Source: Marinitoga sp. 38H-ov
GTDB taxonomy: Bacteria > Thermotogota > Thermotogae > Petrotogales > Petrotogaceae
Assembly: GCF_011057715.1 (NCBI RefSeq)
Contig: NZ_LNGH01000036.1
Coordinates: forward strand, 1-49,800
Length of the DNA stretch: 49,800 nt
Reading direction: 5' to 3'
This document shows positions 1 to 49,800 of this stretch, in pieces. The notes under the pieces were generated by a model. It did not search any database. It had not been told where the DNA came from and saw only the letters and a program-made list of their open reading frames with translations. The position numbers and the translations under genes are program-made. Position 1 is the stretch's first letter. Every line of letters begins with the position of its first letter.

Positions 1-39
1 AAGTTTATCTTTAGAAACATCGATACCAACAAACAACAT
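1..39 (-). CDS. IS110-family transposase, N-terminal fragment
   Basis: The start codon is at 39-37 on the minus strand and the reading frame runs off the window edge. The 13 visible residues read MLFVGIDVSKDKL, the RuvC-like first motif (GIDVSK with its catalytic Asp) found at the N-terminus of IS110/DEDD transposases. Only the start is visible, so completeness cannot be judged. It is identical to the copy starting at 49758. Confidence 0.8.
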   Translation of the reverse strand, partial: MLFVGIDVSKDKL

Positions 40-63
40 AGAAACACAACCTTTCAGAATTAG

Positions 64-231
64 ATTCTAACTCTGGGTATATAAGAAAAGAGCCTCGTTA
101 TATGTAAGAGCTATAGCTCATTCTCCGGTAGCAATTCAACTTATATACCAAAGTTAGTCAGACTATTCAAGGCACTTAAGTGCAGGAGGTGACAGAATTA
201 CTTTAGTTATATAATAACTCAGAGTTAGAAT
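64..231 (-). ncRNA. candidate IS110 bridge RNA (copy 1)
   Basis: This is the mirror copy of 49566-49733. The segment is closed by a 12-bp inverted repeat (ATTCTAACTCTG paired with CAGAGTTAGAAT) and contains the palindromes GCACTTAAGTGC and GAGCTATAGCTC. Its place between the element end and the transposase start, its length of about 168 nt and its dense stems match the bridge RNAs known from IS110-group elements such as IS621. The assignment is by position and structure only. Confidence 0.5.
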
Positions 232-299
232 TATTTTTTTAAAAATAAATATCAGATTTATTAATTATATGAAAACATTATACACGAGGAGGTGTTATT

Positions 300-1529
300 A
301 TGTTTTTTAATTGGGAGAGTAAAATTGATATTAATAACGTTTTTGAGTTAAGAGGAAAAACAACAGCATATTTTGGAGTAGGTGCAATAAATAAATTTAA
401 AGATATTTGTGAATTTTTTAATAAAAAAGGTATTTCAAAAGTATTAATTGTTACAGATGAAATAGTTTATACAGTAACTGGTATAAAAGAAAAAGTTGAA
501 AAATATTTAAAGGAAGCAGGTATTGAATTTGTAATATATTATGATATTAAACCAAATCCAAATGTCAATATGATTGATGAATCAAAAAAATTAGGATTAG
601 ATTTTGGAGCACAAGCAGTTATTGGAATAGGTGGAGGAAGCCATATAGATACTGCAAAAAGCGTAGCTATATTATTACATGAAGATTATAAAGGTTATAC
701 TGGAACTGATTTATATGAATTAAAATTTGTGCCAGATGCAGCATTACCTATAATAGCTATTAATACAACTCATGGTACTGGAACAGAAGTAGATAGGTTT
801 GCTGTTGCAAGTATTGAAGAGAAAGGGTATAAACCTGCTATTGCATATGATTGTATATATCCTATATTTGCAATTGACGACCCAGAAATAACTAAAACAT
901 TACCTTGGTCACAAACAACATATACAGCAATAGATGCAATAAATCATGTTACTGAAGCAGCAACAACATTAGTAGCTTCTCCATATTCTATTTTATTAGC
1001 TAAAGAAACTATAAGGTTAATTAGCAAATATTTACCAATAGCTCAAGAAAATCCCGAAGATTTAACAGCAAGATATTATTTATTATATGCATCATCAATA
1101 GCTGGTATTGCATTTGATAACGGGTTATTACACTTTACACACGCTTTAGAACATCCATTAAGTGGTATAAAACCAGATTTGCCTCATGGTTTAGGTTTAG
1201 CAATGTTATTACCAGCAGTAGTAAAAGCTATATATAAAGCAAAACCAGAAGTTTTAGCAGAAATGTATAGCCCAATTGTTCCAAATTTAAAAGGAAATCC
1301 TGAAGAAGCAGAATATATAGCTAAAGGAATTGAAAAATGGTTACAAAGTGTTGGAGTAAAACAAAAATTAACAGATGAAGGTTTTAAAGAAAGCGATATT
1401 GATAAATTAGTATATTTAACATTTAATACTCCTTCTTTAGATACACTATTAAGTGTTGCACCTATAGAAGTTAATGAAGATGTTGTAAGACAAATATATA
1501 TGGATTCATTATATCCATTTAATAAATAA
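300..1529 (+). CDS. iron-containing alcohol dehydrogenase
   Basis: This 409-residue protein is a group III Fe-dependent alcohol dehydrogenase, which interconverts aldehydes or ketones and alcohols with NAD(P)H in the cytoplasm and probably disposes of fermentation reductant. The nucleotide-binding motif GGGSHIDTAK is at residues 111-120. The expected metal ligands are D212, H216, H281 and H296, in the contexts AIDAINH, HALEHPLSG and PHGLG. Length is normal for the family. The ATG follows AGGAGGT at a spacing of 6 nt, and that ribosome binding site lies exactly at the edge of the IS110 left end. The native promoter is therefore separated from the gene or replaced by element sequence. The exact substrate cannot be read from sequence. 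Confidence 0.93.
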   Translation: MFFNWESKIDINNVFELRGKTTAYFGVGAINKFKDICEFFNKKGISKVLIVTDEIVYTVTGIKEKVEKYLKEAGIEFVIYYDIKPNPNVNMIDESKKLGLDFGAQAVIGIGGGSHIDTAKSVAILLHEDYKGYTGTDLYELKFVPDAALPIIAINTTHGTGTEVDRFAVASIEEKGYKPAIAYDCIYPIFAIDDPEITKTLPWSQTTYTAIDAINHVTEAATTLVASPYSILLAKETIRLISKYLPIAQENPEDLTARYYLLYASSIAGIAFDNGLLHFTHALEHPLSGIKPDLPHGLGLAMLLPAVVKAIYKAKPEVLAEMYSPIVPNLKGNPEEAEYIAKGIEKWLQSVGVKQKLTDEGFKESDIDKLVYLTFNTPSLDTLLSVAPIEVNEDVVRQIYMDSLYPFNK

Positions 1530-1548
1530 ATCCGTCCCACTCCTTTTG

Positions 1549-1576
1549 GAAAAGCTCCCTTTTGGGAGCTTTTTTA
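1549..1576 (+). terminator. intrinsic terminator after the alcohol dehydrogenase
   Basis: A hairpin with a 9-bp stem (AAAGCTCCC/GGGAGCTTT, loop TTTT) is followed by a run of T. It lies between two convergent genes and overlaps the last codons of the leftward corA gene. Confidence 0.85.
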
Positions 1577-2629
1577 CATCCATTTTTTCCTTTTAAATAT
1601 ATATAACATTATAGCAGAGATTATAGCCATAACTATAAGGACAATAGGATATCCGTATTTTGATTCAAGTTCTGGCATATATTTAAAATTCATACCATAT
1701 ATTCCAGTGATTAAAGTTAAAGGAATAAATATTGTTGAAATAATAGTAAGTATTTTCATTACAGAGTTCATCTTATTATTTACTATATATAAATAGAAGT
1801 TAAATAAATCGTTTGCAGAATTTATGAGTATTTCAAACATATCAATAATTTGTATAATATGATCAAATAAATCTTTAAAGTATGGGTATGAATCTTTTAT
1901 TAAATTAGGCTTATCATTAATAATTAAAGTAATTACATCTTTCATATGCAGAATTGATTTAATTATAATATTTAAATTCTTTTTTATATAATATAATTCC
2001 TTTTCTTTTTCTGGAGAAGATTTTATCAATAAATTTTCTTCAATATTATTCAAGATTTCTTCGAATTCTTCTAATATAACAAAATAAAAATCAATTATAG
2101 AATCCATTAAAGCAAATAACAAATAATCATTTTTTTTCTTTCTAATAATTCCATTGTTTGATTTTATTCGTTTTCTCACAAAATCAAAAACATCGCCTTT
2201 TTTTTCCTGAAATGTGATAATATAATCTTTCCCCAAAATTACGCTAATTTGTTCTATTTCTACAGAAGAGGTAACGTTATTGAAAGATAACATTTTTAAA
2301 ACAATAAAAATATATTCATCAAATACTTCTATTTTAGGGTGCTGGTGTATATTTAATATATCTTCTACAACTAAAGGATCAATATTATATTGATCACATA
2401 ATATCTTTACAGAATTTGTATCATGAATACCTATAAAATTTATCCATCTTGTTTTTTTCTCTTCTTTTTTTAAAAAACATTCTTCAATATTTTTAGTACG
2501 TATAAAATTATATTTATCTTTATCATAATCAAATATTTCGATTTCAACATCTTCATAAAATTTTCCAGTGTATATTAATGTTGCTGGTGGAGTGCCGAGT
2601 TTTTTAGTATATTTTTTTATTTTAGGCAT
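1574..2629 (-). CDS. corA: CorA magnesium/cobalt transporter
   Basis: This 351-residue inner-membrane channel imports Mg2+ (and Co2+ or Ni2+) as a pentamer. The long N-terminal cytoplasmic part is rich in charged helices. The C-terminus holds two membrane helices, and the signature YGMNF, with GMN at residues 312-314, ends the first one. Total length and GMN position coincide with the structurally known Thermotoga maritima CorA. The basic tail KRKKWM is usual for the family. It starts inside the end of thiN (8-nt overlap), so the two are co-transcribed. Confidence 0.93.
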   Translation of the reverse strand: MPKIKKYTKKLGTPPATLIYTGKFYEDVEIEIFDYDKDKYNFIRTKNIEECFLKKEEKKTRWINFIGIHDTNSVKILCDQYNIDPLVVEDILNIHQHPKIEVFDEYIFIVLKMLSFNNVTSSVEIEQISVILGKDYIITFQEKKGDVFDFVRKRIKSNNGIIRKKKNDYLLFALMDSIIDFYFVILEEFEEILNNIEENLLIKSSPEKEKELYYIKKNLNIIIKSILHMKDVITLIINDKPNLIKDSYPYFKDLFDHIIQIIDMFEILINSANDLFNFYLYIVNNKMNSVMKILTIISTIFIPLTLITGIYGMNFKYMPELESKYGYPIVLIVMAIISAIMLYIFKRKKWM

Positions 2630-3275
2630 TATTTTTCACTCCTAAAAGATTCTTCCACCTAAAATAAACTAAACATCCTTTTTCATAAGAAATTTCTATT
2701 GTTTTATTTACAGTTTCATTGCTAATTCCGATTGGATTGTTGAAAAATAAAGTTCCATTTTTTAAAGAATATTTAAAACCATTTAAATAAATACCTTCTG
2801 TTTTTTCGGTTAAAGAAAATATTGACCATGTTTCGCCCGTTTTTACATTCATCTCAAAATTTTTAGGTACTTTTGAAATTTCTAAAAATTCTTCTTTGAA
2901 AGTAATCAGTTTATTATACTTTTTAAGTAATAAGATTGCACCAAAAATATGATCTAATCTATCGCCTAAAAATCCAGATATAATAATATTATCTGAATTT
3001 TTCTCAATTGCAAAATCAATTGCCAAATCTATATCAGTAAAATCTTTTTCAGGTCTATATTTTATAATTTCTACATCATTAGATTCAGCCCATTCAATAG
3101 ATTCTTGAGATGCAGAATCTAAGTCTCCTATTAGATAGTCGGGTTCTATGTCAATTTTTTTATACAATTCAATTCCTTTATCAACTGCAATTAAAATATC
3201 AGATTCATTGATAATATTTTTATAGAATTTCAATGAACTTTTAGGTTTTCCACCGGAAACAATAAATGCTTTCAT
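2622..3275 (-). CDS. thiN: thiamine pyrophosphokinase
   Basis: This 217-residue enzyme transfers pyrophosphate from ATP to thiamine, giving thiamine diphosphate, the cofactor of ketoacid oxidoreductases and transketolase. The family motifs are all present: VDKGIE near residue 31, GDLDS at 50-54, KDFTDID at 77-83 and GDRLDH at 104-109. It lies directly downstream of rpoN with a 1-nt gap and overlaps corA. No thiamine biosynthesis gene or TPP riboswitch is visible near it, which fits a salvage role. Confidence 0.92.
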   Translation of the reverse strand: MKAFIVSGGKPKSSLKFYKNIINESDILIAVDKGIELYKKIDIEPDYLIGDLDSASQESIEWAESNDVEIIKYRPEKDFTDIDLAIDFAIEKNSDNIIISGFLGDRLDHIFGAILLLKKYNKLITFKEEFLEISKVPKNFEMNVKTGETWSIFSLTEKTEGIYLNGFKYSLKNGTLFFNNPIGISNETVNKTIEISYEKGCLVYFRWKNLLGVKNNA

Positions 3276-3276
3276 T

Positions 3277-4371
3277 TTAAATACCTTCCTTCTTTATTTG
3301 ATTTTTATATTTATTTACAGTACGTCTTGATATTTTTATTTTAAGTTCATTTTCAATTAGATTAGCTAATTTATTATCAGAAATATTCATATGTTTTTTA
3401 ATAAATTTAAATATTATATCTTTTTCATTTTCTTGTGCTTCTCTTGTATTAAAAATGCTTGAGAAAGGAAATATAATCTTTTTTATATTCATAAAATATT
3501 TAGATGAAATAGAACGACTAATGGTTGAAGGGGATAAATTTAAATTTTTAGCTAAATCTCTAATACCAAGTCTTTTTGGATTTTTTCCAGTAGTTATAAA
3601 TTCTAAATTTTCATTTACTATTATTTCTGCTAAAATATTTAGGTATTCTTTTCTTTTGTTAATAGCATTTTTTAAAATATATAATTTTTCCATTTCTTTT
3701 TCAATATAATTTTTAATATTTTTATCATGAATATTTTTTAGGTTTTTTAAATATATTTCATCTATTTCGGGGATATTAGGAACATTTATTTCCCATTTAA
3801 TATTGTTACTTTCTTGAAAAAAAACGATATCAGGTTTCGCATTTATATATGAAATATTTTCTTCATTTTCTAAACTTGATAATGGTAATCCTGTTTCGCC
3901 TTTTTCTTCTCTTAAAATTAGAGCTTTTTCTAATGATTCTTCTGCAAAACCAGTTGGACCTAGTTCTTTCAAAGTATTTATAAGTAAATTATAATCCTTA
4001 TTTGATATATTATATTCTTTAATAAAATCTTTTTTTGAAATTGTTAAAATGCCATTTTTATCCAAATAATTAAATAAAGTTTCGGCAATATTTTCAAGAT
4101 AATCTGGAACTATTGCTAAATAAATAGGTTTTAATTCATCGAGGAAACTAACATTATATGTAGTAGTTTCTAAAATATAATCTAAGTAATCTAAACTATA
4201 ATATTGCAAAGAATCATCTTCGAATTTTAAGAATACATTTTCCAAAATGAATTCTTTAATTTCATTATTGAGTTTAATTAAAGGAATTTGGATAATATTT
4301 AATGCTTGTATTTGTTTTTGATTAAGTGTTTGTTTTTGTTTTAATTTTTGTATTAATTTCCTTTTAAGCAT
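3277..4371 (-). CDS. rpoN: RNA polymerase sigma-54 factor
   Basis: This 364-residue protein is a compact sigma-54, which directs RNA polymerase to -24/-12 promoters and needs an AAA+ activator to open them. A glutamine-rich region I is visible at about residues 8-45 (KQKQTLNQKQIQALNIIQ). A helix-turn-helix lies near 268-293 (RDLAKNLNLSPSTISRSIS). The RpoN box is at about 347-358 (ISRRTVNKYKNQ, against the usual ARRTVAKYRE). It is shorter than the proteobacterial protein of about 480 residues, mainly in the acidic region II. It overlaps nnr by 8 nt and sits in a housekeeping operon. No activator is encoded in the window. Confidence 0.9.
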   Translation of the reverse strand: MLKRKLIQKLKQKQTLNQKQIQALNIIQIPLIKLNNEIKEFILENVFLKFEDDSLQYYSLDYLDYILETTTYNVSFLDELKPIYLAIVPDYLENIAETLFNYLDKNGILTISKKDFIKEYNISNKDYNLLINTLKELGPTGFAEESLEKALILREEKGETGLPLSSLENEENISYINAKPDIVFFQESNNIKWEINVPNIPEIDEIYLKNLKNIHDKNIKNYIEKEMEKLYILKNAINKRKEYLNILAEIIVNENLEFITTGKNPKRLGIRDLAKNLNLSPSTISRSISSKYFMNIKKIIFPFSSIFNTREAQENEKDIIFKFIKKHMNISDNKLANLIENELKIKISRRTVNKYKNQIKKEGI

Positions 4372-5863
4372 TAAGAACCTCCGTTAATGCTTTGTATAAG
4401 TTTTTTGCTATATCAATAGGGGTAGTAAAATATTCTGATTTTTCAGAACTTAAAATCTCCGCAGTTCTACCAGATAAATAAGATGCTACTATACTTGCTT
4501 CTAATACACTTAATTTTTGAGCAATTAAGCCAGCAATAATTCCTGTTAATAGGTCACCACTTCCACCTTTAGATAAAGCAGTATTACCAGTAATATTAAA
4601 GAGTGTTTTTTCTCCATTTGTAATTATTGTAGTAACATCCTTAAATAATATAGTAGCTTTTCTATATTTTGCAAAATATTCAGTATATTCATAATTTTGT
4701 CTAACATCAATTTCATCAGTTCTGACAATTCTTTGCATTTCTCCAACATGAGGAGTTAATACTATATTATCTCTTAATTTCAAAGCGTCAACAGCATATA
4801 AAGCGTCAGCATCAACAACAATAGGTACTTTAGAATTTTCCACAACAGCTCTAACAAATTGCATTGTTTCATTAGAACGTCCAAGTCCTGGACCAATAAC
4901 AATAACAGATGCTTTTCTTATATCTTTTGATATTAAATCTAAATCTTTTAGTGAGAAAAACTTCTTATTTAAAGATTTATAAATAATACCAGGTTCGTGT
5001 AATAAAATACTTGAAGATAATGCGGAAGGTGTAATTAATTTAACAAGTCCAGTGCCTATTTTTTGTGCACCTATAGCAGATAAAACTGATGCACCAGGGA
5101 ATTCAGAAGAACCTGCTAATATTAAAACATTTCCGAAATCAAATTTATGAGAAAATTTAGGTCTTTTGGGTAACAAAGATTTAACCATTTCTTTTGTTAC
5201 TAATTCTCTATGTGAAATATTAAATAATGATTTTGGAAAAGATAATGGTGAAACTACTACTTTTCCTGAATATTCTCTTCCTGGGAAAAATATATGTCCC
5301 AACTTATAACTACCAAATGTTATAGTTTTGTCTGCCATTACAGCATTACCTAAAACTTTTCCTGTATTTGAATCAATCCCAGAAGGAATATCAATTGATA
5401 TAACATATCCTCTTTTGTATTTATTAATAGTTTCAATTACTTCTTGCGTTTCTTTTTTTAATTCTCCATTTAGACCTATTCCAACAATACCATCTATTAT
5501 ACATTCTGATGTGCTTACATGATTATTGAAATTATTATCAATTTCAATAAAATTATTAAATCCGAATTTAATTAAAGTATCATATTGTTTTTGGAATAAT
5601 TTGCTTTTGTTATTACCTGTTATAGCAATTTTTATATTTCTATACCCCTCATTATATAATAGTCTAGCAGCTGCTAATCCATCTCCACCATTATTTCCAG
5701 TTCCTAAAACAAATAATAAATGGGTTTGTTTATTAAACTCTTTTATTATTTCATTATATATAGAAATAGCAGCTTGTTCCATCAAAACCTCTGAACTTAT
5801 TCCATATTCTTTAGAAGTTAATTCATCTATTTTTTTCATTTCTTCTGATGTTAATATATGCAT
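4364..5863 (-). CDS. nnr: bifunctional NAD(P)H-hydrate repair enzyme
   Basis: This 499-residue fused protein repairs damaged NAD(P)H hydrates. The N-terminal YjeF_N epimerase domain (about 1-210) carries GTGNNGGDG at 54-62. The C-terminal ADP-dependent dehydratase domain (about 220-499) is ribokinase-like and carries GGSGD at 433-437 with its catalytic Asp. The two-domain form is the common bacterial one. The start follows AAAAGGAGGAATTTT on the minus strand. It is the first gene of the leftward nnr-rpoN-thiN-corA operon. Two exact tandem copies of a 13-bp AT-rich unit lie just upstream. Confidence 0.93.
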   Translation of the reverse strand: MHILTSEEMKKIDELTSKEYGISSEVLMEQAAISIYNEIIKEFNKQTHLLFVLGTGNNGGDGLAAARLLYNEGYRNIKIAITGNNKSKLFQKQYDTLIKFGFNNFIEIDNNFNNHVSTSECIIDGIVGIGLNGELKKETQEVIETINKYKRGYVISIDIPSGIDSNTGKVLGNAVMADKTITFGSYKLGHIFFPGREYSGKVVVSPLSFPKSLFNISHRELVTKEMVKSLLPKRPKFSHKFDFGNVLILAGSSEFPGASVLSAIGAQKIGTGLVKLITPSALSSSILLHEPGIIYKSLNKKFFSLKDLDLISKDIRKASVIVIGPGLGRSNETMQFVRAVVENSKVPIVVDADALYAVDALKLRDNIVLTPHVGEMQRIVRTDEIDVRQNYEYTEYFAKYRKATILFKDVTTIITNGEKTLFNITGNTALSKGGSGDLLTGIIAGLIAQKLSVLEASIVASYLSGRTAEILSSEKSEYFTTPIDIAKNLYKALTEVLNA

Positions 5864-5877
5864 AAAATTCCTCCTTT

Positions 5878-5903
5878 TAAATTATCTAATTAAATTATCT
5901 AAT
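5878..5903. repeat. 13-bp unit repeated twice in tandem
   Basis: TAAATTATCTAAT occurs at 5878-5890 and again, exactly, at 5891-5903. It lies 15-40 nt upstream of the nnr start and about 45 nt from the -35 box of the divergent Crp-type gene. It could be a duplicated regulator site or a chance duplication. Confidence 0.6.
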
Positions 5904-5945
5904 ATAATTTTATCACATTTATATAAATATATGAGATATATAAAT

Positions 5946-5975
5946 TTGACAAAATTAATCTAAATATTATATAAT
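5946..5975 (+). promoter_or_regulatory. sigma-70 promoter of the Crp/Fnr-family gene
   Basis: A perfect TTGACA at 5946-5951 and a perfect TATAAT at 5970-5975 are separated by 18 bp. Transcription would begin within about 10 nt of the GAGGTG ribosome binding site, giving a very short leader. Confidence 0.75.
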
Positions 5976-5992
5976 ATTTCTGAGGTGATATT

Positions 5993-6670
5993 ATGCATCC
6001 ATTGGTAGGACAATTTTCTAAATTAGAGATTTTTAGAAAATTAAAATTATCTGAAATAGAAAAATTACTTGAAAAAAATTTATTAATTATAAAAAAGTAT
6101 GAAAAAGATTCGTTGGTTAAAGCTAGGGGAGAAATATTAAATGAGGTTATGATATTAATAGCAGGGAAAGTAATAACTGAAATGACCGAATTAGATGGAA
6201 AAGTAATACAAATAGAAGATATGAAAGCCCCCACAATTTTAGCGCTAGGAGCAACATTTTCTAAAGATTCAATACTTCCTGTAGATATAATAACAACAGA
6301 ACAGTCTTTGATTGCGTATATTCAAAAAGAAATAGTTTTTGATTTATGTATGGAAAATAAAGAATTTTTGAAAGAATTAGTAATGCATTTAGGTACTAAA
6401 TTTAATTTTATATCTCAAAAACTATGGTTTATTACATTAAATAATTTAAAAAGTAAAATACTTTTTTATTTAAATGAATTACGAAAAAACAATGAAAAAT
6501 CAATTGTCTTAGATTATTCAATTGAACAATTATCCCATTTATTTGGAGTTACAAGACCAGCTTTATCAAGGGCATTTTCAAAACTTGAAGAAGAAGGTAT
6601 AATAAAAAAAGATGGAAATATAATACATATAATTGATGAAGATATATTTATTAATTTCTCCTCAAATTGA
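5993..6670 (+). CDS. Crp/Fnr-family transcriptional regulator
   Basis: This 225-residue protein has a cyclic-nucleotide-binding-like sensor domain (about 1-125), a dimer helix and a C-terminal winged helix-turn-helix (about 165-210, with QLSHLFGVTRPALSRAFSKLEEEG). No Fnr-type cysteine cluster is seen, so it is not a classical iron-sulfur Fnr. It stands immediately upstream of the DUF438 gene and hcp, an arrangement like the HcpR regulators, which bind heme and control hcp in anaerobes. A role in nitrosative or oxygen stress is therefore inferred. An intrinsic terminator overlaps its stop codon, so it is transcribed apart from the genes it may control. Confidence 0.85.
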   Translation: MHPLVGQFSKLEIFRKLKLSEIEKLLEKNLLIIKKYEKDSLVKARGEILNEVMILIAGKVITEMTELDGKVIQIEDMKAPTILALGATFSKDSILPVDIITTEQSLIAYIQKEIVFDLCMENKEFLKELVMHLGTKFNFISQKLWFITLNNLKSKILFYLNELRKNNEKSIVLDYSIEQLSHLFGVTRPALSRAFSKLEEEGIIKKDGNIIHIIDEDIFINFSSN

Positions 6671-6684
6671 GGAGAAATTTTTTT
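6653..6684 (+). terminator. terminator at the end of the Crp-type gene
   Basis: A 13-bp stem, AATTTCTCCTCAA paired with TTGAGGAGAAATT around a single A, is followed by T7. The hairpin includes the last codons and stop of the gene. Confidence 0.85.
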
Positions 6685-6693
6685 AGTGTAACC

Positions 6694-6729
6694 TTGATTA
6701 CGGACAAATGCGATAAAAAGAGTTATAAT
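6694..6729 (+). promoter_or_regulatory. probable promoter and regulator site of the DUF438-hcp operon
   Basis: TATAAT is at 6724-6729. A weak -35 (CGGACA) lies 17 bp upstream. It overlaps a TTG-N8-CAA pattern at 6694-6707 that could be a half-symmetric Crp/Fnr-type site. The operator reading is inference. Confidence 0.4.
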
Positions 6730-6772
6730 TAAAGCGTAATAAAAAATATTTTTCACAAAGCGAGGAGATAAT

Positions 6773-7969
6773 ATGAGTGAATTATTTAATAAGAAAGAAT
6801 ATTTAAAAAATTTAATAAAAAGATCTAACGTTGAAAAGGATAATGAAAAATTAAAGCAAGAACTTCAAAAAGCTATTAAAGAATTATCTGCAGAGGAAAT
6901 AGCTATAGTTGAACAAGATTTAATGGACAATGAAGGAATGACAATTGATCAAATACAATCTGTTTGTGATGTTCATCTTGGATTATTTAAAGAATATATT
7001 GATCAAGAAAAAATAGAAGTTGAACCATGGCACCCTATTTATATATTAATGAAGGAGCATGATTTTATAATTAAAACAGCTGAAAAAATTAGAGATGTAG
7101 CAAAACAAGTTTTAGCTAAAAAGTCAATTCAAGAAGCATTTCCATTATTTATGAAATTAAATTTATACTTTGACGATTTAATGGCAGCAGAAAATTACTT
7201 TTTGAAAGAAGAAAATGTCTTATTTCCATATATAGAAAAACATGGAATAACCAAGCCGCCATCAATAATGTGGCAAGAACATGATCAAGTTAGAGATTTT
7301 AGAAAACAGTTAATAGCTATTAAAGATAATAGAAATTTTGAACAAGCAAAACAGGAATTATATAATTTGTCATTAGCCATGTTAGAATTTTTTATGAATC
7401 ATGTACATAAAGAGCATTCAGTACTATTTCCAACAGCATTAAAATTAATAAGTGAAGACGAATGGATAGATATTAGACATCAATTTGATGAAATAGGATA
7501 TTGTGGATTTGATCCTGAATCAATGAATATAGAAAAAAAAGATGTTGAAGAAGTTATAGAAGGGAAAATAAAATTACCTAGTGGAGAATTAACTATTGAA
7601 CAATTAAAATTTATGTTAAATACTTTACCAATAGATATTACTTTTGTTGATGCAAATGACGAAGTTAAGTATTTTAGTGAATCAAAGGAAAGAATATTTG
7701 TTAGAAGTAGAGCGATAATAGGAAGAAAGGTGCAAAATTGTCATCCATCAAAAAGTATAGAAATTGTAAATAAAATAGTTAATGATTTTAAATCAGGAAA
7801 AAGAGATAATGCAGATTTTTGGTTGAATTTAGGAGAAAAATATGTATATATTAGATATTTTGCAGTTAGAAATGAAAAAGGTGAGTATTTAGGTACATTA
7901 GAAGTAACTCAGGATATTAAACCTATTCAAGAAATTACCGGTGAAAAAAGAATTTATGACGAAAAATAA
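6773..7969 (+). CDS. DUF438 / hemerythrin / PAS domain protein
   Basis: This 398-residue soluble protein has three parts. A DUF438 domain spans about residues 5-75. A hemerythrin-like HHE four-helix bundle spans about 85-235, with the His/Glu motifs HPIYILMKEHD, HDQVRDFRKQL and HVHKEHSVLFP. A PAS domain spans about 275-385. Hemerythrin folds bind a di-iron centre that can react with O2 or NO, and PAS domains often bind heme or sense redox. Its place between a Crp-type regulator and hcp suggests NO or oxygen sensing or repair of iron-sulfur centres. No output domain is present. The ATG follows GAGGAG. Confidence 0.88.
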   Translation: MSELFNKKEYLKNLIKRSNVEKDNEKLKQELQKAIKELSAEEIAIVEQDLMDNEGMTIDQIQSVCDVHLGLFKEYIDQEKIEVEPWHPIYILMKEHDFIIKTAEKIRDVAKQVLAKKSIQEAFPLFMKLNLYFDDLMAAENYFLKEENVLFPYIEKHGITKPPSIMWQEHDQVRDFRKQLIAIKDNRNFEQAKQELYNLSLAMLEFFMNHVHKEHSVLFPTALKLISEDEWIDIRHQFDEIGYCGFDPESMNIEKKDVEEVIEGKIKLPSGELTIEQLKFMLNTLPIDITFVDANDEVKYFSESKERIFVRSRAIIGRKVQNCHPSKSIEIVNKIVNDFKSGKRDNADFWLNLGEKYVYIRYFAVRNEKGEYLGTLEVTQDIKPIQEITGEKRIYDEK

Positions 7970-7990
7970 TAATATTATGGAGGTGTTAGT

Positions 7991-9658
7991 ATGGGTATGT
8001 TTTGTTATCAATGTTCAGAAGCTTCAAAAGGTGTAGGATGTAATGTTATAGGTGTTTGTGGTAAAACCCCAGAAGTTGCTACATTACAAGATATGTTAAT
8101 TTGGGTAACTAAGGGATTATCTTATTGGACATTAAAAGCAAAAGAATATGGTGTAAAAGATGATGAAGCAAACTTATATGTTGCTGAGGCATTATTTAGC
8201 ACTATTACAAATGTAAATTTCTCAGTTGATAGAATGGTAGAGTTTATTGATAGAGCGATTGAATTAAGAGATAAAGTAAAACACTTATTCTTAGATGCAT
8301 ATGCTACAAAAGAAGGAAAACCATTTGATGAAAAGATTCCTGAAGCTGCTGAATGGTATAAACCTGGTGGAGCAGAAATATATGAATTAAAAGGGGCAGA
8401 AGTTGGAGTATATGCTGATGAAAATGAAGATATTAGATCATTAAAACAATTATTAATATACGGATTAAAAGGTATTGCAGCATATACAGATCACGCATAT
8501 GTATTAAAATATGCAAATGATGATATATTATATTTCATTCAAAAAGGTTTGGTAGAAACATTAAGAGATGATATAACAGTAGATGAATTAATTGGATTAG
8601 TATTAGAAGCTGGAAAATATGCGGTAGAAGCTATGGAATTATTAGATAAAGCAAACACATCAACATATGGAAATCCTGAAATTACTGAAGTTTATACAGG
8701 AACATACAATGCACCTGGTATATTAGTAAGTGGTCATGATTTATTGGATTTAGAAGAATTATTAAAACAAACAGAAGGTACAGGTATAATGGTATATACT
8801 CATGGTGAAATGTTACCAGCAAATGCATATCCAGAATTAAAGAAATACAAACATCTTGCAGGTAACTTTGGAAGTGCATGGTGGAAACAACCACAAGAAT
8901 TTGAAGAATTTGGTGGAGCAATTTTAATGACTACAAACTGTTTAGTTCCTCCAAAAGAATCATATAAAGATAGAGTATTCACAACAGGATTAGTTGGATT
9001 TGATAAATTAACTCATATTCCAAATAGAACAGATGGAAAGCCAAAGGACTTTTCACCAGTAATTAAAAAAGCATTAGAATTAGGACCAATTCCAGAAAGA
9101 AAAGGTAAGAAAATTGTTATAGGTTTTGCTCACGAACAAGTTTCACAAGTTGCAGATAAAGTTGTTGAAGCAGTAAAAACTGGAGCAATTAAGAAATTCT
9201 TTGTTATGGGTGGTTGTGACGGAAGACATCCTGGAAGAGAATATTATACAGAATTTGCACAAAAACTTCCAAAAGACAATGTAATATTAACAGCTGGTTG
9301 TGCAAAATATAGATATAATATGCTAGACTTAGGAGATATTGGAGGAATTCCGAGAGTATTGGATGCTGGTCAATGTAATGATTCATATTCATTAGTAGTT
9401 ACAGCATTAAAATTAAAAGAAGCATTTGGTTTAGATGATATAAATGAATTACCAATTGAATATAATATAGCTTGGTATGAACAAAAAGCGGTAGCAGTAT
9501 TATTAGCATTATTATACTTAGGTGTTAAAGGAATTAAGTTAGGTCCAGTTCTACCAGCATTTGTTTCACCTAATGTATTAAAAGTATTAGTAGAAAACTT
9601 TGATATCGCTCCAATAAAAACAGTTGAAGAAGATTTAGAATTTTTCTTAAGTAAATAA
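7991..9658 (+). CDS. hcp: hybrid-cluster protein (hydroxylamine reductase)
   Basis: This 555-residue protein is a class I hybrid-cluster protein, which reduces NO to N2O or hydroxylamine to ammonia in vitro and works in nitrosative stress. The N-terminal cluster ligands are C5, C8, C17 and C23 (C-x2-C-x8-C-x5-C). The hybrid 4Fe-2S-2O cluster ligands are all present as H249, E273, C317, C409, C437, C462 and E498, matching the Desulfovibrio enzyme in order and spacing. It lies 21 nt after the DUF438 gene with GGAGGTG before its ATG, so the two form an operon. No Hcr reductase partner is seen nearby. Confidence 0.95.
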
Positions 9659-9661
9659 AAT

Positions 9662-9694
9662 AAATCCCCCTCTGGATCTCAGAGGGGGATTTTT
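9662..9694 (+). terminator. terminator after hcp
   Basis: A strong hairpin of about 12 bp (AATCCCCCTCTG paired with CAGAGGGGGATT) is followed by a T run, starting right after the hcp stop codon. Confidence 0.9.
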
Positions 9695-9716
9695 ATTGTA
9701 TAAACACAAATAATAG

Positions 9717-9752
9717 CAAAAATCCCATTTAAAGATAATATGGGATTTTTTG
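9717..9752 (+). terminator. second hairpin terminator
   Basis: AAAAATCCCAT pairs with ATGGGATTTTT and ends in a T6 run. It lies just downstream of the first terminator and gives a backup stop. The rest of 9753-9900 is AT-rich with possible -10 boxes (TATAAT) for the amylase gene but no clear -35. Confidence 0.7.
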
Positions 9753-9910
9753 TTATTATTGCTTAAAATATCTAATTATTATTAAATATAGATCATATCT
9801 TAAAAATTTTATTATTTATTTTCCGATTATAATATATATAAAAATATATTACGAATAGTATAATTTTATTGCTTTATATTAATAAATCATATTTAAGGAG
9901 GTATTGACAA

Positions 9911-11728
9911 GTGAAGCGTTCTTTTTTCGTTGTTATTTTATTAATATTATTATTGTTAGCGGGTTGTGTAAAAAATATTGATAAAAAAACTGAAGAAAAT
10001 TCCACAACTGTTATTAAAGGTGAATGGAGTCAGGCATATTTCCGAGGAACTCCAAATAATTGGGGAATTACATTGATGAAGAAAGTTGCACCAAACACAT
10101 GGGAAATTATAATTAAATTTGGTAATGGCGATGGATACGGAGCTCCGCGATTCAAAATAGATCATTATGGTGATTGGAGTGAAAGCTATCCTGTAACAGA
10201 TTATGAAGTAGAACCATATACAACATATAAGATAACTTTTTATGATGATACGCATAATATAGATATAAAAAAATATACTAGTCCTATAAATGGAGTAATG
10301 TTACAAGCATTTCAATGGTATTTGCCAGAATATGATGAGAACACCCAAAGAGGGTTATGGGTAGAACTTTCTGAAAAGATGCAAGATTTATCTTCTATGG
10401 GGATAACATCGTTGTGGTTACCTCCTGCTTATAAAGGTCAGGCAGGGAAAAGTGATGTTGGATATGGTGTATATGATATGTATGATCTTGGAGAGTTTAA
10501 TCAAAAGGGAAGTATTGCAACAAAATATGGAACTAAAGATCAATATTTAAATGTAATAAATTCAGCTCATTTATACAATATTCATGTATATGCTGATGTA
10601 GTATTTAATCATAGAATGGGAGCAGATGCAACAGAATGGGTTAATGCTACAAAAGTTTCATGGAATGACAGAAATTTGGAATTTGAAAATAGAGACATTG
10701 AAGCATGGACTGTTTTTAATTTTCCAGGAAGGGCAAATAAATATTCAGATTTTAAGTGGAGATGGTATTATTTTGATGGAGTAGATTGGGATCAAAGTGT
10801 TCAAGAAAAAGCAATATTTAAATTTAATGGTATAGGTAAATCTTGGGATTGGGAAGTTGATACAGAGAATTCAAATTACGATTATTTAATGGGTGCGGAT
10901 TTGGATATGGAACACCCTGATGTTATTAAAGAATTAAAAAATTGGGGAAAATGGTATGTTGATTTTACAAATGTTGATGGTTTTAGATTAGATGCAGTAA
11001 AACACATAAAATTTGATTTTTTTAATGACTGGTTGGACTATATGAGAAATGCTACAGGAAAGGAATTATTTACAGTTGGAGAATATTGGAGTACTGATAT
11101 AAATAAATTAAATAATTATATTTCAAAAACTCAAGGAAGGATGTCCTTATTTGACGTTCCATTACATCAGAATTTTCATGAAGCTTCTAATTCGGGTGGA
11201 TATTATGATATGAGAAATATTTTTAACGGAACTCTTGTGCAATCAAATCCAATAAAGGCAGTAACTTTTGTAGAAAATCACGATACACAGCCAGGTCAAT
11301 CATTGTATTCCTCTGTTCAAGATTGGTTTAAACCTTTAGCTTATGCATTGATTTTATTAAGAAAAGATGGATATCCATGTGTTTTTTATGGAGATATGTA
11401 TGGCGCTCCAGGTATAACAGCACAATATGATGTTATAAAAAAACTTATAGAAGCAAGAAAATTGTATGCATATGGTGAACAATATGATTATTTAGATCAT
11501 TGGGATATAATTGGTTGGACAAGATTAGGTGATGTAGAACATCCAAAAGCAATGGCGGTAATTTTAACAGATGGTCCAGGTGGAAGTAAATGGATGTATG
11601 TTGGAAAGAAAAATACTAAATTTGTAGATTATTTGGGAAATAGAAGTGATGAGGTATGGTCAAATTCTGATGGTTGGGCAGAGTTTAAGGTGAATGGAGG
11701 TTCAGTCTCTGTGTGGGTAGAGCAATAA
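9911..11728 (+). CDS. alpha-amylase, GH13, predicted lipoprotein
   Basis: This 605-residue enzyme cleaves alpha-1,4 bonds in starch or glycogen outside the cytoplasm. A lipoprotein signal ends in LLLAGC with the lipidated Cys at residue 19. Residues about 35-120 form a starch-binding-like domain (AYFRGTPNNWG). The GH13 barrel starts near residue 128. The motifs are DVVFNH at 229-234, GFRLD with nucleophile D361, GEYW with acid E391, and ENHD with D458. The start is GTG, supported by AAGGAGGT 8 nt upstream, and an upstream ATG in frame is lacking. It is transcribed alone between terminators. The T. maritima AmyA is a comparable lipoprotein amylase. Confidence 0.92.
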   Translation: MKRSFFVVILLILLLLAGCVKNIDKKTEENSTTVIKGEWSQAYFRGTPNNWGITLMKKVAPNTWEIIIKFGNGDGYGAPRFKIDHYGDWSESYPVTDYEVEPYTTYKITFYDDTHNIDIKKYTSPINGVMLQAFQWYLPEYDENTQRGLWVELSEKMQDLSSMGITSLWLPPAYKGQAGKSDVGYGVYDMYDLGEFNQKGSIATKYGTKDQYLNVINSAHLYNIHVYADVVFNHRMGADATEWVNATKVSWNDRNLEFENRDIEAWTVFNFPGRANKYSDFKWRWYYFDGVDWDQSVQEKAIFKFNGIGKSWDWEVDTENSNYDYLMGADLDMEHPDVIKELKNWGKWYVDFTNVDGFRLDAVKHIKFDFFNDWLDYMRNATGKELFTVGEYWSTDINKLNNYISKTQGRMSLFDVPLHQNFHEASNSGGYYDMRNIFNGTLVQSNPIKAVTFVENHDTQPGQSLYSSVQDWFKPLAYALILLRKDGYPCVFYGDMYGAPGITAQYDVIKKLIEARKLYAYGEQYDYLDHWDIIGWTRLGDVEHPKAMAVILTDGPGGSKWMYVGKKNTKFVDYLGNRSDEVWSNSDGWAEFKVNGGSVSVWVEQ

Positions 11729-11730
11729 GA

Positions 11731-11770
11731 TATATTGGAGTGATTTAAACAATCACTCCAATATTTTTTA
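11731..11770 (+). terminator. terminator after the amylase gene
   Basis: ATATTGGAGTGATT pairs with AATCACTCCAATAT and is followed by a T-rich tract. Confidence 0.88.
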
Positions 11771-11827
11771 TTTAAATTATATATGAGAAAAATAATCGGA
11801 TAATATTTTCTTAATAAAAGTGTAAAG

Positions 11828-11866
11828 TATAATGTATATAATTATTTATATCCCCTATATAGGGGG
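11828..11866 (+). promoter_or_regulatory. metal-operon promoter with GC-box palindrome
   Basis: A -10 box TATAAT lies at 11828-11833. About 18 nt downstream is the palindrome CCCC-TATATA-GGGG at 11852-11865, just before the GGAG ribosome binding site. G/C tracts around an AT core are typical operators of CsoR-type copper repressors. A metal-responsive repressor acting in the transcribed leader is therefore inferred. No such repressor is encoded in this window. Confidence 0.5.
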
Positions 11867-11880
11867 AAAGGAGTAAGATT

Positions 11881-13257
11881 ATGAAATATGATTTGGTTAT
11901 TTTAGGTGGTGGAGCTGCTGGATTTGCTGCAGCGATGAAAGCAAATGAATTAAATAAAAAAACGTTGATGATTAATGATAATAGTGATGTAGAAGTAGGA
12001 GGTACTTGTGTAAATGTAGGGTGTTTTCCCACAAAGCACATGTTATATAAGGCAGATTTAATACACAAGATAAAAAGCAATTTATTTAATGGAATAACAG
12101 CAAATGTAAAAATAGAATATGAAAAGATTGTTGAAGAAAAAAATAAATTAGTAGAAGATGCAAGAGAAGAAAAATATAAAAAGGTTTTATCTAATTTAGA
12201 AAATGTTAAATTCATTAATGGTAAGGCGAAGTTTGTTGATAATCATTCAATAATAGTTAATGGCAAGAGAATTTATGGTGAGAAGTTTTTAATTGCAACT
12301 GGTTCAAAGACATTTATTCCGCCTATTAAAGGTATAGAAAAAGTAAATTATTTAACAAATAAAACTGCTTTAGAATTGAAGAAAATACCAGAAAAATTAG
12401 TTGTTATAGGAGCAGGAGCATTAGGGTTGGAATTTGCACAAATGTTTTCAAGATTTGGATCTAACGTTATTATTATAGAAGCAAGTGAACATATAATGGG
12501 TGGAATAGATAGTGATTTTGAAAAAATGATGAATATTTATTTTAAAAAAGAGGGAATTAAGATTAAGAGAAATGCAAAAATAATGGAAGTGAAAGAAAAT
12601 AAAATAATTTTAGAAAATGATGAAATTATAGACTTTGATGAAATATTATTAGCAACTGGAAGAATACCAAATACTAAAGATTTGGGGTTAGAAAATACAG
12701 GTATAAAATTAGGAAAGAAATATGAAATTGTTGTAGACGAATATTATCAAGCAGAAAAAAATATTTGGGCTGCTGGAGATGTAATTGGTAATCCAATGTT
12801 AGAAACCGTAGCTGCAAAAGAAGGGTTTCTTGCGGTAAATAATATGTTTTTAGATGAAAAGAAAAAAATTGATTATGATATTATTCCATTTGCAATATTT
12901 ACAGATCCTCAATTTGCAAGTGTTGGAATAACAGAAAATGAAGCTAAAAAAAGAAAAATAAAGTTCAAATGTAATTTTGTAAAAATAGAAAATTTACCTA
13001 AAGCTATAGCTATTAAAGATACTAGAGGAGCAATTAGAATAGTTGTTGATAGTAATGAAACAATAATAGGTATACAATTATTATCTCCTATAGCAGCAGA
13101 TATTATTCATGAAGCTACAATGATAGTGAAAAATAAGATGAAAATAAATGAAGTAATAGAAACAGTTCACGTATTTCCAACATTATCAGAAATTATAAAA
13201 TTAGGTGCACAAGATTTTAAAAGGGATATTACAAAAATGAGTTGTTGTGTTGAGTAG
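11881..13257 (+). CDS. merA: mercuric reductase-like flavoprotein
   Basis: This 458-residue FAD/NAD(P)-disulfide oxidoreductase has the N-terminal FAD site GGGAAG (residues 9-14). The redox pair is C43/C48 in GGTCVNVGCFPTK, and the C-terminal dimerisation domain follows. Two neighbouring cysteines at the very end, C455-C456 in KMSCCVE, are the MerA hallmark that hands Hg(II) to the active site. It lacks the N-terminal heavy-metal domain of many MerA proteins. It is the first gene of an operon with a CopA-type ATPase and a metallochaperone. No merR, merT or merP is present, so the true substrate may be another metal or a disulfide. Confidence 0.8.
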   Translation: MKYDLVILGGGAAGFAAAMKANELNKKTLMINDNSDVEVGGTCVNVGCFPTKHMLYKADLIHKIKSNLFNGITANVKIEYEKIVEEKNKLVEDAREEKYKKVLSNLENVKFINGKAKFVDNHSIIVNGKRIYGEKFLIATGSKTFIPPIKGIEKVNYLTNKTALELKKIPEKLVVIGAGALGLEFAQMFSRFGSNVIIIEASEHIMGGIDSDFEKMMNIYFKKEGIKIKRNAKIMEVKENKIILENDEIIDFDEILLATGRIPNTKDLGLENTGIKLGKKYEIVVDEYYQAEKNIWAAGDVIGNPMLETVAAKEGFLAVNNMFLDEKKKIDYDIIPFAIFTDPQFASVGITENEAKKRKIKFKCNFVKIENLPKAIAIKDTRGAIRIVVDSNETIIGIQLLSPIAADIIHEATMIVKNKMKINEVIETVHVFPTLSEIIKLGAQDFKRDITKMSCCVE

Positions 13258-13267
13258 GAGGGGAAAA

Positions 13268-15421
13268 ATGAGCGATCAAGTAAAAAATGAAAGTAAACAA
13301 AATTTTAGAGTTATAGGAATGACATGCGCAACATGTGCAAAAACTGTAGAGAAAACATTAAAAAAAGTAGATGGAGTAAAATTTTCTGCAGTTAATTTAG
13401 CTACTGAAACAGCTTTTATAGTTTCTGATAATGAAATACCATTTGAAGAATTAAAAAAAGCTGTTCAAAAAGTTGGATATGATATTTCACTCGATGTTAG
13501 TCAAGATGTAGAGAAAAAAAGGTATGAAGAAACAAAGAAAAACCTAATTTTATCATTATTATTTACAATTCCAATCTCTGTTATGATGTTAATTCATATG
13601 TTATGGAAAGAGATACCGGGATTTTCTGTAATAGAAGTTATTATAGGTGGATTTGTTATATTCTATACTGGTAAAAAAACAATTAAAGGAGCATGGATAG
13701 CTTTATCTCACTTCCATACCAATATGGATACATTGATTTTATTTGGATCTGTAGCCTCTTGGCTTACAGCATTATTAAATTCATTTGGTTTGCCAATTGC
13801 ATCCTTCGGTACAATTGGTGCAATGATTATGGCTTTACATTTAACAGGTAGATTTATTGAATCGCATTTGAGAGATAAAGCAGCAAAGGAAATAAAAGCG
13901 TTAATGAACATGCAGGCAAAAGAAGCAAGAGTTTTAGTAGATGATGAAGAATTATTTATGCCAATAGAAGCTATAAAAGAAGGGTTTATTGTTTTAGTAA
14001 AACCTGGTGAAAGAATTCCTGTTGATGGGGAAATTTTAGAAGGGAAATCTTCAATTGATGAATCTATGATTACTGGTGAATCAATTCCTGTTGAAAAATC
14101 CGAAGATGAAAAAGTAATTGGTGGATCTTTAAATTTAACAGGGGTTTTAAAAATAAAGGTAACAAAAGTTGGGGAAGACACATTTTTATCACAAATGGTT
14201 AAGTTAATACAAGAAGCACAAGGTGCAAAGGTCCCTATACAAGCATTAGCAGATAGAATAACATTATGGTTTGTTCCTATTGTTATGACTTTGGCAGTGT
14301 TAAGTGGATTAATATGGTATTTTAACTTTGATTCTCTTACAGGGTTTATAACTAATATGAGAGATATATTTCCTTGGATTTTAAATACTAATGATCCGTT
14401 ATCTTTTAGTGTTTTTGTATTTGTAGCTACAATTGTTATAGCTTGTCCATGTGCTTTAGGGTTAGCAACACCAATGGCTTTGGTGGCTGGAACTGGCCAA
14501 GCAGCTAAAAAAGGTCTAATTATTAGAAATGCAGAAGCAATTCAAACATCTAAAGATGTTAAGGTAGTTATAATGGATAAGACAGGTACTATTACACAAG
14601 GAAGGCCTGTTATAATGGAACATAATATTCCTGAAGATAAAATAGAAATTATATCATCTATTGAAAGTATGTCAAATCATCCTTTAGCTAAAGCAATATC
14701 AGAAATGACTGAAAAAAGAGTAAAAATTGAAAATATTGAAGAAATATCAGGTTCTGGAGTAAAAGGTGTTTTTAATGGCAAAGAGTATTTTATAGGAAAA
14801 CCTAAAAATAATTATGATGATTTAAATAGTAAAGCGTATACTGTAATTGAAGTATATGAAGATAATAATTTACTTGGATATATAGCTATAGCAGATAAAA
14901 TAAGAGAAGATTCTAAAAAAGCTATTGAAGAATTTAAAAAAATAGGAATTATTCCAGTAATGGCTACTGGAGATAATGAAAAAACTGCAAAAGCAGTTGC
15001 TAAAGAAGTAGGAATTGAAGAAGTTTGGGCTGGAGTTAAACCTGAAGATAAATTGAATATTGTAAGAAGATATCAAGGTAAAGGTTATAAAACATTAATG
15101 GTTGGAGACGGAATGAATGATGCAGCAGCTTTAAAAGGGGCTGATATTGGAGTGGCTATTGGAAGCGGAACAGACTTAGCTATTGACAATGCTGATATAA
15201 TTATTGTAAAGGGTGGAGTATCAAAAATAGTAGATTCTGTTGAAATATCAAGAAAAACTTTTTCTATAATAAAATCGAATTTATTCTGGGCATTTTTCTA
15301 TAATGTTATTGCAATACCAGCTGCAATGGCAGGGCTATTGCATCCTGCAATAGCTGAAACAGCAATGGCATTTAGCTCAATAACAGTGGTATTAAATTCT
15401 TTGAGAATTAAAGGGAGGTAG
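13268..15421 (+). CDS. copA: copper-type P1B ATPase
   Basis: This 717-residue heavy-metal exporter has one N-terminal HMA domain with C20-x2-C23 (GMTCATC) and a TGES actuator motif at 269-272. The membrane metal site is CPC at 393-395, and the phosphorylated Asp is D437 in DKTGT. The HP motif is at 471-472, and GDGMND is in the hinge. CPC with this arrangement marks Cu+/Ag+ export. An in-frame GTG 21 nt upstream overlaps merA. The ATG at 13268 is chosen because AGGAGGGG precedes it. It runs 4 nt short of the chaperone gene, so the operon is merA-copA-copZ. Confidence 0.92.
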   Translation: MSDQVKNESKQNFRVIGMTCATCAKTVEKTLKKVDGVKFSAVNLATETAFIVSDNEIPFEELKKAVQKVGYDISLDVSQDVEKKRYEETKKNLILSLLFTIPISVMMLIHMLWKEIPGFSVIEVIIGGFVIFYTGKKTIKGAWIALSHFHTNMDTLILFGSVASWLTALLNSFGLPIASFGTIGAMIMALHLTGRFIESHLRDKAAKEIKALMNMQAKEARVLVDDEELFMPIEAIKEGFIVLVKPGERIPVDGEILEGKSSIDESMITGESIPVEKSEDEKVIGGSLNLTGVLKIKVTKVGEDTFLSQMVKLIQEAQGAKVPIQALADRITLWFVPIVMTLAVLSGLIWYFNFDSLTGFITNMRDIFPWILNTNDPLSFSVFVFVATIVIACPCALGLATPMALVAGTGQAAKKGLIIRNAEAIQTSKDVKVVIMDKTGTITQGRPVIMEHNIPEDKIEIISSIESMSNHPLAKAISEMTEKRVKIENIEEISGSGVKGVFNGKEYFIGKPKNNYDDLNSKAYTVIEVYEDNNLLGYIAIADKIREDSKKAIEEFKKIGIIPVMATGDNEKTAKAVAKEVGIEEVWAGVKPEDKLNIVRRYQGKGYKTLMVGDGMNDAAALKGADIGVAIGSGTDLAIDNADIIIVKGGVSKIVDSVEISRKTFSIIKSNLFWAFFYNVIAIPAAMAGLLHPAIAETAMAFSSITVVLNSLRIKGR

Positions 15422-15425
15422 ATTT

Positions 15426-15632
15426 ATGGATTTAGTATTATCAGTACCAGATATGGGATGTCAACACTGTGTAATGAAAATCACAAATGCATTAAATGAA
15501 TTAGGCGTGAAAAATTTTGATGTAAAATTAGAAGAAAAAAAGGTATATATAAATTCACCAAGTTGTGATGTTGAAGTTATTTTAAGAAAGTTAGAAGAAA
15601 TTGAATATCCAGCTGAAATTGTTATGGAATAA
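15426..15632 (+). CDS. copZ: CopZ-like copper chaperone (HMA domain)
   Basis: This 68-residue protein is a single heavy-metal-associated domain. The metal-binding motif is MGCQHC (C12 and C15), and the ferredoxin-like beta-alpha-beta-beta-alpha-beta length is normal. It would deliver Cu(I) to the ATPase encoded immediately upstream. A second cysteine at about residue 43 (SPSCD) is extra. GGGAGG before the ATG supports the start. Confidence 0.88.
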   Translation: MDLVLSVPDMGCQHCVMKITNALNELGVKNFDVKLEEKKVYINSPSCDVEVILRKLEEIEYPAEIVME

Positions 15633-15657
15633 GAGCCTTTTGGCTCTTATTTTTTTG
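15629..15657 (+). terminator. terminator of the metal operon
   Basis: TAAGAGCC pairs with GGCTCTTA around TTTT and is followed by T7. The hairpin includes the copZ stop codon. Confidence 0.85.
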
Positions 15658-15672
15658 ATATTTTTAATTATT

Positions 15673-15700
15673 TTGAAAAATAATAAAAATGTAGTATAAT
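15673..15700 (+). promoter_or_regulatory. promoter of the HD-GYP regulator gene
   Basis: TTGAAA at 15673-15678 and TATAAT at 15695-15700 are separated by 16 bp, upstream of a GGGGG ribosome binding site. Confidence 0.65.
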
Positions 15701-15721
15701 ATTTATAAGTATATAAGGGGG

Positions 15722-17113
15722 ATGTTACATTATATGGATACTTGGAAAATTTTATTGGTAGATGACGATAATTTAGTCCATTTATTTATAGAATCTGCTT
15801 TAAAAGATTTGGAGTTTGAGAACAAACCAATAGAATTATATCATGCATATAATTTAAAACAAGCAAAAGAATTTTTGGATATTAATACAGACACAGCTGT
15901 ATTAATATCAGATTTAGTTATGGAAAAAGATTTGGCAGGGCTTGAATTAATTAGTTATGTGAGAAACGAAATAAATAATAGAAATGTAAGGATAATTCTA
16001 GAGACTGCAAGACCTGAAAAAGCTCCTGAAGATATTACTGTTGCTACATATGATATTAATTTGTATCTCGATAAAAAAGATTTAAATGAAGTTAAATTAA
16101 GAACAGCAGTTTTAACTTCATTAAGATCTTATAGGGATATAATTTTGTTAGAAAGAGGAGTAAAAGGACTTGAAAAGATTATTAAAGAACCCCATGAGTT
16201 GCTATTTTTAGAAGATATTTATGCTTTTTTAGAGGAATGGTATGAAAAAGTAAAAATGTTTATTAAATATTATTCTATAGTTAAAGAGTATAGAGTAGGA
16301 ATAAAGTATAAAGATTTTATAATAGGCGAGTTGAGTGAAGAGAAATTTAATGATAAAAATGGAAATACTATTATAAAAGAATTTAATTATAAAGATGAAA
16401 GCGGTATATTTTTTGTAAAATTTAAATATGATATAAATCCTATAGAATCGGGAATTATATCTACATTTATTGAAAATATTTATCTTAGTTTTGTTTCAAG
16501 TAACTATTTTATTGATATGCATAAATCTCACAAAGAAATCATATATAAACTTTCTGATGTAATAGAAGCACGATCGGGTGAAACAGGAGCACATGTTAGA
16601 AGTGTTGCTGAAATTGCGTATATACTAGGAGAAGCCTATGGTATGGATAAAAAAAGACTTGATGTATTAAAATTAGCTGCTCCTTTACATGATATTGGCA
16701 AAATAGGTATTTCAGATGCAATATTGAATAAACCCGATAAACTTACTGATGAAGAATTTGAAATAATGAAAGAACATACTATAATAGGATATAATATATT
16801 AAAAGATTCAAAATGGGAGGTTTTTGATATTGCTTCAAAAATTGCTCTTCAGCATCATGAAAAATGGAATGGGAAAGGATACCCTTTTGGTTTAAAGGGC
16901 GATAATATACTATTAGAAGCAAGGATTGTTTCTATTGCGGACGTTTTTGATGCTTTAACACAAGATAGAGTATATAGAAAAGCATGGACATTTGATAAGG
17001 CTACAAATTATATCATTTCTTTGAAGGGAAATGCGTTTGATCCTTTTCTAATAGATTTATTTTTATCTAATATAGAAAAAATAAAAAAGATAAAAACTGA
17101 GTTGGATTTTTAA
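15722..17113 (+). CDS. response regulator with DUF3369 and HD-GYP domains
   Basis: This 463-residue protein has a receiver domain at about 8-135, with DDD near residue 14 and a phospho-acceptor Asp in LISDLVM near residue 64. A DUF3369-like middle part spans about 150-275. A C-terminal HD-GYP cyclic-di-GMP phosphodiesterase spans about 285-455. The HD pair is in APLHDIGKIG, the GYP motif in HHEKWNGKGYP, and ADVFDALTQDRVYRKAW is conserved. It would break down cyclic di-GMP when phosphorylated. No histidine kinase is adjacent. The start is uncertain: ATG 15722 sits too close to the ribosome binding site, and ATG 15734 is four codons inside. Confidence 0.9.
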   Translation: MLHYMDTWKILLVDDDNLVHLFIESALKDLEFENKPIELYHAYNLKQAKEFLDINTDTAVLISDLVMEKDLAGLELISYVRNEINNRNVRIILETARPEKAPEDITVATYDINLYLDKKDLNEVKLRTAVLTSLRSYRDIILLERGVKGLEKIIKEPHELLFLEDIYAFLEEWYEKVKMFIKYYSIVKEYRVGIKYKDFIIGELSEEKFNDKNGNTIIKEFNYKDESGIFFVKFKYDINPIESGIISTFIENIYLSFVSSNYFIDMHKSHKEIIYKLSDVIEARSGETGAHVRSVAEIAYILGEAYGMDKKRLDVLKLAAPLHDIGKIGISDAILNKPDKLTDEEFEIMKEHTIIGYNILKDSKWEVFDIASKIALQHHEKWNGKGYPFGLKGDNILLEARIVSIADVFDALTQDRVYRKAWTFDKATNYIISLKGNAFDPFLIDLFLSNIEKIKKIKTELDF

Positions 17114-17144
17114 AAAATAATGCTGCAAAACGCAGCATTATTTT
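17114..17144. terminator. bidirectional terminator
   Basis: AAAATAATGCTGC pairs with GCAGCATTATTTT around AAAAC, with an A run on one side and a T run on the other. It serves both the rightward HD-GYP gene and the leftward pyk gene, whose stop codon is inside it. Confidence 0.85.
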
Positions 17145-18556
17145 ATTTCAGCTATATGTAAGAAATTTGTTTTACTAGAAAAGCCATAAGGAATTCCTGC
17201 TGTAAAAATAATTTTTTCTCCAGATTTAACCAAACCTTCATTTTTTAAAGTTTGTTTTACTATATATAACATAGTATCTGTACTTACAAACTCATTAACA
17301 ATAATTGGAATTACACCCCAAACCAGAGCTAATCTATTATACGTCTTTACTGAATGAGTTACTGCTATTACATTAATATTTTCTCTATACCTTGAAACAG
17401 CCCTAGCAGTATAACCTTTATCAGTAACTGCAACAATTGTTTTTATTCCAGCTGATATAGCTATTTCGTTAGCAGCTTTTGAAATTGCATTTGTTGTTGA
17501 ATCCTCTTTATCGAAATCAATAAATAATGATCCATACAGATTCATAAATGGTTCTGTTTCTCTAGCCACTCTATCCATAACTTTTACTGCTTCTAAAGGA
17601 TATTTTCCTATTGAAGTTTCTCCAGATAACATAACAGCATCAGTACCATCTAAAATAGCATTGGCAATATCAGTAGTTTCAGCTCTAGTAGGTACAGGGT
17701 TTTCTATCATTGTTTCTAACATTTGTGTAGCTGTTATAACTGGTTTAGCTTTTTTATTTGCAATACTAATAATTCTTTTTTGTAATACAGGAATTTTTTC
17801 TGCTTCAACTTCAACACCTAAATCTCCCCTAGCAACCATAACTGCATCTGATAATTCAATTATTTTTTCTAAATCGTTATCAATAGCTTGTTTGGTTTCT
17901 ATTTTGCTGATTATTTGTGCATCTGTAGCATTTAAAGAATTTAAAATTTCTCTCATTTCAATAACATCTTCTGGTTTTCTAACAAAAGATAATGCAAAAT
18001 AATCAACATCATTTTTTATTCCAAATTCAATGTATTTTTTATCTTTTTCTGTTAATGCAGGTATTTTGATATCTGCACCAGGAGCATTTATGCCTCTCCT
18101 ATGGGTAATAGTAGCAGTGTTTTTTATTTTTGTTTTAATATTAATGCCGTCAGTATCTATTACTTCTAATTTTAATTTCCCATCATTTAATAAAATTAAA
18201 TTGCCTTGTTTTACATCGTTTGGAAGCCCCTTGTAATTTATTGAAACTTTTGTTTCATCGCCAACAATTTCGTCAGTTGTTAGTACAAATTCATTGCCTT
18301 CTTCTAAAATTACCTCATCTTTATAGAAATTTCCAGTTCTAATTTTTGGGCCTGCTAAATCTAAGAGTATAGCAACTGGTTTATTGAATTCTTTTCTAAC
18401 TTTTTTAATTATATTAATACGTCTTTCATGAACTTCTGGAGATTCATGAGAAGTGTTTAACCTTAATACATCTGCTCCAGCTTTTATTAATTCTCTAACC
18501 ATTTCTTCAGATTCTGTTGCTGGACCAATTGTTGCAACAATTCTTGTTTTCCTCAT
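17138..18556 (-). CDS. pyk: pyruvate kinase
   Basis: This 472-residue enzyme makes pyruvate and ATP from phosphoenolpyruvate and ADP. Visible family motifs include MRKTRIVATIGPA at the start, LDLAGPKIRTG, the catalytic Lys/metal region DAQIISKIETKQAI, MVARGDLGVE, and VITATQMLETM. The C-terminal allosteric domain is complete and ends at a normal length. It follows pfkA by 11 nt and is co-transcribed with it, an order also found in Thermotoga. Confidence 0.95.
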   Translation of the reverse strand: MRKTRIVATIGPATESEEMVRELIKAGADVLRLNTSHESPEVHERRINIIKKVRKEFNKPVAILLDLAGPKIRTGNFYKDEVILEEGNEFVLTTDEIVGDETKVSINYKGLPNDVKQGNLILLNDGKLKLEVIDTDGINIKTKIKNTATITHRRGINAPGADIKIPALTEKDKKYIEFGIKNDVDYFALSFVRKPEDVIEMREILNSLNATDAQIISKIETKQAIDNDLEKIIELSDAVMVARGDLGVEVEAEKIPVLQKRIISIANKKAKPVITATQMLETMIENPVPTRAETTDIANAILDGTDAVMLSGETSIGKYPLEAVKVMDRVARETEPFMNLYGSLFIDFDKEDSTTNAISKAANEIAISAGIKTIVAVTDKGYTARAVSRYRENINVIAVTHSVKTYNRLALVWGVIPIIVNEFVSTDTMLYIVKQTLKNEGLVKSGEKIIFTAGIPYGFSSKTNFLHIAEIK

Positions 18557-18567
18557 ATGATCACTCC

Positions 18568-19527
18568 TTATGACAATGTATTTACTAAGTCGATTAATTT
18601 TGGATCTAATACTTTCTTTTCGCTCAATACTTTTTCTAATGGAACTGTAACTGTTTGTCCTTTTTCTAAAGCAACCATTGTACCAAATTTACCATCTATT
18701 AAGAAATTAACAGCAGCATATCCCATTCTAGAAGATAGTATTCTATCAAATGCTGTAGGAGAACCACCTCTTTGAATATGACCCAAAATAGTTATTCTAG
18801 TTTCATACCCAATTTTATTTTCAAAATGTCTTGCAACAGAATATGCGCTTGCAGCACCTTCTGCAACAACAACAATACAATTTATTTTTCCTCTTTTTCT
18901 TTCTTGCCAAATTTTATCTGTTAATTCATTGTAATCTACAGGGATTTCTGGTATTATAACAGCTTCGGCGCCAACAGATAAACCTGACATTAAGGCTATA
19001 TATCCTGAACCTCTTCCCATAACTTCAACTATAAATGCTCTTTCATGTGAAGAAGCAGTATCCTTTAATTTTTGCATTGCATCAACTGCGGTATTTAAAC
19101 ATGTGTCAACACCTATAGCCATATCAGTATGAGGAATATCATTGTCTATTGATGCAGGAATTCCAATAACTGGTACGTTATGTTCTTCATATAATAGCTT
19201 TGCACCTGTTAAACTACCTTCACCACCAATTACAATTAAACCGTCTATTCCTAATTCTTTTAAATTATTAGCTGCAATTTTTCTAATTTCAGGATTTTTA
19301 AATTCCGGAACTCTAGCTGTTCTTAAAATTGTTCCTCCTTTTTCCATTATTCCGCCAACTGAAGAATAAGTTAATTGAGTAAAATCTTTATCTAATATAC
19401 CAGCATAACCTTTGTAAAAACCAATAACTTCAATATTTTTAGATGCAGCTGTTCTTGTTACAGCTCTTACTGCAGCGTTCATTCCAGGAGCATCTCCACC
19501 ACTGGTAATAATTCCTATTTTTTTCAT
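18568..19527 (-). CDS. pfkA: ATP-dependent 6-phosphofructokinase
   Basis: This 319-residue enzyme phosphorylates fructose 6-phosphate in glycolysis. The nucleotide site [10 protein letters not shown] is at residues 8-17. The motif GGEGS at 101-105 has Gly at position 104, which marks ATP rather than pyrophosphate use. The catalytic SIDNDI holds D128, and GRGSG and the sugar-binding HIQRGG follow. It is the first gene of the pfkA-pyk operon. The minus-strand start follows GGAGGGAG. A TATAAT on the minus strand at 19612-19607 is the likely -10. Confidence 0.95.
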
Positions 19528-19661
19528 TTTCTCTCCCTCCTTATATTATTAAGCGCGAAAATCTATGAATATATGAAATTTTTTTCATTTATTACCGTTT
19601 ATTGTAATTATACCATGTTTTTTATAAAATTTCTTTTCTTTATAAATACAAATTTTAGATG

Positions 19662-19667
19662 TATAAT
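19662..19667 (+). promoter_or_regulatory. -10 box for the glycine cleavage operon
   Basis: TATAAT preceded by TG lies 25 nt upstream of the DUF2007 start. The -35 match (TTTATA, 17 bp away) is poor. The leader is too short for a glycine riboswitch. Confidence 0.5.
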
Positions 19668-19691
19668 ACAATTGGGAAAGAGGTGAGATAA

Positions 19692-19907
19692 ATGTGGAAA
19701 GAGATAAAAAGTTATGTAAATGATTTTGAAGCACAGATGATAAAGCAACTTTTGGAATCAGAAGGAATAACTGTTTTAATTAGATCTCCTAGAGAAATTG
19801 GAGTAGGTAGAGAATTTTTTGGTAATGGTACAATAATGAATGTTTATGTTGATGAAAAAGATTATAATAAAGCAATAGATATATTAAATAATAAGGAGGC
19901 AGAGTAA
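19692..19907 (+). CDS. DUF2007-family small protein
   Basis: This 71-residue protein has the DUF2007 pattern: an early aromatic (MWKEIKSY), a short helix with EAQMIKQLLESEGI, then a strand ending NVYVDEKDYNKAIDIL. The family is described as putative signal-transducing and has a ferredoxin-like fold like PII-type proteins. Its function is unknown. It overlaps gcvT by one base (TAATG), so it belongs to the glycine cleavage operon. That suggests a link to this pathway, but not proof. Confidence 0.8.
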   Translation: MWKEIKSYVNDFEAQMIKQLLESEGITVLIRSPREIGVGREFFGNGTIMNVYVDEKDYNKAIDILNNKEAE

Positions 19908-21013
19908 TGGGAAATTTGAAAAGGACCCCACTATATGAAGAACATGTTAGATTAGGAGCAAAAATGGTTCCTTTTGGTGGTTGGGAAATGCCAGTGTGGT
20001 ATACAACATTAAAAGATGAACATCATACAGTAAGAAATAAAGTAGGTGTTTTTGATGTTTCACATATGGGTGAAATAGATATTAAAGGAAAAGATGCTAT
20101 AAAATTTGTAAATTATATAATCACTAATAATGTTGAAAAATTAAAACCTGGAGAAATTGTATATTCACCTATGTTAAATGAAAATGGTGGAATAATAGAT
20201 GATTTATTAGCATATAAATATTCAGATGAACATGTATTATTAGTAGTAAACGCTTCTAATATAGAAAAAGATTATAATTGGATAATAAAACAAGCTGAAA
20301 AATTTGATGTAGAAGTAAAAAATATTTCCGATGAAACAGCACAAATTGCTGTTCAAGGTCCAAAATCAGAAGAAATGTTACAAGAAATTTCAGGGGTTGA
20401 TTTGAAAGAAATTTCATATTATAATTTCACTGAAGGTAGAATAAACGGTATTCAATGTTTAATATCAAGAACAGGGTATACAGGTGAAGATGGTTTTGAA
20501 ATCTATTTTGATAAAGAAGCTGCAGTTCCTTTGTGGAGGAAATTAATTGAATTATTAAGTAAATATGATGGTAAACCTGCTGGATTAGGTGCTAGGGATA
20601 CATTAAGATTAGAAGCAACTTATTTATTATACGGAAATGATATGACTGATGAAATTACACCATTAGAAGCAGGGTTAAAATGGGCTGTAGATATGGAAAA
20701 AGATTTTATCGGTAAAGAAATATTATTAAAAGAAAAGGAAGTAGGTATAAGAAGAAGATTAAAAGGAATAGAAATGTTAGAAAAAGGTATTCCAAGACAT
20801 GGGTATAAAGTTTTTGTTGGTGAAGAGGAAGTTGGATTTATAACAAGTGGGTCTGTTTCACCAACATTAGATAAACCAATAGCATTAGCAATGCTTGATA
20901 ACCCTTATTACAAAAAAGACACAGAAGTTGAAGTTGAAATTAGAGGAAAAAGAGTAAAAGCAAAAGTAATAAAAACTCCATTTTATAGAGGTAGTGTAAA
21001 AAATAGAAAATAA
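19907..21013 (+). CDS. gcvT: glycine cleavage T protein (aminomethyltransferase)
   Basis: This 368-residue enzyme moves the methylene group from the lipoyl arm of the H protein to tetrahydrofolate and releases ammonia. Family motifs include VPFGGWEMPVWY, VGVFDVSHMGE, SRTGYTGEDGFEIY and AGLGARDTLRLEA. The length is usual. It sits in the order gcvT-gcvH-gcvPA-gcvPB, as in Thermotoga and many Firmicutes. Confidence 0.95.
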   Translation: MGNLKRTPLYEEHVRLGAKMVPFGGWEMPVWYTTLKDEHHTVRNKVGVFDVSHMGEIDIKGKDAIKFVNYIITNNVEKLKPGEIVYSPMLNENGGIIDDLLAYKYSDEHVLLVVNASNIEKDYNWIIKQAEKFDVEVKNISDETAQIAVQGPKSEEMLQEISGVDLKEISYYNFTEGRINGIQCLISRTGYTGEDGFEIYFDKEAAVPLWRKLIELLSKYDGKPAGLGARDTLRLEATYLLYGNDMTDEITPLEAGLKWAVDMEKDFIGKEILLKEKEVGIRRRLKGIEMLEKGIPRHGYKVFVGEEEVGFITSGSVSPTLDKPIALAMLDNPYYKKDTEVEVEIRGKRVKAKVIKTPFYRGSVKNRK

Positions 21014-21030
21014 CTTAGGAGGGTATGAGA

Positions 21031-21390
21031 ATGAAAAAATTTACAAAAACTCACGAATGGGTAGAAGTAGAAGGAAATATTGCTACAATAGGGATCACAA
21101 CTCATGCTGCTGAAGAATTAGGTGATGTTACATTTGTTGAATTGCCAGAAGAAGGTAAAGAAGTAAAAAAAGGTGAAGTACTATGTGCTGTTGAATCAGT
21201 TAAATCAGCTAGTGATGTTTACTCTCCAATTTCAGGAAAAGTTATTGAAGTTAACACAGAATTAGATGCATCTCCAGAAATTATTAATGAAGATGCAGAA
21301 GGAAAAGGTTGGATTGTTAAATTAGAAATTACAGATGAAAGTGAATTAGATGAATTATTAACAGAAGAAGACTACAAAAACTTATTATAA
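21031..21390 (+). CDS. gcvH: glycine cleavage H protein
   Basis: This lipoyl carrier of 119 residues shuttles the aminomethyl group between P and T proteins. The lipoylated lysine is K58 in VESVKSASD. The ATG at 21031 is preferred over one six bases earlier because AGGAGGG at 21017-21023 is 7 nt from it and only 1 nt from the earlier one. Confidence 0.95.
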   Translation: MKKFTKTHEWVEVEGNIATIGITTHAAEELGDVTFVELPEEGKEVKKGEVLCAVESVKSASDVYSPISGKVIEVNTELDASPEIINEDAEGKGWIVKLEITDESELDELLTEEDYKNLL

Positions 21391-21395
21391 CTTTA

Positions 21396-21416
21396 GGCCC
21401 GGGTTTCCGGGTCTTT
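21396..21416 (+). terminator. weak hairpin between gcvH and gcvPA
   Basis: GGCCCGG pairs with CCGGGTC and is followed by TTTGAAATTTT. The T run is interrupted, so it may only reduce read-through or stabilise the upstream mRNA, favouring gcvT and gcvH over gcvP. Confidence 0.5.
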
Positions 21417-21442
21417 GAAATTTTAAGAGTGAGGTGAATTAA

Positions 21443-22801
21443 GTGAAAAGATTTCCATATATTCCCCATACAGAAGAAGATATAAAAGAAATGATGAAAG
21501 TAATAGGTATTGATGATATAAAAGAGTTATACAAAGATGTTCCTAAGTTGTTTGAAGGAGAATTAAATATTCCAGAATCAAAATCTGAAATAGAAGTAAA
21601 AAGAGAATTAAAAGAATTAGCAGGTAGAAATATAAATTTAGAAGAATATGCAATGTTTAGAGGTGCAGGGATATATAAACATTATGTTCCTTCTGCTGTA
21701 TATCAATTAGCTACAAAAAGAAATTTTATAACAGCATATACACCTTATCAAGCAGAAGTGTCTCAAGGTACATTACAAGCATTATATGAATTTCAAACAG
21801 CTATTTGTGAATTAACAGGAATGGAAGTTGCAAATTCATCTATGTATGATGGAGGTACTGCAGTTGCAGAAGCTATTTTAATGGCTGCAAGAGTTAATAA
21901 GAAAAACAAATCATTAATAGCAAAATCAATACATCCTGAGTATATAGAAGTTTCTAAAACATATACAGAATCGCAAGACTTGGAAATAGAATTAATTAAT
22001 TTTGATGAAAAAACAGGAAGATTGGATTTGGAAGACTTAAAAAATAAATTAGATGAAAATACTAGTTCTGTGGTTATATCATATCCAAATTTCTTTGGAG
22101 TAATAGAAAACATAAAGAAAATAAAAGAAGTTTTACCAGAAAATGTATTATTAATTGTTAATGCTTATCCATTATCTTTAGGATTATTAGAAGCTCCAGG
22201 TAAATTAGGTGCAGATATAGTTGTTGGTGAAGGTCAATCATTAGGTAATTACATGTCATTTGGAGGTCCAACATTTGGATTTTTTGCATCTAAACAAAAA
22301 TATATTAGACAAATGCCAGGAAGAATTATAGGTGAAACAGTTGATGAAGAAGGTAAAAGAGCATTTGTAATGGTTTTACAAACCAGAGAACAACATATAA
22401 GAAGAGCAAAAGCTACTTCTAATATTTGTTCTAACCATGCTTTAATGGCAGTTATTGCATCTGTTTATTTAAGTATTATAGGTAGAGAAGGGTTAAAAGA
22501 AATTGCATATCAAAATTATCAAAAAGCCCATTATTTAGCAAAAAAATTAATAGAAACGGAAAAATTTGAACCAGTATTTGAAAGTGAGTTTTTCAATGAA
22601 TTTGTAATAAAACCAAAATTTGATTTAGATAAATTTAATGAAAAATTATTTGAAGAAAAATTTATTGGTCCATTAAATTTAGGGAAATTCTGTGATAAAT
22701 TAGAAAATTATGCATTGTTCTGTGCTACAGAATTAAATACCAAAGAAGAAATTGATTATTTGATTTCTAAGGTAGGTGAAATAGATGAAATTACTTTATG
22801 A
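21443..22801 (+). CDS. gcvPA: glycine dehydrogenase (decarboxylating) subunit 1
   Basis: This 452-residue protein is the N-terminal half of the split P protein, which decarboxylates glycine together with subunit 2. It shows [15 protein letters not shown] at the start and [40 protein letters not shown] aligns with the pseudo-active site, where the PLP lysine is missing. GTG at 21443 is used, with GAGGTG upstream. It overlaps gcvPB by 17 nt. Confidence 0.95.
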
Positions 22802-24212
22802 AAAATCAAAAAAAGGTAGAACAGCTTTTTCATTGCCGAAATTAGATGTTCCAGAAATGAAAATTGAATTAGAAAATGAATTATTAAGGAAAGAAGAACC
22901 TAATTTACCTCAAGTAAGTGAATTAGAGGTTGTTAGACATTATAATGAATTAGAAAGAAAAAATCATTCTGTAGATAGTGGGTTTTATCCTCTTGGCTCT
23001 TGTACAATGAAATATAATCCAATGTTAAATGAAGAAACAGCATCAATGTTTAATAATATACATCCGTATTTAGATGAAGAACATGTTCAAGGTGCATTAG
23101 AGTTAATGTATAATTTGCAAAAATATCTTGCTGAAATTACTGGTATGGATGCTGTTACATTACAACCTGCAGCTGGAGCTCATGGCGAGCTAGCTGGTAT
23201 GTTAATTGTAAGAAAATATATAGAAGATAATGGTTTTACAAATAAAACAAAGGTTATTTTACCTGATTCTGCCCATGGAACAAATCCTGCATCTGCAAAA
23301 ATGGCTGGTTTTGATGTGGTAGAGGTAAAATCAGGTCCTGATGGAAGAGTTGATTTGGAAGAATATAAAAAGGTTATGGATGACTCTGTAGCAGCTATAA
23401 TGCTTACAAATCCAAATACTTTAGGATTATTTGAAAAAGATATTTTAGAAATAGCTAAAATAGCTCATGAACATAATGCATTATTGTATTATGATGGAGC
23501 AAACTTAAATGCAATAATGGGTAAAGTAAGACCAGGAGATATGGGATTTGATATAGTACATGTTAATTTACATAAAACATTTTCCACTCCTCACGGAATG
23601 GGAGGACCTGGAAGTGGCCCTGTTGGAGTAAAAGCGAAATTAAAGGATTATTTACCTAAACCAGTGGTTGATATTAATGAAGATGGGAAGTATTTCTTTA
23701 ATTATGATATACCAAAAAGTTGCGGTAGATTAAGAACATTTTATGGAAACTTTAGTGTAATGGTTAGGGCGTATACATATATTTTGATGATGGGAAAAGA
23801 AGGATTGAAATTTGCAAGTGAAATGGCTGTTTTAAATGCAAATTATTTAAGAAAGAAATTAGAAAAAGAATTTGACATTGCTTTTGATGATGTATGTAAA
23901 CATGAATTTGTTATTGATGGATCTTTCTTAAAAGAATATGGTGTAAAAACATTAGATTTTGCAAAAAGATTATTGGATTATGGAATTCATCCACCAACAA
24001 TTTACTTCCCATTAATTGTGCATGAGGCTATGATGATTGAACCTACAGAAACAGAATCAAAAGAAGAATTAGATATCTTTGTAGATGTAATGCATAAAAT
24101 ATTAGAAGAGGCGAAAACAGATCCTGATATCTTAAAAGGAGCTCCAAGAAATACACCAGTTAGAAGAGTAAATGAATCTATAGCAAATAAACAATTGAAA
24201 TTGAGAGGATAG
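22785..24212 (+). CDS. gcvPB: glycine dehydrogenase (decarboxylating) subunit 2
   Basis: This 475-residue catalytic half of the split P protein carries the PLP lysine K264 in [16 protein letters not shown]. It also has GSCTMKYNP near residue 71 and [11 protein letters not shown]-type sequence at 160-170. It forms a heterotetramer with gcvPA. No lipoamide dehydrogenase gene for the L protein is in this operon. The MerA-like flavoprotein upstream is not a good candidate because of its C-terminal Cys pair. Confidence 0.95.
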
Positions 24213-24227
24213 TAATTTGTATTAATT

Positions 24228-24255
24228 GATAGCGGCTTGGCCGCTATCTTTATTT
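24228..24255 (+). terminator. terminator of the glycine cleavage operon
   Basis: GATAGCGGC pairs with GCCGCTATC around TTG and is followed by a T-rich tail. Confidence 0.9.
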
Positions 24256-24267
24256 AGAGGTGAAAAT

Positions 24268-25988
24268 ATGGTAAAAAATTTATTAGATATTACAAACCGC
24301 ATTTAAAATTATTTTTTATAGATTTATTATCTGCATTTACATTATCTGTATTAGGTTTGGCTTATCCGATGATTACTAGAGAAATAATAAATGTAGGAAT
24401 AAAAGATAAAAATATGGAGTTATTAATAAATTATAGTATTTTATTATTTGTAACATTTATTGTTATGTATTTTTTTGGAATACGTAGTTACATATTGGGG
24501 GTATGTATTAGGTTTAAGAATACAATATGATATGAGAAAAGATTTATTTTCTCATTTACAAAAATTAACTTTTAATTTTTTTGATAATTCCAAAATAGGT
24601 CATTTAATGTCAAGGATTATAAATGATTTATTTGAAATATCAGAGCTTGCTCATCATGGACCGGAAGATTTATTTATATCTTCAATAAAGGTTATTGGAG
24701 CATTTATTATTTTATTGTTTATAAATGTGAAATTAACTCTTATATCTTTTTCTATTATTCCTATAATGATTTATTTTATGATTTATTATAATAGTAAATT
24801 AGAAATGGTATTTAAAAAGGCTAAAGAAAAAATAGCAGATGTGAATTCCAGAATTGAAGAATCTTTAGCTGGTATTAGAGTTGTTAAATCATTTACAAAT
24901 GAAGAATATGAAATAGAAAGATTTAATTATGGAAATGAATTGTTCAAAAATGTCAGAGCTGAAGCATTTAAATATTTACTTTTTATCCGACAGTAAATTT
25001 CTTAGGTAACATGGCTATACTTATAATGATGTTTGTTGGAGTAATTTTTGTATATAATGGAGATATAAATATAGGTGATTTTATTGCTTATAACTTTTTT
25101 GTGGTACGATTTTTGCAACCGTTAAAAGTATTACTTCGTTTTGTTGAAATGTATCAACAAGGGGCTGAAGGGTTTAGGAGATTTTTAGAAATAATGGCTA
25201 CTGAACCAGAAATTATAGATAAGGAAGATGCTATTGAATTAAAAAATGTAAAAGGAGAAGTAGTTTTTGAAAATGTAGGTTTTTCATATGATGAAGGTAA
25301 AAAAGTATTGCATAATATTAATTTGCATGTATCAGCAGGAGAAACAATTGCTATTGTAGGTCCATCTGGTGGGAGTAAAACAACATTATGTAGTTTAATT
25401 CCTAGATTTTATGATATCACTGAAGGAAGCATAAAAATTGATGGGATAGATGTAATAGATATAAAAATAAAATCTTTAAGACAGAATATTGGATTGGTAC
25501 AGCAAGATGTTTTTCTATTTTCAGGGACTATTAAGGATAATATAAGATACGGAAAAATGGATGCTACTGATGAAGAAATAATACAAGCTGCAAAAGCTGC
25601 AAACGCACATGATTTTATTTTAGAACTAATAGATGGTTATAATACATTAATTGATGAAAGGGGTATAAAATTATCTGGAGGTCAAAAACAAAGAATTGTA
25701 ATAGCTAGAACGTTTTTAAAAAACCCACCTATACTAATTTTAGATAAAGCTACTTCATCTCTTGATAATCAAAGTGAAGCAATAATTCAAAAGTCTATAG
25801 AAGATTTATCTAAAAACAGAACAACATTTATAATTGCTCACAGACTTGCAACTGTAAAACATGCTAAGAGAATTATTGTATTAACAGAAAAAGGTATAGT
25901 TGAAGAAGGGACTCATGAGGAATTAATGAATAAAAAAGGGGAATATTTTAAATTATATAATGCTCAGTTTGAATCATTGTTAATATAA
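24268..25988 (+). pseudogene. ABC multidrug exporter, frameshifted and catalytically dead
   Basis: Joined across three frameshifts, this was a half-size type IV exporter with a fused membrane domain and ATPase. The frame breaks near 24285, in a T7 run at 24470-24476 and in a T5 run at 24980-24984. The ATPase part also carries two damaging substitutions. The Walker A loop reads GPSGGSKT, with Ser (25374-25376) in place of the invariant Gly. Walker B reads LILDKATS, with Lys (25746-25748) in place of the catalytic Glu. Signature LSGGQ and the switch His are intact. The point mutations show genuine decay and not merely sequencing error in homopolymers. A ribosome binding site precedes the ATG at 24268. 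Confidence 0.88.
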
Positions 25989-26012
25989 TCCGGCTTTGCC
26001 GGATTATATTTT
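25984..26012 (+). terminator. terminator after the ABC pseudogene
   Basis: ATAATCCGGC pairs with GCCGGATTAT around TTT and runs into ATTTTT. Confidence 0.88.
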
Positions 26013-26063
26013 TAGTAAATTTTAAAAAAATCAAGATTGATATTAAAAATTTTTAAGTTATAG

Positions 26064-26092
26064 TTGACAAAGTTTAGATATTATGATATACT
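26064..26092 (+). promoter_or_regulatory. strong sigma-70 promoter
   Basis: TTGACA at 26064-26069 and TATACT at 26087-26092 with a 17-bp spacer drive the small basic peptide gene and the MFS gene. Confidence 0.8.
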
Positions 26093-26168
26093 TATTATAG
26101 ATTTTAAATATTCTGCTTTAAATTATTAAAAAAATAAAAAATATCTTTAAAAATATGGAGGTGAAGAA

Positions 26169-26279
26169 ATGAAATATAAAAAAAGATATAAAAGAAGATA
26201 TAAAAAAAATTCATATTATGAAGGATTTGATCAAATAGAAGAAATAAAAGATGTATTAATAGAAATGAAAAGGTACTAG
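26169..26279 (+). CDS. 36-residue basic, tyrosine-rich peptide
   Basis: A short frame with a good ribosome binding site (GGAGGTGA) lies between a near-perfect promoter and the MFS gene. It encodes a very basic first half (MKYKKRYKRRYKKNSYY) and an acidic helical second half (FDQIEEIKDVLIEMKRY). It ends 10 nt before the MFS start, with TAGGAG giving the next ribosome binding site. It may be a leader peptide controlling the exporter or a small regulatory protein. I do not recognise a family. Confidence 0.6.
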   Translation: MKYKKRYKRRYKKNSYYEGFDQIEEIKDVLIEMKRY

Positions 26280-26289
26280 GAGTGAAAAG

Positions 26290-27546
26290 ATGAATAATAA
26301 TCAAAAAAGAAATTTTTTGCTTTTTGTAATTGGTAGAATAGTTTCATTACTAGGTAGTGGTATTCAGATGGTAGCAATGCCATTATATATATTGGATTTA
26401 ACGGGATCGGGAACAAAAATGGGGTTATTTGCTATGGTGAGCATGTTGCCTGCACTAATAATTGCTCCTTTTGCAGGTGTTTTAGGAGATAGATTTAATA
26501 GAAGAAATATTATGGTTATTATGGATTATTTAAGAGGGGTATTGATATTATTTTTAGCATATTTAACTTTTACAAATAAAATTACTTTAGGTATTTTATT
26601 TTCTATGCAAGTAATTTTATCTTTATTTGATAGTTTGTTTGGAGCAGCTACTAGTGCAATGATACCAGATCTTGTTCCAGAAAAAGATTTAATGAAGGCA
26701 ATTTCTGCAACTGAAAGCGCAAGTAGTGCTTCTATGATAGTAGGGCCAGTTTTAGGTGGAGTTATATATGGATTATTAGGAATGAAATGGGTATTTTTGT
26801 TAAATGGGATATCATTTATATTATCGGCTTTTAGTGAGATGTTTATTAAATATAGCAAAACAAGTAAGTTAGATTCAAAAATAAATACAAAAATAATATT
26901 TGGAGATATTAAAGATTCTATTAAATTTATTTTTGAAAATAATGTTCTAAGAAATTTAATGATAATGGCAATATTTTTAAATTTTTTATTTAATCCAATG
27001 TTTGTGGTATTGTTTCCATATACATTTAGGGAAGTAATTGGATTTTCAGCTCAACAATATGGATTATTAGAAACAATGTGGACATTAGGTATAATGATAG
27101 GGAATATTATTTTGGGTATATTCTTTTCAAATAGTGAAAATAAGAGATTATTAAAAAATGGGATATATGGAATGGTAGGCATGAATTTGTTATTAGCTTT
27201 ATTTTTAATTCCGCAAATTAGAAATAATTTTACTATATGGAAAATATTTATAATTGTTGGTACAATAATTACAATTATGGGATTAACAAATGCTTTTGTT
27301 AATACTCCAATATCAGTATTTTTTCAAAAAATTATTCCAAATGAAAAAAGATCAAAAATATTTTCTGTAATAGGTGTTTTATTTCAAGCAGCAACTCCAA
27401 TCGGTATGGCATTAATGGGTTTTTTTGTAGATAAATATGAGGTTCATACATTATTTATCATATTAGCTATATTAATATTATTAGATGTATTAATTTTTTC
27501 TAAAAAATTAGATAGTATTGATTTAACTCCTTCCCTTGAAAATTAG
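26290..27546 (+). CDS. MFS-family efflux transporter
   Basis: This 418-residue inner-membrane protein has about 12 membrane segments and the MFS loop 2-3 motif GVLGDRFNRR near residues 64-73. The family includes macrolide and other drug exporters. Its substrate is unknown. It is co-transcribed with the small basic peptide gene from the promoter at 26064. The downstream hairpin at 27589-27632 would end transcription. Confidence 0.88.
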   Translation: MNNNQKRNFLLFVIGRIVSLLGSGIQMVAMPLYILDLTGSGTKMGLFAMVSMLPALIIAPFAGVLGDRFNRRNIMVIMDYLRGVLILFLAYLTFTNKITLGILFSMQVILSLFDSLFGAATSAMIPDLVPEKDLMKAISATESASSASMIVGPVLGGVIYGLLGMKWVFLLNGISFILSAFSEMFIKYSKTSKLDSKINTKIIFGDIKDSIKFIFENNVLRNLMIMAIFLNFLFNPMFVVLFPYTFREVIGFSAQQYGLLETMWTLGIMIGNIILGIFFSNSENKRLLKNGIYGMVGMNLLLALFLIPQIRNNFTIWKIFIIVGTIITIMGLTNAFVNTPISVFFQKIIPNEKRSKIFSVIGVLFQAATPIGMALMGFFVDKYEVHTLFIILAILILLDVLIFSKKLDSIDLTPSLEN

Positions 27547-27588
27547 TAAAATACCTCCAATTGATCTGAACTCAAAAATGAAACGATA

Positions 27589-27632
27589 AAAAACACCTCC
27601 GAAAGTGATGAAATAAGTAGGAGGTGTTTTTT
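27589..27632 (+). terminator. hairpin at the MFS end / IS3 remnant edge
   Basis: AAAAACACCTCC pairs with GGAGGTGTTTTT over a 19-nt loop and ends in T6. It can terminate the MFS transcript. It sits right at the start of the IS3 remnant and may have come with it. Confidence 0.6.
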
Positions 27633-27636
27633 AATT

Positions 27637-28260
27637 GCAAAGAAAGGACAGAAGTTTAGGAAGGATTCAGAAGAGTTTAAAGAAGAAGTAGTAAGGGAGA
27701 AAAATTATCGTATCAAACAATGGCAAAAATGTATTAATATATAAAACAAGAGAATAAAAAATACAAAAAGAAGGAATGCAGAGAAAAAATCCGAGGTAAA
27801 TAAATGAATATTTGAGATTATTAAGAAATGGAAAATGAACCTAAAAAAATAAAAATAATGATAAAATAATCTATCCAAATTATGTAAAATAGCGGGATAT
27901 CGAGGAATAGATACAAAAAAGGAATGAAAAAAGATACAGGAGATTTTAGAAGTATATTTTAAATTTAAAGAAGGATATGGATATAGAAGAAATATATTTG
28001 CAAAAAAAATTCAAAAATAATCAATCATAAAAAAATGCTATTTTTTATACTGATAGAGGTTTTCAATATATATAAATTTAGATCAATAATTCAAAGTATT
28101 TAAAATTTCTATTGATAATGCATCAATTGAAAATTTCTTTGAAAATCTGAAATGATTATATTCAAGAATAAAAAACAAATATATTGATATTATAGAAAAT
28201 TACATAATTTCTTGAAAGGTTTCAATCGAGATTAAATAATATGGCCCCAGTATGTACTAG
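27637..28260 (+). pseudogene. IS3-family transposase remnant
   Basis: Broken pieces of both IS3 (IS150-like) frames can be read in order on the plus strand. The start of OrfA lies near 27637 (AKKGQKFRKDSEEFKEEVVR). KFKEGYGYRRN from the OrfB start is near 27960. FYTDRGFQY, holding the second catalytic Asp, is near 28040. DNASIENFFENLK, with the catalytic Glu region, is near 28115. RLNNMAPV of the C-terminus is near 28230. Many stops and frameshifts separate them and a large part of OrfB is lost. No clear terminal repeats remain. Confidence 0.75.
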
Positions 28261-28295
28261 AGCCATGTTGGTAAATTTTTTATTTTTTGTTTTTT

Positions 28296-28431
28296 TAATT
28301 GTACTTCTTTGTTAGAAAATCTACTGTAAACTTCTTTTGAAGTACTGTATCTCCTTTAATTTTTTGTTTTTAAGAATGCTTAATACTGTAATGCCATGCT
28401 TTTTTACCCGCAAGTATAAGAACCTTGTTTT
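28296..28431 (-). pseudogene. serine recombinase fragment
   Basis: On the minus strand a short stretch reads GKKAWHYS, then after a frame break KGDTVLQKKFTVDFLTKK. This resembles the recombinase domain of large serine recombinases (usual form KGD-LLQK-FTVDFLTKK). The catalytic N-terminal domain is absent. A second fragment from the C-terminal part of such a protein lies at 34250-34500, on the same strand but on the other side of the bacteriocin genes. Confidence 0.55.
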
Positions 28432-28658
28432 CTAAAAATTTTTATATGACAAAGTATATATGTGTTATGTTTGTATCAAAAAACATGATTTCTCATAGCG
28501 TCTGATTATTGTATCAATGGAACATTCAAATATGTTGGAGTCGATGTGACTTGAAACAGCGACTCCAAACTATGATTATTATATAACGATTATTCTAAAA
28601 ATCGATCTAAATTTTAAAATATATATTGCTATATATTTGTATATTAAAAGATAATAAT
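28432..28658. other. non-coding gap with one hairpin
   Basis: No gene is seen. A 9-bp stem, TTGGAGTCG (28535-28543) with CGACTCCAA (28560-28568), stands out of the AT-rich background. It has no T run on either side. Confidence 0.5.
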
Positions 28659-28679
28659 TCAAAATAATCGTGAGGATAG

Positions 28680-29175
28680 GTAATATTGGACATTTATTTG
28701 GAGCTTCTTCGCCTTCGTATATATATATCCACAATTTAGACATATCCATTTTACTTCTTCATCCTTCTTAAATACTTTATTATTTTCAATATTTGATAAT
28801 AAATTTCTAAATCTTTCTTCGTGATGTTTCTCTATTTCAGCAATCCTTCTAAAAGCATCTGCTATTAAAGCAAAACCTTCTTCAGCTATTTTAGCAAATT
28901 CAGGATATAATTTTGTCCATTCTTCATTTTCACCATTTGCAGAATACATTAAATTAGTTTTTGTATCGCTTAATCCTACAGGAAAATCAACCTTAATATC
29001 AATAATTTCTCCGTCAAGAGATTCTTTCAAGAATTTAAAGAATATTTTTGTGTATTTTTTCTGAAGTTTCTAAAAAAAGTTAGAGATTTGAATGTATCCT
29101 TCCTTCTTACCTACAGAAGCATAATAGGTATATCTATTTCTAGCTTGCGACTCACTCGCAAAAGCTTTCTCTTCT
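28680..29175 (-). pseudogene. rubrerythrin, degraded
   Basis: The readable C-terminal two-thirds shows the di-iron helix motifs ([24 protein letters not shown]) and one rubredoxin knuckle (WICLNCGY). A shift in a TATATA run near 28725 then destroys the second knuckle, which survives out of frame as APNKCP. Upstream, in other frames, the N-terminal piece FASESQARNRYTYYASVGKK and KEGYIQISNFF can still be read. The intact protein would reduce peroxide in anaerobes. At least three frame breaks and the lost start make it non-functional. Confidence 0.8.
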
Positions 29176-29491
29176 AATGATATATTTCTATATAATCCAA
29201 TAATCTATCAATAGGTATTGCTTTTCTAACATCATAATCTTCAGATTTACCTACACCTTTAACCAAAACTTTTATTTTTTTATCTGTTACTTCTACTAAA
29301 ACATATTCTATACTCCATATTCATATTTTTTTGTTTGGGGTAAAATATTTTCCTTTGATTCAGGATAAACTTTTTTAATATAATGTATATAGTTTTTCTA
29401 TTGCTTATTTTTCCTTCGAATTATTAAAGTATACTAAAACGATAATAAAAATAACCAATAATATTGCATTCAAAATAACTCTTAATAGCAT
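29174..29491 (-). pseudogene. broken gene for a small membrane-anchored protein
   Basis: A good ribosome binding site (GAGGAGGT) precedes an ATG at 29491. The product starts with one membrane helix (MLLRVILNAILLVIFIIV) and stops after 28 residues. Two frame changes later the piece KIKVLVKGVGKSEDYDVRK can be read to a stop at 29174. I do not recognise the family. It ends where the rubrerythrin remnant begins. Confidence 0.5.
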
Positions 29492-29580
29492 ATATTACCT
29501 CCTCATATAATTAACGATTTAATAAGATAATTTATATAAAACTTACTCGTAAAATCCAGAAATAATAGTATAAATCCTTT

Positions 29581-29725
29581 TTATATTTGCTTACCAATAT
29601 CAAGAAAAAATTTAAAAAGTGAATTATTTTTTCTTTTAGGCATTTTATAAAATTGTTTTACCTTTTCCCATTCTTCAAGTTTGTTTTTTTTAGGCCCATA
29701 ATAATGATAATTTGAAATACCTTTT
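29581..29725 (-). pseudogene. C-terminal gene fragment, unidentified
   Basis: About 47 codons can be read to a stop at 29581, beginning KGISNYHYYGPKKNKLEEWE and ending FFLDIGKQI. Codon use looks like real coding sequence, but no start or upstream part is found. The family is not recognised. Confidence 0.35.
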
Positions 29726-29859
29726 CTAAATAAGTATTAATAAAGAAAAATTATATATGATGAAAAAACAAGTGATTTTTAATCCAATGATTTAATCCGT
29801 TTTCTGTATAGGAAAATTCGCGCATCATACTCTTTTAGATCTTGCAATTTCATTAAATT

Positions 29860-30120
29860 CATTTATCATTCCTTACCTTTAAACTTTTTTATATCCTTCA
29901 TCATTCTTAATGTTTCAATGTGTATAAACATTGATAAACAAAGAATTTTTGCATCAATCATGTATTTTATAATTTCTACAGTGTTAAAAGTAGAATTAGA
30001 GACCTACTTATAATCTATGCCATTTTCTAAAATAGTTGATAATCCTATTATTTATTTAAATGATTCCGCATAAGAAAAAGTTGATACAAAAATAACTTTG
30101 GTATCATTAAATTTTCATTT
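29860..30120 (-). pseudogene. degraded coding remnant, unidentified
   Basis: Three short readable pieces on the minus strand are separated by stops: VIFVSTFSYAESFK, GLSTILENGIDYK and STFNTVEIIKYMIDAKI. The last continues to a stop near 29870. Together they look like one decayed gene. The family is not recognised. The stretch 30121-30429 holds nothing I can assign. Confidence 0.35.
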
Positions 30121-30429
30121 TATGTTTAAAAATCTAATTTTTTTTAAATTTTTTGAACAAAAAATTTTTTAATTTCAAGCTTTTTGGCATTAGTTACCGA
30201 ATTTAATCTTAAATTACATAGAAAGAACTAATATATTTTCATTTATTCCCTGTGAGTTAAATTCTGTTTATTTGTTAGATTATTATTGACTTTTTAAGTC
30301 GATTGAATGCAGCTTTATTCTTGATTTCCGATTTTATTACTTGACATTACACTATATGTCTTATTAAACTATTTGACATTAAGCTTTATCATCTTTATCT
30401 AATATTTTATTAAACATTTAATTTGCTTT

Positions 30430-31062
30430 TTAACACTCAAATTTTGTAATATTAATTCTTCTTGTAGCAATTTTTTTAAACTCATCTATATGAGTCACCA
30501 TAATAACAGCTTTATTATTTTCCATTGCTTCAAATTTTATTTTTGATATAATTTTTTCTTGAGTCATCTTGTCTAAAGCAGTAAAAGGTTCATCTAATAC
30601 TAAAGCTTTAAAATTTTTTGACATCATTATTGCAAGATATAATTTATTACGAGTTCCTTGTGACAAATTTTTAACTAGTACATCATAATATTGCTCTATG
30701 CCAAAAAGTTCTATATACTCTTTTATTTTAGCATCATAATTATGATTTTCATTAAATAAATTTTTGTAAAATTTAATATTTTCACCAACAGTTAAATATT
30801 CATATAATGTATCTTCACTCAACACAAAAGAAATATTTTTTATTAAATCCTTATGTTCTAATAAATGCTTACCCTCAAAATAAACGTTCTTACCTCCATT
30901 TAATATAGCTCCAATACATTTTAATAAGGTAGTCTTACCAACTCCATTATCCCCTTCAATTAATAAAATTTCACCATTGTTAACTTTAAGATTAAAGTTT
31001 TTTAAAATCGGAATATCTTCATAACCAAAAGTTAAATTTCTTACTTCAATTAAACACTCCAT
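30430..31062 (-). CDS. ABC ATPase of the circular bacteriocin cluster
   Basis: This 210-residue ATP-binding subunit has Walker A GDNGVGKT at residues 37-44, a signature reading LSQGT in place of LSGGQ, Walker B ALVLDEPFTALD and a switch His in VTHIDE. It resembles the CirD/As-48D ATPases that act with the membrane proteins in producing, exporting or resisting circular bacteriocins. It starts 10 nt after the SpoIIM-type gene. It is the last readable gene of the cluster: only a 12-codon frame follows, where circularin clusters carry the small immunity gene. Confidence 0.88.
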   Translation of the reverse strand: MECLIEVRNLTFGYEDIPILKNFNLKVNNGEILLIEGDNGVGKTTLLKCIGAILNGGKNVYFEGKHLLEHKDLIKNISFVLSEDTLYEYLTVGENIKFYKNLFNENHNYDAKIKEYIELFGIEQYYDVLVKNLSQGTRNKLYLAIMMSKNFKALVLDEPFTALDKMTQEKIISKIKFEAMENNKAVIMVTHIDEFKKIATRRINITKFEC

Positions 31063-31072
31063 TTTTCTCCCC

Positions 31073-31672
31073 CTAATTCATAAATTTAATTCTTGAAACT
31101 ATAACTTCTACAATTGCTGCAATAAAAAATAAAATTACTAAAAAAATAATAGACCTTAATATGAATAACCCTAGCTTTATTAATTCACTTAGTAACTTTT
31201 CCTCTCTTTTTGTAACTTTTACAAAAGCATTAAATCCACGAATATACAAAACATATGGAATAACAACTGAATATGACATTCCTAAAAGTTCTATTAAACC
31301 ATGTGGAATCATTTTATAAACAAATATAATCATTGAATGAGAAATCAACGAATTTGATATTGACCCTAACGCAATCACATTTTGAATTAAAACATATAAA
31401 CCATAAATACCTAATGTTATTAATCCTAAAAAAATATTTTGAATAACCAATACTATATTATGTATAAAAACATTAAAAAAACTAACAGATTTTTCATATA
31501 TATCAGATACATCTGGTAATTTGCTGATATTTGTACAAAAAGTAATTGTAAAAATTGCTATTAATGATAATATATAAACAAATATTGTAGCTATTGCAAT
31601 ATTTTTATTTCTTACTATTAGATTTTTTAAATATTTTTGTAAAGTCTGCAGAATAATTACCCCTTTCAACAA
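31073..31672 (-). CDS. SpoIIM/DUF95-family membrane protein
   Basis: This protein of up to 199 residues has about five membrane segments and the family features of stage II sporulation protein M (NIFLGLITLGIYGLY in a helix, then IPHGLIELLG). DUF95 proteins are the most constant partner of circular bacteriocin precursors (CirC and As-48C types) and are thought to help maturation, secretion or immunity. The host type is not spore-forming, which supports the bacteriocin reading. The long frame starts at a TTG at 31672, 68 nt inside the upstream gene. A shorter start after AAAGGGG at about 31665 is possible. Confidence 0.82.
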   Translation of the reverse strand: MLKGVIILQTLQKYLKNLIVRNKNIAIATIFVYILSLIAIFTITFCTNISKLPDVSDIYEKSVSFFNVFIHNIVLVIQNIFLGLITLGIYGLYVLIQNVIALGSISNSLISHSMIIFVYKMIPHGLIELLGMSYSVVIPYVLYIRGFNAFVKVTKREEKLLSELIKLGLFILRSIIFLVILFFIAAIVEVIVSRIKFMN

Positions 31673-33317
31673 ATTCTAAAATATTATTTCTAATTCTCTG
31701 CATTACTAAGTATGTAAAACTTATTGTAATTATTTTAATTGAGCTTATTACTAATACTACAATTGGGATATTAATTTTTTCAAACAGAAGCAAAATTATT
31801 ATAGTAAATATTAATAACACACTTAGTATTCTAAACATTGCGTTTAAAGGATAAAATTCTTTAGTACCATATTGTAATATTTTTGTTTCGTCTAAATACT
31901 TTTCATAATTCTTATAATCCATTCTTGTATATATAAGGTTATTGGTTATATACATCTTAGGTATAAAAATTATTATTAATATAAGTTCTAAAACCAAAAG
32001 TATTATAAACCAAATTGGAGCTCCAAGTATTAAAGAAAAGATGAAAATGCCCCCAACTAATAAAATATAAGAAAATGTTTTCATTATATAAAAAAATATT
32101 ATTTTAGCTTTTAATAATTCTTTAATTTTAACCCCACATGTATTTGCAGTTATTAATGTATTATAGTCTGCAATAAAAGATAAGTTTGCAATCATCTTTA
32201 CACCAGTTGCTGAATTTATGTCTGTAATTAATAGCATCGATGAAAGTATTAACATAACTATATAAGAATTGTTAAATGGATATTTTAAAAATATTAATAT
32301 TACTGCAATTAAAAATGCAAAAGATCTGTCTAATATAAATATATAAAAATAATCTTTAAAATTAAATTTATATATAGAAGCAAACAGCGAAAACTCTTTA
32401 TCTATCATAGTTTTGTAAAAATTATCTAAATTAATAAACTTAAAAGTAATTTTTCTAAATAAACTCAGTAGATAAAAGTTATTAACGCGATACTGATAGT
32501 TTTCTTCATAATTATTATATTTACTATTTATATTTTTTAAAGTTCTTAAAGTAATAAAAATTATTATAATATCAAATATAAATATTATAATATTTATATT
32601 TAAACTATTTTGAATAATTAAATTTCCAACCTGGTTTAAAGAAAGCATTATATTTTGAAATAAACTATACAAAATATTCTTAGATTTTAATTCTAAGCTA
32701 AAAGTAATAAATAATTTAATAAAAAAATCTATGATTAAATAAACGAGTATAGCAGTTGTAGTCATTTCAAATAAATAGCTTAAAAAAGAAAATATACGTT
32801 TAATTTTTATATTTCCAATTTGCATTATAAAACTAAGTGAAAGTAATGCTATATATGTTATAATATACATTAAAATAAAAGCTACTATTTGATAAACTCT
32901 ATAATTTAATACTATACCTAAAATAACTGATAATAATATTACATTATTTTCAATAATGAGATTAATAAACATATTCCCTAATAAAATAACTCTAAACCGT
33001 TCCTTTTCATTTGGGATCTCTAAAATGAAATCATTTCTAAAAAACAATTTCCAGTCTCTATTGTCTATCTTTATAAATGTAGATAATAGAGGAATTATAA
33101 TAATTAAAATGTTTAATGATGGCATTTTTATTAAATATGTTACTAATATAATTGATAAAAATAGCATAAAATAATTTTTTGTAAAATACCATATTCCATA
33201 AAGTATCTTATCGATTTTGTAGCTTTTACTGAGAAATTTATATCTTTCATAAAAATAATTTTTATTAAGATTAAAAAAAAGACTAATATATAGCCTAAAC
33301 ACGTTAACTATACTCAT
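31605..33317 (-). CDS. large membrane protein of the circular bacteriocin cluster
   Basis: This 570-residue protein has many hydrophobic helices (about 12) and little soluble sequence. No family motif can be named from sequence alone. Its size, topology and place between precursor and DUF95 gene match As-48B/CirB, the large membrane proteins of about 560 residues thought to take part in leader removal and ring closure. It could also be read as an ABC permease working with the ATPase encoded two genes later. The ATG follows GTAGGTGATG. Confidence 0.75.
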   Translation of the reverse strand: MSIVNVFRLYISLFFNLNKNYFYERYKFLSKSYKIDKILYGIWYFTKNYFMLFLSIILVTYLIKMPSLNILIIIIPLLSTFIKIDNRDWKLFFRNDFILEIPNEKERFRVILLGNMFINLIIENNVILLSVILGIVLNYRVYQIVAFILMYIITYIALLSLSFIMQIGNIKIKRIFSFLSYLFEMTTTAILVYLIIDFFIKLFITFSLELKSKNILYSLFQNIMLSLNQVGNLIIQNSLNINIIIFIFDIIIIFITLRTLKNINSKYNNYEENYQYRVNNFYLLSLFRKITFKFINLDNFYKTMIDKEFSLFASIYKFNFKDYFYIFILDRSFAFLIAVILIFLKYPFNNSYIVMLILSSMLLITDINSATGVKMIANLSFIADYNTLITANTCGVKIKELLKAKIIFFYIMKTFSYILLVGGIFIFSLILGAPIWFIILLVLELILIIIFIPKMYITNNLIYTRMDYKNYEKYLDETKILQYGTKEFYPLNAMFRILSVLLIFTIIILLLFEKINIPIVVLVISSIKIITISFTYLVMQRIRNNILEFVERGNYSADFTKIFKKSNSKK

Positions 33318-33354
33318 TTCATCACCTACATTTAATTATATAACAATTTAACAA

Positions 33355-33396
33355 TGAATATAGGTAACAACACTTAATCCATTGCTACCTATATTC
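33355..33396 (-). promoter_or_regulatory. stem-loop between precursor and downstream genes
   Basis: GAATATAGGTA at 33355-33365 pairs perfectly with TACCTATATTC at 33386-33396 over a 20-nt loop. It lies between the precursor gene and the large membrane gene. No T run follows it, so it more likely stabilises the precursor mRNA end or slows read-through than fully terminates. Confidence 0.55.
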
Positions 33397-33412
33397 CGCT
33401 TTTAAACTAATC

Positions 33413-33446
<34 letters not shown>

Positions 33447-33475
33447 TTTTATTAAATAATTCACTTAAATTATTC

Positions 33476-33697
33476 TTAAAGAAGAATTGCGGCTTTTCTA
33501 GATAAACCTTTTATTGCTTCTCTTAATCCCATTTTTACTGCTTGTTTCATTAATGCAGCAACTCCACCACTTACAATACCAGCTACTAAAAATCCAGCAT
33601 CAATCATCCATGCCCACCAAGCAGCGCCTGTTAGGTAATCATAAATTAAATTTCCTGTTGACCAACTTACACCAAGCACTTCAATAATTTTTAACAT
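33476..33697 (-). CDS. circular bacteriocin precursor (AS-48/circularin-like)
   Basis: This 73-residue peptide has a very short leader (about MLKIIEV or less) and a hydrophobic core that begins LGVSWSTGNLIYDY. It then has a helix, a central glycine turn (AGIVSGGVAALM) and a basic amphipathic C-terminal helix (KQAVKMGLREAIKGLSRK) ending in AAILL. AS-48, circularin A and uberolysin share this plan: 60-70 residues, a saposin-like helical bundle, ISxGG-type turn, cationic helix 4, hydrophobic last residues, no cysteine. The mature peptide would be joined head to tail and act on membranes. The ribosome binding site GGAGGGAGG is strong. Confidence 0.85.
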   Translation of the reverse strand: MLKIIEVLGVSWSTGNLIYDYLTGAAWWAWMIDAGFLVAGIVSGGVAALMKQAVKMGLREAIKGLSRKAAILL

Positions 33698-33733
33698 TTG
33701 CCTCCCTCCTTCATTTAAATAATAATGTTAATT

Positions 33734-33761
33734 ATTATGATAATATATTTATACAAATCAA
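33734..33761 (-). promoter_or_regulatory. promoter of the bacteriocin precursor
   Basis: On the minus strand, TTGATT (33761-33756) and CATAAT (33739-33734) are 16 bp apart and about 40 nt upstream of the precursor start. The -35 box lies inside a perfect 16-bp palindrome. Confidence 0.55.
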
Positions 33762-33771
33762 CCGGTTGATT
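33756..33771. promoter_or_regulatory. palindromic operator candidate
   Basis: AATCAACCGGTTGATT is perfectly self-complementary over 16 bp and is GC-rich against its surroundings. It covers the -35 box of the precursor promoter, where a dimeric repressor such as a TetR-type protein would block transcription. No regulator gene lies next to it. Confidence 0.6.
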
Positions 33772-34249
33772 ATATACAAAATCATAAATTATTAATATTT
33801 TTTGAACTAATTGTTCATTTACATCTACAATTAACTCATCTAATACTGTCCTTAACTATTTTAGATACTGTTACATTGTATAGTATTATTGGTTGCACAT
33901 TATTCATCCCTACTTAAAATGTTAATATTACTACATGCCCAATCTTTTTTAAGTTATTTTTATTTAATAACTTTCCTGTTATTTCATTTCTTTCTCAATA
34001 AAATAATATTACTTATTTTTAACTCTTACCCATATCTATATTAAATATAAAATTCTTTTTAAAATTTACAGATAAATTCATCTTATTTTTTGTGAAGATT
34101 TATATTATATATATCCAGTCAATAATAAAATTTCTTTTATTTACTACATAATTCTACATATATCTTAACGTTAATCTATCAATAATTCGTGTATAATTCA
34201 ATTTACATCTAACTTTATTTTGACACATTAAAAGTTACTAAACGTTCAT
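33772..34249. other. AT-rich gap without recognisable genes
   Basis: All frames are broken by stops and no ribosome binding site with a useful frame is seen. It probably consists of decayed sequence upstream of the bacteriocin promoter. Confidence 0.5.
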
Positions 34250-34500
34250 AGCCCCCTTTTTTATTTCTTCTTCATTACTTCTACAAAAGTTGTTTTCCCA
34301 TCTCTACTCACAACTACCTTATCTATTGTTTCTATCCAAAGCTACTCGTCAAATTTTGTTATTATTTTCCTGTTCTTTTGGTTCCTTTAAAAACTCTAAA
34401 CTCTTCTCTTCTCTGTACTTTGTTCTAATTGCTTTTTCAATATCATTTCAGTTTCCTTATTTATATTTTCATACTTTTCAACTAAAGCCTGAATTTTCCA
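34250..34500 (-). pseudogene. serine recombinase C-terminal fragment
   Basis: The minus strand reads ALVEKYENINKETEMILKKQ, a coiled-coil-like stretch. After frame breaks it reads KFDE, a stop, then LWIETIDKVVVSRDGKTTF. This is the usual end of large serine recombinases (FDE-LW-ETVDKV-V-DGK-TF-FKNG). It is too broken to function. The stretch 34501-35020 has nothing further that I can assign. Confidence 0.5.
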
Positions 34501-35025
34501 TTATACTCATCTTAGTCTAAAGCCATATAAAATTATCCAATATTTTTACTTTATATAAATTACTATTATAAAGTATTATTTGTGAAAAAAATCTTAAACT
34601 TATATTATCAAAAAAAATTTCATTTTAAAAGATTTGTTTATTCTTTTAAGTTCCTTTGTAAAAGCTCTTGCAAAAAATCAGTAGCTATTGATAATAAATT
34701 ACTTATGTTAGAAGTATACTTACATATAGTTTTTTATTTTCATTAATATTTCCAATACTCATTTGCAAATTAGTATTTATTTTGTTCGCATAATAAAATG
34801 TTTATTTCCGTATTTCCCTGGATAAAATTTAAAGCATCCATGTTACCTTCCGTAGTCATAAATTTAAAGTGAAAAATTCTTTTCCATGGACAAAAAAATT
34901 TTACCTTATTTTATTAAAAAAAAAGAATACATTAATTTTATTTTAAATATTGATAAAAATATTATCCAATATTTTAATATTAGAAATTTTTTTCTTAAAA
35001 AAAATATATATTTAACTAAAGAAAT

Positions 35026-35047
35026 ATCCCATCTTGCCAGATGGGAT
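35026..35047 (-). terminator. terminator of the beta-glucan operon
   Basis: ATCCCATC pairs with GATGGGAT around TTGCCA, immediately after the GH3 stop codon. On the minus strand it is followed by a moderately T-rich stretch. Confidence 0.7.
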
Positions 35048-35050
35048 TTA

Positions 35051-37141
35051 TTATAAGTCAATTTTTTCAATTAATCTAATGTCTCTAGAAGAAGCACCAA
35101 CCCTAATCTCATATTGTCCATGTTCTAAAATCCAACCTTCATGGTAACTAGATAAATCTTTAATATTTATTTTAATATTAATTTTTTGAAATTCTCCTGG
35201 ATTTAATAATTTTGTTTTTTCAAATCCTTTAAGTTCTTGGAAAGGTTTATCTATTTTTCCCTTTGGAGCTCGTATATAAATTTGAGAAATTTCTTTTCCT
35301 GGGAATCCGCCAATATTTTTTACGTTAAATGAAATAAATAATTTTTCATTATCTTTTTTAATATCTAAATTTGAATATTCAAATTTAGTATATGATAAAC
35401 CATATCCAAATTCATATAAAGGTTCTTTTTTAAATGTATCAAAATATCTATATCCAACATAAATTCCTTCGTCATATATAACCTCATCTCCATTTACAGG
35501 AAATGGTAATGAAGGTAGATCTTCAAATCTTTTTGCAATTGTTAAAGCTAATTTTCCTGATGGAGAATGATTTCCTTTTACAATATCAGCAACAGCTCTT
35601 CCCGTTTCTTGGCCTGCTTGCCATATTAGCATTATTCCATCTACAAGTTCTTCCCAAGTTGCCATTTCAATTGGTGATCCAATATTTAAAAGAATACCTA
35701 CTTTTTTATTTCTCTTTCTAAATTCTTTTGAAACCTCTTTTATTAATTTTATTTCATCATCGTATAAGTAAAAATCTTTAATATCAATATCAAAAAATTC
35801 TCCAGATATTCTGCTAATAACTATAATTGCCAAATCATTATTATCGGCGTAATAAGAAATATTATCAATAACGTTTTGGGGTAATCTTGGATATAATGTA
35901 TGTCCTAAATCATTATGATATGGTTTATATTTTTCTTTTCGTAATTCTTCAATTTTATTTTTATATATATTATATAGTTTTTCATCAAAATCAATATTTT
36001 TTTCTTTAAAACCATCAATTATGTTAATTACATACTTTGGATGAGTGTCGCCGCTTCCTAAACCGCCTTTAATTGTTTCAATTTGAGCTGTACCAAATAC
36101 AGCTACTTTTTTATCTTTTATAGGAAAAACATCATTATTTTTTAATAACACAATTCCTTCTAATGCAGCATTATATGCTGTTTTTGCATGTTCATCTAAA
36201 TTAGGATTATTTGAATAATTATAATTATTATATTTAGGTGTTTTTATAACTAAATTCAATAAGTTTCTTATAGCTTCATCAATATCTTCTTCAGTTAATA
36301 TACCTTCATTTAATCCTTTTTTTATTTCTTCTCTTTCATCAATTCTATAATTTAAGACTTGATAAGATTTTCCTGGCATAATTAAATCATTTCCGGCTTT
36401 TACTTGATGTGCTCCAGAATCACCTGCAAACCAATCGCTCATTACTAAACCATCAAATCCCCATTCTTCTCTTAAAATCTTTTTTATTAAGTACTCGCTT
36501 TGAGAACAATAATATCCATTAACCTTATTATATGCTGTCATAACTGTCCAAGGTTTTGCTTTTAATGCAATTTCAAAACTTTTTAAATATATTTCTCTTA
36601 ATGCTCTTTCTGAAACAATAGTATCTATTTTCATTCTATTTGTTTCCTGATTGTTTGCAACAAAATGTTTAATAGATGTTCCAACTCCTTTTGATTGAAC
36701 TCCTTCAACAAAGCTAGCTGCCATTTCTCCAGAAACAAGCGGATCTTCAGAATAATATTCAAAGTTTCTACCACCTAATGGATTCCTTTGAATATTTAAA
36801 GCAGGGGCTAATAATACATCAACACCATATTCTTTAGTTTCTTCCCCCATTGCTTCTCCAACTTCTCTAAGAATGTCTCTATTCCAAGTTGAAGCTAACA
36901 TAGATTCAATAGGGAATGAAGTTGCATAGTATTTATTATTTTCTCTATCAGGGAAAATTCTTAAACCGGCAGGGCCGTCAGCTAGATAAATATCTGGTAA
37001 TCCCTTAACCCCACGAATAATTCCTACTGTTCCTCTAACTTCAACATCATCATTACCAAATTGACCAGGTAATCCTGGACCAACTATAAAATCTAGTTTT
37101 TCATCTAATGTCATGTTATTAATAAAATCTTCAATATTCAT
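35051..37141 (-). CDS. beta-glucosidase, GH3
   Basis: This 696-residue enzyme splits glucose from the ends of beta-linked oligosaccharides. The GH3 N-terminal barrel carries the nucleophile D236 in GLVMSDW and the substrate motifs ADGPAG (54-59) and KHFVANNQE (158-166). The alpha/beta sandwich domain follows (about 330-570), and a fibronectin type III-like domain ends the protein. No signal peptide is seen, so it acts in the cytoplasm on imported oligosaccharides. It overlaps the LacI gene by 11 nt and is the last gene of the operon. Confidence 0.94.
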   Translation of the reverse strand: MNIEDFINNMTLDEKLDFIVGPGLPGQFGNDDVEVRGTVGIIRGVKGLPDIYLADGPAGLRIFPDRENNKYYATSFPIESMLASTWNRDILREVGEAMGEETKEYGVDVLLAPALNIQRNPLGGRNFEYYSEDPLVSGEMAASFVEGVQSKGVGTSIKHFVANNQETNRMKIDTIVSERALREIYLKSFEIALKAKPWTVMTAYNKVNGYYCSQSEYLIKKILREEWGFDGLVMSDWFAGDSGAHQVKAGNDLIMPGKSYQVLNYRIDEREEIKKGLNEGILTEEDIDEAIRNLLNLVIKTPKYNNYNYSNNPNLDEHAKTAYNAALEGIVLLKNNDVFPIKDKKVAVFGTAQIETIKGGLGSGDTHPKYVINIIDGFKEKNIDFDEKLYNIYKNKIEELRKEKYKPYHNDLGHTLYPRLPQNVIDNISYYADNNDLAIIVISRISGEFFDIDIKDFYLYDDEIKLIKEVSKEFRKRNKKVGILLNIGSPIEMATWEELVDGIMLIWQAGQETGRAVADIVKGNHSPSGKLALTIAKRFEDLPSLPFPVNGDEVIYDEGIYVGYRYFDTFKKEPLYEFGYGLSYTKFEYSNLDIKKDNEKLFISFNVKNIGGFPGKEISQIYIRAPKGKIDKPFQELKGFEKTKLLNPGEFQKINIKINIKDLSSYHEGWILEHGQYEIRVGASSRDIRLIEKIDL

Positions 37142-38138
37142 TATTAATCCTCCTCACACTATTTCTTTCAATTAAGGTTGTTGGAAGAACAACGTTTTTA
37201 GGTAATCTCTTTCTCTTATTTGTAATTCTTTCAATTAATATTTCTGTAGCTGTTATGCCTATTTCTTCTCTAGGTTGCTTAATTGTAGTAAGTTTTGGAT
37301 TTACAAATTCAGCAAAAGGAGAATCGTCAAATCCAATAATAGAAACATCATCTGGTATTTTATAACCATAGCTTTTTAAAGCATCCATTGCACCAAACGC
37401 GGTCCAGTCATTAACGGCAAAAACAGCTGTAAAGTTTAAAGGATTTTTTGCTAAATATGAATAAATTGCATCACTTCCGTCATTTGGATTATATCCTTCA
37501 GTTTCAGAAAAAATAACATTCAAATCAGATTTTTTATACATAAATTTTCTGATCCCTTTTAATCTTTCAATAGCTGCAGGAGAATTATTAGGACCTCTAA
37601 TTACAAATATATTTCTATGTCCATTTTTATATAAATATTCAATAGCCTTATATGCTCCACCTTCATTATCTACATTAACAACATCAAAATTGATCTCTTC
37701 AACATTAAAATCCATAACCACAATAGGAACTCCGCTGTTAATAAACCTATCAATTAATTTAGTATCTCCATAGAATTCTGCTAAAATTATTCCGTCAACT
37801 TTTCTTTTAAAATATTGATCAAGAATATTTTTTTCATTTAAAGGGTCATTTTTTGGAATAGCCAACATTATGTCAAAACCCTTTTCATATGCAAAACTTT
37901 CAATTGCCATAACAATATCGCTATAATGATAACCTCTAATATCCGGCACTAAAACACCTATAGTTTTGAATAATATATTATTACTAAAAGAAGGTTTTGG
38001 CTTATAATTTAATTTTTTAATAGCTTTTAAAACTCTTTTTCGTGTTTCAGCAGAAACATTTTCACTTCCATTTAATACGCGTGAAACCGTCGCAACAGAA
38101 ACATTTGAAAGTTTAGCAACATCTTTTATATTTGCCAT
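37131..38138 (-). CDS. LacI-family repressor of the glucan operon
   Basis: This 335-residue regulator has the LacI helix-turn-helix and hinge at residues 3-60 (IKDVAKLSNVSVATVSRVLN). A periplasmic-binding-type effector domain follows. It lies between the GH16 and GH3 genes and therefore likely senses an intracellular breakdown product of the glucan, such as laminaribiose, and controls this operon. Its operator may lie upstream of the first gene, which here is replaced by IS110 sequence. Confidence 0.92.
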   Translation of the reverse strand: MANIKDVAKLSNVSVATVSRVLNGSENVSAETRKRVLKAIKKLNYKPKPSFSNNILFKTIGVLVPDIRGYHYSDIVMAIESFAYEKGFDIMLAIPKNDPLNEKNILDQYFKRKVDGIILAEFYGDTKLIDRFINSGVPIVVMDFNVEEINFDVVNVDNEGGAYKAIEYLYKNGHRNIFVIRGPNNSPAAIERLKGIRKFMYKKSDLNVIFSETEGYNPNDGSDAIYSYLAKNPLNFTAVFAVNDWTAFGAMDALKSYGYKIPDDVSIIGFDDSPFAEFVNPKLTTIKQPREEIGITATEILIERITNKRKRLPKNVVLPTTLIERNSVRRINNEY

Positions 38139-38153
38139 AATATCACCTCAAAA

Positions 38154-38981
38154 TTAATCCTCTTTTTTTTGCCAAACTTTTATATAGTCCACATACATTT
38201 TTGCAGGAAACTTTGTTCTATAATCAGGATATCCGGGCCAATTTCCACCAACAGCTAGATTTACTATAAAAAAGAAATAGTTATCAAATACCCAATTTAA
38301 TCCTCTTTTCTTTATAACATCTTTTTTTACTGTTGAATAAACATTTCCATCAACTAAAAAAGATATTTGATTTTCATCCCATTCTAAGCCAAATGTGTGA
38401 AAATTATCTACAAAATTTGAATCATAATCTGTATATTTTCTTGATATTCCATTTTTCCCAGAGTATCCTGGACCATGAACTGTACCGTATACAGAATATT
38501 TATCATGACCTAAAAATTCTACTATATCAATTTCTCCACACAATGGCCAACCAACATAAGTAATATTATTTCCTAGTAACCAAATTGCAGGCCATAATCC
38601 TTTTCCAAAAGGAAATTTTGCTCTAGCTTCAATTTTTCCATATTTTATTTTAAACTTACCTTGAGTTTTTATTCTGCTAGAAGTATAATTATATGAGCCA
38701 AATGAATCATATTTTTTTTCTTTTTTAGCTTCAATTACTAAATAACCATTTTCTATATATGCATTATCTTCTGTATAATATTGTAATTCATTATTTCCCC
38801 ATCCTGGATTTCTAGGGTGTCCATTACCAATTTCAAATTTCCAAATATCAGTGTTAATTTCATTAAAATCTTCTTTCCAAACTAGCTCCCAATTTGACAT
38901 TCCATCATCTCCATAAATAAATCTATTGGTGCATCCTAATAATGGTAAAATAATTATGAGTAAAAACACTAATTTTTTCAT
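38154..38981 (-). CDS. endo-beta-1,3(4)-glucanase, GH16, lipoprotein
   Basis: This protein of about 275 residues is a laminarinase or lichenase. A lipoprotein signal (LLIIILPLLGC, lipid on C17) anchors it outside the cytoplasmic membrane. The catalytic motif is EIDIVEF with nucleophile E150, D152 and acid/base E155. The insert E-I-V form without the lichenase deletion fits the 1,3-glucanase branch. The ATG at 38981 is chosen over a frame start 42 nt upstream because GGGGAGTG precedes it and the signal peptide begins there. It starts 4 nt after the permease stop. Confidence 0.93.
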   Translation of the reverse strand: MKKLVFLLIIILPLLGCTNRFIYGDDGMSNWELVWKEDFNEINTDIWKFEIGNGHPRNPGWGNNELQYYTEDNAYIENGYLVIEAKKEKKYDSFGSYNYTSSRIKTQGKFKIKYGKIEARAKFPFGKGLWPAIWLLGNNITYVGWPLCGEIDIVEFLGHDKYSVYGTVHGPGYSGKNGISRKYTDYDSNFVDNFHTFGLEWDENQISFLVDGNVYSTVKKDVIKKRGLNWVFDNYFFFIVNLAVGGNWPGYPDYRTKFPAKMYVDYIKVWQKKED

Positions 38982-38985
38982 AAAA

Positions 38986-39888
38986 TCACTCCCCGGTAAT
39001 TCCAGCTTTTTCAATACTTTCAATAAATTGCCTTTGTAAGAATAAATAAGTAATTAATAGCGGTAAAATAGTTATTAATGTCGCAGCCATTCTTATACCT
39101 TCATTTAATCTATTAGTAGAGTTTCCAATCTGTGATGGAAACATTTCAGCGTATTTTGCTACAAAGTCTCTTAATGCAAGAGGTAATGTTTTTAATGAAT
39201 TTCCAACAAGTAATCCTGATAGCAATGTTTCATTCCAATACCATACTAAAGAGAATATAAAAGTTGTAACAATAGCTGGGATTGATAATGGTAGCATTAT
39301 CTTCCAAAAGATTTGAGTTTGTGTTGCCCCATCAATTTCAGCAGCTTCATCTAATGCCCTTGGTAACATACTAAAGAAATTGTAATATAACAATATGAAA
39401 ATTGTACTTTTTATACCTTGACCAAATAAGGTTGGTAAAAATGATGCCAATGGTGTACCTGCAATTTTTAGTCTACTAAATAACATATACTTTGTAACTA
39501 AGGTAGTTTGTGCTGGAATTAAAAATGTTAATAATACTAATACAAAAAATAATTTTTTTAAAGGGAATTCAAATCTTGCCAAACCATATGCTATTATTGC
39601 AGTACTTAAAGTTTGTAAAATAGCTGGTACTAAAGATAAATAAACACTATTAAAAAATGTTTTGGTTACTTCTAAAACATCAAAAGCTAATCTAAAGTTT
39701 CTCAATGAAGGATGTACTGGTAACCATCTAATTGTGGGATTTATTAAATCTTCAGAGCTCATGAAACTAGTAGAAATCATATAAAGCATAGGATATAAAT
39801 ATGCATATCCAACGCCTATTAATATTACATAGATTAATATTTTTGTGTTTAAATATCTTTTTGCATTTAAATATTTTCTATATTTCAT
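38986..39888 (-). CDS. sugar ABC permease, MalG type (second pair)
   Basis: This 300-residue membrane protein has six membrane segments and the ATPase-contacting EAA loop (LDEAAEIDGATQTQIFWKIM) near residue 195. It belongs to the CUT1 oligosaccharide uptake family. It overlaps the MalF-type gene by 4 nt and forms the second permease pair of this operon. Confidence 0.92.
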   Translation of the reverse strand: MKYRKYLNAKRYLNTKILIYVILIGVGYAYLYPMLYMISTSFMSSEDLINPTIRWLPVHPSLRNFRLAFDVLEVTKTFFNSVYLSLVPAILQTLSTAIIAYGLARFEFPLKKLFFVLVLLTFLIPAQTTLVTKYMLFSRLKIAGTPLASFLPTLFGQGIKSTIFILLYYNFFSMLPRALDEAAEIDGATQTQIFWKIMLPLSIPAIVTTFIFSLVWYWNETLLSGLLVGNSLKTLPLALRDFVAKYAEMFPSQIGNSTNRLNEGIRMAATLITILPLLITYLFLQRQFIESIEKAGITGE

Positions 39889-40748
39889 ACTCTACGCCTC
39901 TCTTTTAATAAAAGATATGTAATCGCAATAATAATCGCAATAGATATAAAATAAATCCATGATAATGCAGATGAATAAGAGTATGGTTTATCAATGTCAA
40001 ACATATGCATAGTTATAACTCCATTGATAGAATTATTAGCAAATGAAGCGAGTTCCATTATTGTATATATAGCATTTACAAGTATAAAAGGTCTTATTAA
40101 AGGTAAAGTAATTTTCCAAAAAATTATCCATGAATTAGCGCCATCGATCTTTGCAGCTTCATATACACTTGAGTTGATTTTTTGCAAACCTGCTAAAAAG
40201 AATATAATTTGAACCCCTGAAAACCATAGTATTAATACTAAATTATCAAACATATACAAAAAAGGGAAACTTATTCTATCTGGTAAAGTAGTGAAAAATT
40301 TATAAATGAAATATTTACCTGGATCTACAATTCTAGCAGCATTATTTGAAACTAATTCTGAAACAACTGGACCACTAATTATAACAACAGGTAAAAAATA
40401 CAATAATCTAAAAAATGCTCTAGCTTTAATTTGTGAGTTTAAAAGAATAGCTATTATTAATGAAAATATAAGTATTAATGGAACTGATAATATTATATTT
40501 ATTAAAGTATCTGTTAAAGCAATAGGGAAATTAATATCACCTCTAAAAGCATATAAATAATGTTTTAAACCAACAAATGTTGATTCAATTCCTGTTGATT
40601 TGAATTTAACATTGAAAAAACTCAAATATAATGAATAAAAAAATGGATATGCAGTAAAAAATATGAATCCTATTATCCAAGGAGAAAAAAACAAATATCC
40701 AAAAAATGCTTTTTTAGTTTTCATTTTCATAATTATTAACCCCTTCAT
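39885..40748 (-). CDS. sugar ABC permease, MalF type (second pair)
   Basis: This 287-residue membrane protein has six segments and the EAA loop VYEAAKIDGANSWIIFWKIT. The likely start is the ATG at 40730 (MKMKTKK), as the frame's first six residues lie inside the preceding gene. It would pair with the MalG-type product of the next gene. No second solute-binding protein accompanies this pair. Confidence 0.9.
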   Translation of the reverse strand: MKGLIIMKMKTKKAFFGYLFFSPWIIGFIFFTAYPFFYSLYLSFFNVKFKSTGIESTFVGLKHYLYAFRGDINFPIALTDTLINIILSVPLILIFSLIIAILLNSQIKARAFFRLLYFLPVVIISGPVVSELVSNNAARIVDPGKYFIYKFFTTLPDRISFPFLYMFDNLVLILWFSGVQIIFFLAGLQKINSSVYEAAKIDGANSWIIFWKITLPLIRPFILVNAIYTIMELASFANNSINGVITMHMFDIDKPYSYSSALSWIYFISIAIIIAITYLLLKERRRV

Positions 40749-42933
40749 TAATAATTTTCCATGATTCTGCTTTAACTATAATATTAGTATTATATGCATA
40801 ATCATTATTAGTATAATTAATAATTATAGATTTTCCATTATCATATGTATTTTTTACCACTCCATCTGTTAATACAATTCTGTTTATAATATAATGCCCT
40901 CTGAATTCACTTAAAGCTGAATTAATTTCGTTATATATATTTATTATAGTATCTTTCCAATCATCATATTTTGTTGAAGGATAATCAGCTAAAGCAGTAT
41001 TTCTTAAAAGATAATTATCAATTTCTGTAATTATAAATGATGGATAAGCACCAAAATCAATAGTTTTTAATATATCCAATCTAGAAAAAAATCCTACATT
41101 CATATATGGAGTAAAGTAATCAATATATCCGCTTAAAATAATTTGTAAAAACGGAACAGTATCAGTTTCATATATATATTGACTATTATTCATTGGAATA
41201 TTTAAAAATCCTTTAATATATTTCCATAAGTAATCATTTGGAGAATATAATAATAAATTATTATTTGAGTAATTTTCTATAGTGTTTATAATTAATCTTT
41301 TTGCTTCATCTCTAAATATTTTTTCATCAACATGTAAGTTTCCGTATAATTTGTTTCCAAAATATTTAACTGCAAAATTATTTATTCCATTGTTATTAAA
41401 CATTTCAAATTTTTCTTTTAAATATTTATTAGCAAGTTTAATATTTGTATAAAAGGATCTATAATACCATAATTGTTTATTATCCCTATCTTCATATATA
41501 GGGTATTGAGATAGATTTATTCCAGCTTCATTTCCTTTGTTTATTTGTAAATCGTTAACCTTAGTTACATTATTTACAAAGAAAATATTTGAATTATTTT
41601 TAGCATATTCAATTATTTCTCTATTGTATACTTTATTTTGTTTTATTTTATTTCCATGTGCGCCGTTTTTTTGCCAGCCATCAATTAATATCAATTTGTT
41701 TTCAATATTTAATTCATTTAATGATTTTAAGAACTCCAAAGAAGAGGTTTTTAAATTTGAAAAACCTAATAGCTTTTTTTCTATATCATTTAAAACTATT
41801 TCTAAAGCTAAAGGTATTTTTTTATTAATTTCTTTATTTTCAACATTATTGAACAGTAATTTTTTATATTTTTTTGCAATACCAACATAATTAGCATCAT
41901 CGCCAGTTAAAAAGTATAAGCTTAATTTAGCATCAAAACTATTTTTTTCTTTTTGTGCAATTTGAACACCATTTCCACTTCTGCTTGTTGGTTGTAAATA
42001 TTTTTGCCTATAAATAAATTTAACAGATGCCCAATTATAACCGCTAAGTGCTCCACTTGGATATGCAACAATTGAAGAGTATTCGGCTCCAGAATTAATC
42101 ACACTAAAAAATGCATTTTGATTAACTCCATGAACTATTCCATATACAGGTACATGTATTATAGGTTCTTCTTTTAAAAAATCATTTGGCCTATTTACAT
42201 TTAAATTATTAGCAAAGGCTAAATTTTCTATGCCATAATCTTTTCCGTAAACTCTTTTTTCAAACCAATTTGAATAATTTTTTTCTTTAGAAAACCTTAT
42301 TAATGCTCCAGCACCGTCAGGTAATAATATATACCCAGGTATTTCATCTTCATTAACTGCTCCTAAAAATGGCATTATATATACAGAACCTAATTTAAAC
42401 TCTTTTTCTTCGATAATTGAATCTTTAGGTAAATAAAATTCCAAATGATCATTTTTTAAATATAAAAATAAATTAAATTTAATACCTAATTCTTCTGAAA
42501 AAATATCCCATTTAATACCATTATCAATTATTTCTTCTTTTGAATCTATACCTGTTATATAACTTAATGATTTATCATCAAAATATTCTATACCAATAAT
42601 TGAAGATGCTATATTAGACCAAATTTTGTTTAATCCTGTTAAATTATCAGGATTGCCCCATATATATCCGCTTTTTTTATTCTTAATTCTTATATCTTTT
42701 CCATTTGTATATATTTCAAAATATTCATTTTCTAAAACTAATGTGTAATTTTCTAAACTCAATGAATTTTTTACCTTAGCTAAATTATCAACCTTAGTGT
42801 ATCTATTTGATGAATAAACTTCAGAAAAGGAAATTGTAGTAATTAATAAAACAATTAATACTATAATTTTTGATTTTATTATTCTTAACTTTTCATATGA
42901 TAATTTTGTAAATATATTTTTAGCGAGCATGGT
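40714..42933 (-). CDS. DUF5696-like secreted protein
   Basis: This protein of about 739 residues has one N-terminal membrane or signal helix (about 20-40) and a long extracytoplasmic part. Its motifs recall the DUF5696 family found in glycan-uptake operons: LENEYFEIYTNGKDIRIKNK, GYILLPDGAGALI near the middle and DGWQKNGAHG. The C-terminal half looks like a barrel-type glycosidase fold, but no catalytic pair is certain. The ATG at 42933 is used because AGGAGGT lies 12 nt before it. It overlaps the NHL-Yip1 gene by 14 nt. Function is unknown. Glycan binding or hydrolysis is likely. Confidence 0.72.
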   Translation of the reverse strand, partial: TMLAKNIFTKLSYEKLRIIKSKIIVLIVLLITTISFSEVYSSNRYTKVDNLAKVKNSLSLENYTLVLENEYFEIYTNGKDIRIKNKKSGYIWGNPDNLTGLNKIWSNIASSIIGIEYFDDKSLSYITGIDSKEEIIDNGIKWDIFSEELGIKFNLFLYLKNDHLEFYLPKDSIIEEKEFKLGSVYIMPFLGAVNEDEIPGYILLPDGAGALIRFSKEKNYSNWFEKRVYGKDYGIENLAFANNLNVNRPNDFLKEEPIIHVPVYGIVHGVNQNAFFSVINSGAEYSSIVAYPSGALSGYNWASVKFIYRQKYLQPTSRSGNGVQIAQKEKNSFDAKLSLYFLTGDDANYVGIAKKYKKLLFNNVENKEINKKIPLALEIVLNDIEKKLLGFSNLKTSSLEFLKSLNELNIENKLILIDGWQKNGAHGNKIKQNKVYNREIIEYAKNNSNIFFVNNVTKVNDLQINKGNEAGINLSQYPIYEDRDNKQLWYYRSFYTNIKLANKYLKEKFEMFNNNGINNFAVKYFGNKLYGNLHVDEKIFRDEAKRLIINTIENYSNNNLLLYSPNDYLWKYIKGFLNIPMNNSQYIYETDTVPFLQIILSGYIDYFTPYMNVGFFSRLDILKTIDFGAYPSFIITEIDNYLLRNTALADYPSTKYDDWKDTIINIYNEINSALSEFRGHYIINRIVLTDGVVKNTYDNGKSIIINYTNNDYAYNTNIIVKAESWKIINEGVNNYENEN

Positions 42934-44896
42934 ATAAAACCTCCTGAACAATACTATATATGGTTTCAAATATTTGATCCCATAGCATGAAAACTATTGA
43001 GTAAATTAGAATAATAACTAAAATCCAAACTAATGATAATAAAATACTTTTGATAGTACCTCCAGCACTATAGTGATGAGTTTCTTGTATTCCTAAAAAT
43101 AGCACTATAAATGTCCAAACAATAATAAATAATGATGAAAATTGAATTAAGAAACTTTCATTAAATGTTAGGCCATAAGACAATAAAATTACAAATGGTT
43201 GTAAAAGTATATAAGGAGCAAATGAATATGCAGTAAATATATAAATATTTTTTAAAGTACCTTTTCCATCATTTATAGAACTTACTAAATAATTAGAGAA
43301 AACAAATAATATAGTTGGTCCTAAAGCTACAAACATTACATAAAATACAGATCTTTCTGAAGTGTTTAGATTAAATATAAAACTTCTACCCATATAATCA
43401 AAAACCACAACTAATGCAAAAATAAAGTATATTATTGTAGCAGATAATATACTTCCATGTGTTCCTTTCTTTAAATAGTAAAAACTATCTATAGGATGTT
43501 TTAGAAGATTTTTTATGTATAATATATCATTAATCAATCTGGATTTTATTTTTTTCTTTTTAAATTTTATAATTTTAAATTCTAATAATATGTATATTAA
43601 AATAATTATAGCTAATATATGAGGAATATATTTTTGAAGAAAGGAATTTCTTATTTCCCAAAATGCTTCAGAATATCCTTCTCTATTAGAAGCTATCTTA
43701 AAATGTTTTGCTGCAAGTTCATAATTTTTTTCTTGAAAATATGCTTTTGCAATTCCATTATGAGCAATATTTATATACCCATCATATTTTAAAACGTTTT
43801 GCCATATGTCTTTACTTTCTAAATATTTACCTTGTACATAGAAATCTAAGGCTTGATGAATTAAGTCTGCATATATAGATGGTGTAAAAACATGAACTAA
43901 TCCACTATCTCTATCTAACACATAGATATTGTTATTTTCATCAACGCTAATAGCAGTAGCAACTGAAATTAAACCATTTTTTTCTGATGAAATAGCTCTT
44001 CCACCAAAAGAAAAAATAAGTCTTCCTTCAGAGTCATATTCATATATTAAACCTGTTTCAGTTAATGCATATATTCTTCCTGAATTGTCTACCGCTAAGT
44101 CAACAAAGTTTTTTTCATCTATCATACCATTTTTTCTTGAAAGGTATAATATATTATTTCCTATAGTATTATGTTTTTTAATAGCATCTCCACCGGATTT
44201 TCTTGTTACTGTATAAACTAAACCTTTTTTGTCAATTGTTAAGTTATTGTATGGCCTAGGAATTCTACTTAACAATTTTGATTTTTGTTCTTCTGAATAA
44301 AAAATATCTAAAATTTTATCTAAGAAACCAAAATAAGTTTTATTTGATCCGAAAAATCCAAGAAATTCACCATTTTTATCAAGCTGGATAATCCCATCTG
44401 ATGAACCTTCACTAACAATATAAATATTCCCTCTTTTATCAACAACTAATTTTTTTGGTTTAAATTTATTATTTTTACCAAATAAAATACTTTTAGGTCT
44501 TCCAATTCTTTTGACTTCTTCACCATAATGATCAAATATAACAACTTCTGATGTACCAGGATCAGCTACATAAATATATTCATCGGTAACAAATACTCCT
44601 GAAGGTGTAAATAACGACCAGGCACCAATTTCTTCATAATTTTTATTTTTCATATCATATACTAATATTCTTGCATTACCGCTATCTGCAATATACATTT
44701 TATTATTATATATATACATATCTTGAGGATAATATAAATCTAAGTCTCCAAATAATACCTCACTAACTATATATGCATCTTGAGTAACCTTCCATTGATT
44801 GTTTTTACTCAAAGAGTAAGTTAAAAAAGTATTATTACTAGAAAAAGAAATTATTATTAATAATATAATCAAATTGAATAATATTAATCTTTTCAC
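42920..44896 (-). CDS. NHL-repeat beta-propeller fused to Yip1 membrane domain
   Basis: This 658-residue protein starts with a signal or anchor helix. NHL-type propeller blades span about residues 50-345 (repeats such as MYIADSGNARILVYD and IYVADPGTSEVVIFD). A TPR-like pair of helices (about 350-400) and a helix near 415 follow. A Yip1 domain with five membrane helices makes up the rest. Proteins of this build recur in Thermotogota and Firmicutes ABC sugar operons. It may scaffold the transporter or bind extracellular glycan. It stands between the two permease pairs. Confidence 0.8.
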   Translation of the reverse strand: MKRLILFNLIILLIIISFSSNNTFLTYSLSKNNQWKVTQDAYIVSEVLFGDLDLYYPQDMYIYNNKMYIADSGNARILVYDMKNKNYEEIGAWSLFTPSGVFVTDEYIYVADPGTSEVVIFDHYGEEVKRIGRPKSILFGKNNKFKPKKLVVDKRGNIYIVSEGSSDGIIQLDKNGEFLGFFGSNKTYFGFLDKILDIFYSEEQKSKLLSRIPRPYNNLTIDKKGLVYTVTRKSGGDAIKKHNTIGNNILYLSRKNGMIDEKNFVDLAVDNSGRIYALTETGLIYEYDSEGRLIFSFGGRAISSEKNGLISVATAISVDENNNIYVLDRDSGLVHVFTPSIYADLIHQALDFYVQGKYLESKDIWQNVLKYDGYINIAHNGIAKAYFQEKNYELAAKHFKIASNREGYSEAFWEIRNSFLQKYIPHILAIIILIYILLEFKIIKFKKKKIKSRLINDILYIKNLLKHPIDSFYYLKKGTHGSILSATIIYFIFALVVVFDYMGRSFIFNLNTSERSVFYVMFVALGPTILFVFSNYLVSSINDGKGTLKNIYIFTAYSFAPYILLQPFVILLSYGLTFNESFLIQFSSLFIIVWTFIVLFLGIQETHHYSAGGTIKSILLSLVWILVIILIYSIVFMLWDQIFETIYSIVQEVLYHAR

Positions 44897-44907
44897 AACA
44901 ACTCCTC

Positions 44908-45774
44908 CTATTTCAATCCACTATGAGCCATAGTATTCATAACTTTGGATTGCATGAAAATAAATAGAATTAAATTAGGAACAAACATAATTAAACTAGC
45001 AGCAGCTGCAATACCTTGACCAGCAACAGTGTTTCCAGTTAAAGCAGTTAAATTGGTTACATAAAATGCAAAGGTTTTTAAATTTTCATTGTTTATATAA
45101 TAAATAGATGCTTCTGCACTATTCCATGCAGCTTGGAAAGCTAATATACCAACAGTTGCAATAGCTGGTTTTAACAATGGAATGACAATATTAAATATTA
45201 TATTTAAATCTGATGCTCCATCAATATATGCAGCTTCTATTAATGCATCAGGTATTTGATCTATAAACTGTTTAATTAAAAATACACCTATAGGCATAGC
45301 TAATAATGATAGTATATTAATCCAAAATGTATCAATTAATCCCATCTTTTGAATGATTAAATATCTAGGTATAATAACTGCAGTAGGAACAAACATTAAA
45401 GCTAAATTATTTAAAGAAAAAATTATATTTTTTGATTTAAATTTCTTTTTAGATAAGCCATAACCAGCTAATACAGAAATAATTATTGTCAAAATAACAG
45501 TTGCAATAGCTGTTAATATACTGTTTATTAAATATCTACTAATAGGGATAGAAGAGCCCTGAGTCATTCTAAAAAGTTCGAAAAAATTATCCAAAGTTGG
45601 TTTTCTAACTAAAAATCTAGGTGGATATAAATATAATTCATCCATAGGTTTAAACGCTTGTGAAAAGATGAATATAATAGGTAATAGCATAACAAAAGAA
45701 ATAGGAATTAAAATTAAATGATATTTTATTTGACTTTTATGAAATGATTGTGGATTATTTTTGGCTTTAATCAT
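44908..45774 (-). CDS. sugar ABC permease, MalG type (first pair)
   Basis: This protein of about 288 residues has six membrane segments and the EAA loop [20 protein letters not shown]. The start at 45774 (MIKAKNN) is chosen because AGGAGGT lies upstream. The longer frame would run into the preceding gene. It pairs with the MalF-type product encoded just upstream and serves the large solute-binding protein. Confidence 0.92.
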
Positions 45775-45785
45775 ATAAATACCTC

Positions 45786-46658
45786 CTATTCGCCAAATAA
45801 CTTCCAAGAAATCCTGGAGAATATATAAATTATAATTAAAAGAGCTACTGAAACTGCTGAAGCATATCCCATTTCATACCTTAAAAATCCATAATCTTCA
45901 ATATGATTTACAATTAATTGCCCTGCATATTGAGGAGTAGGATTAGTACCAGATAATGCAACACCAATTCCTGCTGATGTAAAAGTATAAACTATTGACA
46001 TAACAGCTCCAAATAACATTTGTGGTTTCATAGCAGGAATAGTAATATATATAATTTCTTGGAATCTATTTTTTAAACCATCAATATATGCTGCTTCATA
46101 CAATGACTCGTCAATATTCAAAATACCTGCCAACATAGCTAAGAATCCAACACCCATACTACTCCAAAGAGAAACAATAATCATAATTGTTAATAGATGA
46201 TCAGGAGATTGAAGCCATTGTACTGGTTTATCAATTAATCCTAAACTTAAAAGTAAAGCATTTAAATAACCTTGTTGATCTCCGTTGAATAAAACTCTCC
46301 ATAGAACGGACATTGTTACACCAGCTGTTAAAGATGGAGAATATAATATTAATGCATATATTGTTCTAGGAATTTTAGGTAATTGAGCAATTAACCAGGC
46401 TAAAATAAAAGATAACATATATCCACCTGGTCCAACAATTAAAGAGAATTTAATAGTATTTGGTAATACTTTTTGCATAAAAATTTCGTCTCTTGTTAAT
46501 AATGTAATATAGTTTTGAAATCCAATAATTTTAGGTGGTTGAATAGTGTTAAAATATGTGAATGATAAGAAAATTGCTACAAATATTGGTAATAGTATAA
46601 AAGCAAAAAATAAAATCAAATATGGAGATAAAATTAACCAGTGATTTTTTTTATTCAT
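45786..46658 (-). CDS. sugar ABC permease, MalF type (first pair)
   Basis: This protein of about 290 residues has six membrane segments and the EAA loop [20 protein letters not shown]. The ATG at 46658 (MNKKNHW) is preferred because GAGGTGG lies upstream, and it overlaps the binding-protein gene by 8 nt. No ATPase subunit is encoded in the operon, so a shared MsmX-type ATPase from elsewhere must drive uptake. Confidence 0.92.
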
Positions 46659-49497
46659 TGTTCCACCTCTCAAGTAAATCGAAAATAGAATCATACATTG
46701 GATAATCTTTTATAACTTTACCATCCTGTATATATCCAAATTCAGTAAGTTTTCTTTCAAGTTCTCTATTTATTAATATTTCAGATCTATCTATAGAAGG
46801 TCTTAATTCTTTTCCTTCGATAACAACCATGTTCCATATATTACTTACTTCTCTTTCTGTCATATATCCACCAGGATGCCTTTGAACTTCTCTAATCCAT
46901 TTCCATTGCTCAACAATTGTTTGTTTGTGTTTTTCAGGGAAATAGTCTAATTCTTTAAATGCTGAAATATTCGCTGTGTTCCACATATATTCAGGTCCAT
47001 ATCTATTTACTAATGCTTTTGCGTATTTTACTTGAGTTTCTTTAGAAAGCCACCATTTTAAGAATAGCCACGCTTGTTCTTTTTTATTTGAAGATTTAAA
47101 TATAACATCTGCTCTATCACTTGAAACTTGGTATCTATATACATCATTTCCTATTTTAACACCAGGCGATGGAGCAATATCCCATAAACCATATATTTCA
47201 TCAGCAGCATTTGTAAGTAGATTATAATTGTTAAATTCCGAAATTCCAATTGGTATTCTTCCATATCTAAATTCATTATAGAAACTAGCAACCTGTTCTG
47301 GAAGTCCATAAATTGAATATAATTCAGTCATTAGTTCAAAACCTTTTATTGAATTTTCATCACTAATGGCAGCTTTTAGACCATTCTTTGAATAAATCCT
47401 TCCTTTATTTTGAAATATAAAAGGTGCTGTAGTATTAAAATATTTTGTAGTTTGTTCTGATAAAGGAATAAAGAAATTCATACCTCTACGTTGTAATTCT
47501 GGCAAAATCTTTTTCACATCATCCCATGTATTAGGAATAGGAATATTTAATTTATTCAATATATCCTTTCTATACATTAAAATATAAAAGTTTTGAGTTT
47601 CAGTAACTCCATAAATTTTATCTTCTATAACCATTGGTAATAATGTTTCTAAATTATAATCATTTCTCAAAGTAGGAATAAAATCTTTGAAATTAGATAG
47701 TGGATATAATGCGCCTCTGATAGCAAGTTCAAAAGGTATCCAACTACTAATACTTAATGCAATATCAGGAGAATTACCTGCTGCACTAGCTAAAATTAGC
47801 TTTTGTTCATTTTGCATAATTGAAAGTTTAACATTAATTCCATATTTTTTTGTAAAATCAGAATCAATTAAATATTGTAATGTCTCAACATATTGTACAG
47901 GTCTATTTACCCAAACATTTAATGTATTTTCTTCAACTTCTTCATATACAGAATAACTTTCATTTTTATTTAATAATGATAAATATAATTTATACAATTC
48001 TTCATATGCAGAAATTAATAAACTATTGTAATTTAGATCAGGAAATTTTGTGAAAACATATATTTTATCTAAACCTATTGGTTGTTCTTTTAGTTTTAAA
48101 GCCAAATTTGACAATCTTTGAGACATTGATGCTGAACCTTCGCTAATAACATCTAAATAAAAAGGAATTCTTTCTGGTTCCTTTAAAATATCTTTTATTA
48201 ATTCAGCAGAAACCATTAAATCAGAAATTGATGATCTACTATCTTCACCTAAAAGGTTTATTAATTCATTATACTTTTCTTCTAATTCTTTTGATAATGA
48301 AGATAAATCATCAACAATAGTAGGTATATACTTCACAATATCCCATGTTCTATTTGGATCAAAATTATTTCCAATTAATTTTCTAATATCTAATCCCAAA
48401 TTTTGTAAATATTTTACTTTTTCGGTTAGGAAGGTAATATATTTTTCATATGGACCTGTAGTCACTTCCATCGAAATAATATGTTTTCCTTTTTCTAGAT
48501 AAAAATAAAATGGAGCATCATTACCTAGAATTTCATCTTTCCAATTATATCCAGTATATTTAAAAGGATATTGACTTAACTCTTTGAACAAAACTTCGCC
48601 ATCAATAGCAATTTTCCTAAAGGAAGGTATTCCTTTATTTGTTGTTTGAATATATCTAAAACCAATATTATATAATCCACTTTCTTGAACATTAAATGTC
48701 CAAAAAACTGATTGTCCAGAAAGAGAAAATGATTTTTCTAAAATATGATTTAATTTTTTCTTTCTAATCTCATATGGAGTAATTTGAGATGTTTGTAAAT
48801 TACCTATACTTATTAAAGAATCAGATTTTAAAGCTAATTCTTCAGCTTCAAGAATTATAGTAGAATCATGAATAGGTTTGTTTTCATATTCTTTTATGTA
48901 CTCTGAATATGAAACTAAATTTTCTTTTTTCTTTAAAAAGATTCTTTTTATTTGTATAGGAGATTTTAAATTTCTAATTGTTAGCGTATTATTATTTTTG
49001 AAATAAAAGAATAAATTATTTTTTATTCTTTTACCATCTTTTACTAAAGAAATATTGTATTTTAATTGTATTTGATTTGGAACAATTTCATTTCCATATC
49101 TATCTAAATCAATATTGTTTTCATAATAAGAGTAATTATCTATTGAGGATAAATAATATTCGCTGTTATTTATTTTTATTTCTAAAGATCCATTATTTGA
49201 AGTATTATTTAAATATGAATATTCTAAAATTAATTCATATTCTCCTTCTTCGTTTATGTTTATATTAAAAGTTTTTTCTTCATCGGTGTTAATTAAAATA
49301 TTTCCTTCGAAAACATTAATTATATTTTTTGGAATAATGTTTTCGAAATTTACTAATTTTTCATTGTTAGAAATTATGTATTTGTTAATTGAACTAATAA
49401 AATTATTATAATTATTTCTCCCTATATAAAATAAAAAAATAGAAATAATAAGGAAAATAGAAAAAAACACACCAATGTATATAATTGTTTTTTTCAC
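46651..49497 (-). CDS. large sugar-binding protein with N-terminal beta-domains
   Basis: This 948-residue protein is anchored by one N-terminal helix (about 4-24). Two beta-sandwich domains (about 35-200 and 210-350) look like carbohydrate-binding modules, with the second showing [14 protein letters not shown] and a GKHIISMEV strand. A helical linker (about 360-525) leads to a complete CUT1 solute-binding domain (about 527-935, with [11 protein letters not shown] and [14 protein letters not shown]). Normal binding proteins have about 420 residues. It heads the beta-glucan operon. The start is GTG, 6 nt after AGGAGGT, and that site is the edge of the IS110 element. Confidence 0.88.
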
Positions 49498-49514
49498 AGA
49501 ATTACCTCCTCGTG

Positions 49515-49520
49515 TATAAT
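49515..49520 (+). promoter_or_regulatory. -10 box for the candidate bridge RNA
   Basis: TATAAT preceded by TG lies 5-10 nt inside the element edge and points toward the candidate RNA. Its -35 would come from the opposite element end after circularisation. The same box lies at 277-282 on the minus strand in copy 1. Confidence 0.45.
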
Positions 49521-49565
49521 GTTTTCATATAATTAATAAATCTGATATTTATTTTTAAAAAAATA

Positions 49566-49733
49566 ATTCTAACTCTGAGTTATTATATAACTAAAGTAAT
49601 TCTGTCACCTCCTGCACTTAAGTGCCTTGAATAGTCTGACTAACTTTGGTATATAAGTTGAATTGCTACCGGAGAATGAGCTATAGCTCTTACATATAAC
49701 GAGGCTCTTTTCTTATATACCCAGAGTTAGAAT
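49566..49733 (+). ncRNA. candidate IS110 bridge RNA (copy 2)
   Basis: The arms ATTCTAACTCTG (49566-49577) and CAGAGTTAGAAT (49722-49733) enclose 144 nt with further stems. These are AGTTAT/ATAACT at 49578-49592, GCACTTAAGTGC at 49614-49625 and GAGCTATAGCTC at 49678-49689. The size is close to the 177-nt bridge RNA of IS621. ACCTCCT at 49607-49613, next to a stem, repeats the ACCTCCT at the element edge (49504-49510). This is what a guide loop copying the left target would show. Guide function is inference. Confidence 0.5.
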
Positions 49734-49757
49734 CTAATTCTGAAAGGTTGTGTTTCT

Positions 49758-49800
49758 ATGTTGTTTGTTGGTATCGATGTTTCTAAAGATAAACTTGATT
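49758..49800 (+). CDS. IS110-family transposase, N-terminal fragment
   Basis: The ATG at 49758 opens a frame that runs off the window. The visible residues are MLFVGIDVSKDKLD, the first DEDD/RuvC motif of IS110 transposases. Only a weak ribosome binding site (AAAGG) precedes it, usual for low-expressed transposases. Confidence 0.82.
   Translation, partial: MLFVGIDVSKDKLD

Follow-up and report, generated by a model that had tools for sequence, protein, structure and literature searches.

The window analyzed here, by which we mean the whole stretch of 49,800 nucleotides from Marinitoga sp. 38H-ov, carries a four-gene bacteriocin-like cluster on the reverse strand, preceded by a perfect 16-bp palindrome that lies 58 nt before the precursor gene (Table 1). 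Among the products is a membrane protein of the SpoIIM family, which we take to be the same family as DUF95. With the DUF95-type protein read in this way, the window holds the three components (precursor, DUF95-type protein and ATPase) by which circular bacteriocin clusters are recognized in an earlier study (PMC8534725), and as in the clusters of AS-48 and uberolysin type described there, the small precursor comes first and the SpoIIM/DUF95-type protein and ATPase follow.

Table 1. Features of the locus (window coordinates unless a contig is named).
Feature	Position	Strand	Remarks
Island	27552..35038		7,487 bp; sister genome G001 has 22 bp there
Broken middle piece of serine recombinase 2	28310..28432	-	Residues 227-269 of L093 4098-5672; tblastn E 5e-9, 65%
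ABC transporter ATPase	30430..31062	-	PF00005, E 6.1e-23
SpoIIM-family (PF01944) membrane protein	31073..31672	-	E 2.3e-12; DUF95 type of circular-bacteriocin clusters
570-aa protein	31605..33317	-	No Pfam match; probably membrane-bound by composition
Bacteriocin-like precursor, 73 aa	33476..33697	-	Relatives in L007 (88%) and L008 (84%)
Promoter of the original prediction, TTGATT-16-CATAAT	33734..33761	-	9 of 12 matches
Putative -10, CATAAT	33739-33734	-	Belongs to the preceding promoter; inside 33734-33771
Candidate -35, TTGATT	33761-33756	-	Within the palindrome; spacer 16
Perfect 16-bp palindrome, AATCAACCGGTTGATT	33756..33771		Orthologous copy at L010 1278-1293
Homology block to prophage end L010 409-1301	33748..34517	-	61% over 904 columns; ends about 8 nt beyond the palindrome
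TATAAT hexamer, candidate -10	33769..33774	-	Last three bases are the first of the palindrome; also at L010 1275-1280
TTAATA, weak candidate -35	33790..33795	-	15 nt 5' of TATAAT; TTGATA at L010 1254-1259
Broken C-terminal piece of serine recombinase 2	34282..34497	-	Residues 444-516 of L093 4098-5672; tblastn E 9e-10, 41%
Terminator hairpin between GH3 gene and island	35026..35047	both	Reported on both strands
Inverted repeats upstream of precursors	window 33756-33771; L007 7855-7868; L008 2284-2298; L005 1460-1475

Unlike known circular bacteriocins, the window precursor gives no match to PF09221 at E up to 0.1 (nor any NCBIfam match) and its profile matches AS-48 only weakly (E 0.011; L005 is part of the profile), and its cyclization is putative. 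L005, a distant relative of AS-48 type (30%) from another genus of the host family (genome G007), has a precursor (1501-1725) that matches PF09221 with an E of 3.4e-9; an ATTTGTG-TG-CACAAAT repeat stands close before it. The two closer relatives, in Caproiciproducens sp. MSJ-32 (L007) and an uncultured Lachnospiraceae (L008), came from one scan of genome contigs, whose patterns derived from a single sequence and therefore limited it to close relatives. Further searches for the precursor matched one of 397 and one of 225 genomes, in each case the centre genome itself, and found nothing in phages, plasmids and viral contigs, and the 570-residue protein had relatives only in its own genome among 103 of the phylum and none in plasmids or phages. 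At the DNA level the window is 83% identical to L007 over 33699-30448, a block that starts 2 nt before the start codon, and the dN/dS values of the four cluster genes in this comparison (0.15-0.38 by a simple count) suggest that they are under selection. In L007 the nearly identical precursor is separated by ∼250 nt from a preceding pair of intact large serine recombinases that belong to a prophage (5188-8222), and genes for HlyD-like and MacB-like exporters follow that cluster. Recombinase and transposase genes beside circular-bacteriocin clusters, as well as one Thermotogae precursor, are already on record in the earlier study (mSystems 2020, PMC8534725). Among literature titles on circular bacteriocins, Petrotogales bacteriocins and Heliusvirales none dealt with this palindrome, and we found no paper on a Marinitoga bacteriocin.

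The cluster sits within an island that the sister genome G001 lacks, its alignments to window positions 24222-27551 (85%) and 35039-49510 (86%) being at places 22 bp apart. This island could be an insertion here or a loss in G001, and from the sequences insertion is favored, because the island matches Clostridia DNA. On the right it borders directly on the GH3 gene's terminator, and because this terminator parts the cluster from that upstream gene, the cluster probably needs its own promoter. The island is full of broken genes. By eye, a decayed IS3-like transposase occupies its left end (27600-28270), and a rubrerythrin-like gene at 28579-29030 (PF02915 on 28659-29030, E 2.3e-10) is seemingly frameshifted. 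The 1.34 kb of upstream DNA matched 16 of 61 relatives, the genome itself included, at E up to 0.001; except for the window itself, these matches were short stretches, AT-rich in most cases, and were taken as noise. No match was found in phages or plasmids, nor did Rfam match anything over 33400-35100. At the far end of the contig, just upstream of the glucan operon, positions 49758-49800 read MLFVGIDVSKDKLD, presumably the start of an IS110-type transposase, and G001 diverges from about there.

The original prediction had claimed a perfect 16-bp palindrome within 33734-33771, and the palindrome is indeed exact, with the dyad symmetry of a dimeric-repressor operator and CG as its central dinucleotide. 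The further claim that such a site is unlikely by chance stands for its center and not for its length: a GC-only central tetramer occurs once in the window compared with 0.075 expected per window (by a criterion chosen after the palindrome had been seen), whereas seven perfect palindromes of at least 16 bp are present compared with 4.1 (sd 2.0) on average over 200 first-order Markov sequences, which makes the length alone ordinary for the window. A scan for further genome copies, proposed as a check, brought no second exact one. The exact 16-mer is unique in the 2.26-Mb assembly, which gives no hint of a regulon; allowing up to two mismatches gives three sites (one for the reversed control), the other two of which fall within open frames (466 and 438 aa), and at up to one mismatch the 12-bp core has four sites compared with two. 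Similar counts come from the 21 genomes of the host family, where three (the own genome included) have a site with up to one mismatch compared with two for the reversed control, and from the L007 and L008 genomes, with three places at two mismatches compared with two.

It had also been stated that no regulator is adjacent, which is correct for the immediate neighborhood, although a LacI-family regulator is encoded about 3.4 kb away, at 37131-38138. LacI-type operators are often even palindromes centered on CG, and the palindrome might be imagined as an operator of this protein. Such an assignment appears extremely unlikely, given that the regulator has a 92% ortholog in G001, which is without the island and without a match to the palindrome at up to one mismatch, and that the palindrome has a single exact copy in the genome. 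The LacI-family gene adjoins glucan-use genes that are present in the island-free sister as well, and the 6-bp perfect inverted repeats listed before the glucan genes in the window and in G001 are unlike the palindrome, the window copy of this promoter region running into the contig end. Neither a cognate regulator gene beside the palindrome nor further exact sites in the genome were found.

We then come to the promoter. The palindrome had been placed over the -35 box of the only promoter candidate for the bacteriocin genes, and the TTGATT hexamer does lie inside it, but this promoter is one of 19 weak sigma-70-like matches in 33300-35060, compared with 16.2 (sd 4.1) in shuffles, so the claim of a sole candidate is unsupported and the promoter evidence is at chance level. 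The scan required a spacer of 16-18 nt, and TTAATA-15-TATAAT was therefore unlisted. In both the window and the prophage end L010 described below, TATAAT runs over the first three bases of the palindrome with TTAATA or TTGATA 15 nt before it; a TTrATA-TATAAT spacing of 15 is poor, and hexamers mean little in DNA so AT-rich. In the AS-48 operon, promoter PA, described with canonical -10 and -35 elements, lies before the precursor and drives a precursor-first operon, and the words palindrome, inverted repeat and operator have no occurrence in the main text of that paper (PLoS One 2014, PMC3942455).

The palindrome is absent upstream of the precursors in L007, L008 and the distant L005, and the 230 nt upstream of the window precursor have no similarity to any of these counterparts (p 0.62-0.98 for comparisons involving the window, in two versions, compared with 0.04-0.08 for L007 against L008). 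With upstream DNA so unlike, the palindrome falls outside what the three clusters share. An ACCGGTT in L008 (2377-2383), at a similar distance to the start, was rejected as a counterpart, the alignment giving no support (score 17, null mean 22.4). Perfect inverted repeats with half-sites of at least 7, each differing in sequence and distance, do stand upstream of all four precursors; by this rule, which was set after the fact, such a repeat is expected at 0.017-0.023 each in Markov sequences and at 0.14 per 250 bp in real intergenic DNA, so that the upstream repeats are mildly more frequent than the intergenic base rate.

Rather, the resemblance lies with the end of a prophage. L010 409-1301 is collinear with window 34517-33748 (E 4e-42 against the island alone), with an alignment score of 112 compared with at most 47 in 200 shuffles and 36 for the best of 232 other window segments; without the palindrome end the score is 88 compared with at most 55. 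The longest exact run in this alignment, 21 nt, falls on the palindrome and the next longest is 12, which in an alignment of 61% identity suggests that the palindrome is under constraint. Because L010 was found by the 16-mer itself, the conservation of its palindrome is biased by the search; searches free of the palindrome, with the recombinase tail and with the open frame of the tail, gave the same contig only and no independent third case. Beyond the palindrome end of the block there is no similarity (p 0.57), and the L010 tail has no match in phages. In L010 the palindrome lies in an 88-aa frame, its flanks resembling the window, and the next gene starts about 270 nt past it, so that a promoter role there is not evident. 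No bacteriocin relative was found in the L010 contig.

The L010 copy also bears on whether the palindrome acts as RNA, either as a weak terminator or as a hairpin closing a small open frame. In L010 an open frame stops 24 nt ahead of it, and a 58-nt segment of the window gives a marginally better fold than shuffled sequence (z -1.49, 17 of 200). Against this, that open frame is without a start codon among the listed genes, other folds are at shuffle level (z 0.33, with 0.25 in L010 and -0.21 for the core), and the palindrome is not among the terminator-like sites, neither a stable GC-rich stem nor a T run after it being present. Hence the palindrome is unlikely to be a terminator, and we give any such hairpin role very little credence.

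L010 overlaps L093, whose genes run from a 484-aa protein that matches no Pfam family through a holin and an amidase to recombinase 1 (435 aa) and recombinase 2 (524 aa), and in L010/L093 the palindrome stands 602 nt after the stop of the second of these tandem large serine recombinases. In the window recombinase 2 is wrecked and the palindrome is intact. Three pieces of the wreck gave no Pfam match, whereas tblastn with an intact relative identified it; with the L007 recombinases, tblastn found only the piece near 28.4 kb. The recombinase 2 pieces flank the bacteriocin cluster on opposite sides, in permuted order. In L007 a holin, an amidase and two recombinases come directly before the bacteriocin cluster, and a second recombinase fragment in L010 (3843-4357) has 87% DNA identity to L007 recombinase 2, linking both prophage ends. 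Together these comparisons make it highly probable that the palindrome was brought in by the tail of a Clostridia-type prophage recombinase module rather than by the bacteriocin genes.

Relatives of recombinase 2 occur in phages deposited as Ca. Heliusvirales (PV036433.1, PV036438.1 and others; 51-59% in eight records) and, at 64% and with the same gene order, in the Peptoclostridium acidaminophilum plasmid EAL2_808p; the order holin, amidase, two large serine recombinases is common to L010/L093, L007 and this plasmid. The likeness to Ca. Heliusvirales is one of recombinase similarity and gene order alone, and unlike the prophage ends in those phages and EAL2_808p, the copy in the window is ruined and surrounds a bacteriocin cluster. 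Unlike L010, none of 12 other relatives (nine phage records out of 153 that matched and three plasmid records out of 87) has the palindrome after recombinase 2, the best scores being 9 to 11 of 16 in up to 1.2 kb downstream of each (two of the 12 stretches were shorter, at 218 and 631 nt). The site is therefore no common feature of this recombinase family.

Wider searches for the string gave no regulon, which we rejected: exact viral matches numbered nine, compared with nine for the reversed and two for the rearranged control. Eight of the nine sit in open frames of at least 112 aa, two pairs of them sharing flanks, and outside the palindrome L010 alone is similar to the window. A pattern of the arms alone had 36 viral places, namely L010 and 35 others that all lie in open frames of at least 105 aa and are without a recombinase-2 match. 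Among 391 genomes of the class of L007, the extended pattern with up to three mismatches had 25 places in 24 genomes compared with eight for the reversed control; 23 of them are in open frames of at least 178 aa and none of the 25 loci has a recombinase-2 match. As a guess, the excess over the control may come from the string reading as common codons (N-Q-P-V-D in one frame).

Given the recombinases, the palindrome might instead mark a recombination junction, where the prophage tail was joined to cargo or host DNA, as an attachment site, a part of one or some other hot spot. Homology with L010 stops within a few bases of the palindrome with nothing beyond, the palindrome follows a recombinase pair in L010 and a remnant of recombinase 2 in the window, and the permuted pieces around the cluster are also in line with such an event. 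However, the site is 602 nt from the recombinase stop in L010 and was not seen in the 12 other records, and its CG-centered perfect symmetry leaves the central dinucleotide without polarity. Serine-integrase sites are expected to have polarity, and the attP of A118 is only pseudo-palindromic (PMC3783163). In addition, 27531-28350 and 34001-35060 share no 12-mer in direct orientation (a core may be very short, however, and not all ends are present), L007 7701-8010 has no repeat of at least 16 with the rest of its contig, and the host assembly yielded no PF07508 recombinase. On balance a junction seems unlikely to us.

Somewhat less doubtful, and still improbable, is that the palindrome is a neutral relic of the prophage tail, a chance survivor without function today, with the bacteriocin genes expressed from other AT-rich sequence. 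The broken genes of the island, the ordinary number of palindromes of this length in the window and the chance-level promoter matches all fit this account, as does the fact that its conservation is seen in a single relative, one that the palindrome itself had turned up, whereas further relatives of the recombinase or of the precursor gave none. The 21 identical bases, with a next longest run of 12, speak against it.

The dimeric-repressor operator of the original prediction is accordingly retained in one respect and given up in another. The 21-nt run in a 61%-identical segment makes a dyad-binding protein a fair guess. A repressor of the bacteriocin genes, on the other hand, is at odds with the lack of the palindrome before the L007 and L008 precursors, with its single exact copy and the failure to find a cognate regulator, with the chance-level promoter, and with a position in L010 after phage recombinases and without a bacteriocin relative. 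The idea of a regulator thus shifts from bacteriocin to phage. The reading that we tentatively prefer, while holding it at somewhat below even confidence, is that of a prophage-derived dyad site for a protein, perhaps an operator over TATAAT, that now stands before a bacteriocin cluster; we infer the protein binding from the sequence. The palindrome would be a conserved binding site, most likely an operator, with its first bases overlapping the putative TATAAT, an arrangement that suits both the dyad and its position, and the protein bound there would have been a dimeric regulator belonging either to the phage or to its former host. Here the phage genes have since been wrecked, which leaves the palindrome before a laterally acquired circular-bacteriocin-like cluster, where it may act as a promoter-operator if a host regulator recognizes it and otherwise as an unregulated promoter region. 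More speculatively, and with a probability that we rate as distinctly low, such a control or recombination site in the tail of a two-recombinase prophage might be a port for plugging in cargo such as a bacteriocin cluster, one that outlives the phage and goes on serving the captured bacteriocin genes, as operator or junction, in a distant phylum.

The elements found here are of known kinds, a prophage end and a circular-bacteriocin-like cluster, and what is unusual is the history of the palindrome, which is recast from a bacteriocin operator to the surviving end of a decayed prophage. Marinitoga sp. 38H-ov carries an apparently intact circular-bacteriocin-like cluster, with 83% DNA identity to a Clostridia one, in an island absent from its sister species. 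Should the site still function, a control or recombination site of phage origin would have been retained for the bacteriocin genes that were captured.
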